From: Porphyra umbilicalis | Taxonomy: Eukaryota > Rhodophyta > Bangiophyceae > Bangiales > Bangiaceae | Reading direction: 5' to 3' | Assembly (NCBI GenBank): GCA_002049455.2 | Contig: KV918814.1 | Coordinates: 95,967-159,966, forward strand | Length of the DNA: 64,000 nucleotides | Shown: piece by piece, positions 1 through 64,000 of the stretch | Numbering within the stretch: position 1 is the first letter of the stretch | Layout: each line of letters starts with the position of its first letter | Translations under genes and position numbers: made by a program | The notes under the pieces: generated by a model | Databases searched by the model: none | The model's input: only the letters and a program-made list of their open reading frames with translations | What the model was told of the DNA's origin: nothing

Positions 1-749
1 TTGCCGTTGTTTGGCGCATGGAGGAGGTGCCCTCTATACCCCAGTGCTCCTTGACGCGGTGGGGTTGCAAAAGGGTGGCGTGGTGTTTTGAGAGCGTTGG
101 AGCGGAGTGGCCTGTCCTGGCTCGCGTTCCACTGTCAAGTGTGCGAAGGGTCGAGCACGTCGTACCTGACTTCCAAGACCTCGGTGACCGGCACGGCCTG
201 CGCGCTGTGCCCTCGAACACCCCGGACACTGCTGGCGAGCGTCACGCCGCACGTTTCTTCACGAACGCATTCCACCCTTTTACTTCCCGTGCTCTCAATC
301 CGAGCAGCTGATGCGCGGGTCATTCTGGCGGGACGAGCAGCGCAACGCTTACGTCGTGCAGACGCTTCCTTGGTGGCCGGTGCTGGTACTCGCGGCTGCG
401 TTGGCGACGGGTCGGTTGGCGGGTGCCAGCTTCTGGGTTGGCCGCGGGGCGGTGGGGTGCTGGTGGGGCTGTCTGGTGGGGCTGCGTGGAGGTGGGCACC
501 CTTGGGCGAGTGCGCCGCTTGCGGCGGGTGTTGATGACGGGTGTTGGCGGTGGCCGCTGCCGCCGCCACTACCACTGTCATTATCACTGCCGCTGCCGCG
601 ACTGCCACCACTTCCACCACCGCTGGCACCGCTGTGGTGCAACAGCGGCGACGACGGACCGTTTGGCGCCGACCGCACCACGCCGCCGCCGCCAGGCGTG
701 CTTGCTGCCGCCACCCCGCAGCCACCGCCACCGACGCCCACCACCTGCG

Positions 750-815
750 GCGGCAGCGGCGGCGGCGGCAGCGGCGGCGGCGGCAGCGGCGGCGGCGGCA
801 GCGGCGGCGGCGGCG
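750..815. repeat. 15-bp GGCAGCGGCGGCGGC minisatellite
   Basis: About four tandem copies of a 15-bp unit, GGCAGC followed by GGC triplets. On the minus strand it would read as a Pro-Pro-Pro-Pro-Leu-type repeat. The unit length keeps any reading frame open. Confidence 0.8.
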
Positions 816-984
816 GGTGGTGGTAGTGCACCCACCCCCCCCCTCCCGTCGGCCACGCGGTCACGGTCAAGTAGGAGAGCGCTTCGGGCGGGTACCCGCC
901 GCCCCCCCCCACCCCCGGGTAGGCCCCCATGGGCGGCGACGGCGGCGGCGGCGGGCGGTAAGGGCGGCCACCCCCCCGCGCCGC

Positions 985-1165
985 TTGTGGTGGGTGTTGG
1001 TGGCGGGTGTTGGCGCCGGGTGTTGGCGGTGGGGCTTGTGGTGGATGTTGGTGGCGGGTGTTGGTCGGCGCCGGGTGTTGGTGGTGGGGCTGTTGGTGGG
1101 CGCCGGGTGTTGGCGGTGGGGCTGTTGGAGGAGGTTGGTGGCGGGTGCTGGCGGTGGTGCTGTTC
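985..1165. repeat. Degenerate GGGTGTTGGYGG minisatellite
   Basis: Repeated GGGTGTTGG and GGGGCTGTTGG blocks, separated by GCGCCG, follow each other with irregular spacing of about 20-40 bp. The strand is strongly purine/T asymmetric and could form G-quadruplexes. No gene is supported here. Confidence 0.7.
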
Positions 1166-2854
1166 GTGCGTCTGCACGTGACGTCGTGTAGGGTGAGGGT
1201 CGGTCGCGTGAGACGACCCCATGGTCCGTCTTCGCGACGCGGACCGCCACGTCGTAGCTTGCCTTTATCCCTGGCTCCTGCCACTCGTAGTGCAATTTGT
1301 CGGTTAATGGTGGGCCCCCTCTTTATCGTAAGTGCCTTGGCAATGCTCAGAGACAGCCGTGCTCTGTCACAGATGCAGTCCCCAGCAGCGGGCATTCAGT
1401 CCCGCTCTCTCCCGGATTATGGGTCACTATGTAGCTCTGCTGCCTATTCTACGGCTAACCGAGCTAAACCAGCCGTTGCACGCGCCAGGTCCTGGCACAT
1501 GCTCGGACCCCTCACGAGAGAGGTCAACAAACGTGCCGAACGGAATCGCCATCCGCTCGGGGTTTGTTGCCCGAACAAACGGCCAAACGGATCGGCGTGC
1601 CGTTGTCCATTCCCGAACAGGCCATTCCGTTTGGCGTTCCGTTGTGCTGCATCCTTCACCGACGTTCTTGGCTGCATTGCCACGCACGCCCCGGCGCTGG
1701 CGCGTGCCCACCCCGTGGTGGCGCGTAGAGGCCTTGGGGGGGGGGGGGGGGGGCGCCGTCCATGCACGACCGGGGGCTCGGATTGATTATTCTGGGTGTC
1801 GCTCCCCCACCCGTCGCTCGGCCGCGCGCGCGTCGACGCGCTCGCCCCGCCGCCGCGGCCGGCGGCCGCCAGACGGCGGCCGCCGCCGCGCGCGGCCGCC
1901 GTGCACCCGTGGCGGCCGCCGTGCATCCGTGGCGGCCGGCGGCGCGGCGCGCCGACGCGCGCCGCCGCGGCTGCTGACAAGGGCCCGCCCCGCGCCGGCG
2001 CGCGCCGCCGCCGCCCGGCGCCGCCGCTGCCGCGCGCCGCCGCCGGCATGTCGGCGGCGACCGCCGCCGCCTGCCCGCCCTGTCCCTGCGCGCGGGCGGT
2101 GACGCGCCCGCGCGCACGCGCTTCCCCCCGCTCGCGCCAGGCGCGCGTGGGGGCGCCCCTCGGGGGCGGCGTGGCAATGCGAGGGCGCGGGCGCCCGCGT
2201 CACAAGGGCGGGCGCGCGGGTGCGCCGCCGCCGCGGCCGCCGTGGGGCGGGCGCGTCGCCCGCTGCGGGCCCCCCCCCGCGGGCGCGCGGCGGCCGCGAC
2301 GCGCCTGCCATTTGGGGCGCCCGCGGGCGGGCGGGCGGGCAGACGGTCGGGCGCCCACCGCGGGGGGGCCTCTGCCGCCGACGCGTCCGCCGCCCGCCCG
2401 GCGGCGCGGGCGTGCGTGGCGGCCACGGCGGCGGCGGCGGCGGCGCCGTCTGCGGTCCGCCGACGCCGACGGCGGCGGCGCTCCCGCGCGGGCGCGCACG
2501 GGTGCCCCCCCCCCCCCCCCCCCTCCACTACGCCCCTGATCCATCCCGCGCGGCATCCGTCAAGCGCAAGCGCTGCGTCGGGCGGGCCCTCCCCGCCCCC
2601 ACACGCCCCTGCAGACGCCCGCGCCGCCCTTCATGGCAGCGACGGCGGCGGGCACCACGACCGCCACGGCCACGTCGGTGGCCGGCGGCACGCGGTCCCC
2701 GCTAGGCGGGCCAAGACGCGCAGCGGCGGCGGCCGCGGCGGCAGCGGCGGCGGCGCGCGCGGTGGACGGTAGCGGCGGCGGCGGCGGCGGCGGCGGCGGC
2801 TGCGGTGGCCAGGGGACTCGCAGGGTGCCCTACCGGCAGCGGCCGTCGACGCCC

Positions 2855-5545
2855 ATGGCCACGCGGGAAGGTGGCAGGGCGGTGCGGCCGGCGTCGCGCC
2901 GACGGCGCCTACCGGCGGCGGTGGTAGCAGCCACCGCGGCGGCCGTGGCGCTGGCCCTTTCCGCCCCCGTCGGCAGCGTCGCGCCGCTCGTCATCCGTGC
3001 GCCGGTGGTCGCCGTCCCCCCGCCTCCCACCGCGCTCGGCATCACACGCCCGTCGTCGTCCCCCCCCTCCCTCTCGCTGCTGCCGTTGTCCCCCCCCCCC
3101 CCCCCCCATTCCCCAAACGCACACCCGTCGGTTGGCGTGGACGGCGGCAGCGGCGGCGGCGGCGGGGGGTGGCGGCGCCCCCCCTCCCCCGGCCGAGCAC
3201 CTGCGCCTGGCCGTCGCCAAGCTGCGCCTGGAACTCCGCCTCCGCACCGACGAGGCGGAGGCCGCCGCCGCGGAGGAGCAGTACCTCGCCGAGTCGGTGC
3301 GCCTCAAGCGCTCCCAAGTCGACGCGCGCGCGGAGGAGCGCCGCCTCGACGCGACCGCCGCGGGCGACCGCCGCACGCAGCTGGCGGCGGTGGCGGGCGG
3401 CGCGCCCGCCGCCGCGGCCGCCGCCGCCGCGCTCGCCGCCGAGGCGGCGACGTTGACCGCAACGGCGGCGGCGCTGCGGCGGCAGGTGGAGGGGGAGGTA
3501 TCCTCCCGGGCGGTGGTGGCGTCAAAGTTGGCGCGCCTCGGCATGGACGGGTTTGTGGCGGCGCACGCGACGGTCTTGTCGCCAGTCGTGGGGGGGGTGT
3601 TGCGGAAGAGCGCGGAAGCGCTGACCCCGTTTTTTGATACGATTGCGATTGCGGCGGAGAGTACGTTGGGGGGGACGGTTCTGAGGGGGGCCAGGGGGGT
3701 GGGGGGCGGACGGCTGGTGCGCGTTGGGCTGTGGGTGGGGGGGCGTATGCACAGGAGGCGGTACAGGTGCGGGGCGCTCCGTCGGTGGGGTCGTCGCGGC
3801 GGTGGTGTCGGCGTTGGAACCATCCGGGAGTGTCTGTGAGCGTGGAGGGTGCTGGGCGGGCAACGTCTCGTCCGTCGCGTCGTGCAGGTGTGCGGTGCTG
3901 ACCGGCATTGGCGCGGTTTCACCGGGCACCCTTGCTGACGCCATCCCTTGTTCCTCCTTGTCGCGCTTTGGCTTGTTTCTGTGCGCGTTTGTCTGCGTCT
4001 CCCGTTTCCCCGTGGCAGCCAACAACCGTCTGGTCGAGCACGTGGGCGCTGAAATCGACAAGCAGCTGCGGCTGGACGTGGTGCACTCGCCTTTCCTCTC
4101 GGGCATCCTCTTCTACGTGGTGCTGCTCGTCCCCCTCCTGGCCGTCACCACCGTCGCGCGGCGCCTCATCGTCACGTCCGCGTCGTTTAGCGTCTCCCAC
4201 GTCGTCCTCATGTCGACGCTCTACTATGCGGGCGTCTCCCTGCTATGCGTCGCCACCGCCGTGTACACGGGGCGGGACCCGCTGCGGCTCTTTCAGCGAC
4301 GCAACGAGCACGCCTTTGACGCCTTTCTCCTCCTCCTCATGGTCGCCTACGCGTGGCACCTCGGCCTCATGGGCGTGCAAGCGGCGCTGCTGCGGGACGC
4401 CAAAAATTGCAGCCAGCTGCTCGGCTCTGTGGCGGTCGCCGCCCACTTTTACCTCTTTGCATGGCGCAAGGTGTTTCTGGACCAGCGCCCGTCCCTGCCC
4501 CTGTCGGCCTACCTCGTGTACGCGTCGGTGTTTGCGGTGGTGGGCGTGGAGCGCGCGGAGCGCGTCGACCTCCTCCGCTACCTCACCCCGTCGGCGTGGG
4601 CGGCCGGCGCCGACAGGCGCGTCGGGCGTGCCGCAGCCGCCGTTGCGGCGGCGCTGCCACCCGCCACCCGCGTCGGCCTCCGCGCCCTCCTCCGCCGCGC
4701 GCGGCTGGTGGTGCGGGCGGTCGTGCCGCGCGCCGCCGCCGACGGGGGCCACGCGGGCACGACGGGCGGCGACACGGGCGGCCGCCGGCTGGCCGCCTCT
4801 GCCTCCTCCTCTGCCCGCCGCGTCGTGGCGGGCGGGGAGCGGGGGCCCCCTCGGACGGCTGGACGAGCGGCGACGATGGGGGCGGCGGGCGGCCGCGGTC
4901 GGGCAGCCGCCACTGGGAGACCCGCCCGCCGTCGCGGGGCGGCAGCGTCGGCGGCGGCCGCCCGTCGGCAGGCGCCACGGGCGGCGGCCGCCGCGACAGC
5001 GTCGGACGCGACGGCGTCGGCCGCGGCGGCAGTGCCGGCCGGCGCTCGCGTGCGAGCAGCGGCGGCGGGGACGGCGGCGCGCTCGCCTTTTTTGCGGGCC
5101 GCAACGAGCGGACGGCGCGGTCGGGCAGCCGCGGACGGCGGTCGGGCTCGGAGCGGGCGCGGTCGGGCTCCCGGCGGCGGGGGGGGGGCGCGCCGTGGAG
5201 CTCGGCCACAGTGGGGGGGACAGCGACGAGGGGGGGGTCGTCCCCGACCGGCGGGTCGCGTCGGGGCGGGGTGGGGGCGGCGCCGCCGCCGACGGCCGCG
5301 GGGTGACGGCGCTCGCCTCGTACCTGTACCGCCTGGGCAGCGGTGATTTGGAGGCGGGGGTGGGGGGGGGGAGCGCCGCCGCCGCTGACGGTGCCGGCGG
5401 GGATGCGGCCGTAGCTAGGAGAAGCGGGCGCCGTCGGAAGGCGCGGGGGGTGGGCCGTGGCGGTTCCTCGCCCGACCAGGTGGTGTGCCACCACCGCGGG
5501 TGGTCACGCGATTGGCGATGTTCGCAGTGTGTCGGCCGGGATTGA
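2855..5545 (+). CDS. Coiled-coil and multi-pass membrane protein, one intron (unknown function)
   Basis: I do not recognise the family. From the ATG at 2855 the protein begins with a basic stretch and an Ala/Val-rich hydrophobic segment (signal- or anchor-like), then a Pro/Gly linker, then a charged, probably coiled-coil region (about 3200-3500) rich in Glu, Arg, Leu and Ala. Exon 1 ends at 3660; a 358-bp intron (3661-4018, GTACGT donor, pyrimidine-rich tract and CAG acceptor) joins in frame to exon 2 at 4019. Exon 2 encodes about five hydrophobic segments between 4090 and 4550, then a Ser/Arg/Gly-rich tail. Frame changes are needed in the N-terminal homopolymers (C tract near 3092-3107 and a second tract), near 4850 and near 5184, so the start, tail and stop at 5543-5545 are provisional. 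The hydrophobic core is the firmest part. The gene converges with the minus-strand gene ending at 5921. Confidence 0.55.
3661..4018 (+). other. Spliceosomal intron
   Basis: The donor reads GAGA|GTACGT and the acceptor follows a long pyrimidine-rich tract ending GGCAG|CC. Removal joins a codon split after its first base (A + CC) and links the helical domain in frame with the membrane domain. Splicing is inferred, not observed. It is the only intron supported in this window. Confidence 0.65.
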
Positions 5546-5920
5546 GGCGGGGGCGCGACGCGGCGTTGCCAGACACTGGCTGTCTGCGGTTTGGGTGCCG
5601 TATCCCCTCGGCCCCAGGCTCTGCTCGACCCGCTGCCGTCCCGTGCCGGCCCCGCCACGTGCCCGCATCGTATCCAAATCGTATTCTGCTCCTACTATGT
5701 GCAGCGCCGAGGCTGGTGCCTCCCGCAAACAACAAACAACAAACAGTCAATACGTCGCACCCCCCCGCCCAAAGAGTCCCCCGCCTATGTGCACTGTCGC
5801 GCCGAGACGGGCCGCCGCCGCCCCCGCCGGGTGCGGCCCACCCCAAAGAGTTGCAGCCGCCGCCCCCCCCACCGGCTGCCGGCCGGCGCCGCCCCCCCCG
5901 CGGTGCCGGCGCGCGAGCCC
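5546..5920. other. Short intergenic region between convergent genes
   Basis: This is the 3' side of both flanking genes. The part from 5640 to 5770 is less GC-rich (AAACAACAAACAACAAACAG near 5728) and may contain 3' UTR sequence. No poly(A) signal was recognised with confidence. Confidence 0.4.
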
Positions 5921-8296
5921 TCACGGCGGCGCCGTGCCGCGGCGGCCGCCCCCCGGTGCGGGGGCGGCGCCCCCCCCCCCCCACCAGCCTCCCCACGGCC
6001 CCACCGCCGCCGCCGGCACCGTCGGCACCGACGCGGAGCGGTGGAGCTTGCGCACCTGCGCCGCCGCCACCGCCCGCACCGCGCGGCGCGTCATGTCCGC
6101 GTCGGCCGCCAAGTCCAAGTGGCGCTCCCCGAGCGGCGACGCCGACGACGCTGCCGCCGCGGCGGCGGCGGCGGCGACAGCAGCAGAGGCGGTGGGGGTG
6201 CCCCCACCCGCGCCGGAGAGGGCGGGCGACGCCGACGGGGCGCCGCCGACGGGCACGGCCGCTGCGGCAGCGGCGGCAAACGCCGCCCACGCCATCCCAT
6301 TGTCGGTCGCACCGCCCGACGCCACAGGCCGCGGCGCCGACGCGGGCCGCTGCAGGCCACGCACGGGCGTCACGGCGGCGCCGCGGCCGCCGTCACCGCC
6401 GCCGCCACCGCCGCTGCAGGCGCCCCCCCCGCTGGCCGGGGACCCCCCCCCCCCGTCGGCCTCGACGAGCCCCGCGTCGCGCGCCGCCGCGCAAATGAGC
6501 GCGAGGAGCACTGGCGGCAACGGCGGGAGCGTCAGGCGGAGGGCGTCAAAGGGCGGCGCGGGCACGCCACGCAGCACCTGCCGCAGGTAGTTTGGGCTCT
6601 TGACGCCCGCCGCGGCGAGCGCCGCCGCCGCCGCGCCGAGGTCGTCGGGCTCCGAGCCGAGCTCGGGGCTGTAGCGTGAGAGCCACGCCGCCCAGTCGTA
6701 GGTCACGCCGCTGGTGGCGGCAGCGGCGGCAGCGACAGCGGGGGCGGCGGCGCCACCGCCGCCGCCGCCCCCACCGTCGCCGCCGTTTGTCGGCGGGAGG
6801 AGTAGCGGCGACGCAGTCGTCACGGCACGGTCGGCGTTTGCCGGCGTGGCGCCCGCGGCGCCGGCGGGGTGGCTGTCTGCCGAGTGCGGGGACAGGGAGC
6901 GGCGGCTGCGGCCACCGTCACCGTCGATGCCACCGCCGCCATGGCCCGACGGCCACCCGCCACGGGCGCCGCCCCAACCGCCGACGCCGCCGCCGCCAGC
7001 AGTCGCCTCGGGCGGTCGCCCCCCCCCCTCGGCGGGTCCCGCCCAGGCGCGCCCCGCTGCCGCGTCAGCCACCGCCGCCGCCGCCCGCAGTGCCCACGAT
7101 GCGGGGCCGCCGCCCCCATTCGCCACCGGCGACGTGACGGCGCCCGCCGCCAACGGCGTCACCGTCGCCGGTGCGGCGGCGCGGCGCCACCCGAGGGCGC
7201 CACCCGACCGCCCCGGCGGCGCGCTCGACCAGCGCGCGGCCGACGAGGAGCGCGCCGACGCGGCCGACGCGGCGGGCTTGGACGCGCTGGCGACCGCCGG
7301 GAGCGACGCGTACGGCATCCCCGTCGTGGCGCCCCCGGCGCCGCCGGCGACGCCACCGCCGCCCCTCGCGCCGCTGCCGCCGCCGCCGCCCCCACCGCCA
7401 CGACTGCCGACGCGGCCGACGCGGCCGCCGGCCGCCGCCGCGTCTGGTGGCAATACGGTCAGCGGTGGCAGTGGGGAGGCGGTCGCCTTGGCCCCCCCGC
7501 GCCCGAGAGAGAAGCGCGACAGGAAGCCGCGGGCGCCGACGCCGGCCACCGGCGTGGGCGCGGGTGCCACCGCTGCCGCCGTCGCCGCCGCCGCAAAGCC
7601 GGCAGGCGTGGGCGGCGGCGGCGGTGGGGTCGACGCGCGGGGTGGCGGCCGCGGTGCGGGCGTCGGCGCGGGCGTCGGCAGTGGCACGGGTCGCGCCGGC
7701 GGCGGGGCAGCCGCCACCGTCGGCACCGCCGACAGGGCCGGTGGCGGGACGACCAGTGGCAGACGCCGCGGCGGCAGCCGGCGGTCGCCCCCCTCGCCGT
7801 CGACGGCTGCGGCGGGTCGGCTCGGCAGGGACCCGGCACCACCGCCTCGACTTGCTGCGGGTGCGGCGTTGGCGGCGGCGGCGGCGGCAGCCTCAGCGGC
7901 GGCAGCCGCCCCGCCCCCTCCGCCCCAACGGTCATGGGTGGTGGGCCAGCCCAGGCCTTGGGCGGCGACCACCTGTGCGGCAGCGAGGAGGGAGAGGATG
8001 CGCGGGTCCCGCCGCGCCGGCGGGCTGCCCCCGCCCGCCCCGTCGGCGGGCGGCTCACGGCCGCGCTTCCCCGCGGGCGTGCCGCCGCCGCCATTGCCTC
8101 CGCCGCCGCCGCCGCCGCTGCCGCCGCCGTCGCCGTCGCCGTCGCAGCCGCCGCCACCGCCGCCGCCACTGCCGCTGTATCCCGGGGGTGAGGGTAGGGG
8201 TAGGCCGTCGCCGGTGCCCCCACTCCCCCCCCCCCCCCCACCGCCGCCGCCGCCGCCGCCGCCGTCCGCCTCTGCGCCGGCGCCGTTCGACTCCAT
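5921..8296 (-). CDS. Large low-complexity protein with one compact conserved-looking segment
   Basis: The function is unknown. The frame is open for 791 codons from the ATG at 8296-8294 (reading MESNGAGAEADGG) to the TGA at 5923-5921. An ATG-less upstream extension exists, but this ATG begins the plausible protein. Most of the chain is Gly, Ala, Pro and Ser runs. A segment near 6480-6700 differs: it reads YDWAAWLSRYSPELGSEPDD, continues through an NYLRQVLRGVPAPPFDALRL stretch, and looks helical and globular. Near the C-terminus is a basic, Ser-containing stretch (KLHRSASVPTVPA). No signal peptide or membrane segment is visible. The overlapping plus-strand frames of similar length are Pro/Arg-rich and lack any ordered segment, so the minus strand is preferred. 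A scaffold or nuclear regulatory role is possible but is a guess. Confidence 0.5.
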   Translation of the reverse strand: MESNGAGAEADGGGGGGGGGGGGGSGGTGDGLPLPSPPGYSGSGGGGGGGCDGDGDGGGSGGGGGGGNGGGGTPAGKRGREPPADGAGGGSPPARRDPRILSLLAAAQVVAAQGLGWPTTHDRWGGGGGAAAAAEAAAAAAANAAPAASRGGGAGSLPSRPAAAVDGEGGDRRLPPRRLPLVVPPPALSAVPTVAAAPPPARPVPLPTPAPTPAPRPPPRASTPPPPPPTPAGFAAAATAAAVAPAPTPVAGVGARGFLSRFSLGRGGAKATASPLPPLTVLPPDAAAAGGRVGRVGSRGGGGGGGGSGARGGGGVAGGAGGATTGMPYASLPAVASASKPAASAASARSSSAARWSSAPPGRSGGALGWRRAAAPATVTPLAAGAVTSPVANGGGGPASWALRAAAAVADAAAGRAWAGPAEGGGRPPEATAGGGGVGGWGGARGGWPSGHGGGGIDGDGGRSRRSLSPHSADSHPAGAAGATPANADRAVTTASPLLLPPTNGGDGGGGGGGGAAAPAVAAAAAATSGVTYDWAAWLSRYSPELGSEPDDLGAAAAALAAAGVKSPNYLRQVLRGVPAPPFDALRLTLPPLPPVLLALICAAARDAGLVEADGGGGSPASGGGACSGGGGGGDGGRGAAVTPVRGLQRPASAPRPVASGGATDNGMAWAAFAAAAAAAVPVGGAPSASPALSGAGGGTPTASAAVAAAAAAAAASSASPLGERHLDLAADADMTRRAVRAVAAAQVRKLHRSASVPTVPAAAVGPWGGWWGGGGAAPAPGGGRRGTAPP

Positions 8297-9858
8297 CGGC
8301 CGCCGTGGCGCGCGGCGGCGCTGCCGCCGCGGCGGAGGCGCGACGCCCCGGATGGGCACGGGCGGCGCCGTTGTGGCGGCACGGCGACCGCAGGCGACGG
8401 TCGGTCGTCACGGGGGGGCGGGCGGCTGCGCGCAGCGGGCGGTGGCCGCCAGCGCGGGGGTCGGGGGGGGTGCGTGCCGCCGCCGCCACCGCCACCACCA
8501 GCCGCCGACAACGCCGTCGCCGCCGTCGCCGCCGTCGCCGCCGCCGCCGCTGTGCGACGTGCGGGCGCCGTCGTGGCAGGGGTAGAGACGGCGACGGGGA
8601 TGACGGCGGGGTGGGGGGGGGCGTGGGGGGGCGGGGGGGGCGGGAGGGACGTGTCGCCGACGGCTCTGGGGATTGGGCGGCGCCCGCCACGCGACGCCCC
8701 GCGGATCCGTGCGCCCGCCTGTGGGGCGGAGAATCTAGGCCGGTGGCGGGCAGACGCGTACGCGCACAGCATTCAATATGGTAGAGCCGCCCAGATGCAG
8801 TCGAAGCGACCTCAAACGGGGCGCCGCGCGCGCGTTGGAGGGCGCCCGCGCCGCGCCCATGCCGCCGCGGCCCGCCCGTCTGTCTGTCGGCAGGCGCGGC
8901 GCCCGTGACCGTCGCGTTGGCCGAGGCCGACGCCCCTGGCGGCTCGTGGTGGGGAGACACCATTGGCGAATTGGATTTTCCCGCACAAGGCCGCTGCGGG
9001 CGCTCGCGTCCGCGGGCAGTGGCGGTGACTGCTGCCAGCAGAGGGGTTCGCACTGCCACGCCGCCCCCCCCCCCCCCCCCCTCCCCCCCCCGCCCGCCCC
9101 CCCCCACCCGACATCTGTGCGGCGTGCACAACGCGGCGGGGCGGTCCCGTCGCCCTCCAAGGCCCCACCGGGGTTTGGGGATAGCGGCGGCCCCGCGTGG
9201 CACGCGGGGCGGGGCGAGCAGCGTCGGCCGCGCCCGACTTGCATGGCAACGGGACGGGGAGCGCCGACGCCGCGCGCCGCGACCCCGGTCGCCTTCCAAG
9301 CCCCCGCCCACCCCGCGGGGGCGCTCCCATGCGCCCCGGGCTCCACGGGTCGCGGGGACGGGGGAAAGCCGGCAGCCTTCGTAGCGAGCCCTTTGGGCAA
9401 GGGGGGGGGGGGAGAGGAGACGGCGACTGGGCCCCCCCCCCATGGGTGGGATGGCGCCTCTGGCCAGTTGCATGTCGACGCTAATTGCATGCGTTGGGCG
9501 CCTGGGCATGCAAGCCGTGGCCCCGCCGCCGCGTCAGCCGCGCCCGCGGGGGTGCGCGCCGCGGTGCTCCCGCGGTTGGCCACGGCGGCAGCGTGCCGGC
9601 CGCGGGTCGTGCCGGCCGGCACGGCCGGCGGGCAATCCCGCGGGCAACCAGACGCTGCGGACAAGGGGGGCGCCAACGGCAGCGCGCCGTGCTTTGCGAG
9701 GCGCCAGCTCGGGCCACAGTGTGCGGCTCGGATGCATGCTTCGTGGGCCTCGTGGAAGGCACGGGATCTGTTTCTTGTGGTTGCTGCATGCAAGTCGAGC
9801 GATGACGTGATCCACGGCCATCGCATTCTACCTTTGCGGGAAGATATGCTGTATCCTA
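8297..9858. other. Intergenic region, no supported gene
   Basis: This lies upstream of the minus-strand gene starting at 8296. It is GC-rich with long C runs (9063-9080 and 9100-9108) and a G run near 9401. Open frames across it change composition repeatedly and run into the palindromic element at 9859, which argues against a coding role. Confidence 0.4.
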
Positions 9859-9990
9859 CAGCCGTTCTCCCAAAAATCCCGCACTCCAACTGTTGCAAAA
9901 GAGTTCCAAATCGGGCTCTGCGGAGTCGTAGAGGCCGATTTGGAACTCTTTTGCAACTGTTGGAGTGCGGGATTTTTTGGAGAACGGCTG
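9859..9990. mobile_element. 132-bp palindromic MITE flanked by TA
   Basis: Two arms of about 58 bp are near-perfect reverse complements around a short GC-rich centre (about 9918-9935). The ends read CAGCCGTTCTCC and its complement. The dinucleotide TA lies immediately outside both ends (9857-9858 and 9991-9992), as expected for the TA target duplication of Tc1/mariner-type MITEs. The element has no coding capacity. Confidence 0.8.
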
Positions 9991-10266
9991 TAATTGATAG
10001 AAACAAAAAAAGGGGCACGTTACAATACACGACGCTGCGCGCGTGGCGCAGCGGGCGAGCCGATGCCGACGGTGCGTCCGTGCCAGCGTGGAAACGGCCA
10101 GCGCGACGGGCGGCGGCGGCCACTGCCACTCCTATGACCCTGCACAAAACTAGACGCTGATGGCCACGAGTGCCGTGCCGCAAACAGCCCCCCAAAACCA
10201 GAGCCGGCCGCCATGCCACCCCAGGCGCAGCCGCCCGCCGCGGCGCCCCGCCCCCCCGCCGCCCCC

Positions 10267-12095
10267 CTACGCGTCGTCGCCGTCGCGCCCAAAGTACCAA
10301 ATGTCGCGCACGTAGCGCCCCGAGCGGGCCCACCCCGCCAGCCGCGCCGTCGCGCCCGCCTCGCCGCCGACGGACGCCCCCCCGTGGGCGGCGAGCACCT
10401 CCACCAGCGCCGCGTGCACGCCCGCCGCCATGCCCGCCCCGTCCCCACACACGTACACCGTGGCGGTGTCCGAGCCGAGGAGCAGCGCCGCCACGTCGGC
10501 GCCACGACGCCGCAGCGCCGTCTGCACATAGGCGCGCGGGGGGTCGTCGCCGGTCGCGCTGGGCGCGGGCGGGTCGCCGTCGCGCGAAAAGGACGTGTCG
10601 AGGTGCGTCAGCGTGCCGTCGGCCACAAAGCCCCGCAGCTCGTCTGCGTAGAGGTAGTCGCGCGCCTCGTGGCGGCAGCCGAAAAAGAGCCACGTGTCGC
10701 CCGCCGGCGGCGCGTCCGGGCCCGCCGCCGCCACCTGCGCGCGCCGGTGGCGGAGGAAGCCACGAAAGGGCGCCACGCCCGTGCCCGGGCCGACCATAAT
10801 CATCGGCACCGCCGGGTCGGCGGGGGGGCGGAAGCGGGGCGCCCCCCCGCCGCCGGCGCCGCCATCCACGTCGGCTGACCGCCGCACGAGGCGCACCACG
10901 GGCCGCGGCACGTCCGTCCCGCCGCCGGCGGCGGTGGCGGCGACGAGCGCCGACGCCAACCCGTCGAGCATCCCCGAACACAACCCCCGCCGCCCGTCGG
11001 CGGTCGTCACGACCGACAGGGCGACGGCCAGGTCCGCCCCGTCGACGGCAGGCGCCGACGCGGCCGAGTACCACCGGGGCGGCAGCGGCGGCAGCACGTC
11101 GAGGACAACGTCGAGGGGCGGGCGGCACGCCGGCGCAACGTCGGCGAGGAGGCGCGGGAGCCCCCGCCCCGCATCCGTAACCATCCGCCCGTACTGCGCT
11201 TTCCCCGCGCGGGAGGAGAGGAAAAGCAGCAGCTGTCGCTGGCCCGCCGCGGCGCCACAGTGCTCGGCGAGGGCGCGGAGCGCCGACTTTTTGAGCGGCG
11301 CACACAAGTCGACGCGCTCCGCCAGCAGCCGCCGCACGGAGGTCGGCGCATCGGCGGCGGCGGCGGCGGGCAGGGCGGCGTCCGCGCCCACGGCGGCGGC
11401 CGCCGCCACGGTCGTGGGCGGTGCGCCCGCCGGTGGCGTCGGCGGCGGCGGCGCCAGCCGCACGAGCGCGTCGCCCCCCACGTCCCCCGCGAGGCGCGCG
11501 AGCACCGCGTCGACATCCTCCTCCCGGTTGGCGGTGACAACCCCAAACGCGTCGCCCGGGTGGTAGGCGGCCGCCGACGCCGCGGCGGCGCCCTCCCCCG
11601 TCGGCGTCAGCACCAGGTGCCACACGCGCTTGACCGCCGCGTCGCCCGGCACGTCGTCGGTCAAGCGGCGCGCGGCGGTGAGCGACGCCGTAAAGATCGT
11701 CGACGGCTCGACGGCGGGCGTCAAGACGGCGGTCGGCGGCGCCACCACGGCGGGCGCGTCGCCGGCGGGGAGGCGCTCCACGGCGAGGCGCGGGGGGAGG
11801 AGCGGCGGCACGGCCGCCGAAGCGGCGCTGGCGGTGAGTTCGGCGGCGGCAATGGCGGCAACGAGGTCGGCCATCTCGGATTCCAGGCCGGTGGGGGGGG
11901 GCGCCCCGTTGGCGTCCCCCGCCGCCGCCGCTGCTGCGGCCGACGCGACCGACGCGGCACCGGCCGCCACCGCCGGCGGGTCGACGACAGGCGCCGCCGC
12001 CGCAGGGGCGTCGCCATTGGCCACCGCGCGCGCGGGGGCGTCGCCATTGGGCGTCGCCGCGGGGGCCGCCCCTTTGGCGCCGTCGGCCGCCCCCC

Positions 12096-12130
<35 letters not shown>

Positions 12131-12666
12131 GCGTCGGCCAACAGCCCATACACGCCCGCAATAAACGGTTCGACGACCGCCTCGAGGCCGACCGCGTCGT
12201 CCGCGTCGGCGCGGTCACCCAACCGCACCGCCCCCACCTTGCGGAGGGCCGTATCCACACGCTTGCCCGCCGCGCAAAAATTCTCATAGTTGGTATCCCC
12301 AAGGCCGAGCAGCGCGTAGCGCACGCCCGCCATGGCCGTCGCCGCGTGGTCCTTGCGGCGGAGGTAGCGGAGGAACGCGCGCACATTCTCGGGCGGGTCC
12401 CCGTCCCCCGTCGTCGACGTGACGAGGACGTACAGGGGGCGGGGGGCGGCGTCCGTGGCGGGCACGCCGCCGGGCGCAAAGCCGGCGGCGGCGTAGCCCT
12501 TCATCGGGCCGAGGCGCCCGGGCGTGAGCCCCGCCCCCGCCAACCCCGCGTGGATGGTGCGGGAAATCTCCTCCGCGTTGCCCGTCTCCGAGCCGTAGAG
12601 GACGTGCACGGGGGATGCGCGGCGGAAGGCGTCCATGGCGCCGGTGGGGGGGGTGGCGACAACCAT
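10267..12666 (-). CDS. MTRR: Methionine synthase reductase (diflavin NADPH reductase)
   Basis: The enzyme would pass electrons from NADPH through FAD and FMN to reactivate the oxidised cobalamin of methionine synthase. The 799-residue intronless frame starts at the ATG at 12666. The FMN (flavodoxin) domain shows YGSETGNAEEIS (24-35), TSTTGDGDPPEN (83-94) and LGLGDTNYENFC (120-131), followed by DDAVGLEAVVEPFIAG, a pattern typical of MTRR rather than cytochrome P450 reductase. An Ala-rich hinge (about 176-300) is longer than usual. The FAD site reads RWYSAAS; the NADPH-binding module has MVGPGTGVAPFRGFLRHR, LFFGCRHEARDYLY and THLDTSFSRD. The end DIWYFGRDGDDA keeps the terminal aromatic position. 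No transit peptide is obvious, so it is probably cytosolic. A P450 reductase is the main alternative; a membrane anchor is absent. Confidence 0.9.
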
Positions 12667-12815
12667 CACGGGCGTGGGAGGGGAGGGGAGGCGGGAGTCG
12701 TGGAGGGGGGGGGGGAGTTAAGAAGGAGGGGGGGTGCCGTAGGGGGGAACCAACGCAGGGGCGGGGGGACGACGGCGGCAGGGACGCCGGGGCGGGACAC
12801 GGCCGCGTCGACGGG

Positions 12816-12895
12816 GGCGGCGGGCGGCGGGCGGCGGGCGGCGGACGGCGGGCGGCGGGCGGCGGACGGCGGGCGGCGGGCGGCGGGCGGCGGCG
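12816..12895. repeat. GGCGGGC/GGCGGAC tandem repeat
   Basis: Consecutive 7-bp GGCGGGC units with regularly interspersed GGCGGAC variants form a minisatellite upstream of the reductase start. Confidence 0.7.
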
Positions 12896-13440
12896 GCGCT
12901 GCGTCCACAGGCAGCGACGGGAGCGGACCACGCCACGCACAGTCAGCAACGCGGCAGGGTGTTAGCGACAGCAACAACGGCAGGAAGCCGAGGCAAGTCA
13001 GCGTGGCCCGCGCGGTACAGTAGGAGAGTAGGGGTGGGAGGGGGAGCGCCACCGCCAGCGCGACTGACGGCAGTGGCAGGCAGTGCGGACCCGTGGATGG
13101 GCCGTGTGCGGCTGGCGGACAGAGTTCGGCGACAAAACGAGGCCCCGCTTGCGTGGCGCAGTCGGCGGCGGCGGCGAGCCTCGGTCGGGGGCTCACCGTC
13201 GGCGCCGAGCGGGGCTCACCCTGATGTCGCCCGATTCCAATTGGAGTTTCTCATCCGTCATTGGCAGACACTGCGCGACAGTCGACCAAATCCCAAGTCC
13301 GTCGAGCATCCTTTGCCCGATTCAGGGCTGCACTGAAAAAAAGAAGCAGCACCCGGGAAAAGGTGCCGTGCCAATGGCAAGAAAAACACAGGTCGGGGAT
13401 GACCTGGGCCCTGTCGCCGCGTTCAACCGAGTGCCGCATC

Positions 13441-13488
13441 CAAACGCCTCCCCTGCAGGGGACGCCTCCCCTGCAGGGGAGGCGTTTG
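13441..13488. repeat. 48-bp palindrome with an internal duplication
   Basis: The arms CAAACGCCTCCCCTGCAGGGG and GGGGAGGCGTTTG are complementary, and the motif CGCCTCCCCTGCAGGGG is present twice in a row. It could form a strong hairpin or cruciform. It is not linked to any recognised gene end. Confidence 0.7.
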
Positions 13489-15278
13489 GGCACAGCTGTG
13501 CCCCGCGACCGTCCTGTAGGTCGCCCGCCGCTCAAAACTGCTACCGGCGCCTCGGCGCCGTTCGGCGCTCTCCGGTACTGTCTGCCGTCCTTCGCCGACC
13601 TGACGTCTACGGACCTCGACGCCAGTGTTCTGTGGGGCTGTTCAAACGTTGTTGCGTTGCACGTTGGTGTCGTGCACAAGGGAAGACGGGCGACGGTTTC
13701 GGATCCGCGGACTGATGCAGCATGCACGCAGGTGCATCACCCCCCGCGACGGCATTGGCTTGGACCATCGGTTGGTGCACCGATGGCGTCCATCGCAGGC
13801 GGCACCGTGCGCGAAAATCGAGCCAGTCCAGGCGGACTACGCAAAGCTGTGGGCCCATAAGAGTGGAAGAGCATCGTCGCCCGAGCGTCGGTCGTGGGGA
13901 GCTCTGGGAAGCGCACTGAAAACATGGCCGCGCACGTGCGATATCAGCGCCCGCCTCACCCAGCAATGTTACCCAGGGGTACAGAGCAAACGGCGGTGGT
14001 GGCGCCCCATGCCAGTGCCGTCATCAACATCCTAGACGTGCGCCATTGACACACGCTGAGCAATGGGCGTGTGGCTGCAGTAGCAATGGCCACCGCCGCC
14101 GCCGCCATTGGGTTGGCAACGGGGGCGCGCGGGTGGCCACCCCCGATGGCTGCGCCGCGTGCACCGCCGCCAGGTACCGCGGCGCCCCAGGGAGGGCCGT
14201 CGGTACCCGTCACCCGTTGGAGGCGGGGCGGCCCGCGACCGGGAACACCCCCGCAGCCCCCGTCGTCGGCGGGCGGCGCGGGCGGCAATGCAAGACGGGC
14301 GGGGGCGGGAAGCATCGACCGGGCCGCGGACAGCGGTGCACGTTCGTGGTGCTCCCGCCGTCGACGCCGCCGCTGCCGCCATTGCGGGCAGGCGCCCCGG
14401 GCGTCGGCCACGTCATGGCGGCTGTCTGCGGCGTGGCCCGACTGTAGACCGCATCCTAGAGGCATCGACGCTGCGCGTCACGACGCTGGGGACGGGGTGT
14501 GGGAGCAAGGGGAAGAGGACGCGGGAGGGTGCACACCGCATGCCCTCCCGAGGCTGCGGGCCGTGGCGGCGACGGCGTGCCCGACCGTCGGCAGCCGGTC
14601 GTCGGGTCGGCCACGCGTGGACGGCGGCCGCCTCTGCCCGACGCGGCGGCGATCGCCCACACGCCGGCGCGCCCCCACCCCCCGCCGCTCACGCCGCGCC
14701 GGGCGGCGGGGGACCGCCGCCGGCGTCGACGCATTGCGGCAGCAGACGTTGGGGTCGTGCGCCCACCGCACCGTCGCCGCCGCTGCCACCCCGCGCCCCC
14801 GTGACGGGACGGCCGCGGCGCGTCGCCCCCCAGGCGGCACACGGCGGGGTGTGGCGTGCCGGTATGGCGCGGCCTCCCCGTCGTGGTGGCCCCCTCGAGT
14901 GACGGCACCCGCCGCGGGCCGTGCGGCGCGGTCCGCCCCGGTCGCCGAGACGGGCGGCGCGGGTGCCATGACCGGGGATCCAGCGGTGCACACCCGGGAT
15001 CCGTACGCACCACGCGGATCGATCGTTGACCGGGTCGCGGCGGAGCCGACGCGGGATCTCGTCGGGCGCCTCTGCAGAGCTGCAGCAGCCGCTGCGCCTC
15101 GACGCTGTGTTGCAGCGACAGCGGTTGGCCCGACCGCTGTCGTCAGAGGCGGGCCGTCCCCTCCCCTGCCTGCGCCCCTCCCCTCCCCCCTCCTCGTCCC
15201 CCCCCCCCCCCCCCCGCGCCTCCTTTCCCCGTACCTTCCCCCCCCCCCCCCCGTGCCCACCCCTCCCCGTCCGCCACC

Positions 15279-16234
15279 ATGTGGCCCCTCCTGCGTCTCG
15301 GCCTCGCCGTCGCCGCCCTGGCCGTCGCCACCTTTTACGCCCCCGACCGGGAGGCGCCCCCCCCCGCGCCGACGCGGGCGCCCCCCCCCCCGGCTCGGGC
15401 GCCTTTTTCGACCGCGTCGCGCCCCACTATGACGCCGCCAACCGGATAATCTCCCTCGGCTTGGACCGCTCGTGGCGGGCCGCGCTCGTCGGCGGCGCCC
15501 TCCCCCCCCCACCACCGGCGCCGCCGCGGCGTCGCTGTCGGCGCTCGACATGGCAACGGGGACGGGGGACGTGGCGCTGGCGCTCGCCGCCCACCCGGCC
15601 GTCGGCCGCGTCGTTGCCGTCGACCCGTCGCCGCTGATGCTCGCCGGCGCGCGGGTCAAGGCGGCTGCCGCCGCGACGACCACCGTCGACACGGTGGCGC
15701 CCCCGCCCGTGTCTTTTGTGCAAGGCACCGCCGAGGGCCTCCCCTACGCCGACGGGGAGTTTGCGGTCGCGACCGTGGCGTTTGGGGTGCGCAACTTTGG
15801 GGACCGGTCGGCGGGCCTCGCGCAGCTGGCGCGGGTGCTCCGCCCCGGCGGCACGCTCGGGGTGCTCGAGGTGTCCCCGCCCGGGCCCGGCCTCGGCGGC
15901 GCCGCCGCCCGCGCTTTTGTGTCCCTCCTCGTGCCGGCGGTGGGGGGGGGGTGGGGGTGGCGCGCGCGCTGGGGGCGTCAGCCGCCGATGATTGGGCGCC
16001 GGGGGGGTGGCGCGACCGCGGCCGCGCCGTTGCCGCGGGGTGGGCGGCAGGCGCCGCCGAGTACCGGTATTTGGCAGAGAGTATGATGGCATTTCCGCGG
16101 CCCCCGAGTTTGCAACCATGCTGCGCGTGGCCGGCTTTGACGCCGTGCGGCACACGCGGCTGGGGCCGTGGGGGCTCGGGCCGGACCTGTACGTGGCGAC
16201 CAAGGCAGGGGGGGGGAGGGGGGCGGCGGCCTAG
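15279..16234 (+). CDS. UbiE/COQ5/MenG-type quinone C-methyltransferase
   Basis: This SAM-dependent enzyme methylates a quinone precursor ring (ubiquinone in mitochondria, or phyllo/menaquinone in plastids; the sequence does not decide). The ATG at 15279 lies in a CCGCCACC context and is followed by a hydrophobic leader (MWPLLRLGLAVAALAVATFY). Family signatures in order: FFDRVAPHYDAANRIISLGL, the SAM-binding LDMATGTGDVALALA, VVAVDPSPLML, EGLPYADGEFAVATVAFGVR, RVLRPGGTLGVLE, EYRYLAESMMAFP and a terminal FATMLRVAGFDAVRHT block, ending at the TAG at 16232. Reading them in order requires four frame changes, at C or G runs near 15376-15391, 15501-15512, 15943-15957 and 16099-16106. Each equals one missing base, so the gene is probably intact and the consensus faulty. 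A true pseudogene is the alternative. Confidence 0.85.
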
Positions 16235-17808
16235 GCGGATGGGGTGGAGGAAGGCGAGGCGGGAGGCGGGAGGCACGGAGGAGGGGGGGTGCTTGTGCTT
16301 TGGGCCGTCACGATGGAGGTGGGGCGCGCGGGTCTGTTGTGAAAGAGCAAACGAGCTTCGGAAAAAACGAGCAACACCAAGCGCAACCCCACGCACCAGA
16401 CACGGAGGCACTTTCCCAAACTGTCAAATTTGAACGAAACCGTCATCTTGCAGAACCCCCCTCAGATGCATCGCCAGGGGGGGTGATCCGCACTCACAGG
16501 GCCATAGAGGCCAATTCTGAGGACTCTCCGATACGGACCTACAACAGCGAGACGTGCATGCAGAAACGGAAAACAAAGCCAGACCCTGTGAGAAGAGGTC
16601 ACAAGGATGCATCTCAGGGAGTGGGTGTCTCTGAGAGCGTTTTCTTCATCTTCTTTGACGACATCCAATAACTTCTCGGCTCGACCCCCCTGAACGCACC
16701 TCTGAGGCGAGTCAAATCGAGCGCTTTTTTAATGTCGCCAATTAAGATGAAGAAAGCGCCCTCAGAGACACCCACTCCCTGAGATGCATCCTTGGTGACC
16801 TCTTCTCACAGGGTCTGGCTTTGTTTTCCGTTTCTACATGCATGTCTCGCTGTTGTAGGGCCGTATCGGAGAGTCCTCAGAATCGCCCTCTATGGCCCTG
16901 TGAGTGCGGATCACCCCCCCTGGCGATGCATCTGAGGGGGGTTCTGCAAGATGACAGTTTCGTTCAAATTTGACAGTTTGTGAAAGTGCCTCACGGCCTG
17001 ATTCGGTGTTGAATGGAAATTCCGATTGTCTGCCTTTTTCGATTGGCTGTCATCCAGACGGACCGGCACGCCACCCGGAACGATCCCCGGGCGACGCTTG
17101 GCGCCGCGCGCCGCGGGACGGGCGGCATCGGGCAACCCCGGGGCGCGGGGCCCCGCGCCGCGTGGCAGACGGGAGCACTCACGCGTCATGCCCCCCGCAA
17201 CCGCCGCGGGTGCGGCGTGCGCCTCGGTCGCATGGCCGCTGCTACGGCGCCGCCCCGCACGGCGCGGCACCCACTGTCTGCGGCGTCCCCGCGAGGCGCG
17301 CCAGGTGGTGGCCGCCCCGCCGCGGGACGCACGCAACGAGCGGCTCCCGCGGGCGGCGGAGGTATTTACAGGAGTCCGCGCGTAGGCACGCGCTCGGTAT
17401 CGCCGGGTGGGACACTTGCCCGCCCCGCTGGCGCCACCGCCCCCGCCGTGTTGGGGAGCCGACGGGTCACCCGACCCCGCGTCGGCCGACGTCCCCGCCT
17501 CATCAAGAAGCGTTGAGCAGGTGCCCGCTGGCGGGCATTGCAAAGGGCGTCGTCGGCTGGGGTAGGCGGGCGCCGCCCCGCCCCCGCGCGTCTGGAGCAG
17601 TGGCCCTCGGCGTGGCGTGGCTCTTCCTTGCCAAGCTTGCGTCCGCCCCCCCCCCCTCCCAACCTCCCCTCCGTGGGCTTGCTCGAACCGCCGACGCGTC
17701 CCCCCAAGCCGCGCACGGCCGCCACCCCCCCACCCCGCTGCCACCCGACGTTGCGCGTCCCCCATCGCCCCCCCCCCGTCAAGATTTCCACCCATCCCCC
17801 CCTCCACC
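16235..17808. other. Intergenic region containing a foldback MITE
   Basis: Apart from the element at 16405-16992, this is GC-rich DNA without a recognisable gene. The part from 17740 to 17808 is C-rich and forms the leader of the next gene. Confidence 0.4.
16405..16992. mobile_element. Foldback MITE, copy 1 (588 bp)
   Basis: Two arms of roughly 270 bp are imperfect reverse complements around a short unique centre (about 16680-16715). The ends read GAGGCACTTTC and GAAAGTGCCTC. The trinucleotide ACG flanks both ends (16402-16404 and 16993-16995), a 3-bp target duplication. A second copy with a different 3-bp duplication lies at 35884-36469, its centre in the opposite orientation. No protein is encoded. 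A 3-bp duplication fits PIF/Harbinger- or CACTA-like transposases, but the termini are not diagnostic. Confidence 0.88.
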
Positions 17809-18199
17809 ATGCCCCGGTGGGCCCCCGCCGCCCCCGACCTCATTGCCCGCGCGCGCGCCGCCGCCACCGCCGCCACCGCTGACGACGCAACGGCCGTCGC
17901 CACGGGCGACGCGTCGGCCGCGGCGCGCGCCGCCGCCGCCTACACGGCCGCCGCCGACGACCTGCGCGCCGCGCGGTCGGCCGAGGCGCGGCGCTCCCCC
18001 GCGCGCCCGCCCCTCGCCGCCCGCGCCGCCGAGTATGCAGACCGCGCGGCGGTGCTGAGCGGGTGGCTCCGCGGCGGCCGCCGCGCCGCCCTCCCCCCCG
18101 CCACGCGGCCGCATCCCCCCGGCGGTGGGGGTGGCGGCGGCGCCTGCCCGCCGGGCTGTGGGTGTGGGGGCGACGTCGGTGGCCGCAGCGTCGGTGGTG

Positions 18200-18236
<37 letters not shown>

Positions 18237-18505
18237 CACCTGCCCGCCGGGCTGTACGTGTGGGGGCGGCCCCGACCTCGTGCGCGGCGAAGGGGCGGGC
18301 GGGGGGATGCCCCCGTGGCTCCGCCGCCACGCGTCCGAGTGGGTGCCCCCGGCGGCCGACGGCGGCCGCGTGCGCGTGCGGTGCAAGCGGGCGGTGGGGG
18401 AGGACGGGCGGGAGCGCGTGCGCTTCCAGCTGCAGGGCCTGTATGAAGTGCCGGGGGTGTACAGGGAGGGGGGGGGGGGGGGGGGGGGGGTACCGCCGCT
18501 CCTGA
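17809..18505 (+). CDS. MIT-domain-like protein with two CPPGCxCGG motifs
   Basis: The ATG at 17809 sits in a CTCCACC context after a C-rich leader. Residues about 8-85 resemble a MIT (microtubule-interacting and trafficking) three-helix bundle: an Ala-rich helix, AARAAAAYTAAADDL, and a closing AARAAEYADRAAVLSGWL helix. MIT proteins often recruit ESCRT-III in membrane remodelling, but this assignment rests on pattern only. Gly-rich linkers then carry CPPGCGCGG (residue 113) and CPPGCTCGG (residue 145), which look like a repeated metal-binding or disulfide motif. The segment from PPWLRRHASEWVPP to FQLQGLYEVPGVYRE may be a second domain. A G run at 18472-18490 probably disturbs the frame. The C-terminus is therefore uncertain; the stop given (18503-18505) assumes two missing bases there. 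The gene converges with NAP1. Confidence 0.5.
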
Positions 18506-19135
18506 GTGGGGGGGGGTGGGGCGGCGCGTCGGCCGTGCACACGTGCGTGCGCGGCGCTGCTGCGCAGAGGGACGCGGGCCGCGGCGGGGGCGGGTGGGAC
18601 AGCGGGGAGCGCTGCCCCCCATTTTTTTTTGTCAAGCCACACTCTATGACGACGCCAGGGATGGCCCCGCCGGCCGCCGTCGGCGGACCGGGGCGACGCC
18701 TCACACCAGCGGCGACCGAGGGACCCGCGGGGAAAAGACAAGAACATACAGGCGACCGCCCAGCAGGGGACCGCTCGGCCCACATCACCCAGCGGCGCAT
18801 AGACGCAGACGAGGGGGCGGGCGCCGCCGGCCGCCGCGCCCGCGCCGACCGCACGCGTCGCGTACGGCAAGCGCGCGGGCGGCGCGGGCGGCGCGGGGCC
18901 CACCCCACGGCACGGGGCGAACCGCGCGTGCACAAGAGACACCCCAATCAACTAGCGTCGTACCGACACCAGCACCGCTGTCGTGCACGCCACGGGCGCC
19001 ACGCGCCCCACACCCCAGCCACACCCAGCGGGGACGGCCGCACGCGGTGCGGGGCACCCCCCCAGCCGTCACTACCCTTTCGACCAAACCTCCTCCAACT
19101 CCCTATCACCGCCCCCCCCCACGCCCCTCGCCCGC
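18506..19135. other. Intergenic region between convergent genes
   Basis: Probable 3' UTR sequence of both neighbours, including a T9 run at 18622-18630. No further gene is supported. Confidence 0.4.
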
Positions 19136-20270
19136 CTACTGCTGCTTGCATTCCTCTTGTTGCCCCGCCGTGTTCCCCCCCCTTTTGCGCCCGCTCGACG
19201 CCCCCCCCCCCCCCCCCCGCCCTCGTCATCATCCGAATCGTCCTCGTCCGAATCGTCGTCGCCGTCGCCCTCCGAGTCGCCGTCGAGCCCCCCCCCGCCC
19301 TCGTGGCGGTGGCGCCCGCCGTGGGAGCGCTCGTCCTCCTCATCGTCCGCCGCGTCCTCCCCCGTGTACCAGTGGAGGGCGCGGGGGATCAGCTCCGAGC
19401 GGATGAGGTCGCCGAGCTCAAAGTCCGCCTCGAGGTACTCCTCATACTCCTCCAGGGCGGCCCCATCGTCCTCGTGCGCGTCCTCGTCGGGCGGCGGGGG
19501 GGGGGCACGAAAAAGTTGAAAAACGACTCGACGGGCTCGGTCCGCACGACCGTCCGCGGGGGGCCCCCGCCGCCGCCGCCACGGCGGGGGGAGCGCCCGC
19601 CCCGGCCGACGCCGCTGCCCCGGTTCTTCCGGCGAACTTCCTTGACCATCACATTCTTACCCGGCTTCCAGTTGATGACGCACCCTTCCATGCCGACGAG
19701 CTCGTCCTCCTCATCGATAATGTACTTTTTGGTCAGGACCGTGTTGGTGAAGAAGGGGTTGGGCGCAAAGTGGAACTCGAGGGTGAAGCTGTTGAGCGCC
19801 ACCCGCCCGTCGCCGTCGTCCTCCCCGTCGCCGCCATCGCCATCGCCACCGTCGCCGTCACCGACGTCACCGCCGCCGCCATTGGGGCGCGCGCCGCCAG
19901 TGGCGCCATCGCCCGTCCCCGTGGTCGTTGCGTCAGCTCCCCCCGAGGCGGGGGCGTCGTCCCCCCCCTCCTCCCCCTTGTCGTCCGCGGTCTTGTCCTC
20001 CGCGTACACGTCCCGAATGTCCATGAGGAAGGCGAGCACCTCCGCGTCCTTCTCCGTCACCTTTTCCGACAGGGCGTCGTGGTGGTTGAGCGCCGACAAC
20101 CAAAAGCGGTCGACGTGGCCCTTGGCAATCTCCGCCCCGCGGGACGCAAAGAGCGGGCGGAAGCGGGCGCGGAATCGGGCTTCGAGCGCCCGCTGCTCAG
20201 ACTCAAACTCGGTATAGACGGCGTCGTGCTCATCTTGGATGGACCGCAGGCGGGTCAGGCTGTCTTCCAT
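19136..20270 (-). CDS. NAP1: Nucleosome assembly protein 1 (NAP1) histone chaperone
   Basis: NAP1 binds H2A-H2B and assists nucleosome assembly and histone shuttling. From the ATG at 20270 the protein shows the dimerisation helix (SLTRLRSIQDEHDAVYTEFE and onward), then FWLSALNHHDALSEKVTEKD, a family-defining stretch, then an unusual Gly/Asp-rich acidic insert (about residues 95-155), then FTLEFHFAPNPFFTNTVLTK, VINWKPGKN and ESFFNFF. After a one-base frame correction at the G/C run near 19495-19506 it continues with EADFELGDLIRSELIPRALH, the WYTGE motif and a long Asp/Ser/Glu tail. A second one-base correction at the 18-base run (19201-19218) or the 8-base run beside it leads to GQQEECKQQ and the TAG at 19138-19136. 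CKQQ is the farnesylation box known from plant NAP1. The protein is probably nuclear and cytosolic. It is divergently transcribed from the HslU gene. Confidence 0.88.
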
Positions 20271-21064
20271 GACGACCGGCGGGGGGGGGGGGGGCAAGCG
20301 CCGGCACGTGGAAGGAGCGGCGGCGTGCAGCGGCGGGGGGGACGGGCGACGCGGTCCGCCGAGACGAGAGCACGGCAGCCGATCGTGGCCGTCACGTGAA
20401 CCGGCAGCCACGCGGGGGAGCGAGGCACCACCACGGCTGTGACGAACCAGCCAGCCGACGGCGGAGAAAATACCCGTACCGCCGCCGTCCAGCCAACGGC
20501 TCCCGTCCGCGCCGTCTGGCCGCGTGGGGTCTGCGTGCGGGCTCCCCATCCGCCACAACGCGCTGTCGCCGGCTCCTCGGCGAGAAATTATGTTCCATCG
20601 GGACGCAATTGCACATCCGCTCGCCAAACTTAGTCTCCTATCTGTCCACTTGTAGACTACATCTGACGAAGTCCTCCACTGATGGCGGGGCGCCAGCACG
20701 ATCGGCACCGCACCGTCTCACCTCGACCGCGATCAAGACGCGCGCGCCTCCCCCCCGTCGCGGACAGCAGCGCTCGCCCGACGGCCGCGCCCGTGGCGCC
20801 GTCGCTGCTGCGTTGACGGCGGCCTGGTGGTGTAGGGACCCCACATTGGGGCGCCGTTGTTCTGTCTGGACCGTCTTGTTGCGGAACGCGGCGGCGGCCG
20901 TACCGTGCATTGCCCGCGACCCGCCGGTCGACTCTGTGGCGACGCCGACGGTGTGCGCCGCGCGCCTTGCTGTGGCCGCTTCCTTCTTCTCCCTGTCGTC
21001 CTTATCCTACCATACACCCCGGTTTCCATCTAGGACACTGCGGTTGCACCCCTTGCGCACGATC
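20271..21064. promoter_or_regulatory. Divergent promoter region between NAP1 and HslU genes
   Basis: About 0.8 kb separates the two start codons. A C14 run on the NAP1 coding strand (20280-20293) lies directly before its ATG. The middle (20580-20680) is less GC-rich. No TATA box or known binding site was identified; the regulatory role is inferred from the divergent layout. Confidence 0.45.
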
Positions 21065-23044
21065 ATGTCGGCGCTCTCAGCTGCTCGCGCGGCGCGGCTG
21101 CTCGCGTCCGCCCGCGGCGCGGCGGCGGTGGCGGCGCGGCAGGGCGCGTCGGCGGAGCGACTGCCACTGGCGCCGATCGGCCGGCGGTGCGCAGGCGGCG
21201 GTGCGGGGGTGGGGTCGGCCACGCCCGGGCCGGCAGCCACCCGCGCCGGCCGCCCCCGGGCGGGCGGCCTGCCCGCCCGTGGCGCCGCCGCGGCGGCCGC
21301 CCTTGCCACTGCGCCGCCCCGGGGGCTGCCCCCGCCGGCGGGCGTGCCGGCCCCACCGACATGGACGCGCGCCGTCGGCGGTGGCGGCGGCGGCGGCGCG
21401 CCACCGGCGGCGCAACCGGGCTTGGCGGTCGGCGCCACCGACGCCAAGACGGAGGAGGACAAGGCCGGCGGTCGCCCTCCGCCCCCCCACTCGGCGGCGG
21501 CGACGGCGGGTTTGCGCTCAAAACGGGGGGCGGCGACGGCGACGGCGACGATGGCGACGACGATGGCGACGACGATGGCGGCGGCGGGGAGGGGGGTGCC
21601 CCCCCCTCGGCCGTCCCCGACGGGCCGACGCCCCTGGGCCCCCCCGAGCCCGACGTAGGCATCCCCATGGAGGAGCTCACCCCCGCGCGCGTCGTCTCTG
21701 AACTCTCCCGCCACATTGTCGGGCAGGACGCGGCCAAGCGCGCCATGGCCGTGGCGCTCCGCAACCGGTGGCGGCGGCTGCAGCTGCCGCCCGGCTTGCG
21801 GGAGGAGGTGCAGCCGAAGAACATCCTCATGATTGGCCCGACGGGCGTCGGCAAGTCGGAAATCGCGCGGCGGATGGCCAAGCTCGTCGACGCGCCCTTT
21901 TGCAAGGCGGAGGCGACCAAGTTTACCGAAGTCGGCTTTTACGGCCGCGACTGCGAGTCGGTCATTAAGGACCTCGTCGACTCGGCGCTCGCGCTCGTTA
22001 AGGCGCGCCGGCGGCGGCGGATGCGCGCGCGGCTCGCGCAGCTGGTGGAAGACCGCATCCTCGAGGAGCTCGTCGGGCGGGACACCAACGAGACGACCGT
22101 CAAGCAGATGCGCGCCATCCTCCGGCAGGGGGGGTTGGAGAACCAGGAGATTGACGTGGACACGTCCTCGTCGCCCGTCCGCGCGGGGGGGGGATGGGCG
22201 GGGGGGGGGGGGGGCGGGCGCGGGGGGGGTCCCAGTCGTGGCCCTCGGCACGGGCCTCGGCAGCTCGTCGGGCGGCGGCGGCAGCGCTGCGGATATGGGC
22301 GACGCGCTGACGCGCTTCTTCTCCCTCGGCCCCGGCGGCGGGCGCAAGCGCAAGATGAAGATCAAGGACGCGCGGGTGGTGATTGAGGAGCTCGAAGCGG
22401 AGAAGCTGCTCACCGACGGCAACGTGGCCAAGGAGGCCATTGAGGCGGTGGAGGAGCACGGCATTGTGGTGATTGACGAGATTGACAAGGTCGCCTCCCC
22501 GGCGGGCTCCCGCCACGGCGCCGACGCGTCGGCCGAGGGCGTGCAGCGGGACCTGCTGCCGCTCATTGAGGGCACGACGGTGACGACCAAGCACGGGAAT
22601 GTGCGGACGGACCACATCCTGTTTGTCGCCGCCGGCGCTTTTCACTCGTGCCGCCCGTCTGACTTGATGGCGGAGCTCCAAGGCCGCCTGCCGATCCGCG
22701 TGGAGCTGTCGGGCCTGTCAGAGAGCGACCTGTACCGCATCCTCACAGAGCCGGAAGCCAACCTCATCGTCCAAGCGGTGGAGATGCTCGCCACGGAAGG
22801 CGTCACGCTCGACCTCAACGAGGGGGCGGTGCGGGAGGTGGCCGCCGTCGCCGCCGCCGTCAATGGGAGCGTGGAGAATATCGGCGCGCGGCGGCTGCAC
22901 ACAGTTCTGGAGCGGCTGTTGGAGGAGGTGTCGTTTACGGCGCCGGACCTCAAGGGACAATCCGTGTCGATTGGGGTGGCGGACGTGCGGGAGCGGCTCG
23001 GTGACATGATGAAGAAGCAGGACCTGTCCAAGTTCATTTTGTGA
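21065..23044 (+). CDS. hslU: HslU (ClpY) ATPase of the HslUV protease, probably mitochondrial
   Basis: HslU is the AAA+ unfoldase that feeds substrates to the HslV peptidase. The ATG at 21065 opens an Ala/Arg-rich leader ([20 protein letters not shown]) typical of a mitochondrial transit peptide, followed by a low-complexity linker. The conserved core includes [20 protein letters not shown], Walker A GPTGVGKS (21835-21858), [17 protein letters not shown], and Walker B VIDEID within 22463-22486. The I-domain lies between about 22020 and 22390. Next come [10 protein letters not shown], a sensor region ([10 protein letters not shown]), [12 protein letters not shown], and the C-terminus DLSKFIL (23021-23041), which matches the HslV-docking tail of the family. 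Frame changes are needed at the C7 run near 21482 and across G runs at 22187-22228; the first equals one missing base and the second fits two missing bases. No neighbouring hslV was found. Confidence 0.93.
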
Positions 23045-24014
23045 GGGGGGGTGCGGGGGGGTGGAGGGGAGAGCGGGTTTGGCGGGTGGTTGTCGGTGGG
23101 TGCGAGCGGGTGGCCGTCTTTTTTTTTGCGACGGGGGAGGAGCCGCACGGCCGGCGGGAGAGGCGCGCGTGGCTGTGGCGCTCGAGGGAAAACACCCATC
23201 CTTGCGCTTTGCCTCGTGACCGTGTGGTGGTTCCACCAGCTTCAGTCGTTTCGCCAGCTCGGGTCGTTCCGCCCGGGCACGGGTCGTTGCGCCAGCACTT
23301 TCCATATGGAAAGTGCTGGCGCAACGACCTTTCCATATGGAAAGTGCCATTGAGCCAACACGGCTCGTTGCGCGCGCGCACGGGTCGCTTCGTTTACACG
23401 AATCGTTGCGCCAGCAGGGGTCAATCTGCAGCAGGCACTCGGGCCGTTCCGCCTCCCGTGGGGTCGCCCCCCGCCCCGCCCCGTTGCAGTGTCGTGCGAC
23501 CGCGCCCCCGCGGGTGCGTCGCGCCCGCGTCGGCCGGCACCTCACGACGTCGAGTGCACTGCCCAGTGGGCATTCCAGGTGGAGCCAGGGGCGGGACAGC
23601 ACTCCCTCCCCCCTCCCCCCTCCCCCGGTGACAAGGATGGCGAGCGGCCGCCGCGGGGCGGAGAGTGAAAGCAAAAAAAAAAAAGCGGGGTGGTAAATAC
23701 TAAAAATAAGGGGGCAAGCAAGGCAGGCACACCTACGGTCTCTCGGCGCGGGCAACTGTGCACAAGACGGAAACACAGACAAGGCAGACGGGGCGCGCCC
23801 GCACGCGGGCACCAACTGTACACAAGACATGCACACACACATAGAGAAGAGACGAAAAGCAAGAACCGCGGGGCGCGCGCGGGCACGGCCCGCCACGCGC
23901 GCCAAAGCAGGTCTGTAAGCACGCGCACAACGCAATAAAAAAAGAGGCGAGAAATAAACACGCATTCAGGCGGGCAAACACAACACATACACAAAAGCGC
24001 CCACGACGCCGCCG
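23045..24014. other. 3' intergenic region between convergent genes
   Basis: Probable 3' UTRs of HslU (+) and the zinc-finger gene (-). It contains the palindromic repeat cluster at 23228-23450 and an A12 run at 23673-23684. The part from 23690 to 23990 is less GC-rich and purine-rich. No further gene is supported. Confidence 0.4.
23228..23450. repeat. CGTTGCGCCAGC repeat cluster with a perfect 48-bp palindrome
   Basis: Variants of GGTCGTTNCGCCAGC recur several times. At 23282-23329 one unit is followed by its exact reverse complement, giving a 48-bp perfect palindrome centred on CATATG. The inner TTTCCATATGGAAAGTGCC is then repeated at 23330-23347. The cluster lies 0.2-0.4 kb downstream of the HslU stop. 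Confidence 0.75.
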
Positions 24015-24388
24015 CTACTGCGCCACCGCCCGCCCGTCGGCAGCCGCCGCCGCCGCCGCCGCCTCTGCCGCGGCGGCCGCCACCTCGGCCGGGTGCTTGG
24101 CGGCCATGTGCTTGCGGAGCACCGAGGCCCAGCCAAAGCGCCCCCCACACACCCGACACCCATACTTGCGCTGCCGCTCGTGCGTCGTCTCCACGTGCTT
24201 GCGCAGGTGGTCCCGCTGTTGAAACGCCGACCGACACAGACGGCACTCGTACGGGCGCTGGTGCAGGTGCACCGCCCGCACGTGGCGGTTGAGGTTGAAG
24301 CGTTCGCCAAAGGCGCGGTCGCAGAGGGCGCAGCCGTGCGTCTTTGCTTTTTTGGCGCGCGACAGCCGCCCGCCGCCGCCGCCGCCGC

Positions 24389-24419
<31 letters not shown>

Positions 24420-25137
24420 GCCACCGGCGGCCGACGCGGCCGCCGACGGGGCACCGGTGGGGGAGCCGACGCCCCCCCCCGCCACGCCCGGCACCCCCGA
24501 CGTGGCCGCCCGCCGCCGTGGCGTCGACGGCGGCGACGCCGAGCCCCCCGACGACGTTGGTGGCGAACTCGACGCCGACATTGGGGGCGCGCGGGACCCA
24601 AACGCCGTCGCCGGCGGCGCCGCCGCCGCCGACGCGCCCGCCGAGGGGCCACCGCCAAAGCCGCCGACGCCCCCGACCGACGGCGCTGACGACGACAGCG
24701 GCGGCAGCGGCGGGTGCGGCCGCGGGCGCGGACGAGGCGCACCCCGTGGCCGCCCCGACGCGGCGGGCGCCTCCCACCCCCCCCCGGCCGCCGGCAGGAG
24801 GCGGAGGGGCGGCAGCTGCAGGGCGTCGGTGGGGGTCGTCAAGCCGCCGCGCCCCCCGCCCGCCGGGCGGGACGCCATGGCCACGGGGAGCCGCACCAGC
24901 GGCGGGACGCCGCCAGCCGCAGGGGGCGTCCCCGCCAGACGTGCACCCCCCCACCCGCCGTCGAGGCGGCGCGCGACGGGCAGGGGCGGCGGCACTGCCG
25001 ACGCGGCCGCAGCGGCCGACGACGCCGCCGCCGCCGCCGCCGCCGTTGCGTCGGCGCAGCGGGACCAGGCGCCCCAGCGGCGCGCGGGTGTCGCCGACGC
25101 CCCCGCCGACGCGTCGGCCGGGGAGACGGGGGACGTG

Positions 25138-25178
<41 letters not shown>

Positions 25179-25451
25179 CGCCGACGGGGGGGGTGGGGAG
25201 CCAAACGCGCCCGGCAGCGGCGGCGGCGGCGGCCGCGACCGCCGGTCGACGGCCGACAGCGGCGGGGGGCGCCACGAGAGGGACGGGGGCGGGGGGGGGA
25301 CCTCCCCCCGCGCCACGGGTGAGGTGAGCGGCGCGAGGATGACGGGGGGGGAGCGGGGGCCCGCCGCCCCCAACGGCGGCGTCATGATGGGACGCCCGCC
25401 CGGCCGCGCGGCGGGCAGCGGGATGGGCAGCGGCGGTGGGGGTGGCGGCGG

Positions 25452-25498
<47 letters not shown>

Positions 25499-25682
25499 TA
25501 CCAAACGGGGCGGCGCCCCAGGCGCCGACCGGCGACATGGGGCTCGTCGGCAACGCGCCCGCCCCCGTGGGCGGGTGCCCGACGGCGGCGGCCGCGGCGG
25601 CCGGGGGGGAGGCGGGCGACGGCGGGCGCCGGCGGCGCGCGTCGTGGGCGCAGAGGAAGAGGGCAAAGCCGTCGGTGCGCAT
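24015..25682 (-). CDS. C2H2 zinc-finger protein with three C-terminal fingers
   Basis: A putative DNA-binding regulator. The firm part is the C-terminus (about 24105-24335), with three consecutive C-x2-C-x12-H-x4-H fingers: CALCDRAFGERFNLNRH, CRLCRSAFQQRDHLRKH and CRVCGGRFGWASVLRKH, each closed by a histidine. They are joined by short linkers (LHQRPYE and ERQRKYG) close to the classical finger linker. A basic stretch (RLSRAKKAKTHG) before the first finger may be a nuclear signal. The region upstream is Ala/Gly/Pro-rich, as in activation or repression domains. The start is uncertain: the ATG at 25682-25680 (MRTDGFALFLCAHDARRRR) is chosen because upstream DNA consists of homopolymer and repeat sequence, although the frame stays open far beyond. 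The stop is at 24015-24017. Confidence 0.78.
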
Positions 25683-28490
25683 CCTCCCCGCCGCCGCCGA
25701 CGGCGCAGAGGCGGGCGGGGGGGGGGGGGGGGGGGGAGGGGCGGCCGGCGGGCGTGGCGGCAGGCAGCGTACCAGGGGGCAGGGGGGGGGTCTTGGGCGA
25801 CGCGCCGCCGTCGCCGCGGGCGCACGGGGCGGGCGTAGAAAAAGGGGGCGAGGGGGAGCACGGCAGCACGGGGGGGGGGGTGGGGGGGTGGGTGGTGGGG
25901 TGCGCCGCCCGGCGGCCGCCGCGCAGTGACGAGGCACTGCCGTGGCGGCGGCGGCGGCAACGCCGCGGCAACGGCGCGGCGGCCGCGCGTGCGCCGCCGA
26001 CACCCCACGACGCGCCGTCGGGGTGGGGGGCGGGGGGCGGGCGGCGGCGCGAGCGGCGGAAAAAAAAAAAGCCACCGAGGCGGGGGCGCCCGCGCGGTCA
26101 CCGCGTGGCGGGGGGGGGGGGGCGTGGCGCGTCGACGCGGGGCGGCGGGGCGGCCGGGGGGCCCGCCCCCACCGGCCCCCGCCCGCGCTCTTATACACGT
26201 GCGCCCGCCGGCGGCGCGCGGCGGCACGTGCGGGCGGCGGCGCGGGGGCACGGGGGGAAAACCGCCCCGCGCCGGCCCCCCCGCGCGCGCAGGCCGGCGG
26301 CGGCGGCGGCGGCGGGCGGCGGCGCCGCGCCCGCCCGCCCGCCCGCGCGCGTCGACGGCGCGCGGCACACGCGCGGGGGCGGCGCGCCCCGTGCCGCGCC
26401 GCGCCGCCGCCGGTGCGGGCGGCGCGCGCGGGACGGCGCGCCGCGTCTGACGCGGCCGGCGCGGGCGGGGGCGCGCCGAGGGGGCGCCCCGCCCCCCACC
26501 CGTGGGAGCAAAAAAGCGCGTCGACGCGCGCGCGGCACCGGGCGGCGCGCGGGCGGCGCGGCGGCGGCGCGCCCCCCCCCGCCGTGCCGACGTCGGCGGC
26601 GCCGCCAGGCACGCGGGGGGGCGTGGCGGACCCCGCCCCCAATCTCCCCACGCGCGGCGCGCGTCGTTTCCCCCCCCCCCCCCCCCCCGCCCCCCCCCTC
26701 CAGCTGCCTTCCCAGACTGGCAGCGGGGGGCGTGTGAGGTGGGAGGGGGGGGGGAAGACACACAAAAAAAAAAAAAACGCCAACGGCATTTGCGGCCGCC
26801 GCCGCGCACGGGGGCGGCGGCCGCCCGCCCCGCCCCGTTGCTTCCACGCGCGCCGGCGGCGGGGCGGGCCAATGAAACGGGAGCCGTGGGGGGGGAGGGG
26901 GGGGGGGGGGGCGCCCGCCAGCGGTGCCGGTGGCGACCGGCGCGCTGGTTCCATCCGCACGTCCAGCGCGGCCGCTCCCCCCTCCTCCCCATGCCATTTT
27001 GTGGGGGAGGCATCTGTATGCCGTGTGCAGGCCCCGCCCCGCGCGGGTGCCTGCGCGCCGCCGCGCAGCGTGCCATGGGGCCGCCGCGACGCCGCCGCCC
27101 TGGGGTCGGTGGGCCCGCCACGCGCGGTGCCAACGAGGGGAGGGGGGGCAGCAGGCCGCGCTCGTGCCGCCGGCATCCGCCCCGTCGACGCAGACGACCC
27201 CCCCCCCCCCCCCCCCCCCCGACAAAAACCCCACGCGTGCCCGTCGTCGTCACGTGGCATGGGAGATGTGGGGAGAAAATCTCGCGGGGAATGATCGGCC
27301 GACGCCCCCCCACGGGGTGTGTCGGCTGCCTCGGCCATTGCCTGCCCGAGCTGTGGCACTGGCAGCCCGGCGTCGGCGTGCGAAAATGGGCCGTTCCCGC
27401 CATCGAGAGGCTCGGCAGGCAAGCGTCCTGGCGAGCACCGCTGGGCAACGCGGCTGGGGAGGCGGAGGGGGTGGGGGTGGGGGAGTGTGTGCGCGTGTGA
27501 AACGGTGTGTTTGTCGACAGGCCAGTGGGGCGGGTGAGAGGGCCCACCCCCTGCGGAGCCCATTCCTGCGTGGCCCGTGAGGCACACACCCCCCCCGCGC
27601 GGGCTCAATGGGCTGACGAAGAGCGGGGCCCCGGGGGGCCGCGCGTCGATCTCGGTGGCTTTGTCAGAGAAAAATGGGAGTGAAACAGGCAGAAACAGGT
27701 GTCTTTGACCAATGGACGGTCCCCATGACATCCGCGCACCCAATCACATTGATGTGGCTCGCCGTTGATGGCTGTCCCCCTCCCAGATCCGCATGATCTG
27801 TGACCGGCGACTGGGACTGGTGACGGGGTCCGAGCAGCCAGCTGGCAGCGCTGGGTGAATGGCTGCGCGGACGGATGCGACCCACCGGCAGATTCTTTGG
27901 CAGCCACGGCCGCTGCCGCCGCCGCTGCCGCCGCCGGCGGCCGCTGCCGCCGCCGCGCAAAGCGGCTGTCTGCGCAGCGGTGGGGTCCTTCACGGGCCGC
28001 ACGCATCCACCACCCTCTGTGCGGCGTGCCCGCGAACGCTGGCCCGCGCGCCTCCCCAGCCCGTTGCGGGTCGAGCGCGGGCGGCAACGGCCCAAGCAGC
28101 ACACGCCGCCACGCCGTTGCGTCAGGCGACGACGGCGTGCCGGTTTGGGATTTGTATCTCGCGCCGCCAGTGGCCGCTGGGATGATTGCATGCCGGGCGC
28201 TGGCGGTGGAAAGCACGCTGGGGCCCGCGCCGCGGCGCCCAACAAGGTCATCGGCGGCGCTCGCGGCAAGGTGTAGTAGCCAAAGCCTCGTCGGCCGACG
28301 TTAAACGCGGCCGCTACCGCACCGTCGGCCAGCACCAGTCACGCACCAAGGCGTCGTCGTCGACAGGTAGGTGGGTGACCGGTGCTCGCCGCCCCATCCC
28401 AGCCACCCCCTGCTCTCGCGCCTCGGGCTGCAGTGGAGCCCACGGGCAGCGCGTCAAACAAGAGCGGCGCCCCCCCCCCCCCCGGTACCG
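25683..28490. other. GC-rich upstream and intergenic region without a supported gene
   Basis: Includes the presumed promoter of the zinc-finger gene. It has many G/C homopolymers (for example 26671-26698 and 27200-27220) and A runs (26060-26069 and 26764-26777). Long frames on both strands are Arg/Pro/Gly-rich and change composition at each repeat, so none is claimed. From about 27,600 the GC content falls. Confidence 0.4.
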
Positions 28491-28496
28491 GCGGTC

Positions 28497-29080
28497 AGGT
28501 TAGGATTTACCGACTTTTGAGAAACCCCATACCGATTACCGATCAGTATACCGAAATATAGATTTTGTTGCCAATATCGGTGAACCTCAATTCGTGGTAT
28601 TTAAATTGCGATTTGTTACCAAAATCCGTCCAGCATTATCCCATACGATGGCACTTGTACTTCTGCCCCTTCGCTCGGTCTGTGCCCAGGGATACAGGTC
28701 TCGCGAGCCAGGTCAGTGGTGCATCCCGACTGTCTTGCGGCCGTGTCTAGTGCATTGAGGGCATGGTCCCCTCCATCAGACAGCACCCTGCTACGCGCGC
28801 CGCCACCGAGTGCAACAAAGGATCCGCAAAACGCCACTTGTTTATATGAGGGCCCATCCTGTCCTACCTCCTTGGCAAATGATCCGCCGCCGGCACCACC
28901 ATGATCTTAGCAATGGCGGCGTCATCCCCTCCACACGCCGCTGGGAAGCTCTGCAGATGAAACAATCACGTATTTAGTTTACCGAGTTTTTGACGACGCT
29001 TTTGGTTATCGATACCGATCGGTATACCGACGGATACCGACTTCGTTTACCGATCGAATTTACCAACATGCCAACCTTAC
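28497..29080. repeat. TACCGA-rich repeat blocks in direct orientation
   Basis: Two AT-richer blocks (28497-28560 and 28970-29080) share TTTACCGA followed by a T run and several TACCGA or CCGATCGGTATACCGA motifs. The second block resembles 36860-36960, including the closing ATGCCAA sequence. They are probably termini or remnants of one repeat family. No protein is encoded. Confidence 0.5.
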
Positions 29081-29348
29081 TAGAGTTGGCACGGTGTCGC
29101 GGTGACATTTCCCTGTCCATCGATTCCTATCAGATGTCTCAACACGGTGTCACCGTGTCGCTGCTGCAGCGACATAGTAGCCCACTTTTGAATATGAATT
29201 TGGCTGGCACAGAATCCGCTTGTTGCGAACGACCTCGCGACAGTGCGATTTTGACCACGCAGGAGTCGATTTTGAGGACTTGGTGCGGATCAGGGACCCC
29301 CCGCATATGGTGCGCGCTTGGTCGCATTCTCAGCATGCATTTTTAGGC

Positions 29349-29450
29349 ACGTGGTGACATGTCATGACATTTCCTGTGTCATGACATCGGCGAAATCGAC
29401 CCCGTGGGACGTGACACTGACATGTCATTGACATGTCACAACGTGGCATG
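29349..29450. repeat. Cluster of TGACATGTCA palindromes
   Basis: GACATGTCA, TGACATGTCA and GTCATGACA occur at least five times in about 100 bp on both strands, directly beside the left end of the next element. This could be a transposase- or regulator-binding cluster, or simple expansion of a palindrome. Confidence 0.65.
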
Positions 29451-30821
29451 ACATCGTCTGTCCCCGGCCGATTTGCATCGAACCCCTATTTTCGACGCAT
29501 CTCGATAGTCGTCGATGCCCGTATCGAAACCGGTCTTCGTCGTATGTTGATACGAGAGCGGGCCATCGAGGCGTCGATGCGGCTTCGATAGTCTTTCGAT
29601 GGCTGCTTACAGCCATGCCTGAACCGGGCGTGGGATAAAACAGAGAGACACGTGTCTGGTTGAGAAAGAAGTTTTTTTTGCGTGCTGCGACCGCTACGAC
29701 TGCGGCCGTAAAAAGACCCAAGCTTCTCTCTGGCTCACGCCAACATATTGAAGCACACCCTAACACTCGAGGGGGTTCTCCCGCACGCCAGATGCACGGG
29801 CCTGCATCACCCGACTCACACGCCACCCCGCCTGGTTCCCCCGCGTGTCTCCGAGTGGCCGCAACGGCGCCAACGCTCCGTCCACTCCCCCCAAACCCTC
29901 CACTCGCGCGCATACAGATGGCACACTTCCCTTCGCAACACACCCGCCCACTCGGCTGGTTGCCACCACGCGGTCATTGGTGAAACTCAAACCGCGCTTG
30001 CCGAGCATCGACCCTGCGAAGGACCCTACCAAGAAAGAGAAAGAAAGGCATCCAGATACATACAGTCGAAAGAGAGAGTAACAGTACACATTGAGAGGAG
30101 CAGCGCACAAGTGGACGGGGATGAGCGGGAGAGGGAGGGGGGGGAGGGGAGCAAGAAAAGCAACGATCACCGCAACAAAAGCACGTACACTGCACCATAC
30201 GAGTGAGTGAAAAGAAATCCAAGGCCCAGCGAGCAAGATAACAAGTAAACGGCAACTGCACGACCGCACGACCGCACGACCAGCCCACAGCAGCTGTGGA
30301 CGCCTGGACCAAAGGCGCAGGAGCTGCAGACAACAAGGAAAAATGGCAGCGCAACTCACCTTCAAGAGCGAGTAGAAGTAGGGCGTGTATGATGCACGGC
30401 GCAGGTGCTGTGAGGGGGGAGGGAGTCGCCGAGCGCCACACGTACGGTGAGCACAGCGACGCCAGTCTGCCGGGATGAGGCGTCGGACCTAAGACGGCTC
30501 GGTGCGGCGCGCAGGCGAAGTGCCAGAGCCGCACCGAGCAGCCGACCAGGAGGTGGGCTACTATTCCAAAATGTGGCGACTGACAAGCATCCATGGATCT
30601 GACCAATCAAAATGCTTCTTGCTGCCTTCTTGGAACTGTTGAAGACGGCCGAACGTCGAGTGCAGCGTGCGCTGGGGTATCGAGGAATCATCGAAACTGG
30701 GGCTTCGATAGCTGCTGCGATGCCAATCGACCGACCGTATCGAACCCATGTTTCGACGCTCGATGGCCGTCGACAGGGTTCGATAGGGGCTCGACGCAAA
30801 TCGGCCGGGGACAGACGATGT
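29451..30821. mobile_element. 1.37-kb element with perfect 26-bp terminal inverted repeats
   Basis: The left end (29451-29476) begins ACATCGTCTGTCCCCGG and matches the right end (30796-30821) perfectly as a reverse complement for 26 bp. Similarity continues inward for roughly 100 bp through TCGAT-rich sequence. No target duplication is obvious. The interior contains only weak open frames without a transposase signature, so the element is called non-autonomous. Confidence 0.78.
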
Positions 30822-33800
30822 GCCTTTCCTAAACCGTACCCCCCGGGGGGGGGGGGCAACGCGTCGGTCCCGGTGCCGATGCCGTCGGCAGCGCGCCGCG
30901 TGCCGACGGCGGCACAAAAAAAACTCACGGTGGGTTTAGGAGCGCACAACCGTGAACGAACGTAGCGTGTGGCCTTCCATCACCCCCACACGAACCGCGG
31001 CACCCTGACAACGGACGGCGCGCTACGCAATTGTTGTGGAATGAGCAGAGATCATTGCTACCGGTGTCAAGGGGCGGGGGAGGAGGAGACGAGGCTCAGG
31101 ACGGCGGACGGCCCCGCCGCCGTCCGTTGGGGTGTCGTCTGCAATCAGAGTCGAGCGCGACGGACCCCCTCCCCTGCTCTTGTTTCCCAACGCCCGTCGA
31201 TGCAATCAAGCCGACCGACGGCCCAGCTTTTTGTGGTGCCGATACCACGCCCCGCCGTCCGCGTGGAGGCACCTCCGCTGGAGTTTTCGCCTTGATACTT
31301 CGTGGCGCCGCGTTGCGCTGTTTGCCCATTCGTCACTGTGAGTGGCGGTCTGCCGGCCCCCGCCCCTGCGCCAGCCTTGCTGCCAAACGTCCATTGGCGG
31401 GACGCGAGCGGCCACTTGATCCGGCCGCCGTGTCGCTGCGCACCGTGGACCTCGCTGTCATCGCTCCTATTTTTGCACGCATGGCGGGATGCATGGGACC
31501 CGCACGTGCGGGCGACCCCGCCCGCGTGCGCCTACCATGAGTGCAGACGAGGCGCCGAGCATGGGCCACTGCGACGGGCGTCGCCGCCGCCAGTGCGGTC
31601 GCCCACGACCCCAACTGCCACTGCCGCAGTTGCGTGGCCCCCCCCGACTCGGCGGCGGGCAGTGACATGGCCATGTCGGCAGCGCCGTGGTGTGCCCCCC
31701 CCTGGCCGTATGCACCATGCGGCGGTGGGTGGTCGGGCGGTACCCCCCCCCCGGGTGCCTCCACACCCGGCTTTTTTTGGCCGCTGGGGTGGCGCACGCC
31801 GCGGTCGGGTGGCGGTCGGCGAGCCCACCCGTTTCGGCCGTGTGCCACAGCTGGTGCGCGTCGTGCGAGCCACTGGCGGCAACCGGGCGTCGGCGTGGAA
31901 GGAGGCAGAGGTATCGGGGTGGCCGTGATGTGACCACAGACAATGCCATTCGGCTATGGTTCATTTGTTGGGTACCGCTGTGGAAGCTAACCCTCCACGT
32001 TGTGGTCCCCACGGCCACGCAATCCCTTCCACGGTCCCGCGCACTCTCCACCGCCCACATGATGCGGCACGGCACCCCCGACTTGACTTTTTTCGATAGC
32101 ATTCAATGACGTGCGCACAGGAGAGCGACTACGGGCCTGCGCCGCCGAGCAGGAAAACAAAAGCAGCACTCGCACACGTGAAGACAACCATCATTCCCAG
32201 TAGCGCCATTAGACTCGGTCTGAAAAGCCCGAGCAGGCACCGCATCCTTACAAAGCTGCCGTCCCCAGTAGGGACGGCGGCAAACCGATACATCCACCAG
32301 ACGGCCACACTACACGGGGCGCGTGTTTGTCGGGTGGTCATGGCCTCTCGGACCGCCGCGCTCGCGATGGATGGGTGCGCCGCGGCAGCAGCTCTCGCGG
32401 CCCCCGCTTGATGCGGTTGCCCACCAGCGGCGGTGGCTGCCGAGGAAGCACACCCCACCGGCTGCCCGCCACCAGCAGAGGCAACCATCCCCCCCCTACA
32501 TGCCGGTGAGGCGCACCTTCTTCGTATGCCGCTAACGTTACGCTTGATCGCCGTCGGCCGATCGGTCGTGGCCGCGCCGGCGTGCCTCGGTACCGCACCG
32601 GTTGCACTGGACGTACGCGGTCGTCTTTCCCGACGTGCTAGCTGAGGACGACGCGGCGGGCCTGGCCGACTCACTGACTGCGGCAGCTTCCGTCGAGTGG
32701 ACCGCAACACTGTCGGCTGCACGTGGTGTCGGACAACTGTCTGACAATTCTGCAACCGCGCGCCCTGACGCTCTGGGGGGCCACTCCGCCACCACCGCCG
32801 CGCCCGAGGGTGGTGGAGTCGCGGGTGTCGGCGGGGTGCGGCCGGCAGTCGCGGCCGCTGCCATCGCCCCCCTCAGACACAGCACGAAGGCGTGCGCCGC
32901 CCACGCTGTCAGTGCGTCGAGGGGCGTCCGCGGCCACTGAGGTAACACCGGCGGCGGTGGGTTGTGGCGGAGCCTGGACTGCGGGAAGTCCGACGGGGTC
33001 GTGAAATCACCTGCCGCCGCCGGCGTCGCGTGTTGCTCGCAGGCCGCCGCGGCCGACAGCCGCCGCTGCACAATTTCTTCAAGGAGCAGGACCGCGCCCA
33101 TGCCCGGCGGTGGCGGACGCGGACGGTGTAAGGGGCCGGCGTGGAGGGTAGCGCCGAAGGCGTCCAAGTGGGGCCGCCAGCTCATGTTGCCGTCTTCGTC
33201 GTCGGCCGGAGTACCCGCGGCGGGCGCCCCTCGTCCATCGTGCGTGGGGGTGGCCGTAAGGCGGGTGGTACCGTCCAGGGACGACCTGGTACAGCGAGAC
33301 CCGGTCGAGGGATGAGACGCGAAGGAAGCTTGGCGGTGCGGAAGTTACGCAACCGCCACACTACTGTACCTCTTGGGGATGCCCAGGCACTTCATAAGAT
33401 GGCAGTGGGCGTCCTTGCTCGGGCACAGCGGGTACCCAGATGTGACAGGCCATCAAGGCTGGCACCATGCCCCGCGGATCGTGGAGCATCACTTGGTCCG
33501 CATACTCCACACCCAGAACAGCGACTGTCCACTCCTGTAGCGCGTCAATTGAGTTGGGAAGATAACTGGTGCTACCAGCCAATGGGAGCGTCCCCTTATC
33601 TCTATTAGTGCCAGCGAATAGAAACGGTTCGTTTCATGCGCATCGGTGTTTGATTGGACCGCATGACGTCGCACCAGAGCCGCACATGAAAAACACGTAT
33701 GCGAGATGTAGCCCCCATTGAGCATGAGTTTAATCACTGTTGGCTTCCAAATTGAACCACAACCACTCATAATATTATTTGTTGGGCAGATCTCACCCAA

Positions 33801-34944
33801 AGGAAACTGGCGTCCGTGAGAATGGCTCGGCTGGACGAAAGTGCAGCGCGAAGGAACGTCTCAGTGCACGTCTATCGGTGCTTCAAATCGCCAGATTACT
33901 GTTCTTGACACTGGTACCAGTTCTCAGCAACTCCGTCGTTTGTGGGAAGTCCACAGTGTTTACATACGAAATCGGGTTCCTGGGGATGCTCCAGAACCGC
34001 CTATAGCGCAGGTCACGCGTTTTTTATAAAACAAACAAAGAGTTCTTGAGCAGTCTGAGTCAAACCACTAAACTCATGAGCTCATCGGCTGTCTCACGAC
34101 GCTTTGTGCACCTCAAACGGAGCACCCCTGGACCAGAAAAGCCCATTTTTTACCCCGGAAAAAAAGCAGCGAAAAGTACATTGCTGGATCGCTGCAATTT
34201 GGCGTTCACAAAGTCCTTGGGGAGTGATTCCGAGCGGAGCGTCTTGCTCCCCGGTCACCACCAGGATCGCGGACAAGAGGTCACCCCGACGCATCCCGGA
34301 GCCCCGTAGTGGCCGTGTGGGTCGTCTTCTCGGGCAAGGTCGACAAAGAGGTGTGATCAGCACATCTGCAGATGCCTCAGGCTATAGAGCATCTCTGCTG
34401 AGATGCTTCATAGCCCGAGGTTCGCGGTCGCGTTGTTCTGTGCGGGTTTTTCAGGGCTATCCATCGCCCCCCGCATCCCCCGGCCTTAAAGCCATCACAG
34501 CGCAACTCTGTACCAGTGCCGTAGGTACCAACACAGCCTTACACATCATATTTCCATCCAGCTGATAGACCCTGCACCCCCCTGCAGCCATCCCCTCCCC
34601 TCCCATCCACCCCCCTTTCTTCCCCACGCGTTCACCCTCCGTTCCATCGGCTGTCCTCGGCCTGCAGTCTTCCCCCCCCCCCTCCCTCCTGCTCTGTCCT
34701 GGCCCCCTGCTCAAATGCTGGTTTTCAGCAACCCTCTGTGTCTCCTGGCGCTACCAGAGGTACTCCAACAACTCATGTGCCCCTCCTCTGCGAAGCGTCC
34801 TGTGCTGCAAAGGCTCCTTGCGCGGTCCACAAGCACCTTCGTGTGGTGGAAGGCGACACCAGGATGGAAGTAGGGGCTCCCAGATGGCCAAACACTCCGT
34901 TCTCAAATAAGCATAATTGCTGTAATGTGCGATTCCGACCCGTT
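30822..34944. other. Mixed-composition region, no recognised gene
   Basis: GC-rich islands (31300-33250) alternate with sequence near 50% GC (33330-34560). A minus-strand frame at 32538-33185 looks fairly protein-like and ends with a CNRCGTEARRRGHD stretch, and a short one lies at 33361-33582, but neither has a domain I recognise. The stretch 34560-34700 is pyrimidine-rich on the plus strand. No inverted repeat boundary or RNA gene was found. Confidence 0.35.
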
Positions 34945-35356
34945 CTTGTATTGCTGCTTGCCCAACTCTGTCCTGGTGGACTGAGACTGGGACTGACTGC
35001 GAATAAGGGCCTACAATTGGCTTAGAAGCGCTGTCAGACGCGACTTCAGCCAATAAAACGTGCGGGTTCGTGACGAGGGCCTTGCACAGACGAGAAGTCA
35101 CTGTTTTCCTACCCTGCAAGCGGATCATCTCCGCTCCATGTCCAGATCGTGCCGTGATCCGGAGAATTCTCACTGTTTGCCCTAGAGATATGCAAAACTG
35201 CTGAGATGCCGATGTGCGATTCCAATGCGTATGAGCACATCGGTGCTGTGAGAAGGACAGAGTCGGTCCCAGGGGGTCACCTGATTGGTAGAACATAGTC
35301 AGTCCCAGTCCCAGTCCGGGTCCCCCAGGACAAAAATGGGCAACCAGCAATATAAG
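34945..35356. repeat. Inverted repeat with arms of about 55 bp
   Basis: The left arm (34945-34997) and right arm (35298-35356) are imperfect reverse complements; both contain TTGCTG, TTGCCCA, TCCTGG and GACTGGGACTGAC in matching order. The 300-bp interior has no gene. This is probably a small non-autonomous element or its remnant; no target duplication was found. Confidence 0.6.
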
Positions 35357-35883
35357 AAATTAATGTGTCAGGCGCAGCACGGCCGGGTGACAGCAGCGGC
35401 TGCAGCGGGCCCACTGTCTGTCCGTCCGTGCTGGTCGAAGACGTGAAGCTTGCCCTGCTGGATGAAAATCGGCACACACACCCTGCCGACGAGCTTATAA
35501 AAGTAGTATCTACATAATGCTGAAAAAGAACTTCGCCTGCTGTCAAATCAAGTCTGCCCCTGTCTTCCCCGATGTCTTGGATGCACCTTTCCGCACCGGA
35601 ACTAATCGTCACCATTTTCGAACGCATAAAAAAATTATATCTATACTGAAAACTCAATGAGATGAATTTTGATAAAAGTAGTGCTAGGAATAAATGGGGG
35701 CTACTCATTTTTTGACGTTTGTTCCGACCACGTGTGGCCCCTTTGTGGGCCATTCGAGGCCCTATTCAAAGCTTTTCTGGATCTTATTCAAACATGTTTC
35801 CGCGTCCCCAACACATGGGGAGGGGGCCCAATTGTGGCCGAGGGTCCGTCCTCCGAGACACGGTCGTTCACCTCCCCGCCAGT
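35357..35883. other. Short unassigned region
   Basis: Moderate-GC sequence with no recognised gene or repeat, bounded by the inverted repeat on the left and the MITE on the right. Confidence 0.35.
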
Positions 35884-36469
35884 GAGACACTTTCAGAAAC
35901 TGTCAAATTTGAACGAAACTGTCATCTTGCAGAACCCCCCTCAGATGCATCGCCAAGGGGGATGATCCGCACTCACAGGGCCGTAGAGGCCGATTCTGAG
36001 GACGCTCCGATACGGTCCTACAACAGCGAGATATGCATGTAGAACGGAAAACAAAGCCAGACCCTGTGAGAAGAGGTCACAAGGATGCATTTCAGGGAGT
36101 GGGTTTCTCTGAGGGCGCTTTCTTTATCTTAATTGACTGCATCAAAAAAGCGCTCGATTTGACTCGCCTCAGAGGTGCGTTCAGGGGGGTCGAGCCGAGA
36201 AGTCATTGGATGTCGTGAAAGAAGATGACGAAAACGCTCTCAGAGACACCCACTCCCTGAGATGCATCCTTGTGATCTCTTCTCACAGGCTCTGGCTTTG
36301 TTTTCCGTTTCTACATGCATATCTCGCTGTTGTAGGACCGTATCGGAGCGTCCTCAGAATCGGCCTCTACGGCCCTGTGAGTGCGGATCACCCCCCCTGG
36401 CGATGCATCTGAGGGGGGTTCTGCAAGATGACAGTTTCGTTCAAATTTGACAGTTTGTGAAAGTGCCTC
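35884..36469. mobile_element. Foldback MITE, copy 2 (586 bp)
   Basis: This is the same family as 16405-16992, with long imperfect inverted arms and ends GAGACACTTTC and GAAAGTGCCTC. The trinucleotide AGT flanks both ends (35881-35883 and 36470-36472). The short centre is inverted relative to copy 1. The two copies are close enough to be aligned by eye over their full length, suggesting fairly recent activity. Confidence 0.88.
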
Positions 36470-36490
36470 AGTTGTCGTCTGCGACGCGTC

Positions 36491-36790
36491 TCAAAATTGT
36501 TCAGTTGTCGATTTGACGCGCTCTTTGGCGGCCAGCACGCGGTTTCTTGACTTGTACGCGCGTTGGTAACTGCGCCGCTCTTCTTGATCATCGGCGGACT
36601 GGACAGTCGTGACCTGGCGAAGGGTTGCGGGCCCCATGCGGTTCCTAGCTTCGGTTTGCTGACCTGCATGCTCCTTGAACAGCCGCTCGACAGAGGAGGT
36701 CTGGGGCTTGCAGCCTTGGAGAACGAGGGCAAACTTGGCCAGCTCTGCATGCACAGGTGCCACCCATCGCAAGAATCTCCCATGACTTTA
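36491..36790 (-). pseudogene. hAT-family transposase C-terminal fragment
   Basis: The minus-strand frame reads HAELAKFALVLQGCKPQTSS, then VERLFKEHAGQQTEARNRMG. This has the SSxER-F...RNR pattern of the hAT dimerisation domain, which lies at the C-terminus of hAT transposases. A stop codon (TAA) occurs just upstream in frame, and no DDE domain is found in the adjoining DNA, so this is a remnant. It ends beside the MITE at 35884-36469. Confidence 0.5.
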
Positions 36791-36859
36791 GCCAGGTCCA
36801 CCCAGCAGCTTGGTAGGACTGGTGGTCTGCTTAAAAATGAATATGATTGTCGTAGCGAC

Positions 36860-36960
36860 ATGTACCGACCGTTGAGCAAATTGACAATACCCTTTATCGA
36901 TCGGGATACCGATCCTTACCGATTTTTATTATCGATCAATTTTAGCGATATGCCAATCTA
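36860..36960. repeat. Second TACCGA/TATCGATC repeat block
   Basis: Contains TTATCGATCGGGATACCGATC, further ACCGAT motifs and a closing ATGCCAA sequence, resembling 28970-29080 in order and spacing. Confidence 0.5.
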
Positions 36961-37403
36961 AACGATGATGGCCAGGGACCCACTGATGAGTGTCCTTGCC
37001 CCATTGGGCACGGCCCACGGGTCAGCAGGCTTCTCTGAGTGCCTTACGTAGCAAGGAAGAGGGCGTACGTACCACTGCGCCGAAACGCTGACAACTGAGT
37101 GACTTCGCTGACGGCGCCGCGTTGTGCGCTCGGCCCTGTCGCATCGCTGATCATCCATGATGGATGATCAGAGGTGCGACACACGGTGGACTTCCACCCA
37201 GGCTCTAGCGAGGGCCACGCGGCACGTGCCGCGCGCACGACCTGCGGCGGGCCACCGGGGACAGGCCTGGCTGAACCCGCTGTCGCGCTCATTGGGCCCA
37301 GTGGGGCTGGCACTCAACCCAGCTGTTGACTGCTGCCCGCGCTGGGAATGACGGCGCGCACGCTCGCGTGGCGTGCGCGCCCGTGTGGTGGCCAAGGCTC
37401 TAG
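36961..37403. other. Unassigned region with short palindromes
   Basis: A 25-bp palindrome (37145-37169, arms CTGATCATCCAT and ATGGATGATCAG) and a GCGCGCACGC/GCGTGCGCGC hairpin (37355-37380) precede the left end of the piggyBac-type element. No gene is supported. Confidence 0.45.
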
Positions 37404-40400
37404 TGTCTATTCCCCCGACAAAAAGGATCAAATGATCCGGTAGACCGGATCATTTGATCCGGTCCCGAAATCGCCCATTCCAGCACATCCTGATAAGAAA
37501 ACGAAGGAAAGGGCGCATACAAAGCTACTCACACGCGCTTCTTGTCGGAACCGAGGGGTCTGATGACAAAACAGAGTGATCATCTTTGTAGCTGGTCCGA
37601 CTGGGCGTCCTCAGATGGGGCCAACACCTCCCCTCCACTCGACCTGCGCGTCTAGCGGCTCCTTCCAAAACACCCCAGCCACTTGTCGCCCCGCATCGGC
37701 AATCGCTGACGTTCATCGTCATCCCCCCCCCAGTCCAATGTCCATGCCGTGCACCGCTCTCATGTGCAGTGCAAAGCAACTGCGACCGGTGCGGGGGGCA
37801 CACACAAACACCTCGCTCCCTCGAGAGTTCTCCCGGCAGGTAGAGCAAACGAGTGAGCTCCTGTCCTTCTTGCACACCCGGCAATCTCGCTGCGCCACGT
37901 GGGAGGATGGCCCATCTGTCGTAGACTTGCGCCGCTTAGTTGTTGGCGCGAGGTGTGTGCCCACACCGTATACTGTGGGGGGTTGGTCAGCGGCGGCAGC
38001 GGCGGCGGGCTCCCCTCGGGAGCGGGGCCCGACGATGTCAAAGGTGTTGTCAGTCAGCCCGGTCGCGAGCTCCTCGTAGAACGTGGCTTGCTTAAGCGTC
38101 GCTGCCGGGCCTCGGGCTCCCGTGTGCAGGAGCCACGCATCGACCAAGCACATTCCCAACAGCGAAAGGTTGACACGCAGGGACCAATCGTGGGTCCCAA
38201 ACTTGTGCTCCAAGCGGAGGTCATCTTGACGGCACCTATTGTGTTGATCAATCTTGGCCGCACAAGAGTAGTATATCTCTGCCACCTCGGGATGGGGCAC
38301 GGTCACCGCCACACGTTGTGCCCCACCCGGCATCTCCCGCCACCGCAGGCGCTCAAAGTGTGTACCGGGTTGGTTACTACCCGCTGTGGCCACAAAGTAG
38401 CGCAGGTCGCGGTCCAGCCACAGGACAGCCATCATGTCCGGCGTCCCAGTCGAGTCGACATGTACCATCGAAGAGTGGTCGCCGCGTGACCGCAGCTCAC
38501 GCGATGCGAGGCTTTCCATAGGAAAGCGCCGGTGAGCGGTCTTGACCACGCCAATAAAACGGAGGCCAGAGGCCCGCAGCGTCTCGGCCGCCTCGACACT
38601 GGCAAAGTAGGAGTCGGCACACACGACCCGCCCCGAGCCGGCCCAAGGAGCCACCAACCGTTGCAAAACGGCCGTGTTGTGAAGCAGCCCTTGCTCAGCT
38701 GCAGAGAGATTGGCCTTGTGGTCCGTCGCAGTCGTGACAATCTTGAGACGCAACATGATGCCACTCCTGCCGCAGGCGGCATTTTGGATCTCGCACCCGT
38801 TCTCGGGTTTGCGGTCTATGGCCACGTACATTGGCAGGCCAATGGTGATCCAGTGGCCGCCTTGCCCATACCACTTGGATATAGACTCGTCGACACAGAG
38901 GGTGTCCCCGGGGGTCACGTGAGCAGCCCGGTATTGGTTGATGCCCTCCACAAAATCGTTGACCAGGGCCCACCCAAACTGCTCCGTCCCACCGGCTCCC
39001 TCCGCCGGACCGCCCGCCGGCTGGCGACTGAACACGAGGTTGGACCACAGGTCGTCAAAGCGGTTGCGCGACAACCAGGTCCGTGCACTGAAAGCCGGAG
39101 CGGGCATGTGCTTGGTTGAGGAAGTTGTGGCCCAAAGGTCTGCCCGAGACCCAAACTCGAAGCGCGTGGCCAAGAACAGTACCCCGAAGAACTTGAGGAC
39201 TTCTCCGGGGGTCGTCGGAGCCAGCCGACGAGCCGAAAGCTTTGCCGACGTCAGGATGGAGATCAGGGACAGCTGCGTCTGTGGGAACACAGCCAGGAAG
39301 TAGTCTACTGGCGTGCGGCCACGCCCAAAGCCGACGCTGTCTCCGCCCTCCACGATAAGCTCCCCTCCCAGCGTGCGCACCAACCAGGTGCGACGGGGGA
39401 CGGGGCCGCCAATCGGTTAGAGAGCGTCGCGATCGCGCCACTCCATCCCGCCCACGGTCACCGGTGGAGCCACGGTGGGACCTGTCGCTGCTTGCCCGAC
39501 CGCAGACGCCGAGAGGGCAGCCGGAACACCGGGCTCGACAGCGGGTACGGTTGGGGGCGGTGTCAGCTGCCCCAAAGCGGTTGTCGGCGCGCCCGCGTCG
39601 GAACCTTGGGTGGGAGGGCGCCCAGTCGGTCCCATTGGTCCAAGCACGGAAATAGGTGGTGCTGTCGACGGACCGGCAGGAGCTGCCGGAACGGCAGAAG
39701 ATGGGGTCGGGGTGGGGGGGGGGGGGGGGGGCAGGGTCAGGCGCAGGTCCGGCGCGGAAGTTGAGCAACCCTAATCTCTTGACATGCACTTTGTTGGGGA
39801 CCTCGAACCTGGCCGTCAACCAAGTTGAATGTCGCTTGTTCGTCATGACCCATTCCACCGTCGTCACGGTCCCATTCAGCATCTTGAAGTTGGATAGGCT
39901 GCCGTACACCTTGGCGCACTCGACCGGGGACCGCACGTGCTTGGCTTTGGCGTGCACGGTAGCCCCAATCACGAGGCGCGGGTCTGGCGCCATTGGAGCC
40001 GGTGGCGCCGGGCGCGTGCCCATCGGCCAGAGGGGGAAAAAGGAAGGCAATGAGTCGACTGACCCCGTCACGCGGCACCGCAGCACGCGGCAGGCGTGGA
40101 GGGGGGGCGTGCTCGCACGGTATAGCGGCGGTGGGGCAGGGGTAGGTGGGCGCAGGCGCCTGAGAGACCGGTGTCCGGCCAAGTGTAGGGGGTGCATGTG
40201 TCCCCCTGATGTGCCTCGGAGGGCACCCGCGGTGCGTGGCTCGCAAGAGGCGAGCAGGGGGCGCCACAGTGGCGTCGAACCTCGCCAGTTGGCGCGGACG
40301 CGTTGGGATGCTGAGGATTCCGGGTGTCGGGAGCGCCGCGAAACACCGACACTGTCTGGGATGCTGTCTAGGACCGAAGTCAGAACCGTGGACCACAAGC

Positions 40401-40544
40401 CGTCCCAAGGGTAACCATGCCTCGCTGAGTCCGTTTCTGGCATCAGAATTGGGATCCGACAAGCGGTTCGCTCAGAAAGGGTCATCGAAAAACCGGATCA
40501 ATTGATCCGATAAGGATCATATGATCCGGTCGGGGGAATAGACA
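37404..40544 (-). mobile_element. piggyBac-type DNA transposon (3.1 kb)
   Basis: Perfect 16-bp terminal inverted repeats, TGTCTATTCCCCCGAC, lie at 37404-37419 and 40529-40544. Immediately inside each end are two palindromes of the form GGATCAwwTGATCC, likely transposase-binding sites. CTAG borders both ends (37400-37403 and 40545-40548); because CTAG is palindromic it could be a 4-bp target duplication or part of the inverted repeat. TTAA, the usual piggyBac target, is not at the ends. The single gene inside encodes a DDE transposase with a premature stop and a frame change. Confidence 0.88.
37719..39993 (-). pseudogene. piggyBac-type (DDE_Tnp_1_7) transposase, interrupted
   Basis: Cut-and-paste transposase. 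The N-terminal part from the ATG at 39993 has an accessory module (AKVYGSLSNFKMLNGTVTTV, then FEVPNKVHVKRLGLLNF), followed by a Pro/Gly linker. The catalytic part (39383-37719) shows the family's three aspartates: LCVDESISKWYGQ, VVCADSYFASVEAAETL and KIDQHNRCRQ (D165, D257 and D379 counted from 39383). A C-terminal cysteine/histidine cluster (CRVCKKD...CSTC...C...H) matches the zinc-binding tail of piggyBac proteins. Two defects are visible: a frame change at the G/C run about 39713-39732, which may be a consensus error, and an in-frame TAA at 39417-39419 between linker and catalytic domain, which homopolymer error does not explain. Read-through, an unrecognised intron or inactivation are possible. 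Confidence 0.85.
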
Positions 40545-40618
40545 CTAGTCAACGCGGTCTTGAGAGGGCTCAGAAGCTTGCAGCCCTTCTGGCGCGGACA
40601 GATGGGGTTGAGGCAGAG

Positions 40619-40628
40619 TTTTTAAATT
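40619..40628 (+). promoter_or_regulatory. TATA-like element upstream of the secreted peptide gene
   Basis: TTTTTAAATT stands out in GC-rich surroundings 236 bp before the start codon. Its role as a core promoter element is inferred from composition and position only. Confidence 0.25.
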
Positions 40629-40863
40629 GTCCGATACTATTCCTCCTTTACCACGCGTCAAGCACGCTACACCCGCTACCCCGCCAACCCGCGGTTGCCG
40701 TGCTCTGGACTGTCGCTCTCGAGCTGGTCACTTCCTCCCATCTAGCAGACGTCCACTCGGCGTTTCAAGGTGCTGCACCTCTTAACCCCCTTGAGATCAT
40801 TGCACGCCCGCGCGCGCGCTGCCGGAGTTCGCGTCGTCCCTCACCGCCCCGTTCGTCTGCTGC

Positions 40864-41130
40864 ATGTCTACGATGGCCACCCTACGTGTCACCTTGTTGG
40901 TCGCTATGCTGTTGAGTGTGGCGTTCTTGGCCACCCCCCGCGAGGCCAAGGCTAGTCCCATCTCAGGACAAGCCGCCTTCTCGCAGTGCCTAAAAGTTTG
41001 GCCTCTCTGCTACTATCGCGAGCAGCGGTGCGCCGAGTGTGTTGCTAGTTGCGGCGAGGCGCACAAGAAGAGTCCAATGGAAACCTCGGCCGGCATCCGA
41101 TACGACATCTGCCGGAAAGTGCAGGCGTAG
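40864..41130 (+). CDS. Small secreted six-cysteine peptide (novel)
   Basis: An 88-residue protein from the ATG at 40864 (a second ATG is at 40873). The N-terminus is a textbook signal peptide: a short polar start, a hydrophobic core (LRVTLLVAMLLSVAFLA), then a polar stretch ending EAKAS, a likely cleavage region. The mature part of about 56 residues contains six cysteines spaced C-x6-C-x6-C-x2-C-x3-C-x19-C, suggesting three disulfides. It is rich in Lys, Arg and Glu and lacks the low complexity of neighbouring frames, which supports it as a real gene. I do not recognise the family and assign no activity; an extracellular, cell-wall or defence-related role would be speculation. It lies alone in a 0.93-kb island between two transposons (40549-41482). 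Confidence 0.6.
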   Translation: MSTMATLRVTLLVAMLLSVAFLATPREAKASPISGQAAFSQCLKVWPLCYYREQRCAECVASCGEAHKKSPMETSAGIRYDICRKVQA

Positions 41131-41482
41131 GTGTGCGCTCGTGGACGCTGGGAGCGGGGCAGGCGGGCGCTTTTGTCACCTCGGGCTCACCGCATTTGGC
41201 ACCACAAGGTGCACGCTGCTTGCATGTGGTTCGTCTTTTCTCTTCGCTTTGTGACGGTGGACACTTTCTCAAGTGGAGGGGCCCCGCCACGGGTGATAGG
41301 GGCTGCTTGCGAGCGCATGTTGTAGGGACAGCCAGTGTTGGTCTCTTTTTGTGCGCATGGCTTTCGTTCATTTCTTGCATTCTGTGCACTCTCGGTCGTG
41401 TGTCCCGTGAGGTGACAGACGCCACGGTGGAGCCACGTCCTGATGGCGGCACCACCTTGGAGAGCTGAGTGTCCGCCTGGTA
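41131..41482. other. 3' flank of the secreted peptide gene
   Basis: Probable 3' UTR and intergenic sequence up to the next element. No further gene or obvious poly(A) signal is visible. Confidence 0.35.
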
Positions 41483-41616
41483 TGGCGCGTCGCCAAAGAA
41501 TGATCGGATCTGACAAAACGCTCACAGCAAGTCACAGCAGTTCACATCAGCTCACAGCACAGAATACAAAAGTGCTGTGATCAGCCTTGCCTCGCCCTCA
41601 GCATGCAATTTTATTT

Positions 41617-42306
41617 CCCTGGCCTTTAGGACAGGGTGCTCTCAAAGTGTAGTGATGCACACATTTACTTAAATTACGGGACTTGGTCTCCGTTTCAAAG
41701 GTGGCAGTCTGCATTCGTGTCCTCAGGGATCTGAGGGCGCGTCAGTGCTGGAAGGGTCGCGATGAACCTAAAAGCGAATGGAGTTACATGGCTGAGATGA
41801 ACTGTCCTGCCACAGGGGTCACAGGGCCCGGATGGCGCCTGCCCCCCCGCCCCCCCCACCGCCCCGAGTTGCGCGCGGCGACCGCGCGCCGCGACTTCCG
41901 GGATTCGACGCGGCCGCGATGGCGCGCGGGTCATCGTGCTTTCGCGCCTGCTTCTGTTGCGGGGGCGCGTCGGCGGTTGCTGACGCCATCTAGCGGCGCG
42001 GTTAGGGGCGCCCCGTCGCGCGGCGGTCGATCCCACCCGCCCGCCCGTGCGCCTTGTCGGCCACCTCGCCCGCCGTGTGCAGGTGTGCTGCGCGGCGGAG
42101 TGACGGCCCCGCCCGTGGGCATCGCGCGACGCCGGCGGGCCGCCGCCGCTGCGGTGGCGGAGGCGGCACCCCTTTCCCCGCCCGACGCCCCCCCCACCAC
42201 GGCAACGTGGCTGTACGTGCCCACGCGCACGCTCGCGGCCATGGAGCCGGCCGGCGTGCCCAGTGTCGATGCGTCGCCGAGCGCGCCACCGCCCTGAAGG
42301 CCAGGG
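41617..42306 (+). mobile_element. 690-bp repeat, copy A (nested)
   Basis: This copy and 44609-45299 are inverted copies, 690 and 691 bp long. Both begin and end with CCCTGGCCTT or its complement, giving short imperfect terminal inverted repeats. One flank, CACGTGCGTGCAATA, is also shared by both copies, so the true boundary may lie up to 15 bp further out. The interior is GC-rich and has no recognisable gene. Probably a non-autonomous DNA element. Confidence 0.75.
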
Positions 42307-42461
42307 TATTGCACGCACGTGTGTAGCGGTTGTGGCAACCGCTGGGATGGTACTTGAAGTGCACAAGGTCGTGGAGGAGCAGGCTTACCCGGGGTTGGTA
42401 TTCGTTATACCAGGGGATTTGGAACCCCCAGCTTGGCTTGAGGTCCTGGTTGAAATGCCTG

Positions 42462-42517
42462 TGGCGAAGTGGTTTAGCGCGCGAAACTACTGTCTTGGAG
42501 GTCACAGGTTCGATTCC
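42462..42517 (+). ncRNA. tRNA-like pol III promoter (A box and B box), SINE-like or degenerate tRNA
   Basis: TGGCGAAGTGG (42462-42472) fits the A-box consensus, and GGTTCGATTCC (42507-42517) is a perfect B box, 34 bp apart as in an intron-less tRNA gene. A D-arm-like hairpin (GCG...CGC) is possible, but the acceptor arms do not pair, the T stem has only three pairs, and the anticodon stem is poor. It is therefore not called a functional tRNA. A tRNA-derived SINE or pseudo-tRNA carried by the surrounding element is more likely. Confidence 0.55.
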
Positions 42518-42893
42518 TACTCTCCGATGTTCACTTTGTCCCAATACCGCCACAACGTGACTGGAATTCAAAGCTCAGTCACAGCACGGTCACAGCATGC
42601 TGTAACTTTCTGTGGAACTTGCTCGGATCCGATCATTCTTTGGCGACGCGCCATCATGGATATCTGAGGCCCGTTCGCAGACTCCAATGTCGCTTCGCAT
42701 AACTCCGATATAACGCCCGAAACGCTGCGAAAGAAACATGCGGGCCCGGTCAGCGTTCATCTCAAACACACCATCAAAATATCAAATTATACACCGGCCG
42801 TACCTTAACGCACCGTCGACGCCCCCCTGCGGATGACGTGTAGGATTTCAAGAGAAACGGACACACATTCTATTCTAGAGATTAAACGTCAAG

Positions 42894-44455
42894 TGTCTAT
42901 TCTACCAACGACATCATATGATCCCTTTGACCTCATTTGATTCCCTTTTTCAGCAGCTGCTTGCATGTGCTTCACGTTGTCTGTGGTCACTTTTGAAGGC
43001 AGAAGTGAGCTCATCGCACTTCGTTTACCATTGGGTCAGCTCGAGGGCATCCCGCTTTGAGCAATAGTTGCCCTACCAACCTTTTTCGCGAAGCCTCGAA
43101 CCGATCCAGGTGCGCACCACAACGCAACAACAGGCTCAAGAGGGCCGCTCTCGGCCCGCTTTGAGCCTTCTTTTCACTGCGCGCGAGCGCATACGTCCCT
43201 GTAAGACCCGCGAAGGCCTTACAGTCCCCTGCACATGTCTGCATCCGCTCTCTCCACGCCTCCAGCTCTTCCCCCCCCCCGGGCCCCCTCTCTACGTGGC
43301 TTTTACGCAATCTCCCCGCCCCGTCTCTACTTCTCCACCCCTTCCACACCCTCGCCCCCCCCGTCCACGCCTCCACCTTCCTCAACACCTTGTCCTGCCC
43401 CCCTTGTCTCGCCCCCGGTACGGCCGAAGGCCTGGCGTGCAAGCCCCACGGCGATCTTCCTGCCGCTGCTGCCGCCGTCGCAGCGTCTTATTCTACCGAT
43501 CACATCATTTGATGCCATTCGCATCATATGATGCCCTTTTTGCGTCGTCGGATACGAGAAAACGGCTGCTCCGTTCTCCATTCTCACAGCATAAATGAGT
43601 TCTGCGTAGGCTTTTTACCCTTGGGGCAGAAGGATGTCGCCCAGTGTTGAATTCATCTCTCCCACACAGGTCATGTCGCAAGTAGGCAACCAACCATCCC
43701 GCCGTGTCACCCCCCCCCCCCCATGCAAAGGACAGTCTGTCCTGACGATCATTGCTACCGTTTATCGGCAGGTCCTCGTTGCCAAGTGGAGAAAAATAGG
43801 GAAAAAGAGACATCATCGGCTGAAAAGAGGAGTGAGAGAGCACAGGAAAGGTACAAAGGCGCATCTGAGGCGAGCTGAACCCGTAGGATGGCCCAAAATG
43901 GGGGGGGGGGGCGGGGAAGGGAGGGAGAGACACGAGTTGCAGTGTGGTCCGAAACGTGTTCACACTGACCGCTGCAGCAACGTCGTTTGCTTTAACTATG
44001 AGGCCCCACTCCCCGATGAGGCTGGCAGGTGCATCTGGGAGTGTGTTCCGCCGGCTACGGAGCGAAACCAACAGGCTTCGACAGTCTCCGCACGTCGAAC
44101 AGGACGACTGTACGGGGCTCCTCTGGTTGCGATTGCATCACCAAATCACCGCTTTTGGGGGTTCTGGAGGGGGAGGATGATGGGAGGGCGATGCTCGACC
44201 CCGCCAGTAGATGCCTTCGGAGTGTGCTTTGGCATTTTTTTCATACTGGGGTCATCCTCAACGAACCCTCTTTTCGTTGGGCTGAGATTGCGAAAGCCCA
44301 GCTCCATAGCGTTGATGAGAACAGCAACAGCGTGCGTTCGCAGGTGCCGCAAGGCCCGACTTCCCGCTCAGATGGCCCGCAATCGCCGATTTTGCAGGAC
44401 CTCATTTGATCCCCAGGCTGACCTCATTTGATCCCTTTTTCTGGTAGAATAGACA
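42894..44455. mobile_element. 1.56-kb non-autonomous relative of the piggyBac-type element
   Basis: The ends read TGTCTATTCTACC and its complement, sharing TGTCTATTC with the 37404-40544 element, followed by ATCATATGATCC and TCATTTGATCC subterminal motifs. Bordering tetranucleotides are CAAG (42890-42893) and CTAG (44456-44459). A second, internal copy of the left-end module at about 43484-43550 suggests a composite or nested insertion. The minus-strand frame 43011-43442 looks moderately protein-like, but no transposase motif is present. Confidence 0.7.
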
Positions 44456-44608
44456 CTAGAATCGATCGTGGGGGCCGTTTCCAACGCCGGAGGGGGGGTA
44501 GAGTTGCACGCGATTTCGATCCAAATCGCCCTCCTGACGCCACTGCGATAGGGTCACTTTCTGCGCCTTGTGCTGCTCATGTTCAATTCCAGGCACGTGC
44601 GTGCAATA

Positions 44609-45299
44609 CCCTGGCCTTCAGGGCGGTGTCGCGCTCGGCGACGCATCGACACTGGGCACGCCGGCCGGCTTCATAGCCGCGAGCGCGCACGGGGGCACGT
44701 ACAGCCATGTTGCCGTGGCGTGGGTAACGTAGGGCGGGAGAAGGGGTGCCGCCGCCGCCACCGCAGCGGCGGCGGCCCGCCGGCGTCGCGCGACGCCCAC
44801 GGGCGGGGCCGTCACTCCGCCGCGCAGCACACCTGCGCACGGCGAGCGGGGCGGCCGAGACGGCGCACAGGCGGGCCGGTGGGACCGACTGCCGCGCGAC
44901 GGGGCGCTTCTGACCGAGCCGCTAGGCGGCGTCTGGTTCTTCCGACGAGCCGCCGCGACAGATGCCGGCGCGCAGGAACGATCATCCGCGGGTCATCGCG
45001 GGCGCGGCGATCCCTGGAAGTGGCTGCGTGCGGTCGCCCCGCACAACTCGGAGCGGTGGGGGGGGGCAGGGGGGCCGGCGCCGTCCGAGCCCTATGACCC
45101 CTATGCCCGGACAGTCCTTCTCAGTTACGTAACTCCATTTGCTTTTGGCGTCACCGCCACTCTTTCAACACTGACACGCCGTCAGATCTCTAAGGACACG
45201 AAAGCAGACTGCCACATCTGAAACGGAGAGTAAGTCCCTTGATCTAAGTATGTGTGTGCATAACTACACTTTGAGAGCACCCTGTCGTAAAGGCCAGGG
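44609..45299 (-). mobile_element. 691-bp repeat, copy B (inverted relative to copy A)
   Basis: Reverse-complement counterpart of 41617-42306, with many point differences but matching ends. The two copies face each other across 2.3 kb and could pair as a very large stem. Confidence 0.75.
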
Positions 45300-46806
45300 A
45301 ATTTATCACCCGGTTTGAAGCCATTATAGACTCCTCATTGGTCGAGGGGACCTCGCATTCTCGCGATAAAAAATGACACATGCCATGTGGCGAGGCAGGG
45401 GACAGCGAACGGCGGCGCCTATACTGGGTGCCGGCTGCCGGTCTACCGCTGCCGGCATGCCCATGAGCAACCGCGCCGCTGGCGCCGCCCCGCCGGCAGC
45501 GCAGGCGGCTGTCGTGGTGGCCGCGGCTGCGCGCGCCGCGGCCGAAAGGCACGGGGACGTGCCGCCGTCGGCGGCCGTGTCGACAGCCGAGCGGGCGAAA
45601 AGCGCCTCCGCCGCCGCCACCACCGCCGCCACCGGCTGCCAAGCCACGACACGCGGGGCGGTGCCGGGGGGGGCCGCCCCGTCGGTCGCGGCGGGGGGGA
45701 GAGACGTAGCGTCGGCACCCCCCCCGCCGGCACCCGATGGCCACCGGCACAGGGCGCCGGGGCCAGTGGTGCGCGGCGCCGCGGTAGCGGAGTGGAGTGA
45801 GGCAGCCTTTGCGTGCCACGCCGTGGTACCCCCCCCCCCCACCAGCAAGGGCCGCCACGCGGTCGCCGTCGGCGGCGGCGAAGATCTCGGCGGCCGCTGC
45901 CGCTACCTCCCCAGCCACCGACCACCGAGCCGCGCGCTGCGCCGTGCCGCAGAGGGGAGATAAGCGGCAGGAAGTGACGGGGCTGGACGGCGCAGCGTTG
46001 CTAGCACCGCGCCCGCTGATGGCCCCAGCGGGTGGTAGCATGATCGTCGCCACCGTTGCGGGCGCCGCGGCGATACCCGCCTCCACCGAAGCTGGGGACC
46101 GCCACGCCGCCGGTGCCTCTGTGCTGGAGTTCGTGGGCGCTGGTGCACCAGCGGCGGCTGTTTTCGCGTCTGTAAACGGGTGAGGATAAGTCTTGTCACC
46201 GTCGGCGGCAGTGGCGGCGGCCCAGTCTACGTGGATTGCTGCACCGCCGCCGCCCCCATTGTGGTACCAAGCACGGACAGAACATGCCTGGCCCACATCT
46301 TGGGGTGGCCGCCCAGCAGGCGGAAGCCGGGCAGGGTGACCCAGGGGTGGTCGCCGCCGCTCCACGAAACCCCCGCTGAGGTGCTGTGTTCTCGAGCAGT
46401 GCTGGAGCCGGTGAGAGGGCTGCAGGAAAAGGTACGTACTCTGGCGCCTCCTACGCATCCGCTTCCACTGGTGCCGAGGTGCTGACAGCAGCGGTGGCGG
46501 CCGGACGGCGCGTTGCATCGCAGCCATCGACGTCGCGTGCAGAGGCGCATGTTCCCGCGCCGCCGTCGCCGCACCGACGTCGGCCGTAGTTGCCGGCAGG
46601 ACAATGGGCGGCTGTGATGGCAGCAGCAGCGGGCACCGCAGCCACGCCGCGGCAGCAGTTCTCACGCATTGTTCGCATATGCGGGAAAGCACTGTTGCAG
46701 GATACATAGCGGTGCCAAACAGCATGTTGGTGTGAGTTTCAGTTCTTTCTGAATGTAAAGACGTGATCACGGACGTCACTTTACCCAAAGGAAATGATGA
46801 AGTCAA
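45300..46806. other. GC-rich region between mobile elements and satellite
   Basis: A long minus-strand frame (46821-45244) runs through this GC-rich sequence, but it overlaps the end of repeat copy B and the start of the satellite and shows no domain, so no gene is claimed. The last 120 bp are less GC-rich and lead directly into the first satellite unit. Confidence 0.35.
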
Positions 46807-49800
46807 GGTACGCCCGTGCATGCGTAGTTCGCGCGTGGCGACCCGAAACGTCTGTCACCGGCCAATACGGCATGTCAGCGGATCGTCCATGGCGCATGCT
46901 GCGGGGCGGCACTTCAGCAGTCCAAAAGTCTTCGGGTGTTTTGGAAAGCAGATTGCACTGCCCAGGTGCGCCCCTGCATCCGCAGTTTGTGCGTGGCGAT
47001 CCAAAACGTCTGTCACCGCCACACACGGGCACCTATGAAAACCAGCTGTCAGGTCAGCGTCAACCGCGCATGCTGCGTAGTGGCAGATAGACACCCAGAG
47101 AGTCTTCGGGTGTCGTGGAAAGCAGATTGCTCTGCCCAGGTACGCCCGTGCATGCGTAGCTTGCGCGTGGCGACCCGAAACGTCGGTCACCGGCCAATAC
47201 GGCATGTCAGCGGATCGTCCATGGCGCATGCTGCGGGGCGGCACTTCAGCAGTCCAAAAGTCTTCGGGTGTCTTGGAAAGCAGATTGCACTGCCCAGGTG
47301 CGCCCCTGCATCCGCAGTTTGTGCGTGGCGATCCAAAACGTCTGTCACCGCCACATACGGGCACCTATGAAAACCAGCTGTCAGGTCAGCGTTAACCGCG
47401 CATGCTGCGTAGTGGCAGATAGACACCCCGAGAGTCTTCGGGTGTCGTGGAAAGCAGATTGCGCTGCCCAGGTACGCCCGTGCATGCGTAGTTTGCGCGT
47501 GGCGACCCGAAACGTCTGTCACCGGCCAATACGGCATGTCAGCGGATCGTCCATGGCGCATGCTGCGGGGCGGCACTTCAGCAGTCCAAAAGTCTTCGGG
47601 TGTTTTGGAAAGCAGATTGCACTGCCCAGGTGCGCCCCTGCATCCGCAGTTTGTGCGTGGCGATCCAAAACGTCTGTCACCGCCACATACGGGCACCTAT
47701 GAAAACCAGCTGTCAGGTCAGCGTTAACCGCGCATGCTGCGTAGTGGCAGATAGACACCCCGAGAGTCTTCGGGTGTCGTGGAAAGCAGATTGCGCTGCC
47801 CAGGTACGCCCGTGCATGCGTAGTTTGCGCGTGGCGACCCGAAACGTCTGTCACCGGCCAATACGGCATGTCAGCGGATCGTCCATGGCGCATGCTGCGG
47901 GGCGGCACTTCAGCAGTCCAAAAGTCTTCGGGTGTTTTGGAAAGCAGATTGCACTGCCCAGGTGCGCCCCTGCATCCGCAGTTTGTGCGTGGCGATCCAA
48001 AACGTCTGTCACCGCCACATACGGGCACCTATGAAAACCAGCTGTCAGGTCAGCGTTAACCGCGCATGCTGCGTAGTGGCAGATAGACACCCCGAGAGTC
48101 TTCGGGTGTCGTGGAAAGCAGATTGCGCTGCCCAGGTACGCCCGTGCATGCGTAGTTTGCGCGTGGCGACCCGAAACGTCTGTCACCGGCCAATACGGCA
48201 TGTCAGCGGATCGTCCATGGCGCATGCTGCGGGGCGGCACTTCAGCAGTCCAAAAGTCTTCGGGTGTTTTGGAAAGCAGATTGCACTGCCCAGGTGCGCC
48301 CCTGCATCCGCAGTTTGTGCGTGGCGATCCAAAACGTCTGTCACCGCCACATACGGGCACCTATGAAAACCAGCTGTCAGGTCAGCGTTAACCGCGCATG
48401 CTGCGTAGTGGCAGATAGACACCCCGAGAGTCTTCGGGTGTCGTGGAAAGCAGATTGCGCTGCCCAGGTACGCCCGTGCATGCGTCGTTTGCGCGTGGCG
48501 ACCCGAAACGTCTGTCACCGGCCAATACGGCATGTCAGCGGATCGTCCATGGCGCATGCTGCGGGGCGGCACTTCAGCAGTCCAAAAGTCTTCGGGTGTT
48601 TTGGAAAGCAGATTGCACTGCCCAGGTGCGCCCCTGCATCCGCAGTTTGTGCGTGGCGATCCAAAACGTCTGTCACCGCCACATACGGGCACCTATGAAA
48701 ACCAGCTGTCAGGTCAGCGTTAACCGCGCATGCTGCGTAGTGGCAGATAGACACCCCAAGAGTCTTCGGGTGTCGTGGAAAGCAGATTGCGCTGCCCAGG
48801 TACGCCCGTGCATGCGTAGTTTGCGCGTGGCGACCCGAAACGTCTGTCACCGGCCAATACGGCATGTCAGCGGATCGTCCATGGCGCATGCTGCGGGGCG
48901 GCACTTCAGCAGTCCAAAAGTCTTTGGGTGTTTTGGAAAGCAGATTGCACTGCCCAGGTGCGCCCCTGCATCCGCAGTTTGTGCGTGGCGATCCAAAACG
49001 TCTGTCACCGCCACATACGGGCACCTATGAAAACCAGCTGTCAGGTCAGCGTTAACCGCGCATGCTGCGTAGTGGCAGAAAGACACCCCGAGAGTCTTCG
49101 GGTGTCGTGGAAAGCAGATTGCGCTGCCCAGGTACGCCCGTGCATGCGTAGTTTGCGCGTGGCGACCCGAAACGTCTGTCACCGGCCAATACGGCATGTC
49201 AGCGGATCGTCCATGGCGCATGCTGCGGGGCGGCACTTCAGCAGTCCAAAAGTCTTCGGGTGTTTTGGAAAGCAGATTGCACTGCCCAGGTGCGCCCCTG
49301 CATCCGCACTTTGTGCGTGGCGATCCAAAACGTCTGTCACCGCCACATACGGGCACCTATGAAAACCAGCTGTCAGGTCAGCGTTAACCGCGCCTGCTGC
49401 GTAGTGGCAGATAGACACCCCGAGAGTCTTCGGGTGTCGTGGAAAGCAGATTGCGCTGCCCAGGTACGCCCGTGCATGCGTAGTCTGCGCGTGGCGACCC
49501 GAAACGTCTGTCACCGGCCAATACGGCATGTCAGCGGATCGTCCATGGCGCATGCTGCGGGGCGGCACTTCAGCAGACCAAAAGTCTTCGGGTGTTTTGG
49601 AAAGCAGATTGCACTGCCCAGGTGCGCCCCTGCATCCGCAGTTTGTGCGTGGCGATCCAAAACGTCTGTCACCGCCACATACGGGCACCTATGAAAACCA
49701 GCTGTCAGGTCAGCGTTAACCGCGCATGCTGCGTAGTGGCAGATAGACACCCCGAGAGTCTTCGGGTGTCGTGGAAAGCAGATTGCGCTGCCCAGGTACG

Positions 49801-50269
49801 CCCGTGCATGCGTAGTCTGCGCGTGGCGACCCGAAACGTCTGTCACCGGCCAATACGGCATGTCAGCGGATCGTCCATGGCGCATGCTGCGGGGCGGCAC
49901 TTCAGCAGTCCAAAAGTCTTCGGGTGTTTTGGAAAGCAGATTGCACTGCCCAGGTGCGCCCCTGCATCCGCAGTTTGTGCGTGGCCATCCAAAACGTCTG
50001 TCACCGCCACATACGGGCACCTATGAAAACCAGCTGTCAGGTCAGCGTTAACCGCGCATGCTGCGTAGTGGCAGATAGACACCCCGAGAGTCTTCGGGTG
50101 TCGTGGAAAGCAGATTGCGCTGCCCAGGTACGCCCGTGCATGCGTAGTCTGCGCGTGGCGACCCGAAACGTCTGTCACCGGCCAATACGGCATGTCAGCG
50201 GATCGTCCATGGCGCATGCTGCGGGGCGGCACTTCAGCAGTCCAAAAGTCTTTGGGTGTTTTGGAAAGC

Positions 50270-53010
50270 AGATTCCACTGCCCAGGTGCGCCCCTGCATC
50301 CGCAGTTTGTGCGTGGCGATCCAAAACGTCTGTCACCGCCACATACGGGCACCTATGAAAACCAGCTGTCAGGTCAGCGTTAACCGCGCATGCTGCGTAG
50401 TGGCAGATAGACACCCAGAGAGTCTTCGGGTGTCGTGGAAAGCAGATTGCGCTGCCCAGGTACGCCCGTGCATGCGTAGTTTGCGCGTGGCGACCCGAAA
50501 CGTCTGTCACCGGCCAATACGGCATGTCAGCGGATCGTCCATGGCGCATGCTGCGGGGCGGCACTTCAGCATTCCAAAAGTCTTCGGGTGTTTTGGAAAG
50601 CAGATTCCACTGCCCAGGTGCGCCCCTGCATCCGCAGTTTGTGCGTGGCGATCCAAAACGTCTGTCACCGCCACATACGGGCACCTACGAAAACCAGCTG
50701 TCAGGTCAGCGTTAACCGCGCATGCTGCGTAGTGGCAGATAGACACCAAGAGAGTCTTCGGGTGTCGTGGAAAGCAGATTGCGCTGCCCAGGTACGCCCG
50801 TGCATGCGTAGTCTGCGCGTGGCGACCCGAAACGTCTGTCACCGGCCAATACGGCATGTCAGCGGATCGTCCATGGCGCATGCTGCGGGGCGGCACTTCA
50901 GCAGTCCAAAAGTCTTCGGGTGTTTTGGAAAGCAGATTCCACTGCCCAGGTGCGCCCCTGCATCCGCAGTTTGTGCGTGGCCATCCAAAACGTCTGTCAC
51001 CGCCACATACGGGCACCTATGAAAACCAGCTGTCAGGTCAGCGTTAACCGCGCATGCTGCGTAGTGGCAGATAGACACCCCGAGAGTCTTCGGGTGTCGT
51101 GGAAAGCAGATTGCGCTGCCCAGGTACGCCCGTGCATGCGTAGTCTGCGCGTGGCGACCCGAAACGTCTGTCACCGGCCAATACGGCATGTCAGCGGATC
51201 GTCCATGGCGCATGCTGCGGGGCGGCACTTCAGCAGTCCAAAAGTCTTCGGGTGTTTTGGAAAGCAGATTCCACTGCCCAGGTGCGCCCCTGCATCCGCA
51301 GTTTGTGCGTGGCGATCCAAAACGTCTGTCACCGCCACATACGGGCACCTATGAAAACCAGCTGTCAGGTCAGCGTTAACCGCGCATGCTGCGTAGTGGC
51401 AGATAGACACCCCGAGAGTCTTCGGGTGTCGTGGAAAGCAGATTGCGCTGCCCAGGTACGCCCGTGCATGCGTCGTTTGCGCGTGGCGACCCGAAACGTC
51501 TGTCACCGGCCAATACGGCATGTCAGCGGATCGTCCATGGCGCATGCTGCGGGGCGGCACTTCAGCATCCAAAAGTCTTCGGGTGTTTTGGAAAGCGATT
51601 CCACTGCCCAGGTGCGCCCCTGCATCCGCAGTTTGTGCGTGGCGATCCAAAACGTCTGTCACCGCCACATACGGGCACCTATGAAAACCAGCTGTCAGGT
51701 CAGCGTTAACCGCGCATGCTGCGTAGTGGCAGATAGACACCCAGAGAGTCTTCGGGTGTCGTGGAAAGCAGATTGCGCTGCCCAGGTACGCCCGTGCATG
51801 CGTAGTTTGCGCGTGGCGACCCGAAACGTCTGTCACCGGCCAATACGGCATGTCAGCGGATCGTCCATGGCGCATGCTGCGGGGCGGCACTTCAGCATTC
51901 CAAAAGTCTTCGGGTGTTTTGGAAAGCAGATTCCACTGCCCAGGTGCGCCCCTGCATCCGCAGTTTGTGCGTGGCGATCCAAAACGTCTGTCACCGCCAC
52001 ATACGGGCACCTACGAAAACCAGCTGTCAGGTCAGCGTTAACCGCGCATGCTGCGTAGTGGCAGATAGACACCCGAGAGTCTTCGGGTGTCGTGGAAAGC
52101 AGATTGCGCTGCCCAGGTACGCCCGTGCATGCGTCGTTTGCGCGTGGCGACCCGAAACGTCTGTCACCGGCCAATACGGCATGTCAGCGGATCGTCCATG
52201 GCGCATGCTGCGGGGCGGCACTTCAGCAGTCCAAAAGTCTTGGGTGTTTTGGAAAGCAGATTCCACTGCCCAGGTGCGCCCCTGCATCCGCAGTTTGTGC
52301 GTGGCGATCCAAAACGTCTGTCACCGCCACATACGGGCACCTATGAAAACCAGCTGTCAGGTCAGCGTTAACCGCGCATGCTGCGTAGTGGCAGATAGAC
52401 ACCCCGAGAGTCTTCGGGTGTCGTGGAAAGCAGATTGCGCTGCCCAGGTACGCCCGTGCATGCGTAGTTTGCGCGTGGCGACCCGAAACGTCTGTCACCG
52501 GCCAATACGGCATGTCAGCGGATCGTCCATGGCGCATGCTGCGGGGCGGCACTTCAGCATTCCAAAAGTCTTCGGGTGTTTTGGAAAGCGATTCCACTGC
52601 CCAGGTGCGCCCCTGCATCCGCAGTTTGTGCGTGGCGATCCAAAACGTCTGTCACCGCCACATACGGGCACCTATGAAAACCAGCTGTCAGGTCAGCGTT
52701 AACCGCGCATGCTGCGTAGTGGCAGATAGACACCCCGAGAGTCTTCGGGTGTCGTGGAAAGCAGATTGCGCTGCCCAGGTACGCCCGTGCATGCGTAGTT
52801 TGCGCGTGGCGACCCGAAACGTCTGTCACCGGCCAATACGGCATGTCAGCGGATCGTCCATGGCGCATGCTGCGGGGCGGCACTTCAGCAGTCCAAAAGT
52901 CTTCGGGTGTTTTGGAAAGCAGATTCACTGCCCAGGTGCGCCCCTGCATCCGCAGTTTGTGCGTGGCGATCCAAAACGTCTGTCACCGCCACATACGGGC
53001 ACCTACGAAA
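50270..53010. repeat. Variant block inside the satellite with higher-order periodicity
   Basis: Units here share changes absent elsewhere: GATTCCACTG instead of GATTGCACTG, CATTCCAAAAG (50571, 51897 and 52559) and ACCTACGAAAAC (about 50690, 52012 and 53004). The four-unit spacing of some variants indicates that multi-unit blocks were copied together. Confidence 0.75.
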
Positions 53011-56000
53011 ACCAGCTGTCAGGTCAGCGTTAACCGCGCATGCTGCGTAGTGGCAGATAGACACCCCGAGAGTCTTCGGGTGTCGTGGAAAGCAGATTGC
53101 GCTGCCCAGGTACGCCCGTGCATGCGTAGTTTGCGCGTGGCGACCCGAAACGTCTGTCACCGGCCAATACGGCATGTCAGCGGATCGTCCATGGCGCATG
53201 CTGCGGGGCGGCACTTCAGCAGTCCAAAAGTCTTCGGGTGTTTTGGAAAGCAGATTGCACTGCCCAGGTGCGCCCCTGCATCCGCAGTTTGTGCGTGGCG
53301 ATCCAAAACGTCTGTCACCGCCACATACGGGCACCTATGAAAACCAGCTGTCAGGTCAGCGTTAACCGCGCATGCTGCGTAGTGGCAGATAGACACCCCG
53401 AGAGTCTTCGGGTGTCGTGGAAAGCAGATTGCGCTGCCCAGGTACGCCCGTGCATGCGTAGTTTGCGCGTGGCGACCCGAAACGTCTGTCACCGGCCAAT
53501 ACGGCATGTCAGCGGATCGTCCATGGCGCATGCTGCGGGGCGGCACTTCAGCAGTCCAAAAGTCTTCGGGTGTTTTGGAAAGCAGATTGCACTGCCCAGG
53601 TGCGCCCCTGCATCCGCAGTTTGTGCGTGGCGATCCAAAACGTCTGTCACCGCCACATACGGGCACCTATGAAAACCAGCTGTCAGGTCAGCGTTAACCG
53701 CGCATGCTGCGTAGTGGCAGATAGACACCCCGAGAGTCTTCGGGTGTCGTGGAAAGCAGATTGCGCTGCCCAGGTACGCCCGTGCATGCGTAGTTTGCGC
53801 GTGGCGACCCGAAACGTCTGTCACCGGCCAATACGGCATGTCAGCGGATCGTCCATGGCGCATGCTGCGGGGCGGCACTTCAGCAGTCCAAAAGTCTTCG
53901 GGTGTTTTGGAAAGCAGATTGCACTGCCCAGGTGCGCCCCTGCATCCGCAGTTTGTGCGTGGCGATCCAAAACGTCTGTCACCGCCACATACGGGCACCT
54001 ATGAAAACCAGCTGTCAGGTCAGCGTTAACCGCGCATGCTGCGTAGTGGCAGATAGACACCCCGAGAGTCTTCGGGTGTCGTGGAAAGCAGATTGCGCTG
54101 CCCAGGTACGCCCGTGCATGCGTAGTTTGCGCGTGGCGACCCGAAACGTCTGTCACCGGCCAATACGGCATGTCAGCGGATCGTCCATGGCGCATGCTGC
54201 GGGGCGGCACTTCAGCAGTCCAAAAGTCTTCGGGTGTTTTGGAAAGCAGATTGCACTGCCCAGGTGCGCCCCTGCATCCGCAGTTTGTGCGTGGCGATCC
54301 AAAACGTCTGTCACCGCCACATACGGGCACCTATGAAAACCAGCTGTCAGGTCAGCGTTAACCGCGCATGCTGCGTAGTGGCAGATAGACACCCCGAGAG
54401 TCTTCGGGTGTCGTGGAAAGCAGATTGCGCTGCCCAGGTACGCCCGTGCATGCGTAGTTTGCGCGTGGCGACCCGAAACGTCTGTCACCGGCCAATACGG
54501 CATGTCAGCGGATCGTCCATGGCGCATGCTGCGGGGCGGCACTTCAGCAGTCCAAAAGTCTTCGGGTGTTTTGGAAAGCAGATTGCACTGCCCAGGTGCG
54601 CCCCTGCATCCGCAGTTTGTGCGTGGCGATCCAAAACGTCTGTCACCGCCACATACGGGCACCTATGAAAACCAGCTGTCAGGTCAGCGTTAACCGCGCA
54701 TGCTGCGTAGTGGCAGATAGACACCCCGAGAGTCTTCGGGTGTCGTGGAAAGCAGATTGCGCTGCCCAGGTACGCCCGTGCATGCGTAGTTTGCGCGTGG
54801 CGACCCGAAACGTCTGTCACCGGCCAATACGGCATGTCAGCGGATCGTCCATGGCGCATGCTGCGGGGCGGCACTTCAGCAGTCCAAAAGTCTTCGGGTG
54901 TTTTGGAAAGCAGATTGCACTGCCCAGGTGCGCCCCTGCATCCGCAGTTTGTGCGTGGCGATCCAAAACGTCTGTCACCGCCACATACGGGCACCTATGA
55001 AAACCAGCTGTCAGGTCAGCGTTAACCGCGCATGCTGCGTAGTGGCAGATAGACACCCCGAGAGTCTTCGGGTGTCGTGGAAAGCAGATTGCGCTGCCCA
55101 GGTACGCCCGTGCATGCGTAGTTTGCGCGTGGCGACCCGAAACGTCTGTCACCGGCCAATACGGCATGTCAGCGGATCGTCCATGGCGCATGCTGCGGGG
55201 CGGCACTTCAGCAGTCCAAAAGTCTTCGGGTGTTTTGGAAAGCAGATTGCACTGCCCAGGTGCGCCCCTGCATCCGCAGTTTGTGCGTGGCGATCCAAAA
55301 CGTCTGTCACCGCCACATACGGGCACCTATGAAAACCAGCTGTCAGGTCAGCGTTAACCGCGCATGCTGCGTAGTGGCAGATAGACACCCCGAGAGTCTT
55401 CGGGTGTCGTGGAAAGCAGATTGCGCTGCCCAGGTACGCCCGTGCATGCGTAGTTTGCGCGTGGCGACCCGAAACGTCTGTCACCGGCCAATACGGCATG
55501 TCAGCGGATCGTCCATGGCGCATGCTGCGGGGCGGCACTTCAGCAGTCCAAAAGTCTTCGGGTGTTTTGGAAAGCAGATTGCACTGCCCAGGTGCGCCCC
55601 TGCATCCGCAGTTTGTGCGTGGCGATCCAAAACGTCTGTCACCGCCACATACGGGCACCTATGAAAACCAGCTGTCAGGTCAGCGTTAACCGCGCATGCT
55701 GCGTAGTGGCAGATAGACACCCCGAGAGTCTTCGGGTGTCGTGGAAAGCAGATTGCGCTGCCCAGGTACGCCCGTGCATGCGTAGTTTGCGCGTGGCGAC
55801 CCGAAACGTCTGTCACCGGCCAATACGGCATGTCAGCGGATCGTCCATGGCGCATGCTGCGGGGCGGCACTTCAGCAGTCCAAAAGTCTTCGGGTGTTTT
55901 GGAAAGCAGATTGCACTGCCCAGGTGCGCCCCTGCATCCGCAGTTTGTGCGTGGCGATCCAAAACGTCTGTCACCGCCACATACGGGCACCTATGAAAAC

Positions 56001-59000
56001 CAGCTGTCAGGTCAGCGTTAACCGCGCATGCTGCGTAGTGGCAGATAGACACCCCGAGAGTCTTCGGGTGTCGTGGAAAGCAGATTGCGCTGCCCAGGTA
56101 CGCCCGTGCATGCGTAGTTTGCGCGTGGCGACCCGAAACGTCTGTCACCGGCCAATACGGCATGTCAGCGGATCGTCCATGGCGCATGCTGCGGGGCGGC
56201 ACTTCAGCAGTCCAAAAGTCTTCGGGTGTTTTGGAAAGCAGATTGCACTGCCCAGGTGCGCCCCTGCATCCGCAGTTTGTGCGTGGCGATCCAAAACGTC
56301 TGTCACCGCCACATACGGGCACCTATGAAAACCAGCTGTCAGGTCAGCGTTAACCGCGCATGCTGCGTAGTGGCAGATAGACACCCCGAGAGTCTTCGGG
56401 TGTCGTGGAAAGCAGATTGCGCTGCCCAGGTACGCCCGTGCATGCGTAGTTTGCGCGTGGCGACCCGAAACGTCTGTCACCGGCCAATACGGCATGTCAG
56501 CGGATCGTCCATGGCGCATGCTGCGGGGCGGCACTTCAGCAGTCCAAAAGTCTTCGGGTGTTTTGGAAAGCAGATTGCACTGCCCAGGTGCGCCCCTGCA
56601 TCCGCAGTTTGTGCGTGGCGATCCAAAACGTCTGTCACCGCCACATACGGGCACCTATGAAAACCAGCTGTCAGGTCAGCGTTAACCGCGCATGCTGCGT
56701 AGTGGCAGATAGACACCCCGAGAGTCTTCGGGTGTCGTGGAAAGCAGATTGCGCTGCCCAGGTACGCCCGTGCATGCGTAGTTTGCGCGTGGCGACCCGA
56801 AACGTCTGTCACCGGCCAATACGGCATGTCAGCGGATCGTCCATGGCGCATGCTGCGGGGCGGCACTTCAGCAGTCCAAAAGTCTTCGGGTGTTTTGGAA
56901 AGCAGATTGCACTGCCCAGGTGCGCCCCTGCATCCGCAGTTTGTGCGTGGCGATCCAAAACGTCTGTCACCGCCACATACGGGCACCTATGAAAACCAGC
57001 TGTCAGGTCAGCGTTAACCGCGCATGCTGCGTAGTGGCAGATAGACACCCCGAGAGTCTTCGGGTGTCGTGGAAAGCAGATTGCGCTGCCCAGGTACGCC
57101 CGTGCATGCGTAGTTTGCGCGTGGCGACCCGAAACGTCTGTCACCGGCCAATACGGCATGTCAGCGGATCGTCCATGGCGCATGCTGCGGGGCGGCACTT
57201 CAGCAGTCCAAAAGTCTTCGGGTGTTTTGGAAAGCAGATTGCACTGCCCAGGTGCGCCCCTGCATCCGCAGTTTGTGCGTGGCGATCCAAAACGTCTGTC
57301 ACCGCCACATACGGGCACCTATGAAAACCAGCTGTCAGGTCAGCGTTAACCGCGCATGCTGCGTAGTGGCAGATAGACACCCCGAGAGTCTTCGGGTGTC
57401 GTGGAAAGCAGATTGCGCTGCCCAGGTACGCCCGTGCATGCGTAGTTTGCGCGTGGCGACCCGAAACGTCTGTCACCGGCCAATACGGCATGTCAGCGGA
57501 TCGTCCATGGCGCATGCTGCGGGGCGGCACTTCAGCAGTCCAAAAGTCTTCGGGTGTTTTGGAAAGCAGATTGCACTGCCCAGGTGCGCCCCTGCATCCG
57601 CAGTTTGTGCGTGGCGATCCAAAACGTCTGTCACCGCCACATACGGGCACCTATGAAAACCAGCTGTCAGGTCAGCGTTAACCGCGCATGCTGCGTAGTG
57701 GCAGATAGACACCCCGAGAGTCTTCGGGTGTCGTGGAAAGCAGATTGCGCTGCCCAGGTACGCCCGTGCATGCGTAGTTTGCGCGTGGCGACCCGAAACG
57801 TCTGTCACCGGCCAATACGGCATGTCAGCGGATCGTCCATGGCGCATGCTGCGGGGCGGCACTTCAGCAGTCCAAAAGTCTTCGGGTGTTTTGGAAAGCA
57901 GATTGCACTGCCCAGGTGCGCCCCTGCATCCGCAGTTTGTGCGTGGCGATCCAAAACGTCTGTCACCGCCACATACGGGCACCTATGAAAACCAGCTGTC
58001 AGGTCAGCGTTAACCGCGCATGCTGCGTAGTGGCAGATAGACACCCCGAGAGTCTTCGGGTGTCGTGGAAAGCAGATTGCGCTGCCCAGGTACGCCCGTG
58101 CATGCGTAGTTTGCGCGTGGCGACCCGAAACGTCTGTCACCGGCCAATACGGCATGTCAGCGGATCGTCCATGGCGCATGCTGCGGGGCGGCACTTCAGC
58201 AGTCCAAAAGTCTTCGGGTGTTTTGGAAAGCAGATTGCACTGCCCAGGTGCGCCCCTGCATCCGCAGTTTGTGCGTGGCGATCCAAAACGTCTGTCACCG
58301 CCACATACGGGCACCTATGAAAACCAGCTGTCAGGTCAGCGTTAACCGCGCATGCTGCGTAGTGGCAGATAGACACCCCGAGAGTCTTCGGGTGTCGTGG
58401 AAAGCAGATTGCGCTGCCCAGGTACGCCCGTGCATGCGTAGTTTGCGCGTGGCGACCCGAAACGTCTGTCACCGGCCAATACGGCATGTCAGCGGATCGT
58501 CCATGGCGCATGCTGCGGGGCGGCACTTCAGCAGTCCAAAAGTCTTCGGGTGTTTTGGAAAGCAGATTGCACTGCCCAGGTGCGCCCCTGCATCCGCAGT
58601 TTGTGCGTGGCGATCCAAAACGTCTGTCACCGCCACATACGGGCACCTATGAAAACCAGCTGTCAGGTCAGCGTTAACCGCGCATGCTGCGTAGTGGCAG
58701 ATAGACACCCCGAGAGTCTTCGGGTGTCGTGGAAAGCAGATTGCGCTGCCCAGGTACGCCCGTGCATGCGTAGTTTGCGCGTGGCGACCCGAAACGTCTG
58801 TCACCGGCCAATACGGCATGTCAGCGGATCGTCCATGGCGCATGCTGCGGGGCGGCACTTCAGCAGTCCAAAGTCTTCGGGTGTTTTGGAAAGCAGATTG
58901 CACTGCCCAGGTGCGCCCCTGCATCCGCAGTTTGTGCGTGGCGATCCAAAACGTCTGTCACCGCCACATACGGGCACCTATGAAAACCAGCTGTCAGGTC

Positions 59001-62000
59001 AGCGTTAACCGCGCATGCTGCGTAGTGGCAGATAGACACCCCGAGAGTCTTCGGGTGTCGTGGAAAGCAGATTGCGCTGCCCAGGTACGCCCGTGCATGC
59101 GTAGTTTGCGCGTGGCGACCCGAAACGTCTGTCACCGGCCAATACGGCATGTCAGCGGATCGTCCATGGCGCATGCTGCGGGGCGGCACTTCAGCAGTCC
59201 AAAAGTCTTCGGGTGTTTTGGAAAGCAGATTGCACTGCCCAGGTGCGCCCCTGCATCCGCAGTTTGTGCGTGGCGATCCAAAACGTCTGTCACCGCCACA
59301 TACGGGCACCTATGAAAACCAGCTGTCAGGTCAGCGTTAACCGCGCATGCTGCGTAGTGGCAGATAGACACCCCGAGAGTCTTCGGGTGTCGTGGAAAGC
59401 AGATTGCGCTGCCCAGGTACGCCCGTGCATGCGTAGTTTGCGCGTGGCGACCCGAAACGTCTGTCACCGGCCAATACGGCATGTCAGCGGATCGTCCATG
59501 GCGCATGCTGCGGGGCGGCACTTCAGCAGTCCAAAAGTCTTCGGGTGTTTTGGAAAGCAGATTGCACTGCCCAGGTGCGCCCCTGCATCCGCAGTTTGTG
59601 CGTGGCGATCCAAAACGTCTGTCACCGCCACATACGGGCACCTATGAAAACCAGCTGTCAGGTCAGCGTTAACCGCGCATGCTGCGTAGTGGCAGATAGA
59701 CACCCCGAGAGTCTTCGGGTGTCGTGGAAAGCAGATTGCGCTGCCCAGGTACGCCCGTGCATGCGTAGTTTGCGCGTGGCGACCCGAAACGTCTGTCACC
59801 GGCCAATACGGCATGTCAGCGGATCGTCCATGGCGCATGCTGCGGGGCGGCACTTCAGCAGTCCAAAAGTCTTCGGGTGTTTTGGAAAGCAGATTGCACT
59901 GCCCAGGTGCGCCCCTGCATCCGCAGTTTGTGCGTGGCGATCCAAAACGTCTGTCACCGCCACATACGGGCACCTATGAAAACCAGCTGTCAGGTCAGCG
60001 TTAACCGCGCATGCTGCGTGTGGCAGATAGACACCCCGAGAGTCTTCGGGTGTCGTGGAAAGCAGATTGCGCTGCCCAGGTACGCCCGTGCATGCGTAGT
60101 TTGCGCGTGGCGACCCGAAACGTCTGTCACCGGCCAATACGGCATGTCAGCGGATCGTCCATGGCGCATGCTGCGGGGCGGCACTTCAGCAGTCCAAAGT
60201 CTTCGGGTGTTTTGGAAAGCAGATTGCACTGCCCAGGTGCGCCCCTGCATCCGCAGTTTGTGCGTGGCGATCCAAAACGTCTGTCACCGCCACATACGGG
60301 CACCTATGAAAACCAGCTGTCAGGTCAGCGTTAACCGCGCATGCTGCGTAGTGGCAGATAGACACCCCGAGAGTCTTCGGGTGTCGTGGAAAGCAGATTG
60401 CGCTGCCCAGGTACGCCCGTGCATGCGTAGTTTGCGCGTGGCGACCCGAAACGTCTGTCACCGGCCAATACGGCATGTCAGCGGATCGTCCATGGCGCAT
60501 GCTGCGGGGCGGCACTTCAGCAGTCCAAAGTCTTCGGGTGTTTTGGAAAGCAGATTGCACTGCCCAGGTGCGCCCCTGCATCCGCAGTTTGTGCGTGGCG
60601 ATCCAAAACGTCTGTCACCGCCACATACGGCACCTATGAAAACCAGCTGTCAGGTCAGCGTTAACCGCGCATGCTGAGTGGTGGCAGATAGACACCCCGA
60701 GAGTCTTCGGGTGTCGTGGAAAGCAGATTGCGCTGCCCAGGTACGCCCGTGCATGCGTAGTTTGCGCGTGGCGACCCGAAACGTCTGTCACCGGCCAATA
60801 CGGCATGTCAGCGGATCGTCCATGGCGCATGCTGCGGGGCGGCACTTCAGCAGTCCAAAAGTCTTCGGGTGTTTTGGAAAGCAGATTGCACTGCCCAGGT
60901 GCGCCCCTGCATCCGCAGTTTGTGCGTGGCGATCCAAAACGTCTGTCACCGCCACATACGGCACCTATGAAAACCAGCTGTCAGGTCAGCGTTAACCGCG
61001 CATGCTGCGTGGTGGCAGATAGACACCCCGAGAGTCTTCGGGTGTCGTGGAAAGCAGATTGCGCTGCCCAGGTACGCCCGTGCATGCGTAGTTTGCGCGT
61101 GGCGACCCGAAACGTCTGTCACCGGCCAATACGGCATGTCAGCGGATCGTCCATGGCGCATGCTGCGGGGCGGCACTTCAGCAGTCCAAAGTCTTCGGGT
61201 GTTTGGAAAGCAGATTGCACTGCCCAGGTGCGCCCCTGCATCCGCAGTTTGTGCGTGGCGATCCAAAACGTCTGTCACCGCCACATACGGGCACCTATGA
61301 AAACCAGCTGTCAGGTCAGCGTTAACCGCGCATGCTGCGTGGTGGCAGATAGACACCCCGAGAGTCTTCGGGTGTCGTGGAAAGCAGATTGCGCTGCCCA
61401 GGTACGCCCGTGCATGCGTAGTTTGCGCGTGGCGACCCGAAACGTCTGTCACCGGCCAATACGGCATGTCAGCGGATCGTCCATGGCGCATGCTGCGGGG
61501 CGGCACTTCAGCAGTCCAAAAGTCTTCGGGTGTTTGGAAAGCAGATTGCACTGCCCAGGTGCGCCCCTGCATCCGCAGTTTGTGCGTGGCGATCCAAAAC
61601 GTCTGTCACCGCCACATACGGGCACCTATGAAAACCAGCTGTCAGGTCAGCGTTAACCGCGCATGCTGAGTGGTGGCAGATAGACACCCCGAGAGTCTTC
61701 GGGTGTCGTGGAAAGCAGATTGCGCTGCCCAGGTACGCCCGTGCATGCGTAGTTTGCGCGTGGCGACCCGAAACGTCTGTCACCGGCCAATACGGCATGT
61801 CAGCGGATCGTCCACGGCGCATGCTGCGGGGCGGCACTTGAGCAGTCCAAACGTCTTCGGGTGTTTGGAAAGCAGATTGCACTGCCCAGGTGCGCCCCTG
61901 CATCCGCAGTTTGTGCGTGGCGATCCAAAACGTCTGTCACCGCCACATACGGCACCTATGAAAACCAGCTGTCAGGTCAGCGTTAACCGCGCATGCTGAG

Positions 62001-62708
62001 TGGTGGCAGATAGACACCCCGAGAGTCTTCGGGTGTCGTGGAAAGCAGATTGCGCTGCCCAGGTACGCCCGTGCATGCGTAGTTTGCGCGTGGCGACCCG
62101 AAACGTCTGTCACCGGCCAATACGGCATGTCAGCGGATCGTCCAGGCGCATGCTGCGGGGCGGCACTTCAGCAGTCCAAAGTCTTCGGGTGTTTTGGAAA
62201 GCAGATTGCACTGCCCAGGTGCGCCCCTGCATCCGCAGTTTGTGCGTGGCGATCCAAAACGTCTGTCACCGCCACATACGGGCACCTATGAAAACCAGCT
62301 GTCAGGTCAGCGTTAACCCGCATGCTGATGGTGGCAGATAGACACCCGAGAGTCTTCGGGTGTCGTGGAAAGCAGATTGCGCTGCCCAGGTACGCCCGTG
62401 CATGCGTAGTTTGCGCGTGGCGACCCGAAACGTCTGTCACCGGCCAATACGGCATGTCAGCGGATCGTCCACGGCGCATGCTGCGGGGCGGCACTTGAGC
62501 AGTCCAAACGTCTTCGGGTGTTTGGAAAGCAGATTGCACTGCCCAGGTGCGCCCCTGCATCCGCAGTTTGTGCGTGGCGATCCAAAACGTCTGTCACCGC
62601 CACATACGGCACCTATGAACCAGCTGTCAGGTCAGCGTAACCGCATGCTGGTGTGGCGATAGACACCGAGAGTCTTCGGGTGTCGTGGAAAGCAGATTGC
62701 GCTGCCCA

Positions 62709-62902
62709 GGTACGCCGTGCATGCGTAGTTGCGCGTGGCGACCCGAAACGTCTGTCACCGGCCAATACGGCATGTCAGCGATCGTCCAGTGGCACCTATG
62801 AAAACCAGCTGTCAGGTCAGCGTTAACCGCGCATGCTGCAGTGGTGGCAGATAGACACCCCGAGAGTCTTCGGGTGTCGTGGAAAGCAGATTGCGCTGCC
62901 CA
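62709..62902. repeat. Internally deleted satellite unit
   Basis: This unit is 194 bp instead of 332. GATCGTCCA is joined directly to TGGCACCTATG, removing the end of half A and the start of half B, and several single bases are also missing. Confidence 0.75.
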
Positions 62903-64000
62903 GGTACGCCCGTGCATGCGTAGTTTGCGCGTGGCGACCCGAAACGTCTGTCACCGGCCAATACGGCATGTCAGCGGATCGTCCATGGCGCATGCTGCGG
63001 GGCGGCACTTCAGCAGTCCAAAAGTCTTCGGGTGTTTTGGAAAGCAGATTGCACTGCCCAGGTGCGCCCCTGCATCCGCAGTTTGTGCGTGGCGATCCAA
63101 AACGTCTGTCACCGCCACATACGGGCACCTATGAAAACCAGCTGTCAGGTCAGCGTTAACCGCGCATGCTGCGTGGTGGCAGATAGACACCCCGAGAGTC
63201 TTCGGGTGTCGTGGAAAGCAGATTGCGCTGCCCAGGTACGCCCGTGCATGCGTAGTTTGCGCGTGGCGACCCGAAACGTCTGTCACCGGCCAATACGGCA
63301 TGTCAGCGGATCGTCCATGGCGCATGCTGCGGGGCGGCACTTCAGCAGTCCAAAGTCTTCGGGTGTTTTGGAAAGCAGATTGCACTGCCCAGGTGCGCCC
63401 CTGCATCCGCAGTTTGTGCGTGGCGATCCAAAACGTCTGTCACCGCCACATACGGGCACCTATGAAAACCAGCTGTCAGGTCAGCGTTAACCGCGCATGC
63501 TGCGTAGTGGCAGATAGACACCCCGAGAGTCTTCGGGTGTCGTGGAAAGCAGATTGCGCTGCCCAGGTACGCCCGTGCATGCGTAGTTTGCGCGTGGCGA
63601 CCCGAAACGTCTGTCACCGGCCAATACGGCATGTCAGCGGATCGTCCATGGCGCATGCTGCGGGGCGGCACTTCAGCAGTCCAAAAGTCTTCGGGTGTTT
63701 TGGAAAGCAGATTGCACTGCCCAGGTGCGCCCCTGCATCCGCAGTTTGTGCGTGGCGATCCAAAACGTCTGTCACCGCCACATACGGGCACCTATGAAAA
63801 CCAGCTGTCAGGTCAGCGTTAACCGCGCATGCTGTAGTGGCAGATAGACACCCCGAGAGTCTTCGGGTGTCGTGGAAAGCAGATTGCGCTGCCCAGGTAC
63901 GCCGTGCATGCGTAGTTTGCGCGTGGCGACCCGAAACGTCTGTCACCGGCCAATACGGCATGTCAGCGGATCGTCCATGGCGGCTGCGGGGATAGCAGAT

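What the first reader, a model, noticed from the sequence alone, without database searches (positions are those of the whole stretch)
46807..64000. Dimeric 332-bp satellite with near-nucleosomal half-units
The unit consists of two diverged halves of 158 and 174 bp, amplified together about 52 times with at least 17 kb uninterrupted. Mean half-unit length (166 bp) is close to nucleosomal DNA, as in many centromeric satellites. If this is a red alga, satellites of this kind are poorly described there. The centromere idea is inference.
Basis: partly seen in the sequence, partly recalled or inferred. Interest (0 to 1): 0.8.

Follow-up and report, generated by a model that had tools for sequence, protein, structure and literature searches.

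The report
Red-algal dimeric satellite, possible centromere
A red alga carries a 332-base DNA unit repeated head to tail in long blocks at just three places in its assembled genome, which makes it a good but unproven candidate for the DNA that its chromosomes are pulled apart by.

Summary
Window 46806-64000 is a head-to-tail array of a 332-bp unit made of two related half-units (A 158 bp, B 174 bp; 123 of 158 aligned bases identical), about 52 copies. The window stops at an assembly gap and the array goes on. The genome is a red alga: a contig with phycobilisome genes is present. A conserved 25-mer, scanned over the whole assembly with 0 or up to 3 mismatches, occurs 776 and 869 times, and every occurrence lies on three scaffolds: C54 (65 kb), C67 (72 kb) and C150 (11 kb of satellite split by insertions). 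A and B alternate in 865 of 870 adjacent pairs. Consensuses of the main blocks of different loci differ by 3-8%. That is the anatomy of a centromere-type satellite, but centromere identity is not shown: no CenH3 mapping was possible, the chromosome number is unknown, CENP-C was not found, and there is no CENP-B box or 10-bp rotational signal. C54 also contains an unresolved orientation switch. A weak CenH3 candidate gene (C17:290760-291182) would make the test direct. New member of a known kind.

The parts
46806..64000 (+). satellite array, about 52 copies of a 332-bp AB dimer; continues beyond the window to C54:208124
   Evidence: TRF; unit BLAST over C54
47447..47604 (+). example of half-unit A (158 bp)
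   Evidence: sequence, half-unit segmentation
47605..47778 (+). example of half-unit B (174 bp; carries 16 bp with no counterpart in A)
   Evidence: sequence, A/B alignment
62522..62878 (+). irregular half-units (163 + 194 bp), the one spot in the window where A/B alternation is broken
   Evidence: TRF splits the array nearby
46746..46805 (.). left junction: non-satellite sequence meets the array abruptly, inside a half-unit A
   Evidence: border sequences
28001..46805 (.). flank of lower G+C (54-67% per 2 kb against 67-83% further left) holding a piggyBac-type transposase and repeats
   Evidence: composition, PF13843 at 37719-39383, self-comparison of flanks

Best explanation
This is a genuine noncoding satellite DNA that amplified as an AB dimer and is kept uniform within blocks by unequal exchange or gene conversion. 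It forms one major locus on each of three scaffolds of a Bangiales-like red alga, most likely as centromeric (or immediately pericentromeric) DNA. Proposed working: nucleosomes, including those with a centromeric H3, sit about one per half-unit, and the tandem array gives a stable seat for the kinetochore. Shown here: the dimer, its alternation, confinement to three loci, subfamilies that mostly track locus or block, decay at some edges, and later insertion of mobile elements. Inferred: the mechanism of homogenisation, centromere function, nucleosome phasing, one array per chromosome.
For: Whole-assembly counts of the conserved 25-mer equal the counts inside the three loci, exactly (141+635 = 141+227+32+376) and with up to 3 mismatches (147+722 = 147+231+67+424). 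A second 25-mer: 231 = 202+29. All three loci are interior, at least 48 kb from either scaffold end (contig lengths; positions). A/B alternate in 865 of 870 pairs. Consensus identity is 100% between C54A and C54C and 92-97% between the main blocks of different loci; copies are 97-100% like their own block consensus. Two edges are clearly more diverged: C67 left edge 4-5 substitutions per half-unit against 0.2-1 in parts of the core, and C150 right edge up to 13. The period is not a multiple of 3, and the longest closed ORF listed in the window's array is 283 aa. No Rfam family at gathering score and no tRNA in the window. Reverse-transcriptase and integrase domains start 2.4 kb from the C150 array, and that array is split by a TIR element.
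Against: No CenH3 occupancy data. Chromosome number of this genome unknown; related species have 3 (P. yezoensis) or 5 (N. haitanensis) chromosomes (PMC7423979, PMC8752119 passages), so three loci fit only some cases. The C150 locus holds only 11.3 kb of satellite. C67 is a mosaic that includes a C150-like block, so subfamilies are not strictly locus-specific. Edge decay is not general: C54 edges are only slightly diverged and the C150 left edge not at all. CENP-C_C (PF11699) not found. CENP-B box no better than in shuffles; WW 10-bp periodicity lower than in most shuffles (453 of 500 reach it); dyads not in excess (2 against a shuffle mean of 1.2). G+C-rich, gene-like sequence begins about 2 kb right of the C54 array.
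Confidence: 0.58

Rival explanations
1. A non-centromeric heterochromatic satellite (knob-like or interstitial block): a selfish tandem repeat that spread to three places and is kept uniform by recombination, with no kinetochore role.
For: Three loci only, one small; G+C-rich gene-like sequence close by; no CENP-C hit; no CENP-B box or rotational signal.
Against: Confinement to one locus on each of three scaffolds, with largely locus-typed subfamilies, is more usual for centromeric than for dispersed satellites (general knowledge).
Confidence: 0.27
2. Subtelomeric satellite near chromosome ends.
For: Tandem arrays with sharp edges also occur there; no telomere scan was run.
Against: All three loci are interior, at least 48 kb from both scaffold ends, with non-satellite sequence on both sides.
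Confidence: 0.05
3. Much of the apparent structure (array length, the orientation switch on C54, the perfectly identical block C54B, the C67 mosaic) is assembly artefact on top of a real but differently sized or ordered satellite.
For: N gaps of 1,500 (C54) and 541 (C67) lie inside arrays and coincide with subfamily changes. C54B is 46 half-units without a single difference. Half-units 1-4 bp short cluster near the C54 gap and in parts of C54C and C67. The units at the orientation junction are truncated.
Against: C54A and C54C have different flanks apart from dispersed repeats, and variants found at the outer edge of C54A (C54:144-149 kb) are absent from C54C, so C54C is not a fold-back copy of C54A. 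Clean 332-bp periodicity over long stretches at all three loci.
Confidence: 0.3
4. Tandem noncoding-RNA gene cluster (5S, snRNA or spliced-leader type).
For: Repeat of gene-cluster size, homogenised.
Against: No Rfam match at gathering thresholds, no tRNA in the window.
Confidence: 0.03

Closest known systems
Primate alpha satellite, AB dimeric form (macaque dimers; human suprachromosomal families 1 and 2)
   Same: Two diverged about 170-bp halves amplified together; near-identical multimers; older, more divergent copies at edges (PMC8997354 passages; the 171-bp length is from PMC4053949 passages).
   Different: No sequence relation claimed or tested; no CENP-B box; assembled arrays of tens of kb, not Mb; alga, not animal; CenH3 not mapped.
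Dimeric higher-order centromere repeats of plants and animals (Sorghum AB dimer; 343-bp New World monkey repeat with weakly related halves)
   Same: AB dimer in which the halves are diagnostically different (PMC4053949 passages).
   Different: Here the halves also differ in length (158/174) and function is untested.
Cyanidioschyzon merolae (red alga) centromeres
   Same: Red algal.
   Different: Described as short low-GC regions (PMC11005252 passage), not satellite arrays; this dimer is 60% G+C and tandemly repeated.
TE-rich green-algal centromeres (Chlorella)
   Same: Algal.
   Different: Described as TE-rich, without tandemly repeated satellite (PMC11005252 passages).

Membership tests
Satellite DNA | long head-to-tail tandem array of a noncoding unit | tested here: met
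Satellite DNA | concerted evolution (copies more alike within a block than between) | tested here: met
Dimeric higher-order repeat | diverged halves alternate and are copied together | tested here: met
   865 of 870 adjacent pairs alternate; halves 123/158 identical
Centromeric satellite | bound by CenH3/kinetochore | not testable with these tools
   no ChIP data; only an unproven CenH3 candidate gene was found
Centromeric satellite | one major locus on every chromosome, little elsewhere | tested here: inconclusive
   three loci in the assembly, no other match with up to 3 mismatches in the 25-mer; chromosomes not resolved
Centromeric satellite | unit near nucleosome length (common, not required) | tested here: met
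   158/174 bp, dimer 332
CENP-B-box satellite | NTTCGNNNNANNCGGGN (recalled motif) | tested here: not met
   best match 2 mismatches of 9; of 200 shuffles 124 also had 2, 24 had 1 and 52 had 3
Subtelomeric satellite | adjacent to a telomere or scaffold end | tested here: not met
   loci at least 48 kb from scaffold ends; telomere repeats themselves not scanned

The most novel reading that the evidence does not exclude
A mesophilic red alga has satellite-based regional centromeres built of an alpha-satellite-like AB dimer, arisen independently of animals and plants, with largely different homogenised subfamilies per chromosome, and at least one chromosome (C54) carrying two blocks in opposite orientation, unlike the short non-satellite centromeres of Cyanidioschyzon.
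Probability: 0.45. Interest if true: 0.72.

Novelty: new member of a known kind. Interest (0 to 1): 0.5.

Why it matters
The one red-algal centromere description met in the passages read is the short low-GC type of Cyanidioschyzon (PMC11005252). None of the papers listed was seen to describe a satellite centromere in a red alga (titles and abstract starts; passages of six papers). If these arrays are centromeres, satellite centromeres with dimeric units arose in a further major lineage, and a genome with three compact, partly assembled loci (11-72 kb) is an easy place to study them. A candidate CenH3 gene, though weak, gives a direct test.

Tried and rejected
Conserved dyad at half-unit boundaries: two perfect 7-bp-arm dyads exist (shuffle mean 1.2 with arms of 6 or more). 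The A>B one has a paired A/T to C/G difference between C54A/C54C and C67A/C150, but C54B, most C67B2 and the edge copies carry mismatched versions. Not taken as evidence of selection.

A conserved first 86 bp of each half-unit: A against B is more alike there (76/88 against 47/70, p 0.006), and B varies less there between subfamilies (5/86 against 16/88, p 0.018), but A does not (11/86 against 12/72, p 0.51). Mixed, only suggestive.

Rotational nucleosome signal (WW, about 10 bp): not found. Shuffles in that call kept base composition only, not dinucleotides.

Fold-back assembly as the cause of the C54 orientation switch: C54A edge variants are absent from C54C and the flanks differ apart from dispersed repeats, so a simple fold-back is disfavoured; a false join is not excluded.

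Further loci: DNA searches with three units or pieces and the 3-mismatch scan gave no other scaffold, but those DNA searches scored only 4 of 13, 5 of 13 and 4 of 57 candidates, so copies more diverged than 3 mismatches in the 25-mer may be missed. Exact scan of viral contigs: 0.

Species: not named by any tool. High G+C is described as a Bangiales trait (PMC7423979 passage). A resemblance to Porphyra umbilicalis in size is from recall; its genome paper is not held.

Full report
WHAT WAS CHECKED. The window is scaffold C54:95967-159966 of an unnamed 83.8-Mb, 665-contig assembly. TRF finds a 332-bp period from 46806 to 62793 (48.3 copies, 99% matches) and 3.6 more copies to 63982. The unit is A (158 bp) + B (174 bp). 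A and B share 123 of 158 aligned bases, and B has an extra 16 bp. G+C of the dimer is 60%, and CpG observed/expected is 1.02.

ORGANISM. Contig C665 (185 kb) carries 10 of 11 phycobilisome-family matches. ORFs there include chains that look like phycoerythrin alpha and beta (beta named by eye). The alpha chain was searched against the PDB: its best matches are R- and B-phycoerythrins and a record titled fluorescent protein (314-330 bits for the nine best), while records named cyanobacterial or C-phycoerythrin reach only 236-238 bits. It is a red alga. High G+C (this window 54-83% per 2 kb) is described as a Bangiales feature (64-68%, against 37-57% in other red algae; PMC7423979 passage). The species is not identified.

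EXTENT. The array is cut at the window's end only by an N gap (C54:159967-161466). It runs + from C54:142772 to 169365, then - from 169360 to 208124. Other copies: C67:150769-223161 (-, with a 541-N gap at 195479-196019) and C150:94581-98725, 122493-128955 and 129693-130392 (all -). Satellite bases assembled: about 63.8 kb + 71.9 kb + 11.3 kb, or 147 kb, about 0.18% of the assembly (from the intervals).

NO DISPERSED COPIES SEEN. The 25-mer GGAAAGCAGATTGCNCTGCCCAGGT occurs 141 + 635 times in the whole assembly with no mismatch, and the three loci hold 141 + 227 + 32 + 376. With up to 3 mismatches the assembly has 147 + 722 and the loci 147 + 231 + 67 + 424. A second 25-mer gives 231 in the assembly = 202 on C67 + 29 on C150. 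Within that sensitivity the satellite exists at three loci and nowhere else. More diverged relatives are not excluded, because the similarity searches scored only part of their candidates. One 50-bp piece lies 1.4 kb outside the C150 array.

EVOLUTION OF THE ARRAYS. I cut the arrays into 878 half-units. Of 870 adjacent pairs, 865 alternate A/B; the five exceptions lie at two irregular spots. Consensus sequences of C54A and C54C are identical in both halves. Between the main blocks of different loci they are 92-97% identical, and copies are 97-100% like their own consensus (the tiny C150C remnant, three half-units, is 89-93% like the others). C67 is a mosaic: one subfamily left of the gap, a C150-like one at 196-207.5 kb, then a third from about 209 kb, which speaks against strict chromosome specificity or for a scaffold join. 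Divergence rises clearly at the C67 left edge and the C150 right edge, mildly at the C67 right edge, slightly at the C54 edges and not at the C150 left edge. Older copies at edges are described for primate arrays (PMC8997354 passages). The C54 block 161467-169365 has 46 half-units without a difference, and short half-units cluster near the C54 gap and in stretches of C54C and C67; array lengths are therefore provisional.

SURROUNDINGS. The left flank in the window (28-46.8 kb) has lower G+C than the sequence further left and a piggyBac-type transposase (PF13843, E 4e-38, 37719-39383). The right flank of C150 has reverse-transcriptase and integrase domains at 132841-133287 and 133995-134366, 2.4-4 kb from the array. 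The C150 array was invaded by a 23.8-kb element (98726-122492) with terminal inverted repeats and a 2-bp duplication, in phase with the unit (borders read by eye). Its first 1.5 kb is 94% identical to C12:451855-453355, and parts of its first 150 bp match 34 further places. A 0.74-kb hAT-like insert (ends CAGGGGCTT...AAGCCCCTG, 8-bp duplication, read by eye; superfamily recalled) lies at C150:128956-129695. By contrast, G+C of 71-77% (gene-like) starts about 2 kb right of the C54 array. Each locus lies at least 48 kb from its scaffold ends.

WORKING. Most likely a centromeric satellite; confidence 0.58. Steps shown: tandem dimer, confinement, concerted evolution, edge decay at some edges, insertion history. 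Steps inferred: CenH3 seat, nucleosome phasing, one per chromosome. For the kinetochore side, 75 H3-like matches were listed and eight were read: one canonical and six divergent ones and the one in the C150 element. One, at C17:290760-291182, has a divergent tail and a one-residue insertion in loop 1 relative to canonical H3 at C17:222722, a usual CenH3 hallmark (recalled). Its core is 73% identical to the next best match in the genome, a canonical-type H3. The best 60 of 172 PDB matches shown are titled H3, with none titled CENP-A. It is a weak candidate only, and 67 H3-like matches were not read. CENP-C_C was not found, which is itself weak because introns and divergence can hide it.

AGAINST. 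Simple sequence tests of centromere traits were negative or mixed: no CENP-B box beyond chance, no WW 10-bp periodicity, no excess of dyads, conserved stretch only in part. The number of chromosomes is not known; related species have 3 or 5. The word centromere has 0 occurrences in the main text of either of those two genome papers.

NOVELTY. Satellite DNA with AB dimers is a well-known kind. What is new is the lineage. Ten library searches, seen as listings with abstract starts, and passages of PMC4053949, PMC5989262, PMC7423979, PMC8752119, PMC8997354 and PMC11005252 showed no satellite centromere described in a red alga. The P. umbilicalis genome paper is not held, and most subscription papers are missing from the library, so this is not proof of absence from print.

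Noticed in passing
C150:98726-122492 (L017-L019); related ends at C12:451855 and parts of the end at 34 other places: A 23.8-kb element with inverted terminal repeats (CGTCGGCGGTYCTGCC) sits inside the satellite and carries an H3-like histone ORF with a long, altered N-tail (open frame C150:104735-105472). C12 has a 97%-identical H3 core 12.5 kb from a related end. 4 of 36 element ends have an H3-like match within 30 kb inward against about 1 expected. Possible histone-carrying mobile element.
   Followed up: partly
whole assembly, 75 matches on 62 contigs: Large set of H3-like matches (some partial or with stops), all but two of them 43-77% identical to the query core; only four look close to canonical by score and one of these was read. 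Unexplained.
   Followed up: partly
C17:290760-291182 (L036): CenH3 candidate, the only one of eight H3-like genes read with a loop-1 insertion; divergent tail, but its best PDB matches are H3, none titled CENP-A among the 60 shown.
   Followed up: partly
C54:169360: Array orientation switches here; junction units are truncated. Real inversion or false join not resolved.
   Followed up: partly
window 16402-16994 and 35882-36472: Two copies of a palindromic 590-bp element (each 89-90% identical to its own reverse complement), likely foldback/MITE-type.
   Followed up: no
C150:93105-93288; window 9854-9992: A palindrome of about 136 bp (92% identical to its own reverse complement) next to a 50-bp stray piece of the satellite; a related palindrome (about 76%) occurs in the window.
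   Followed up: no
window 10267-12669(-), 19389-20708(-), 21833-23044(+): ORFs with Pfam matches for a diflavin reductase (three domains), a nucleosome assembly protein (NAP) and an AAA_2 ATPase (HslU-like by eye), each in a single open frame.
   Followed up: no
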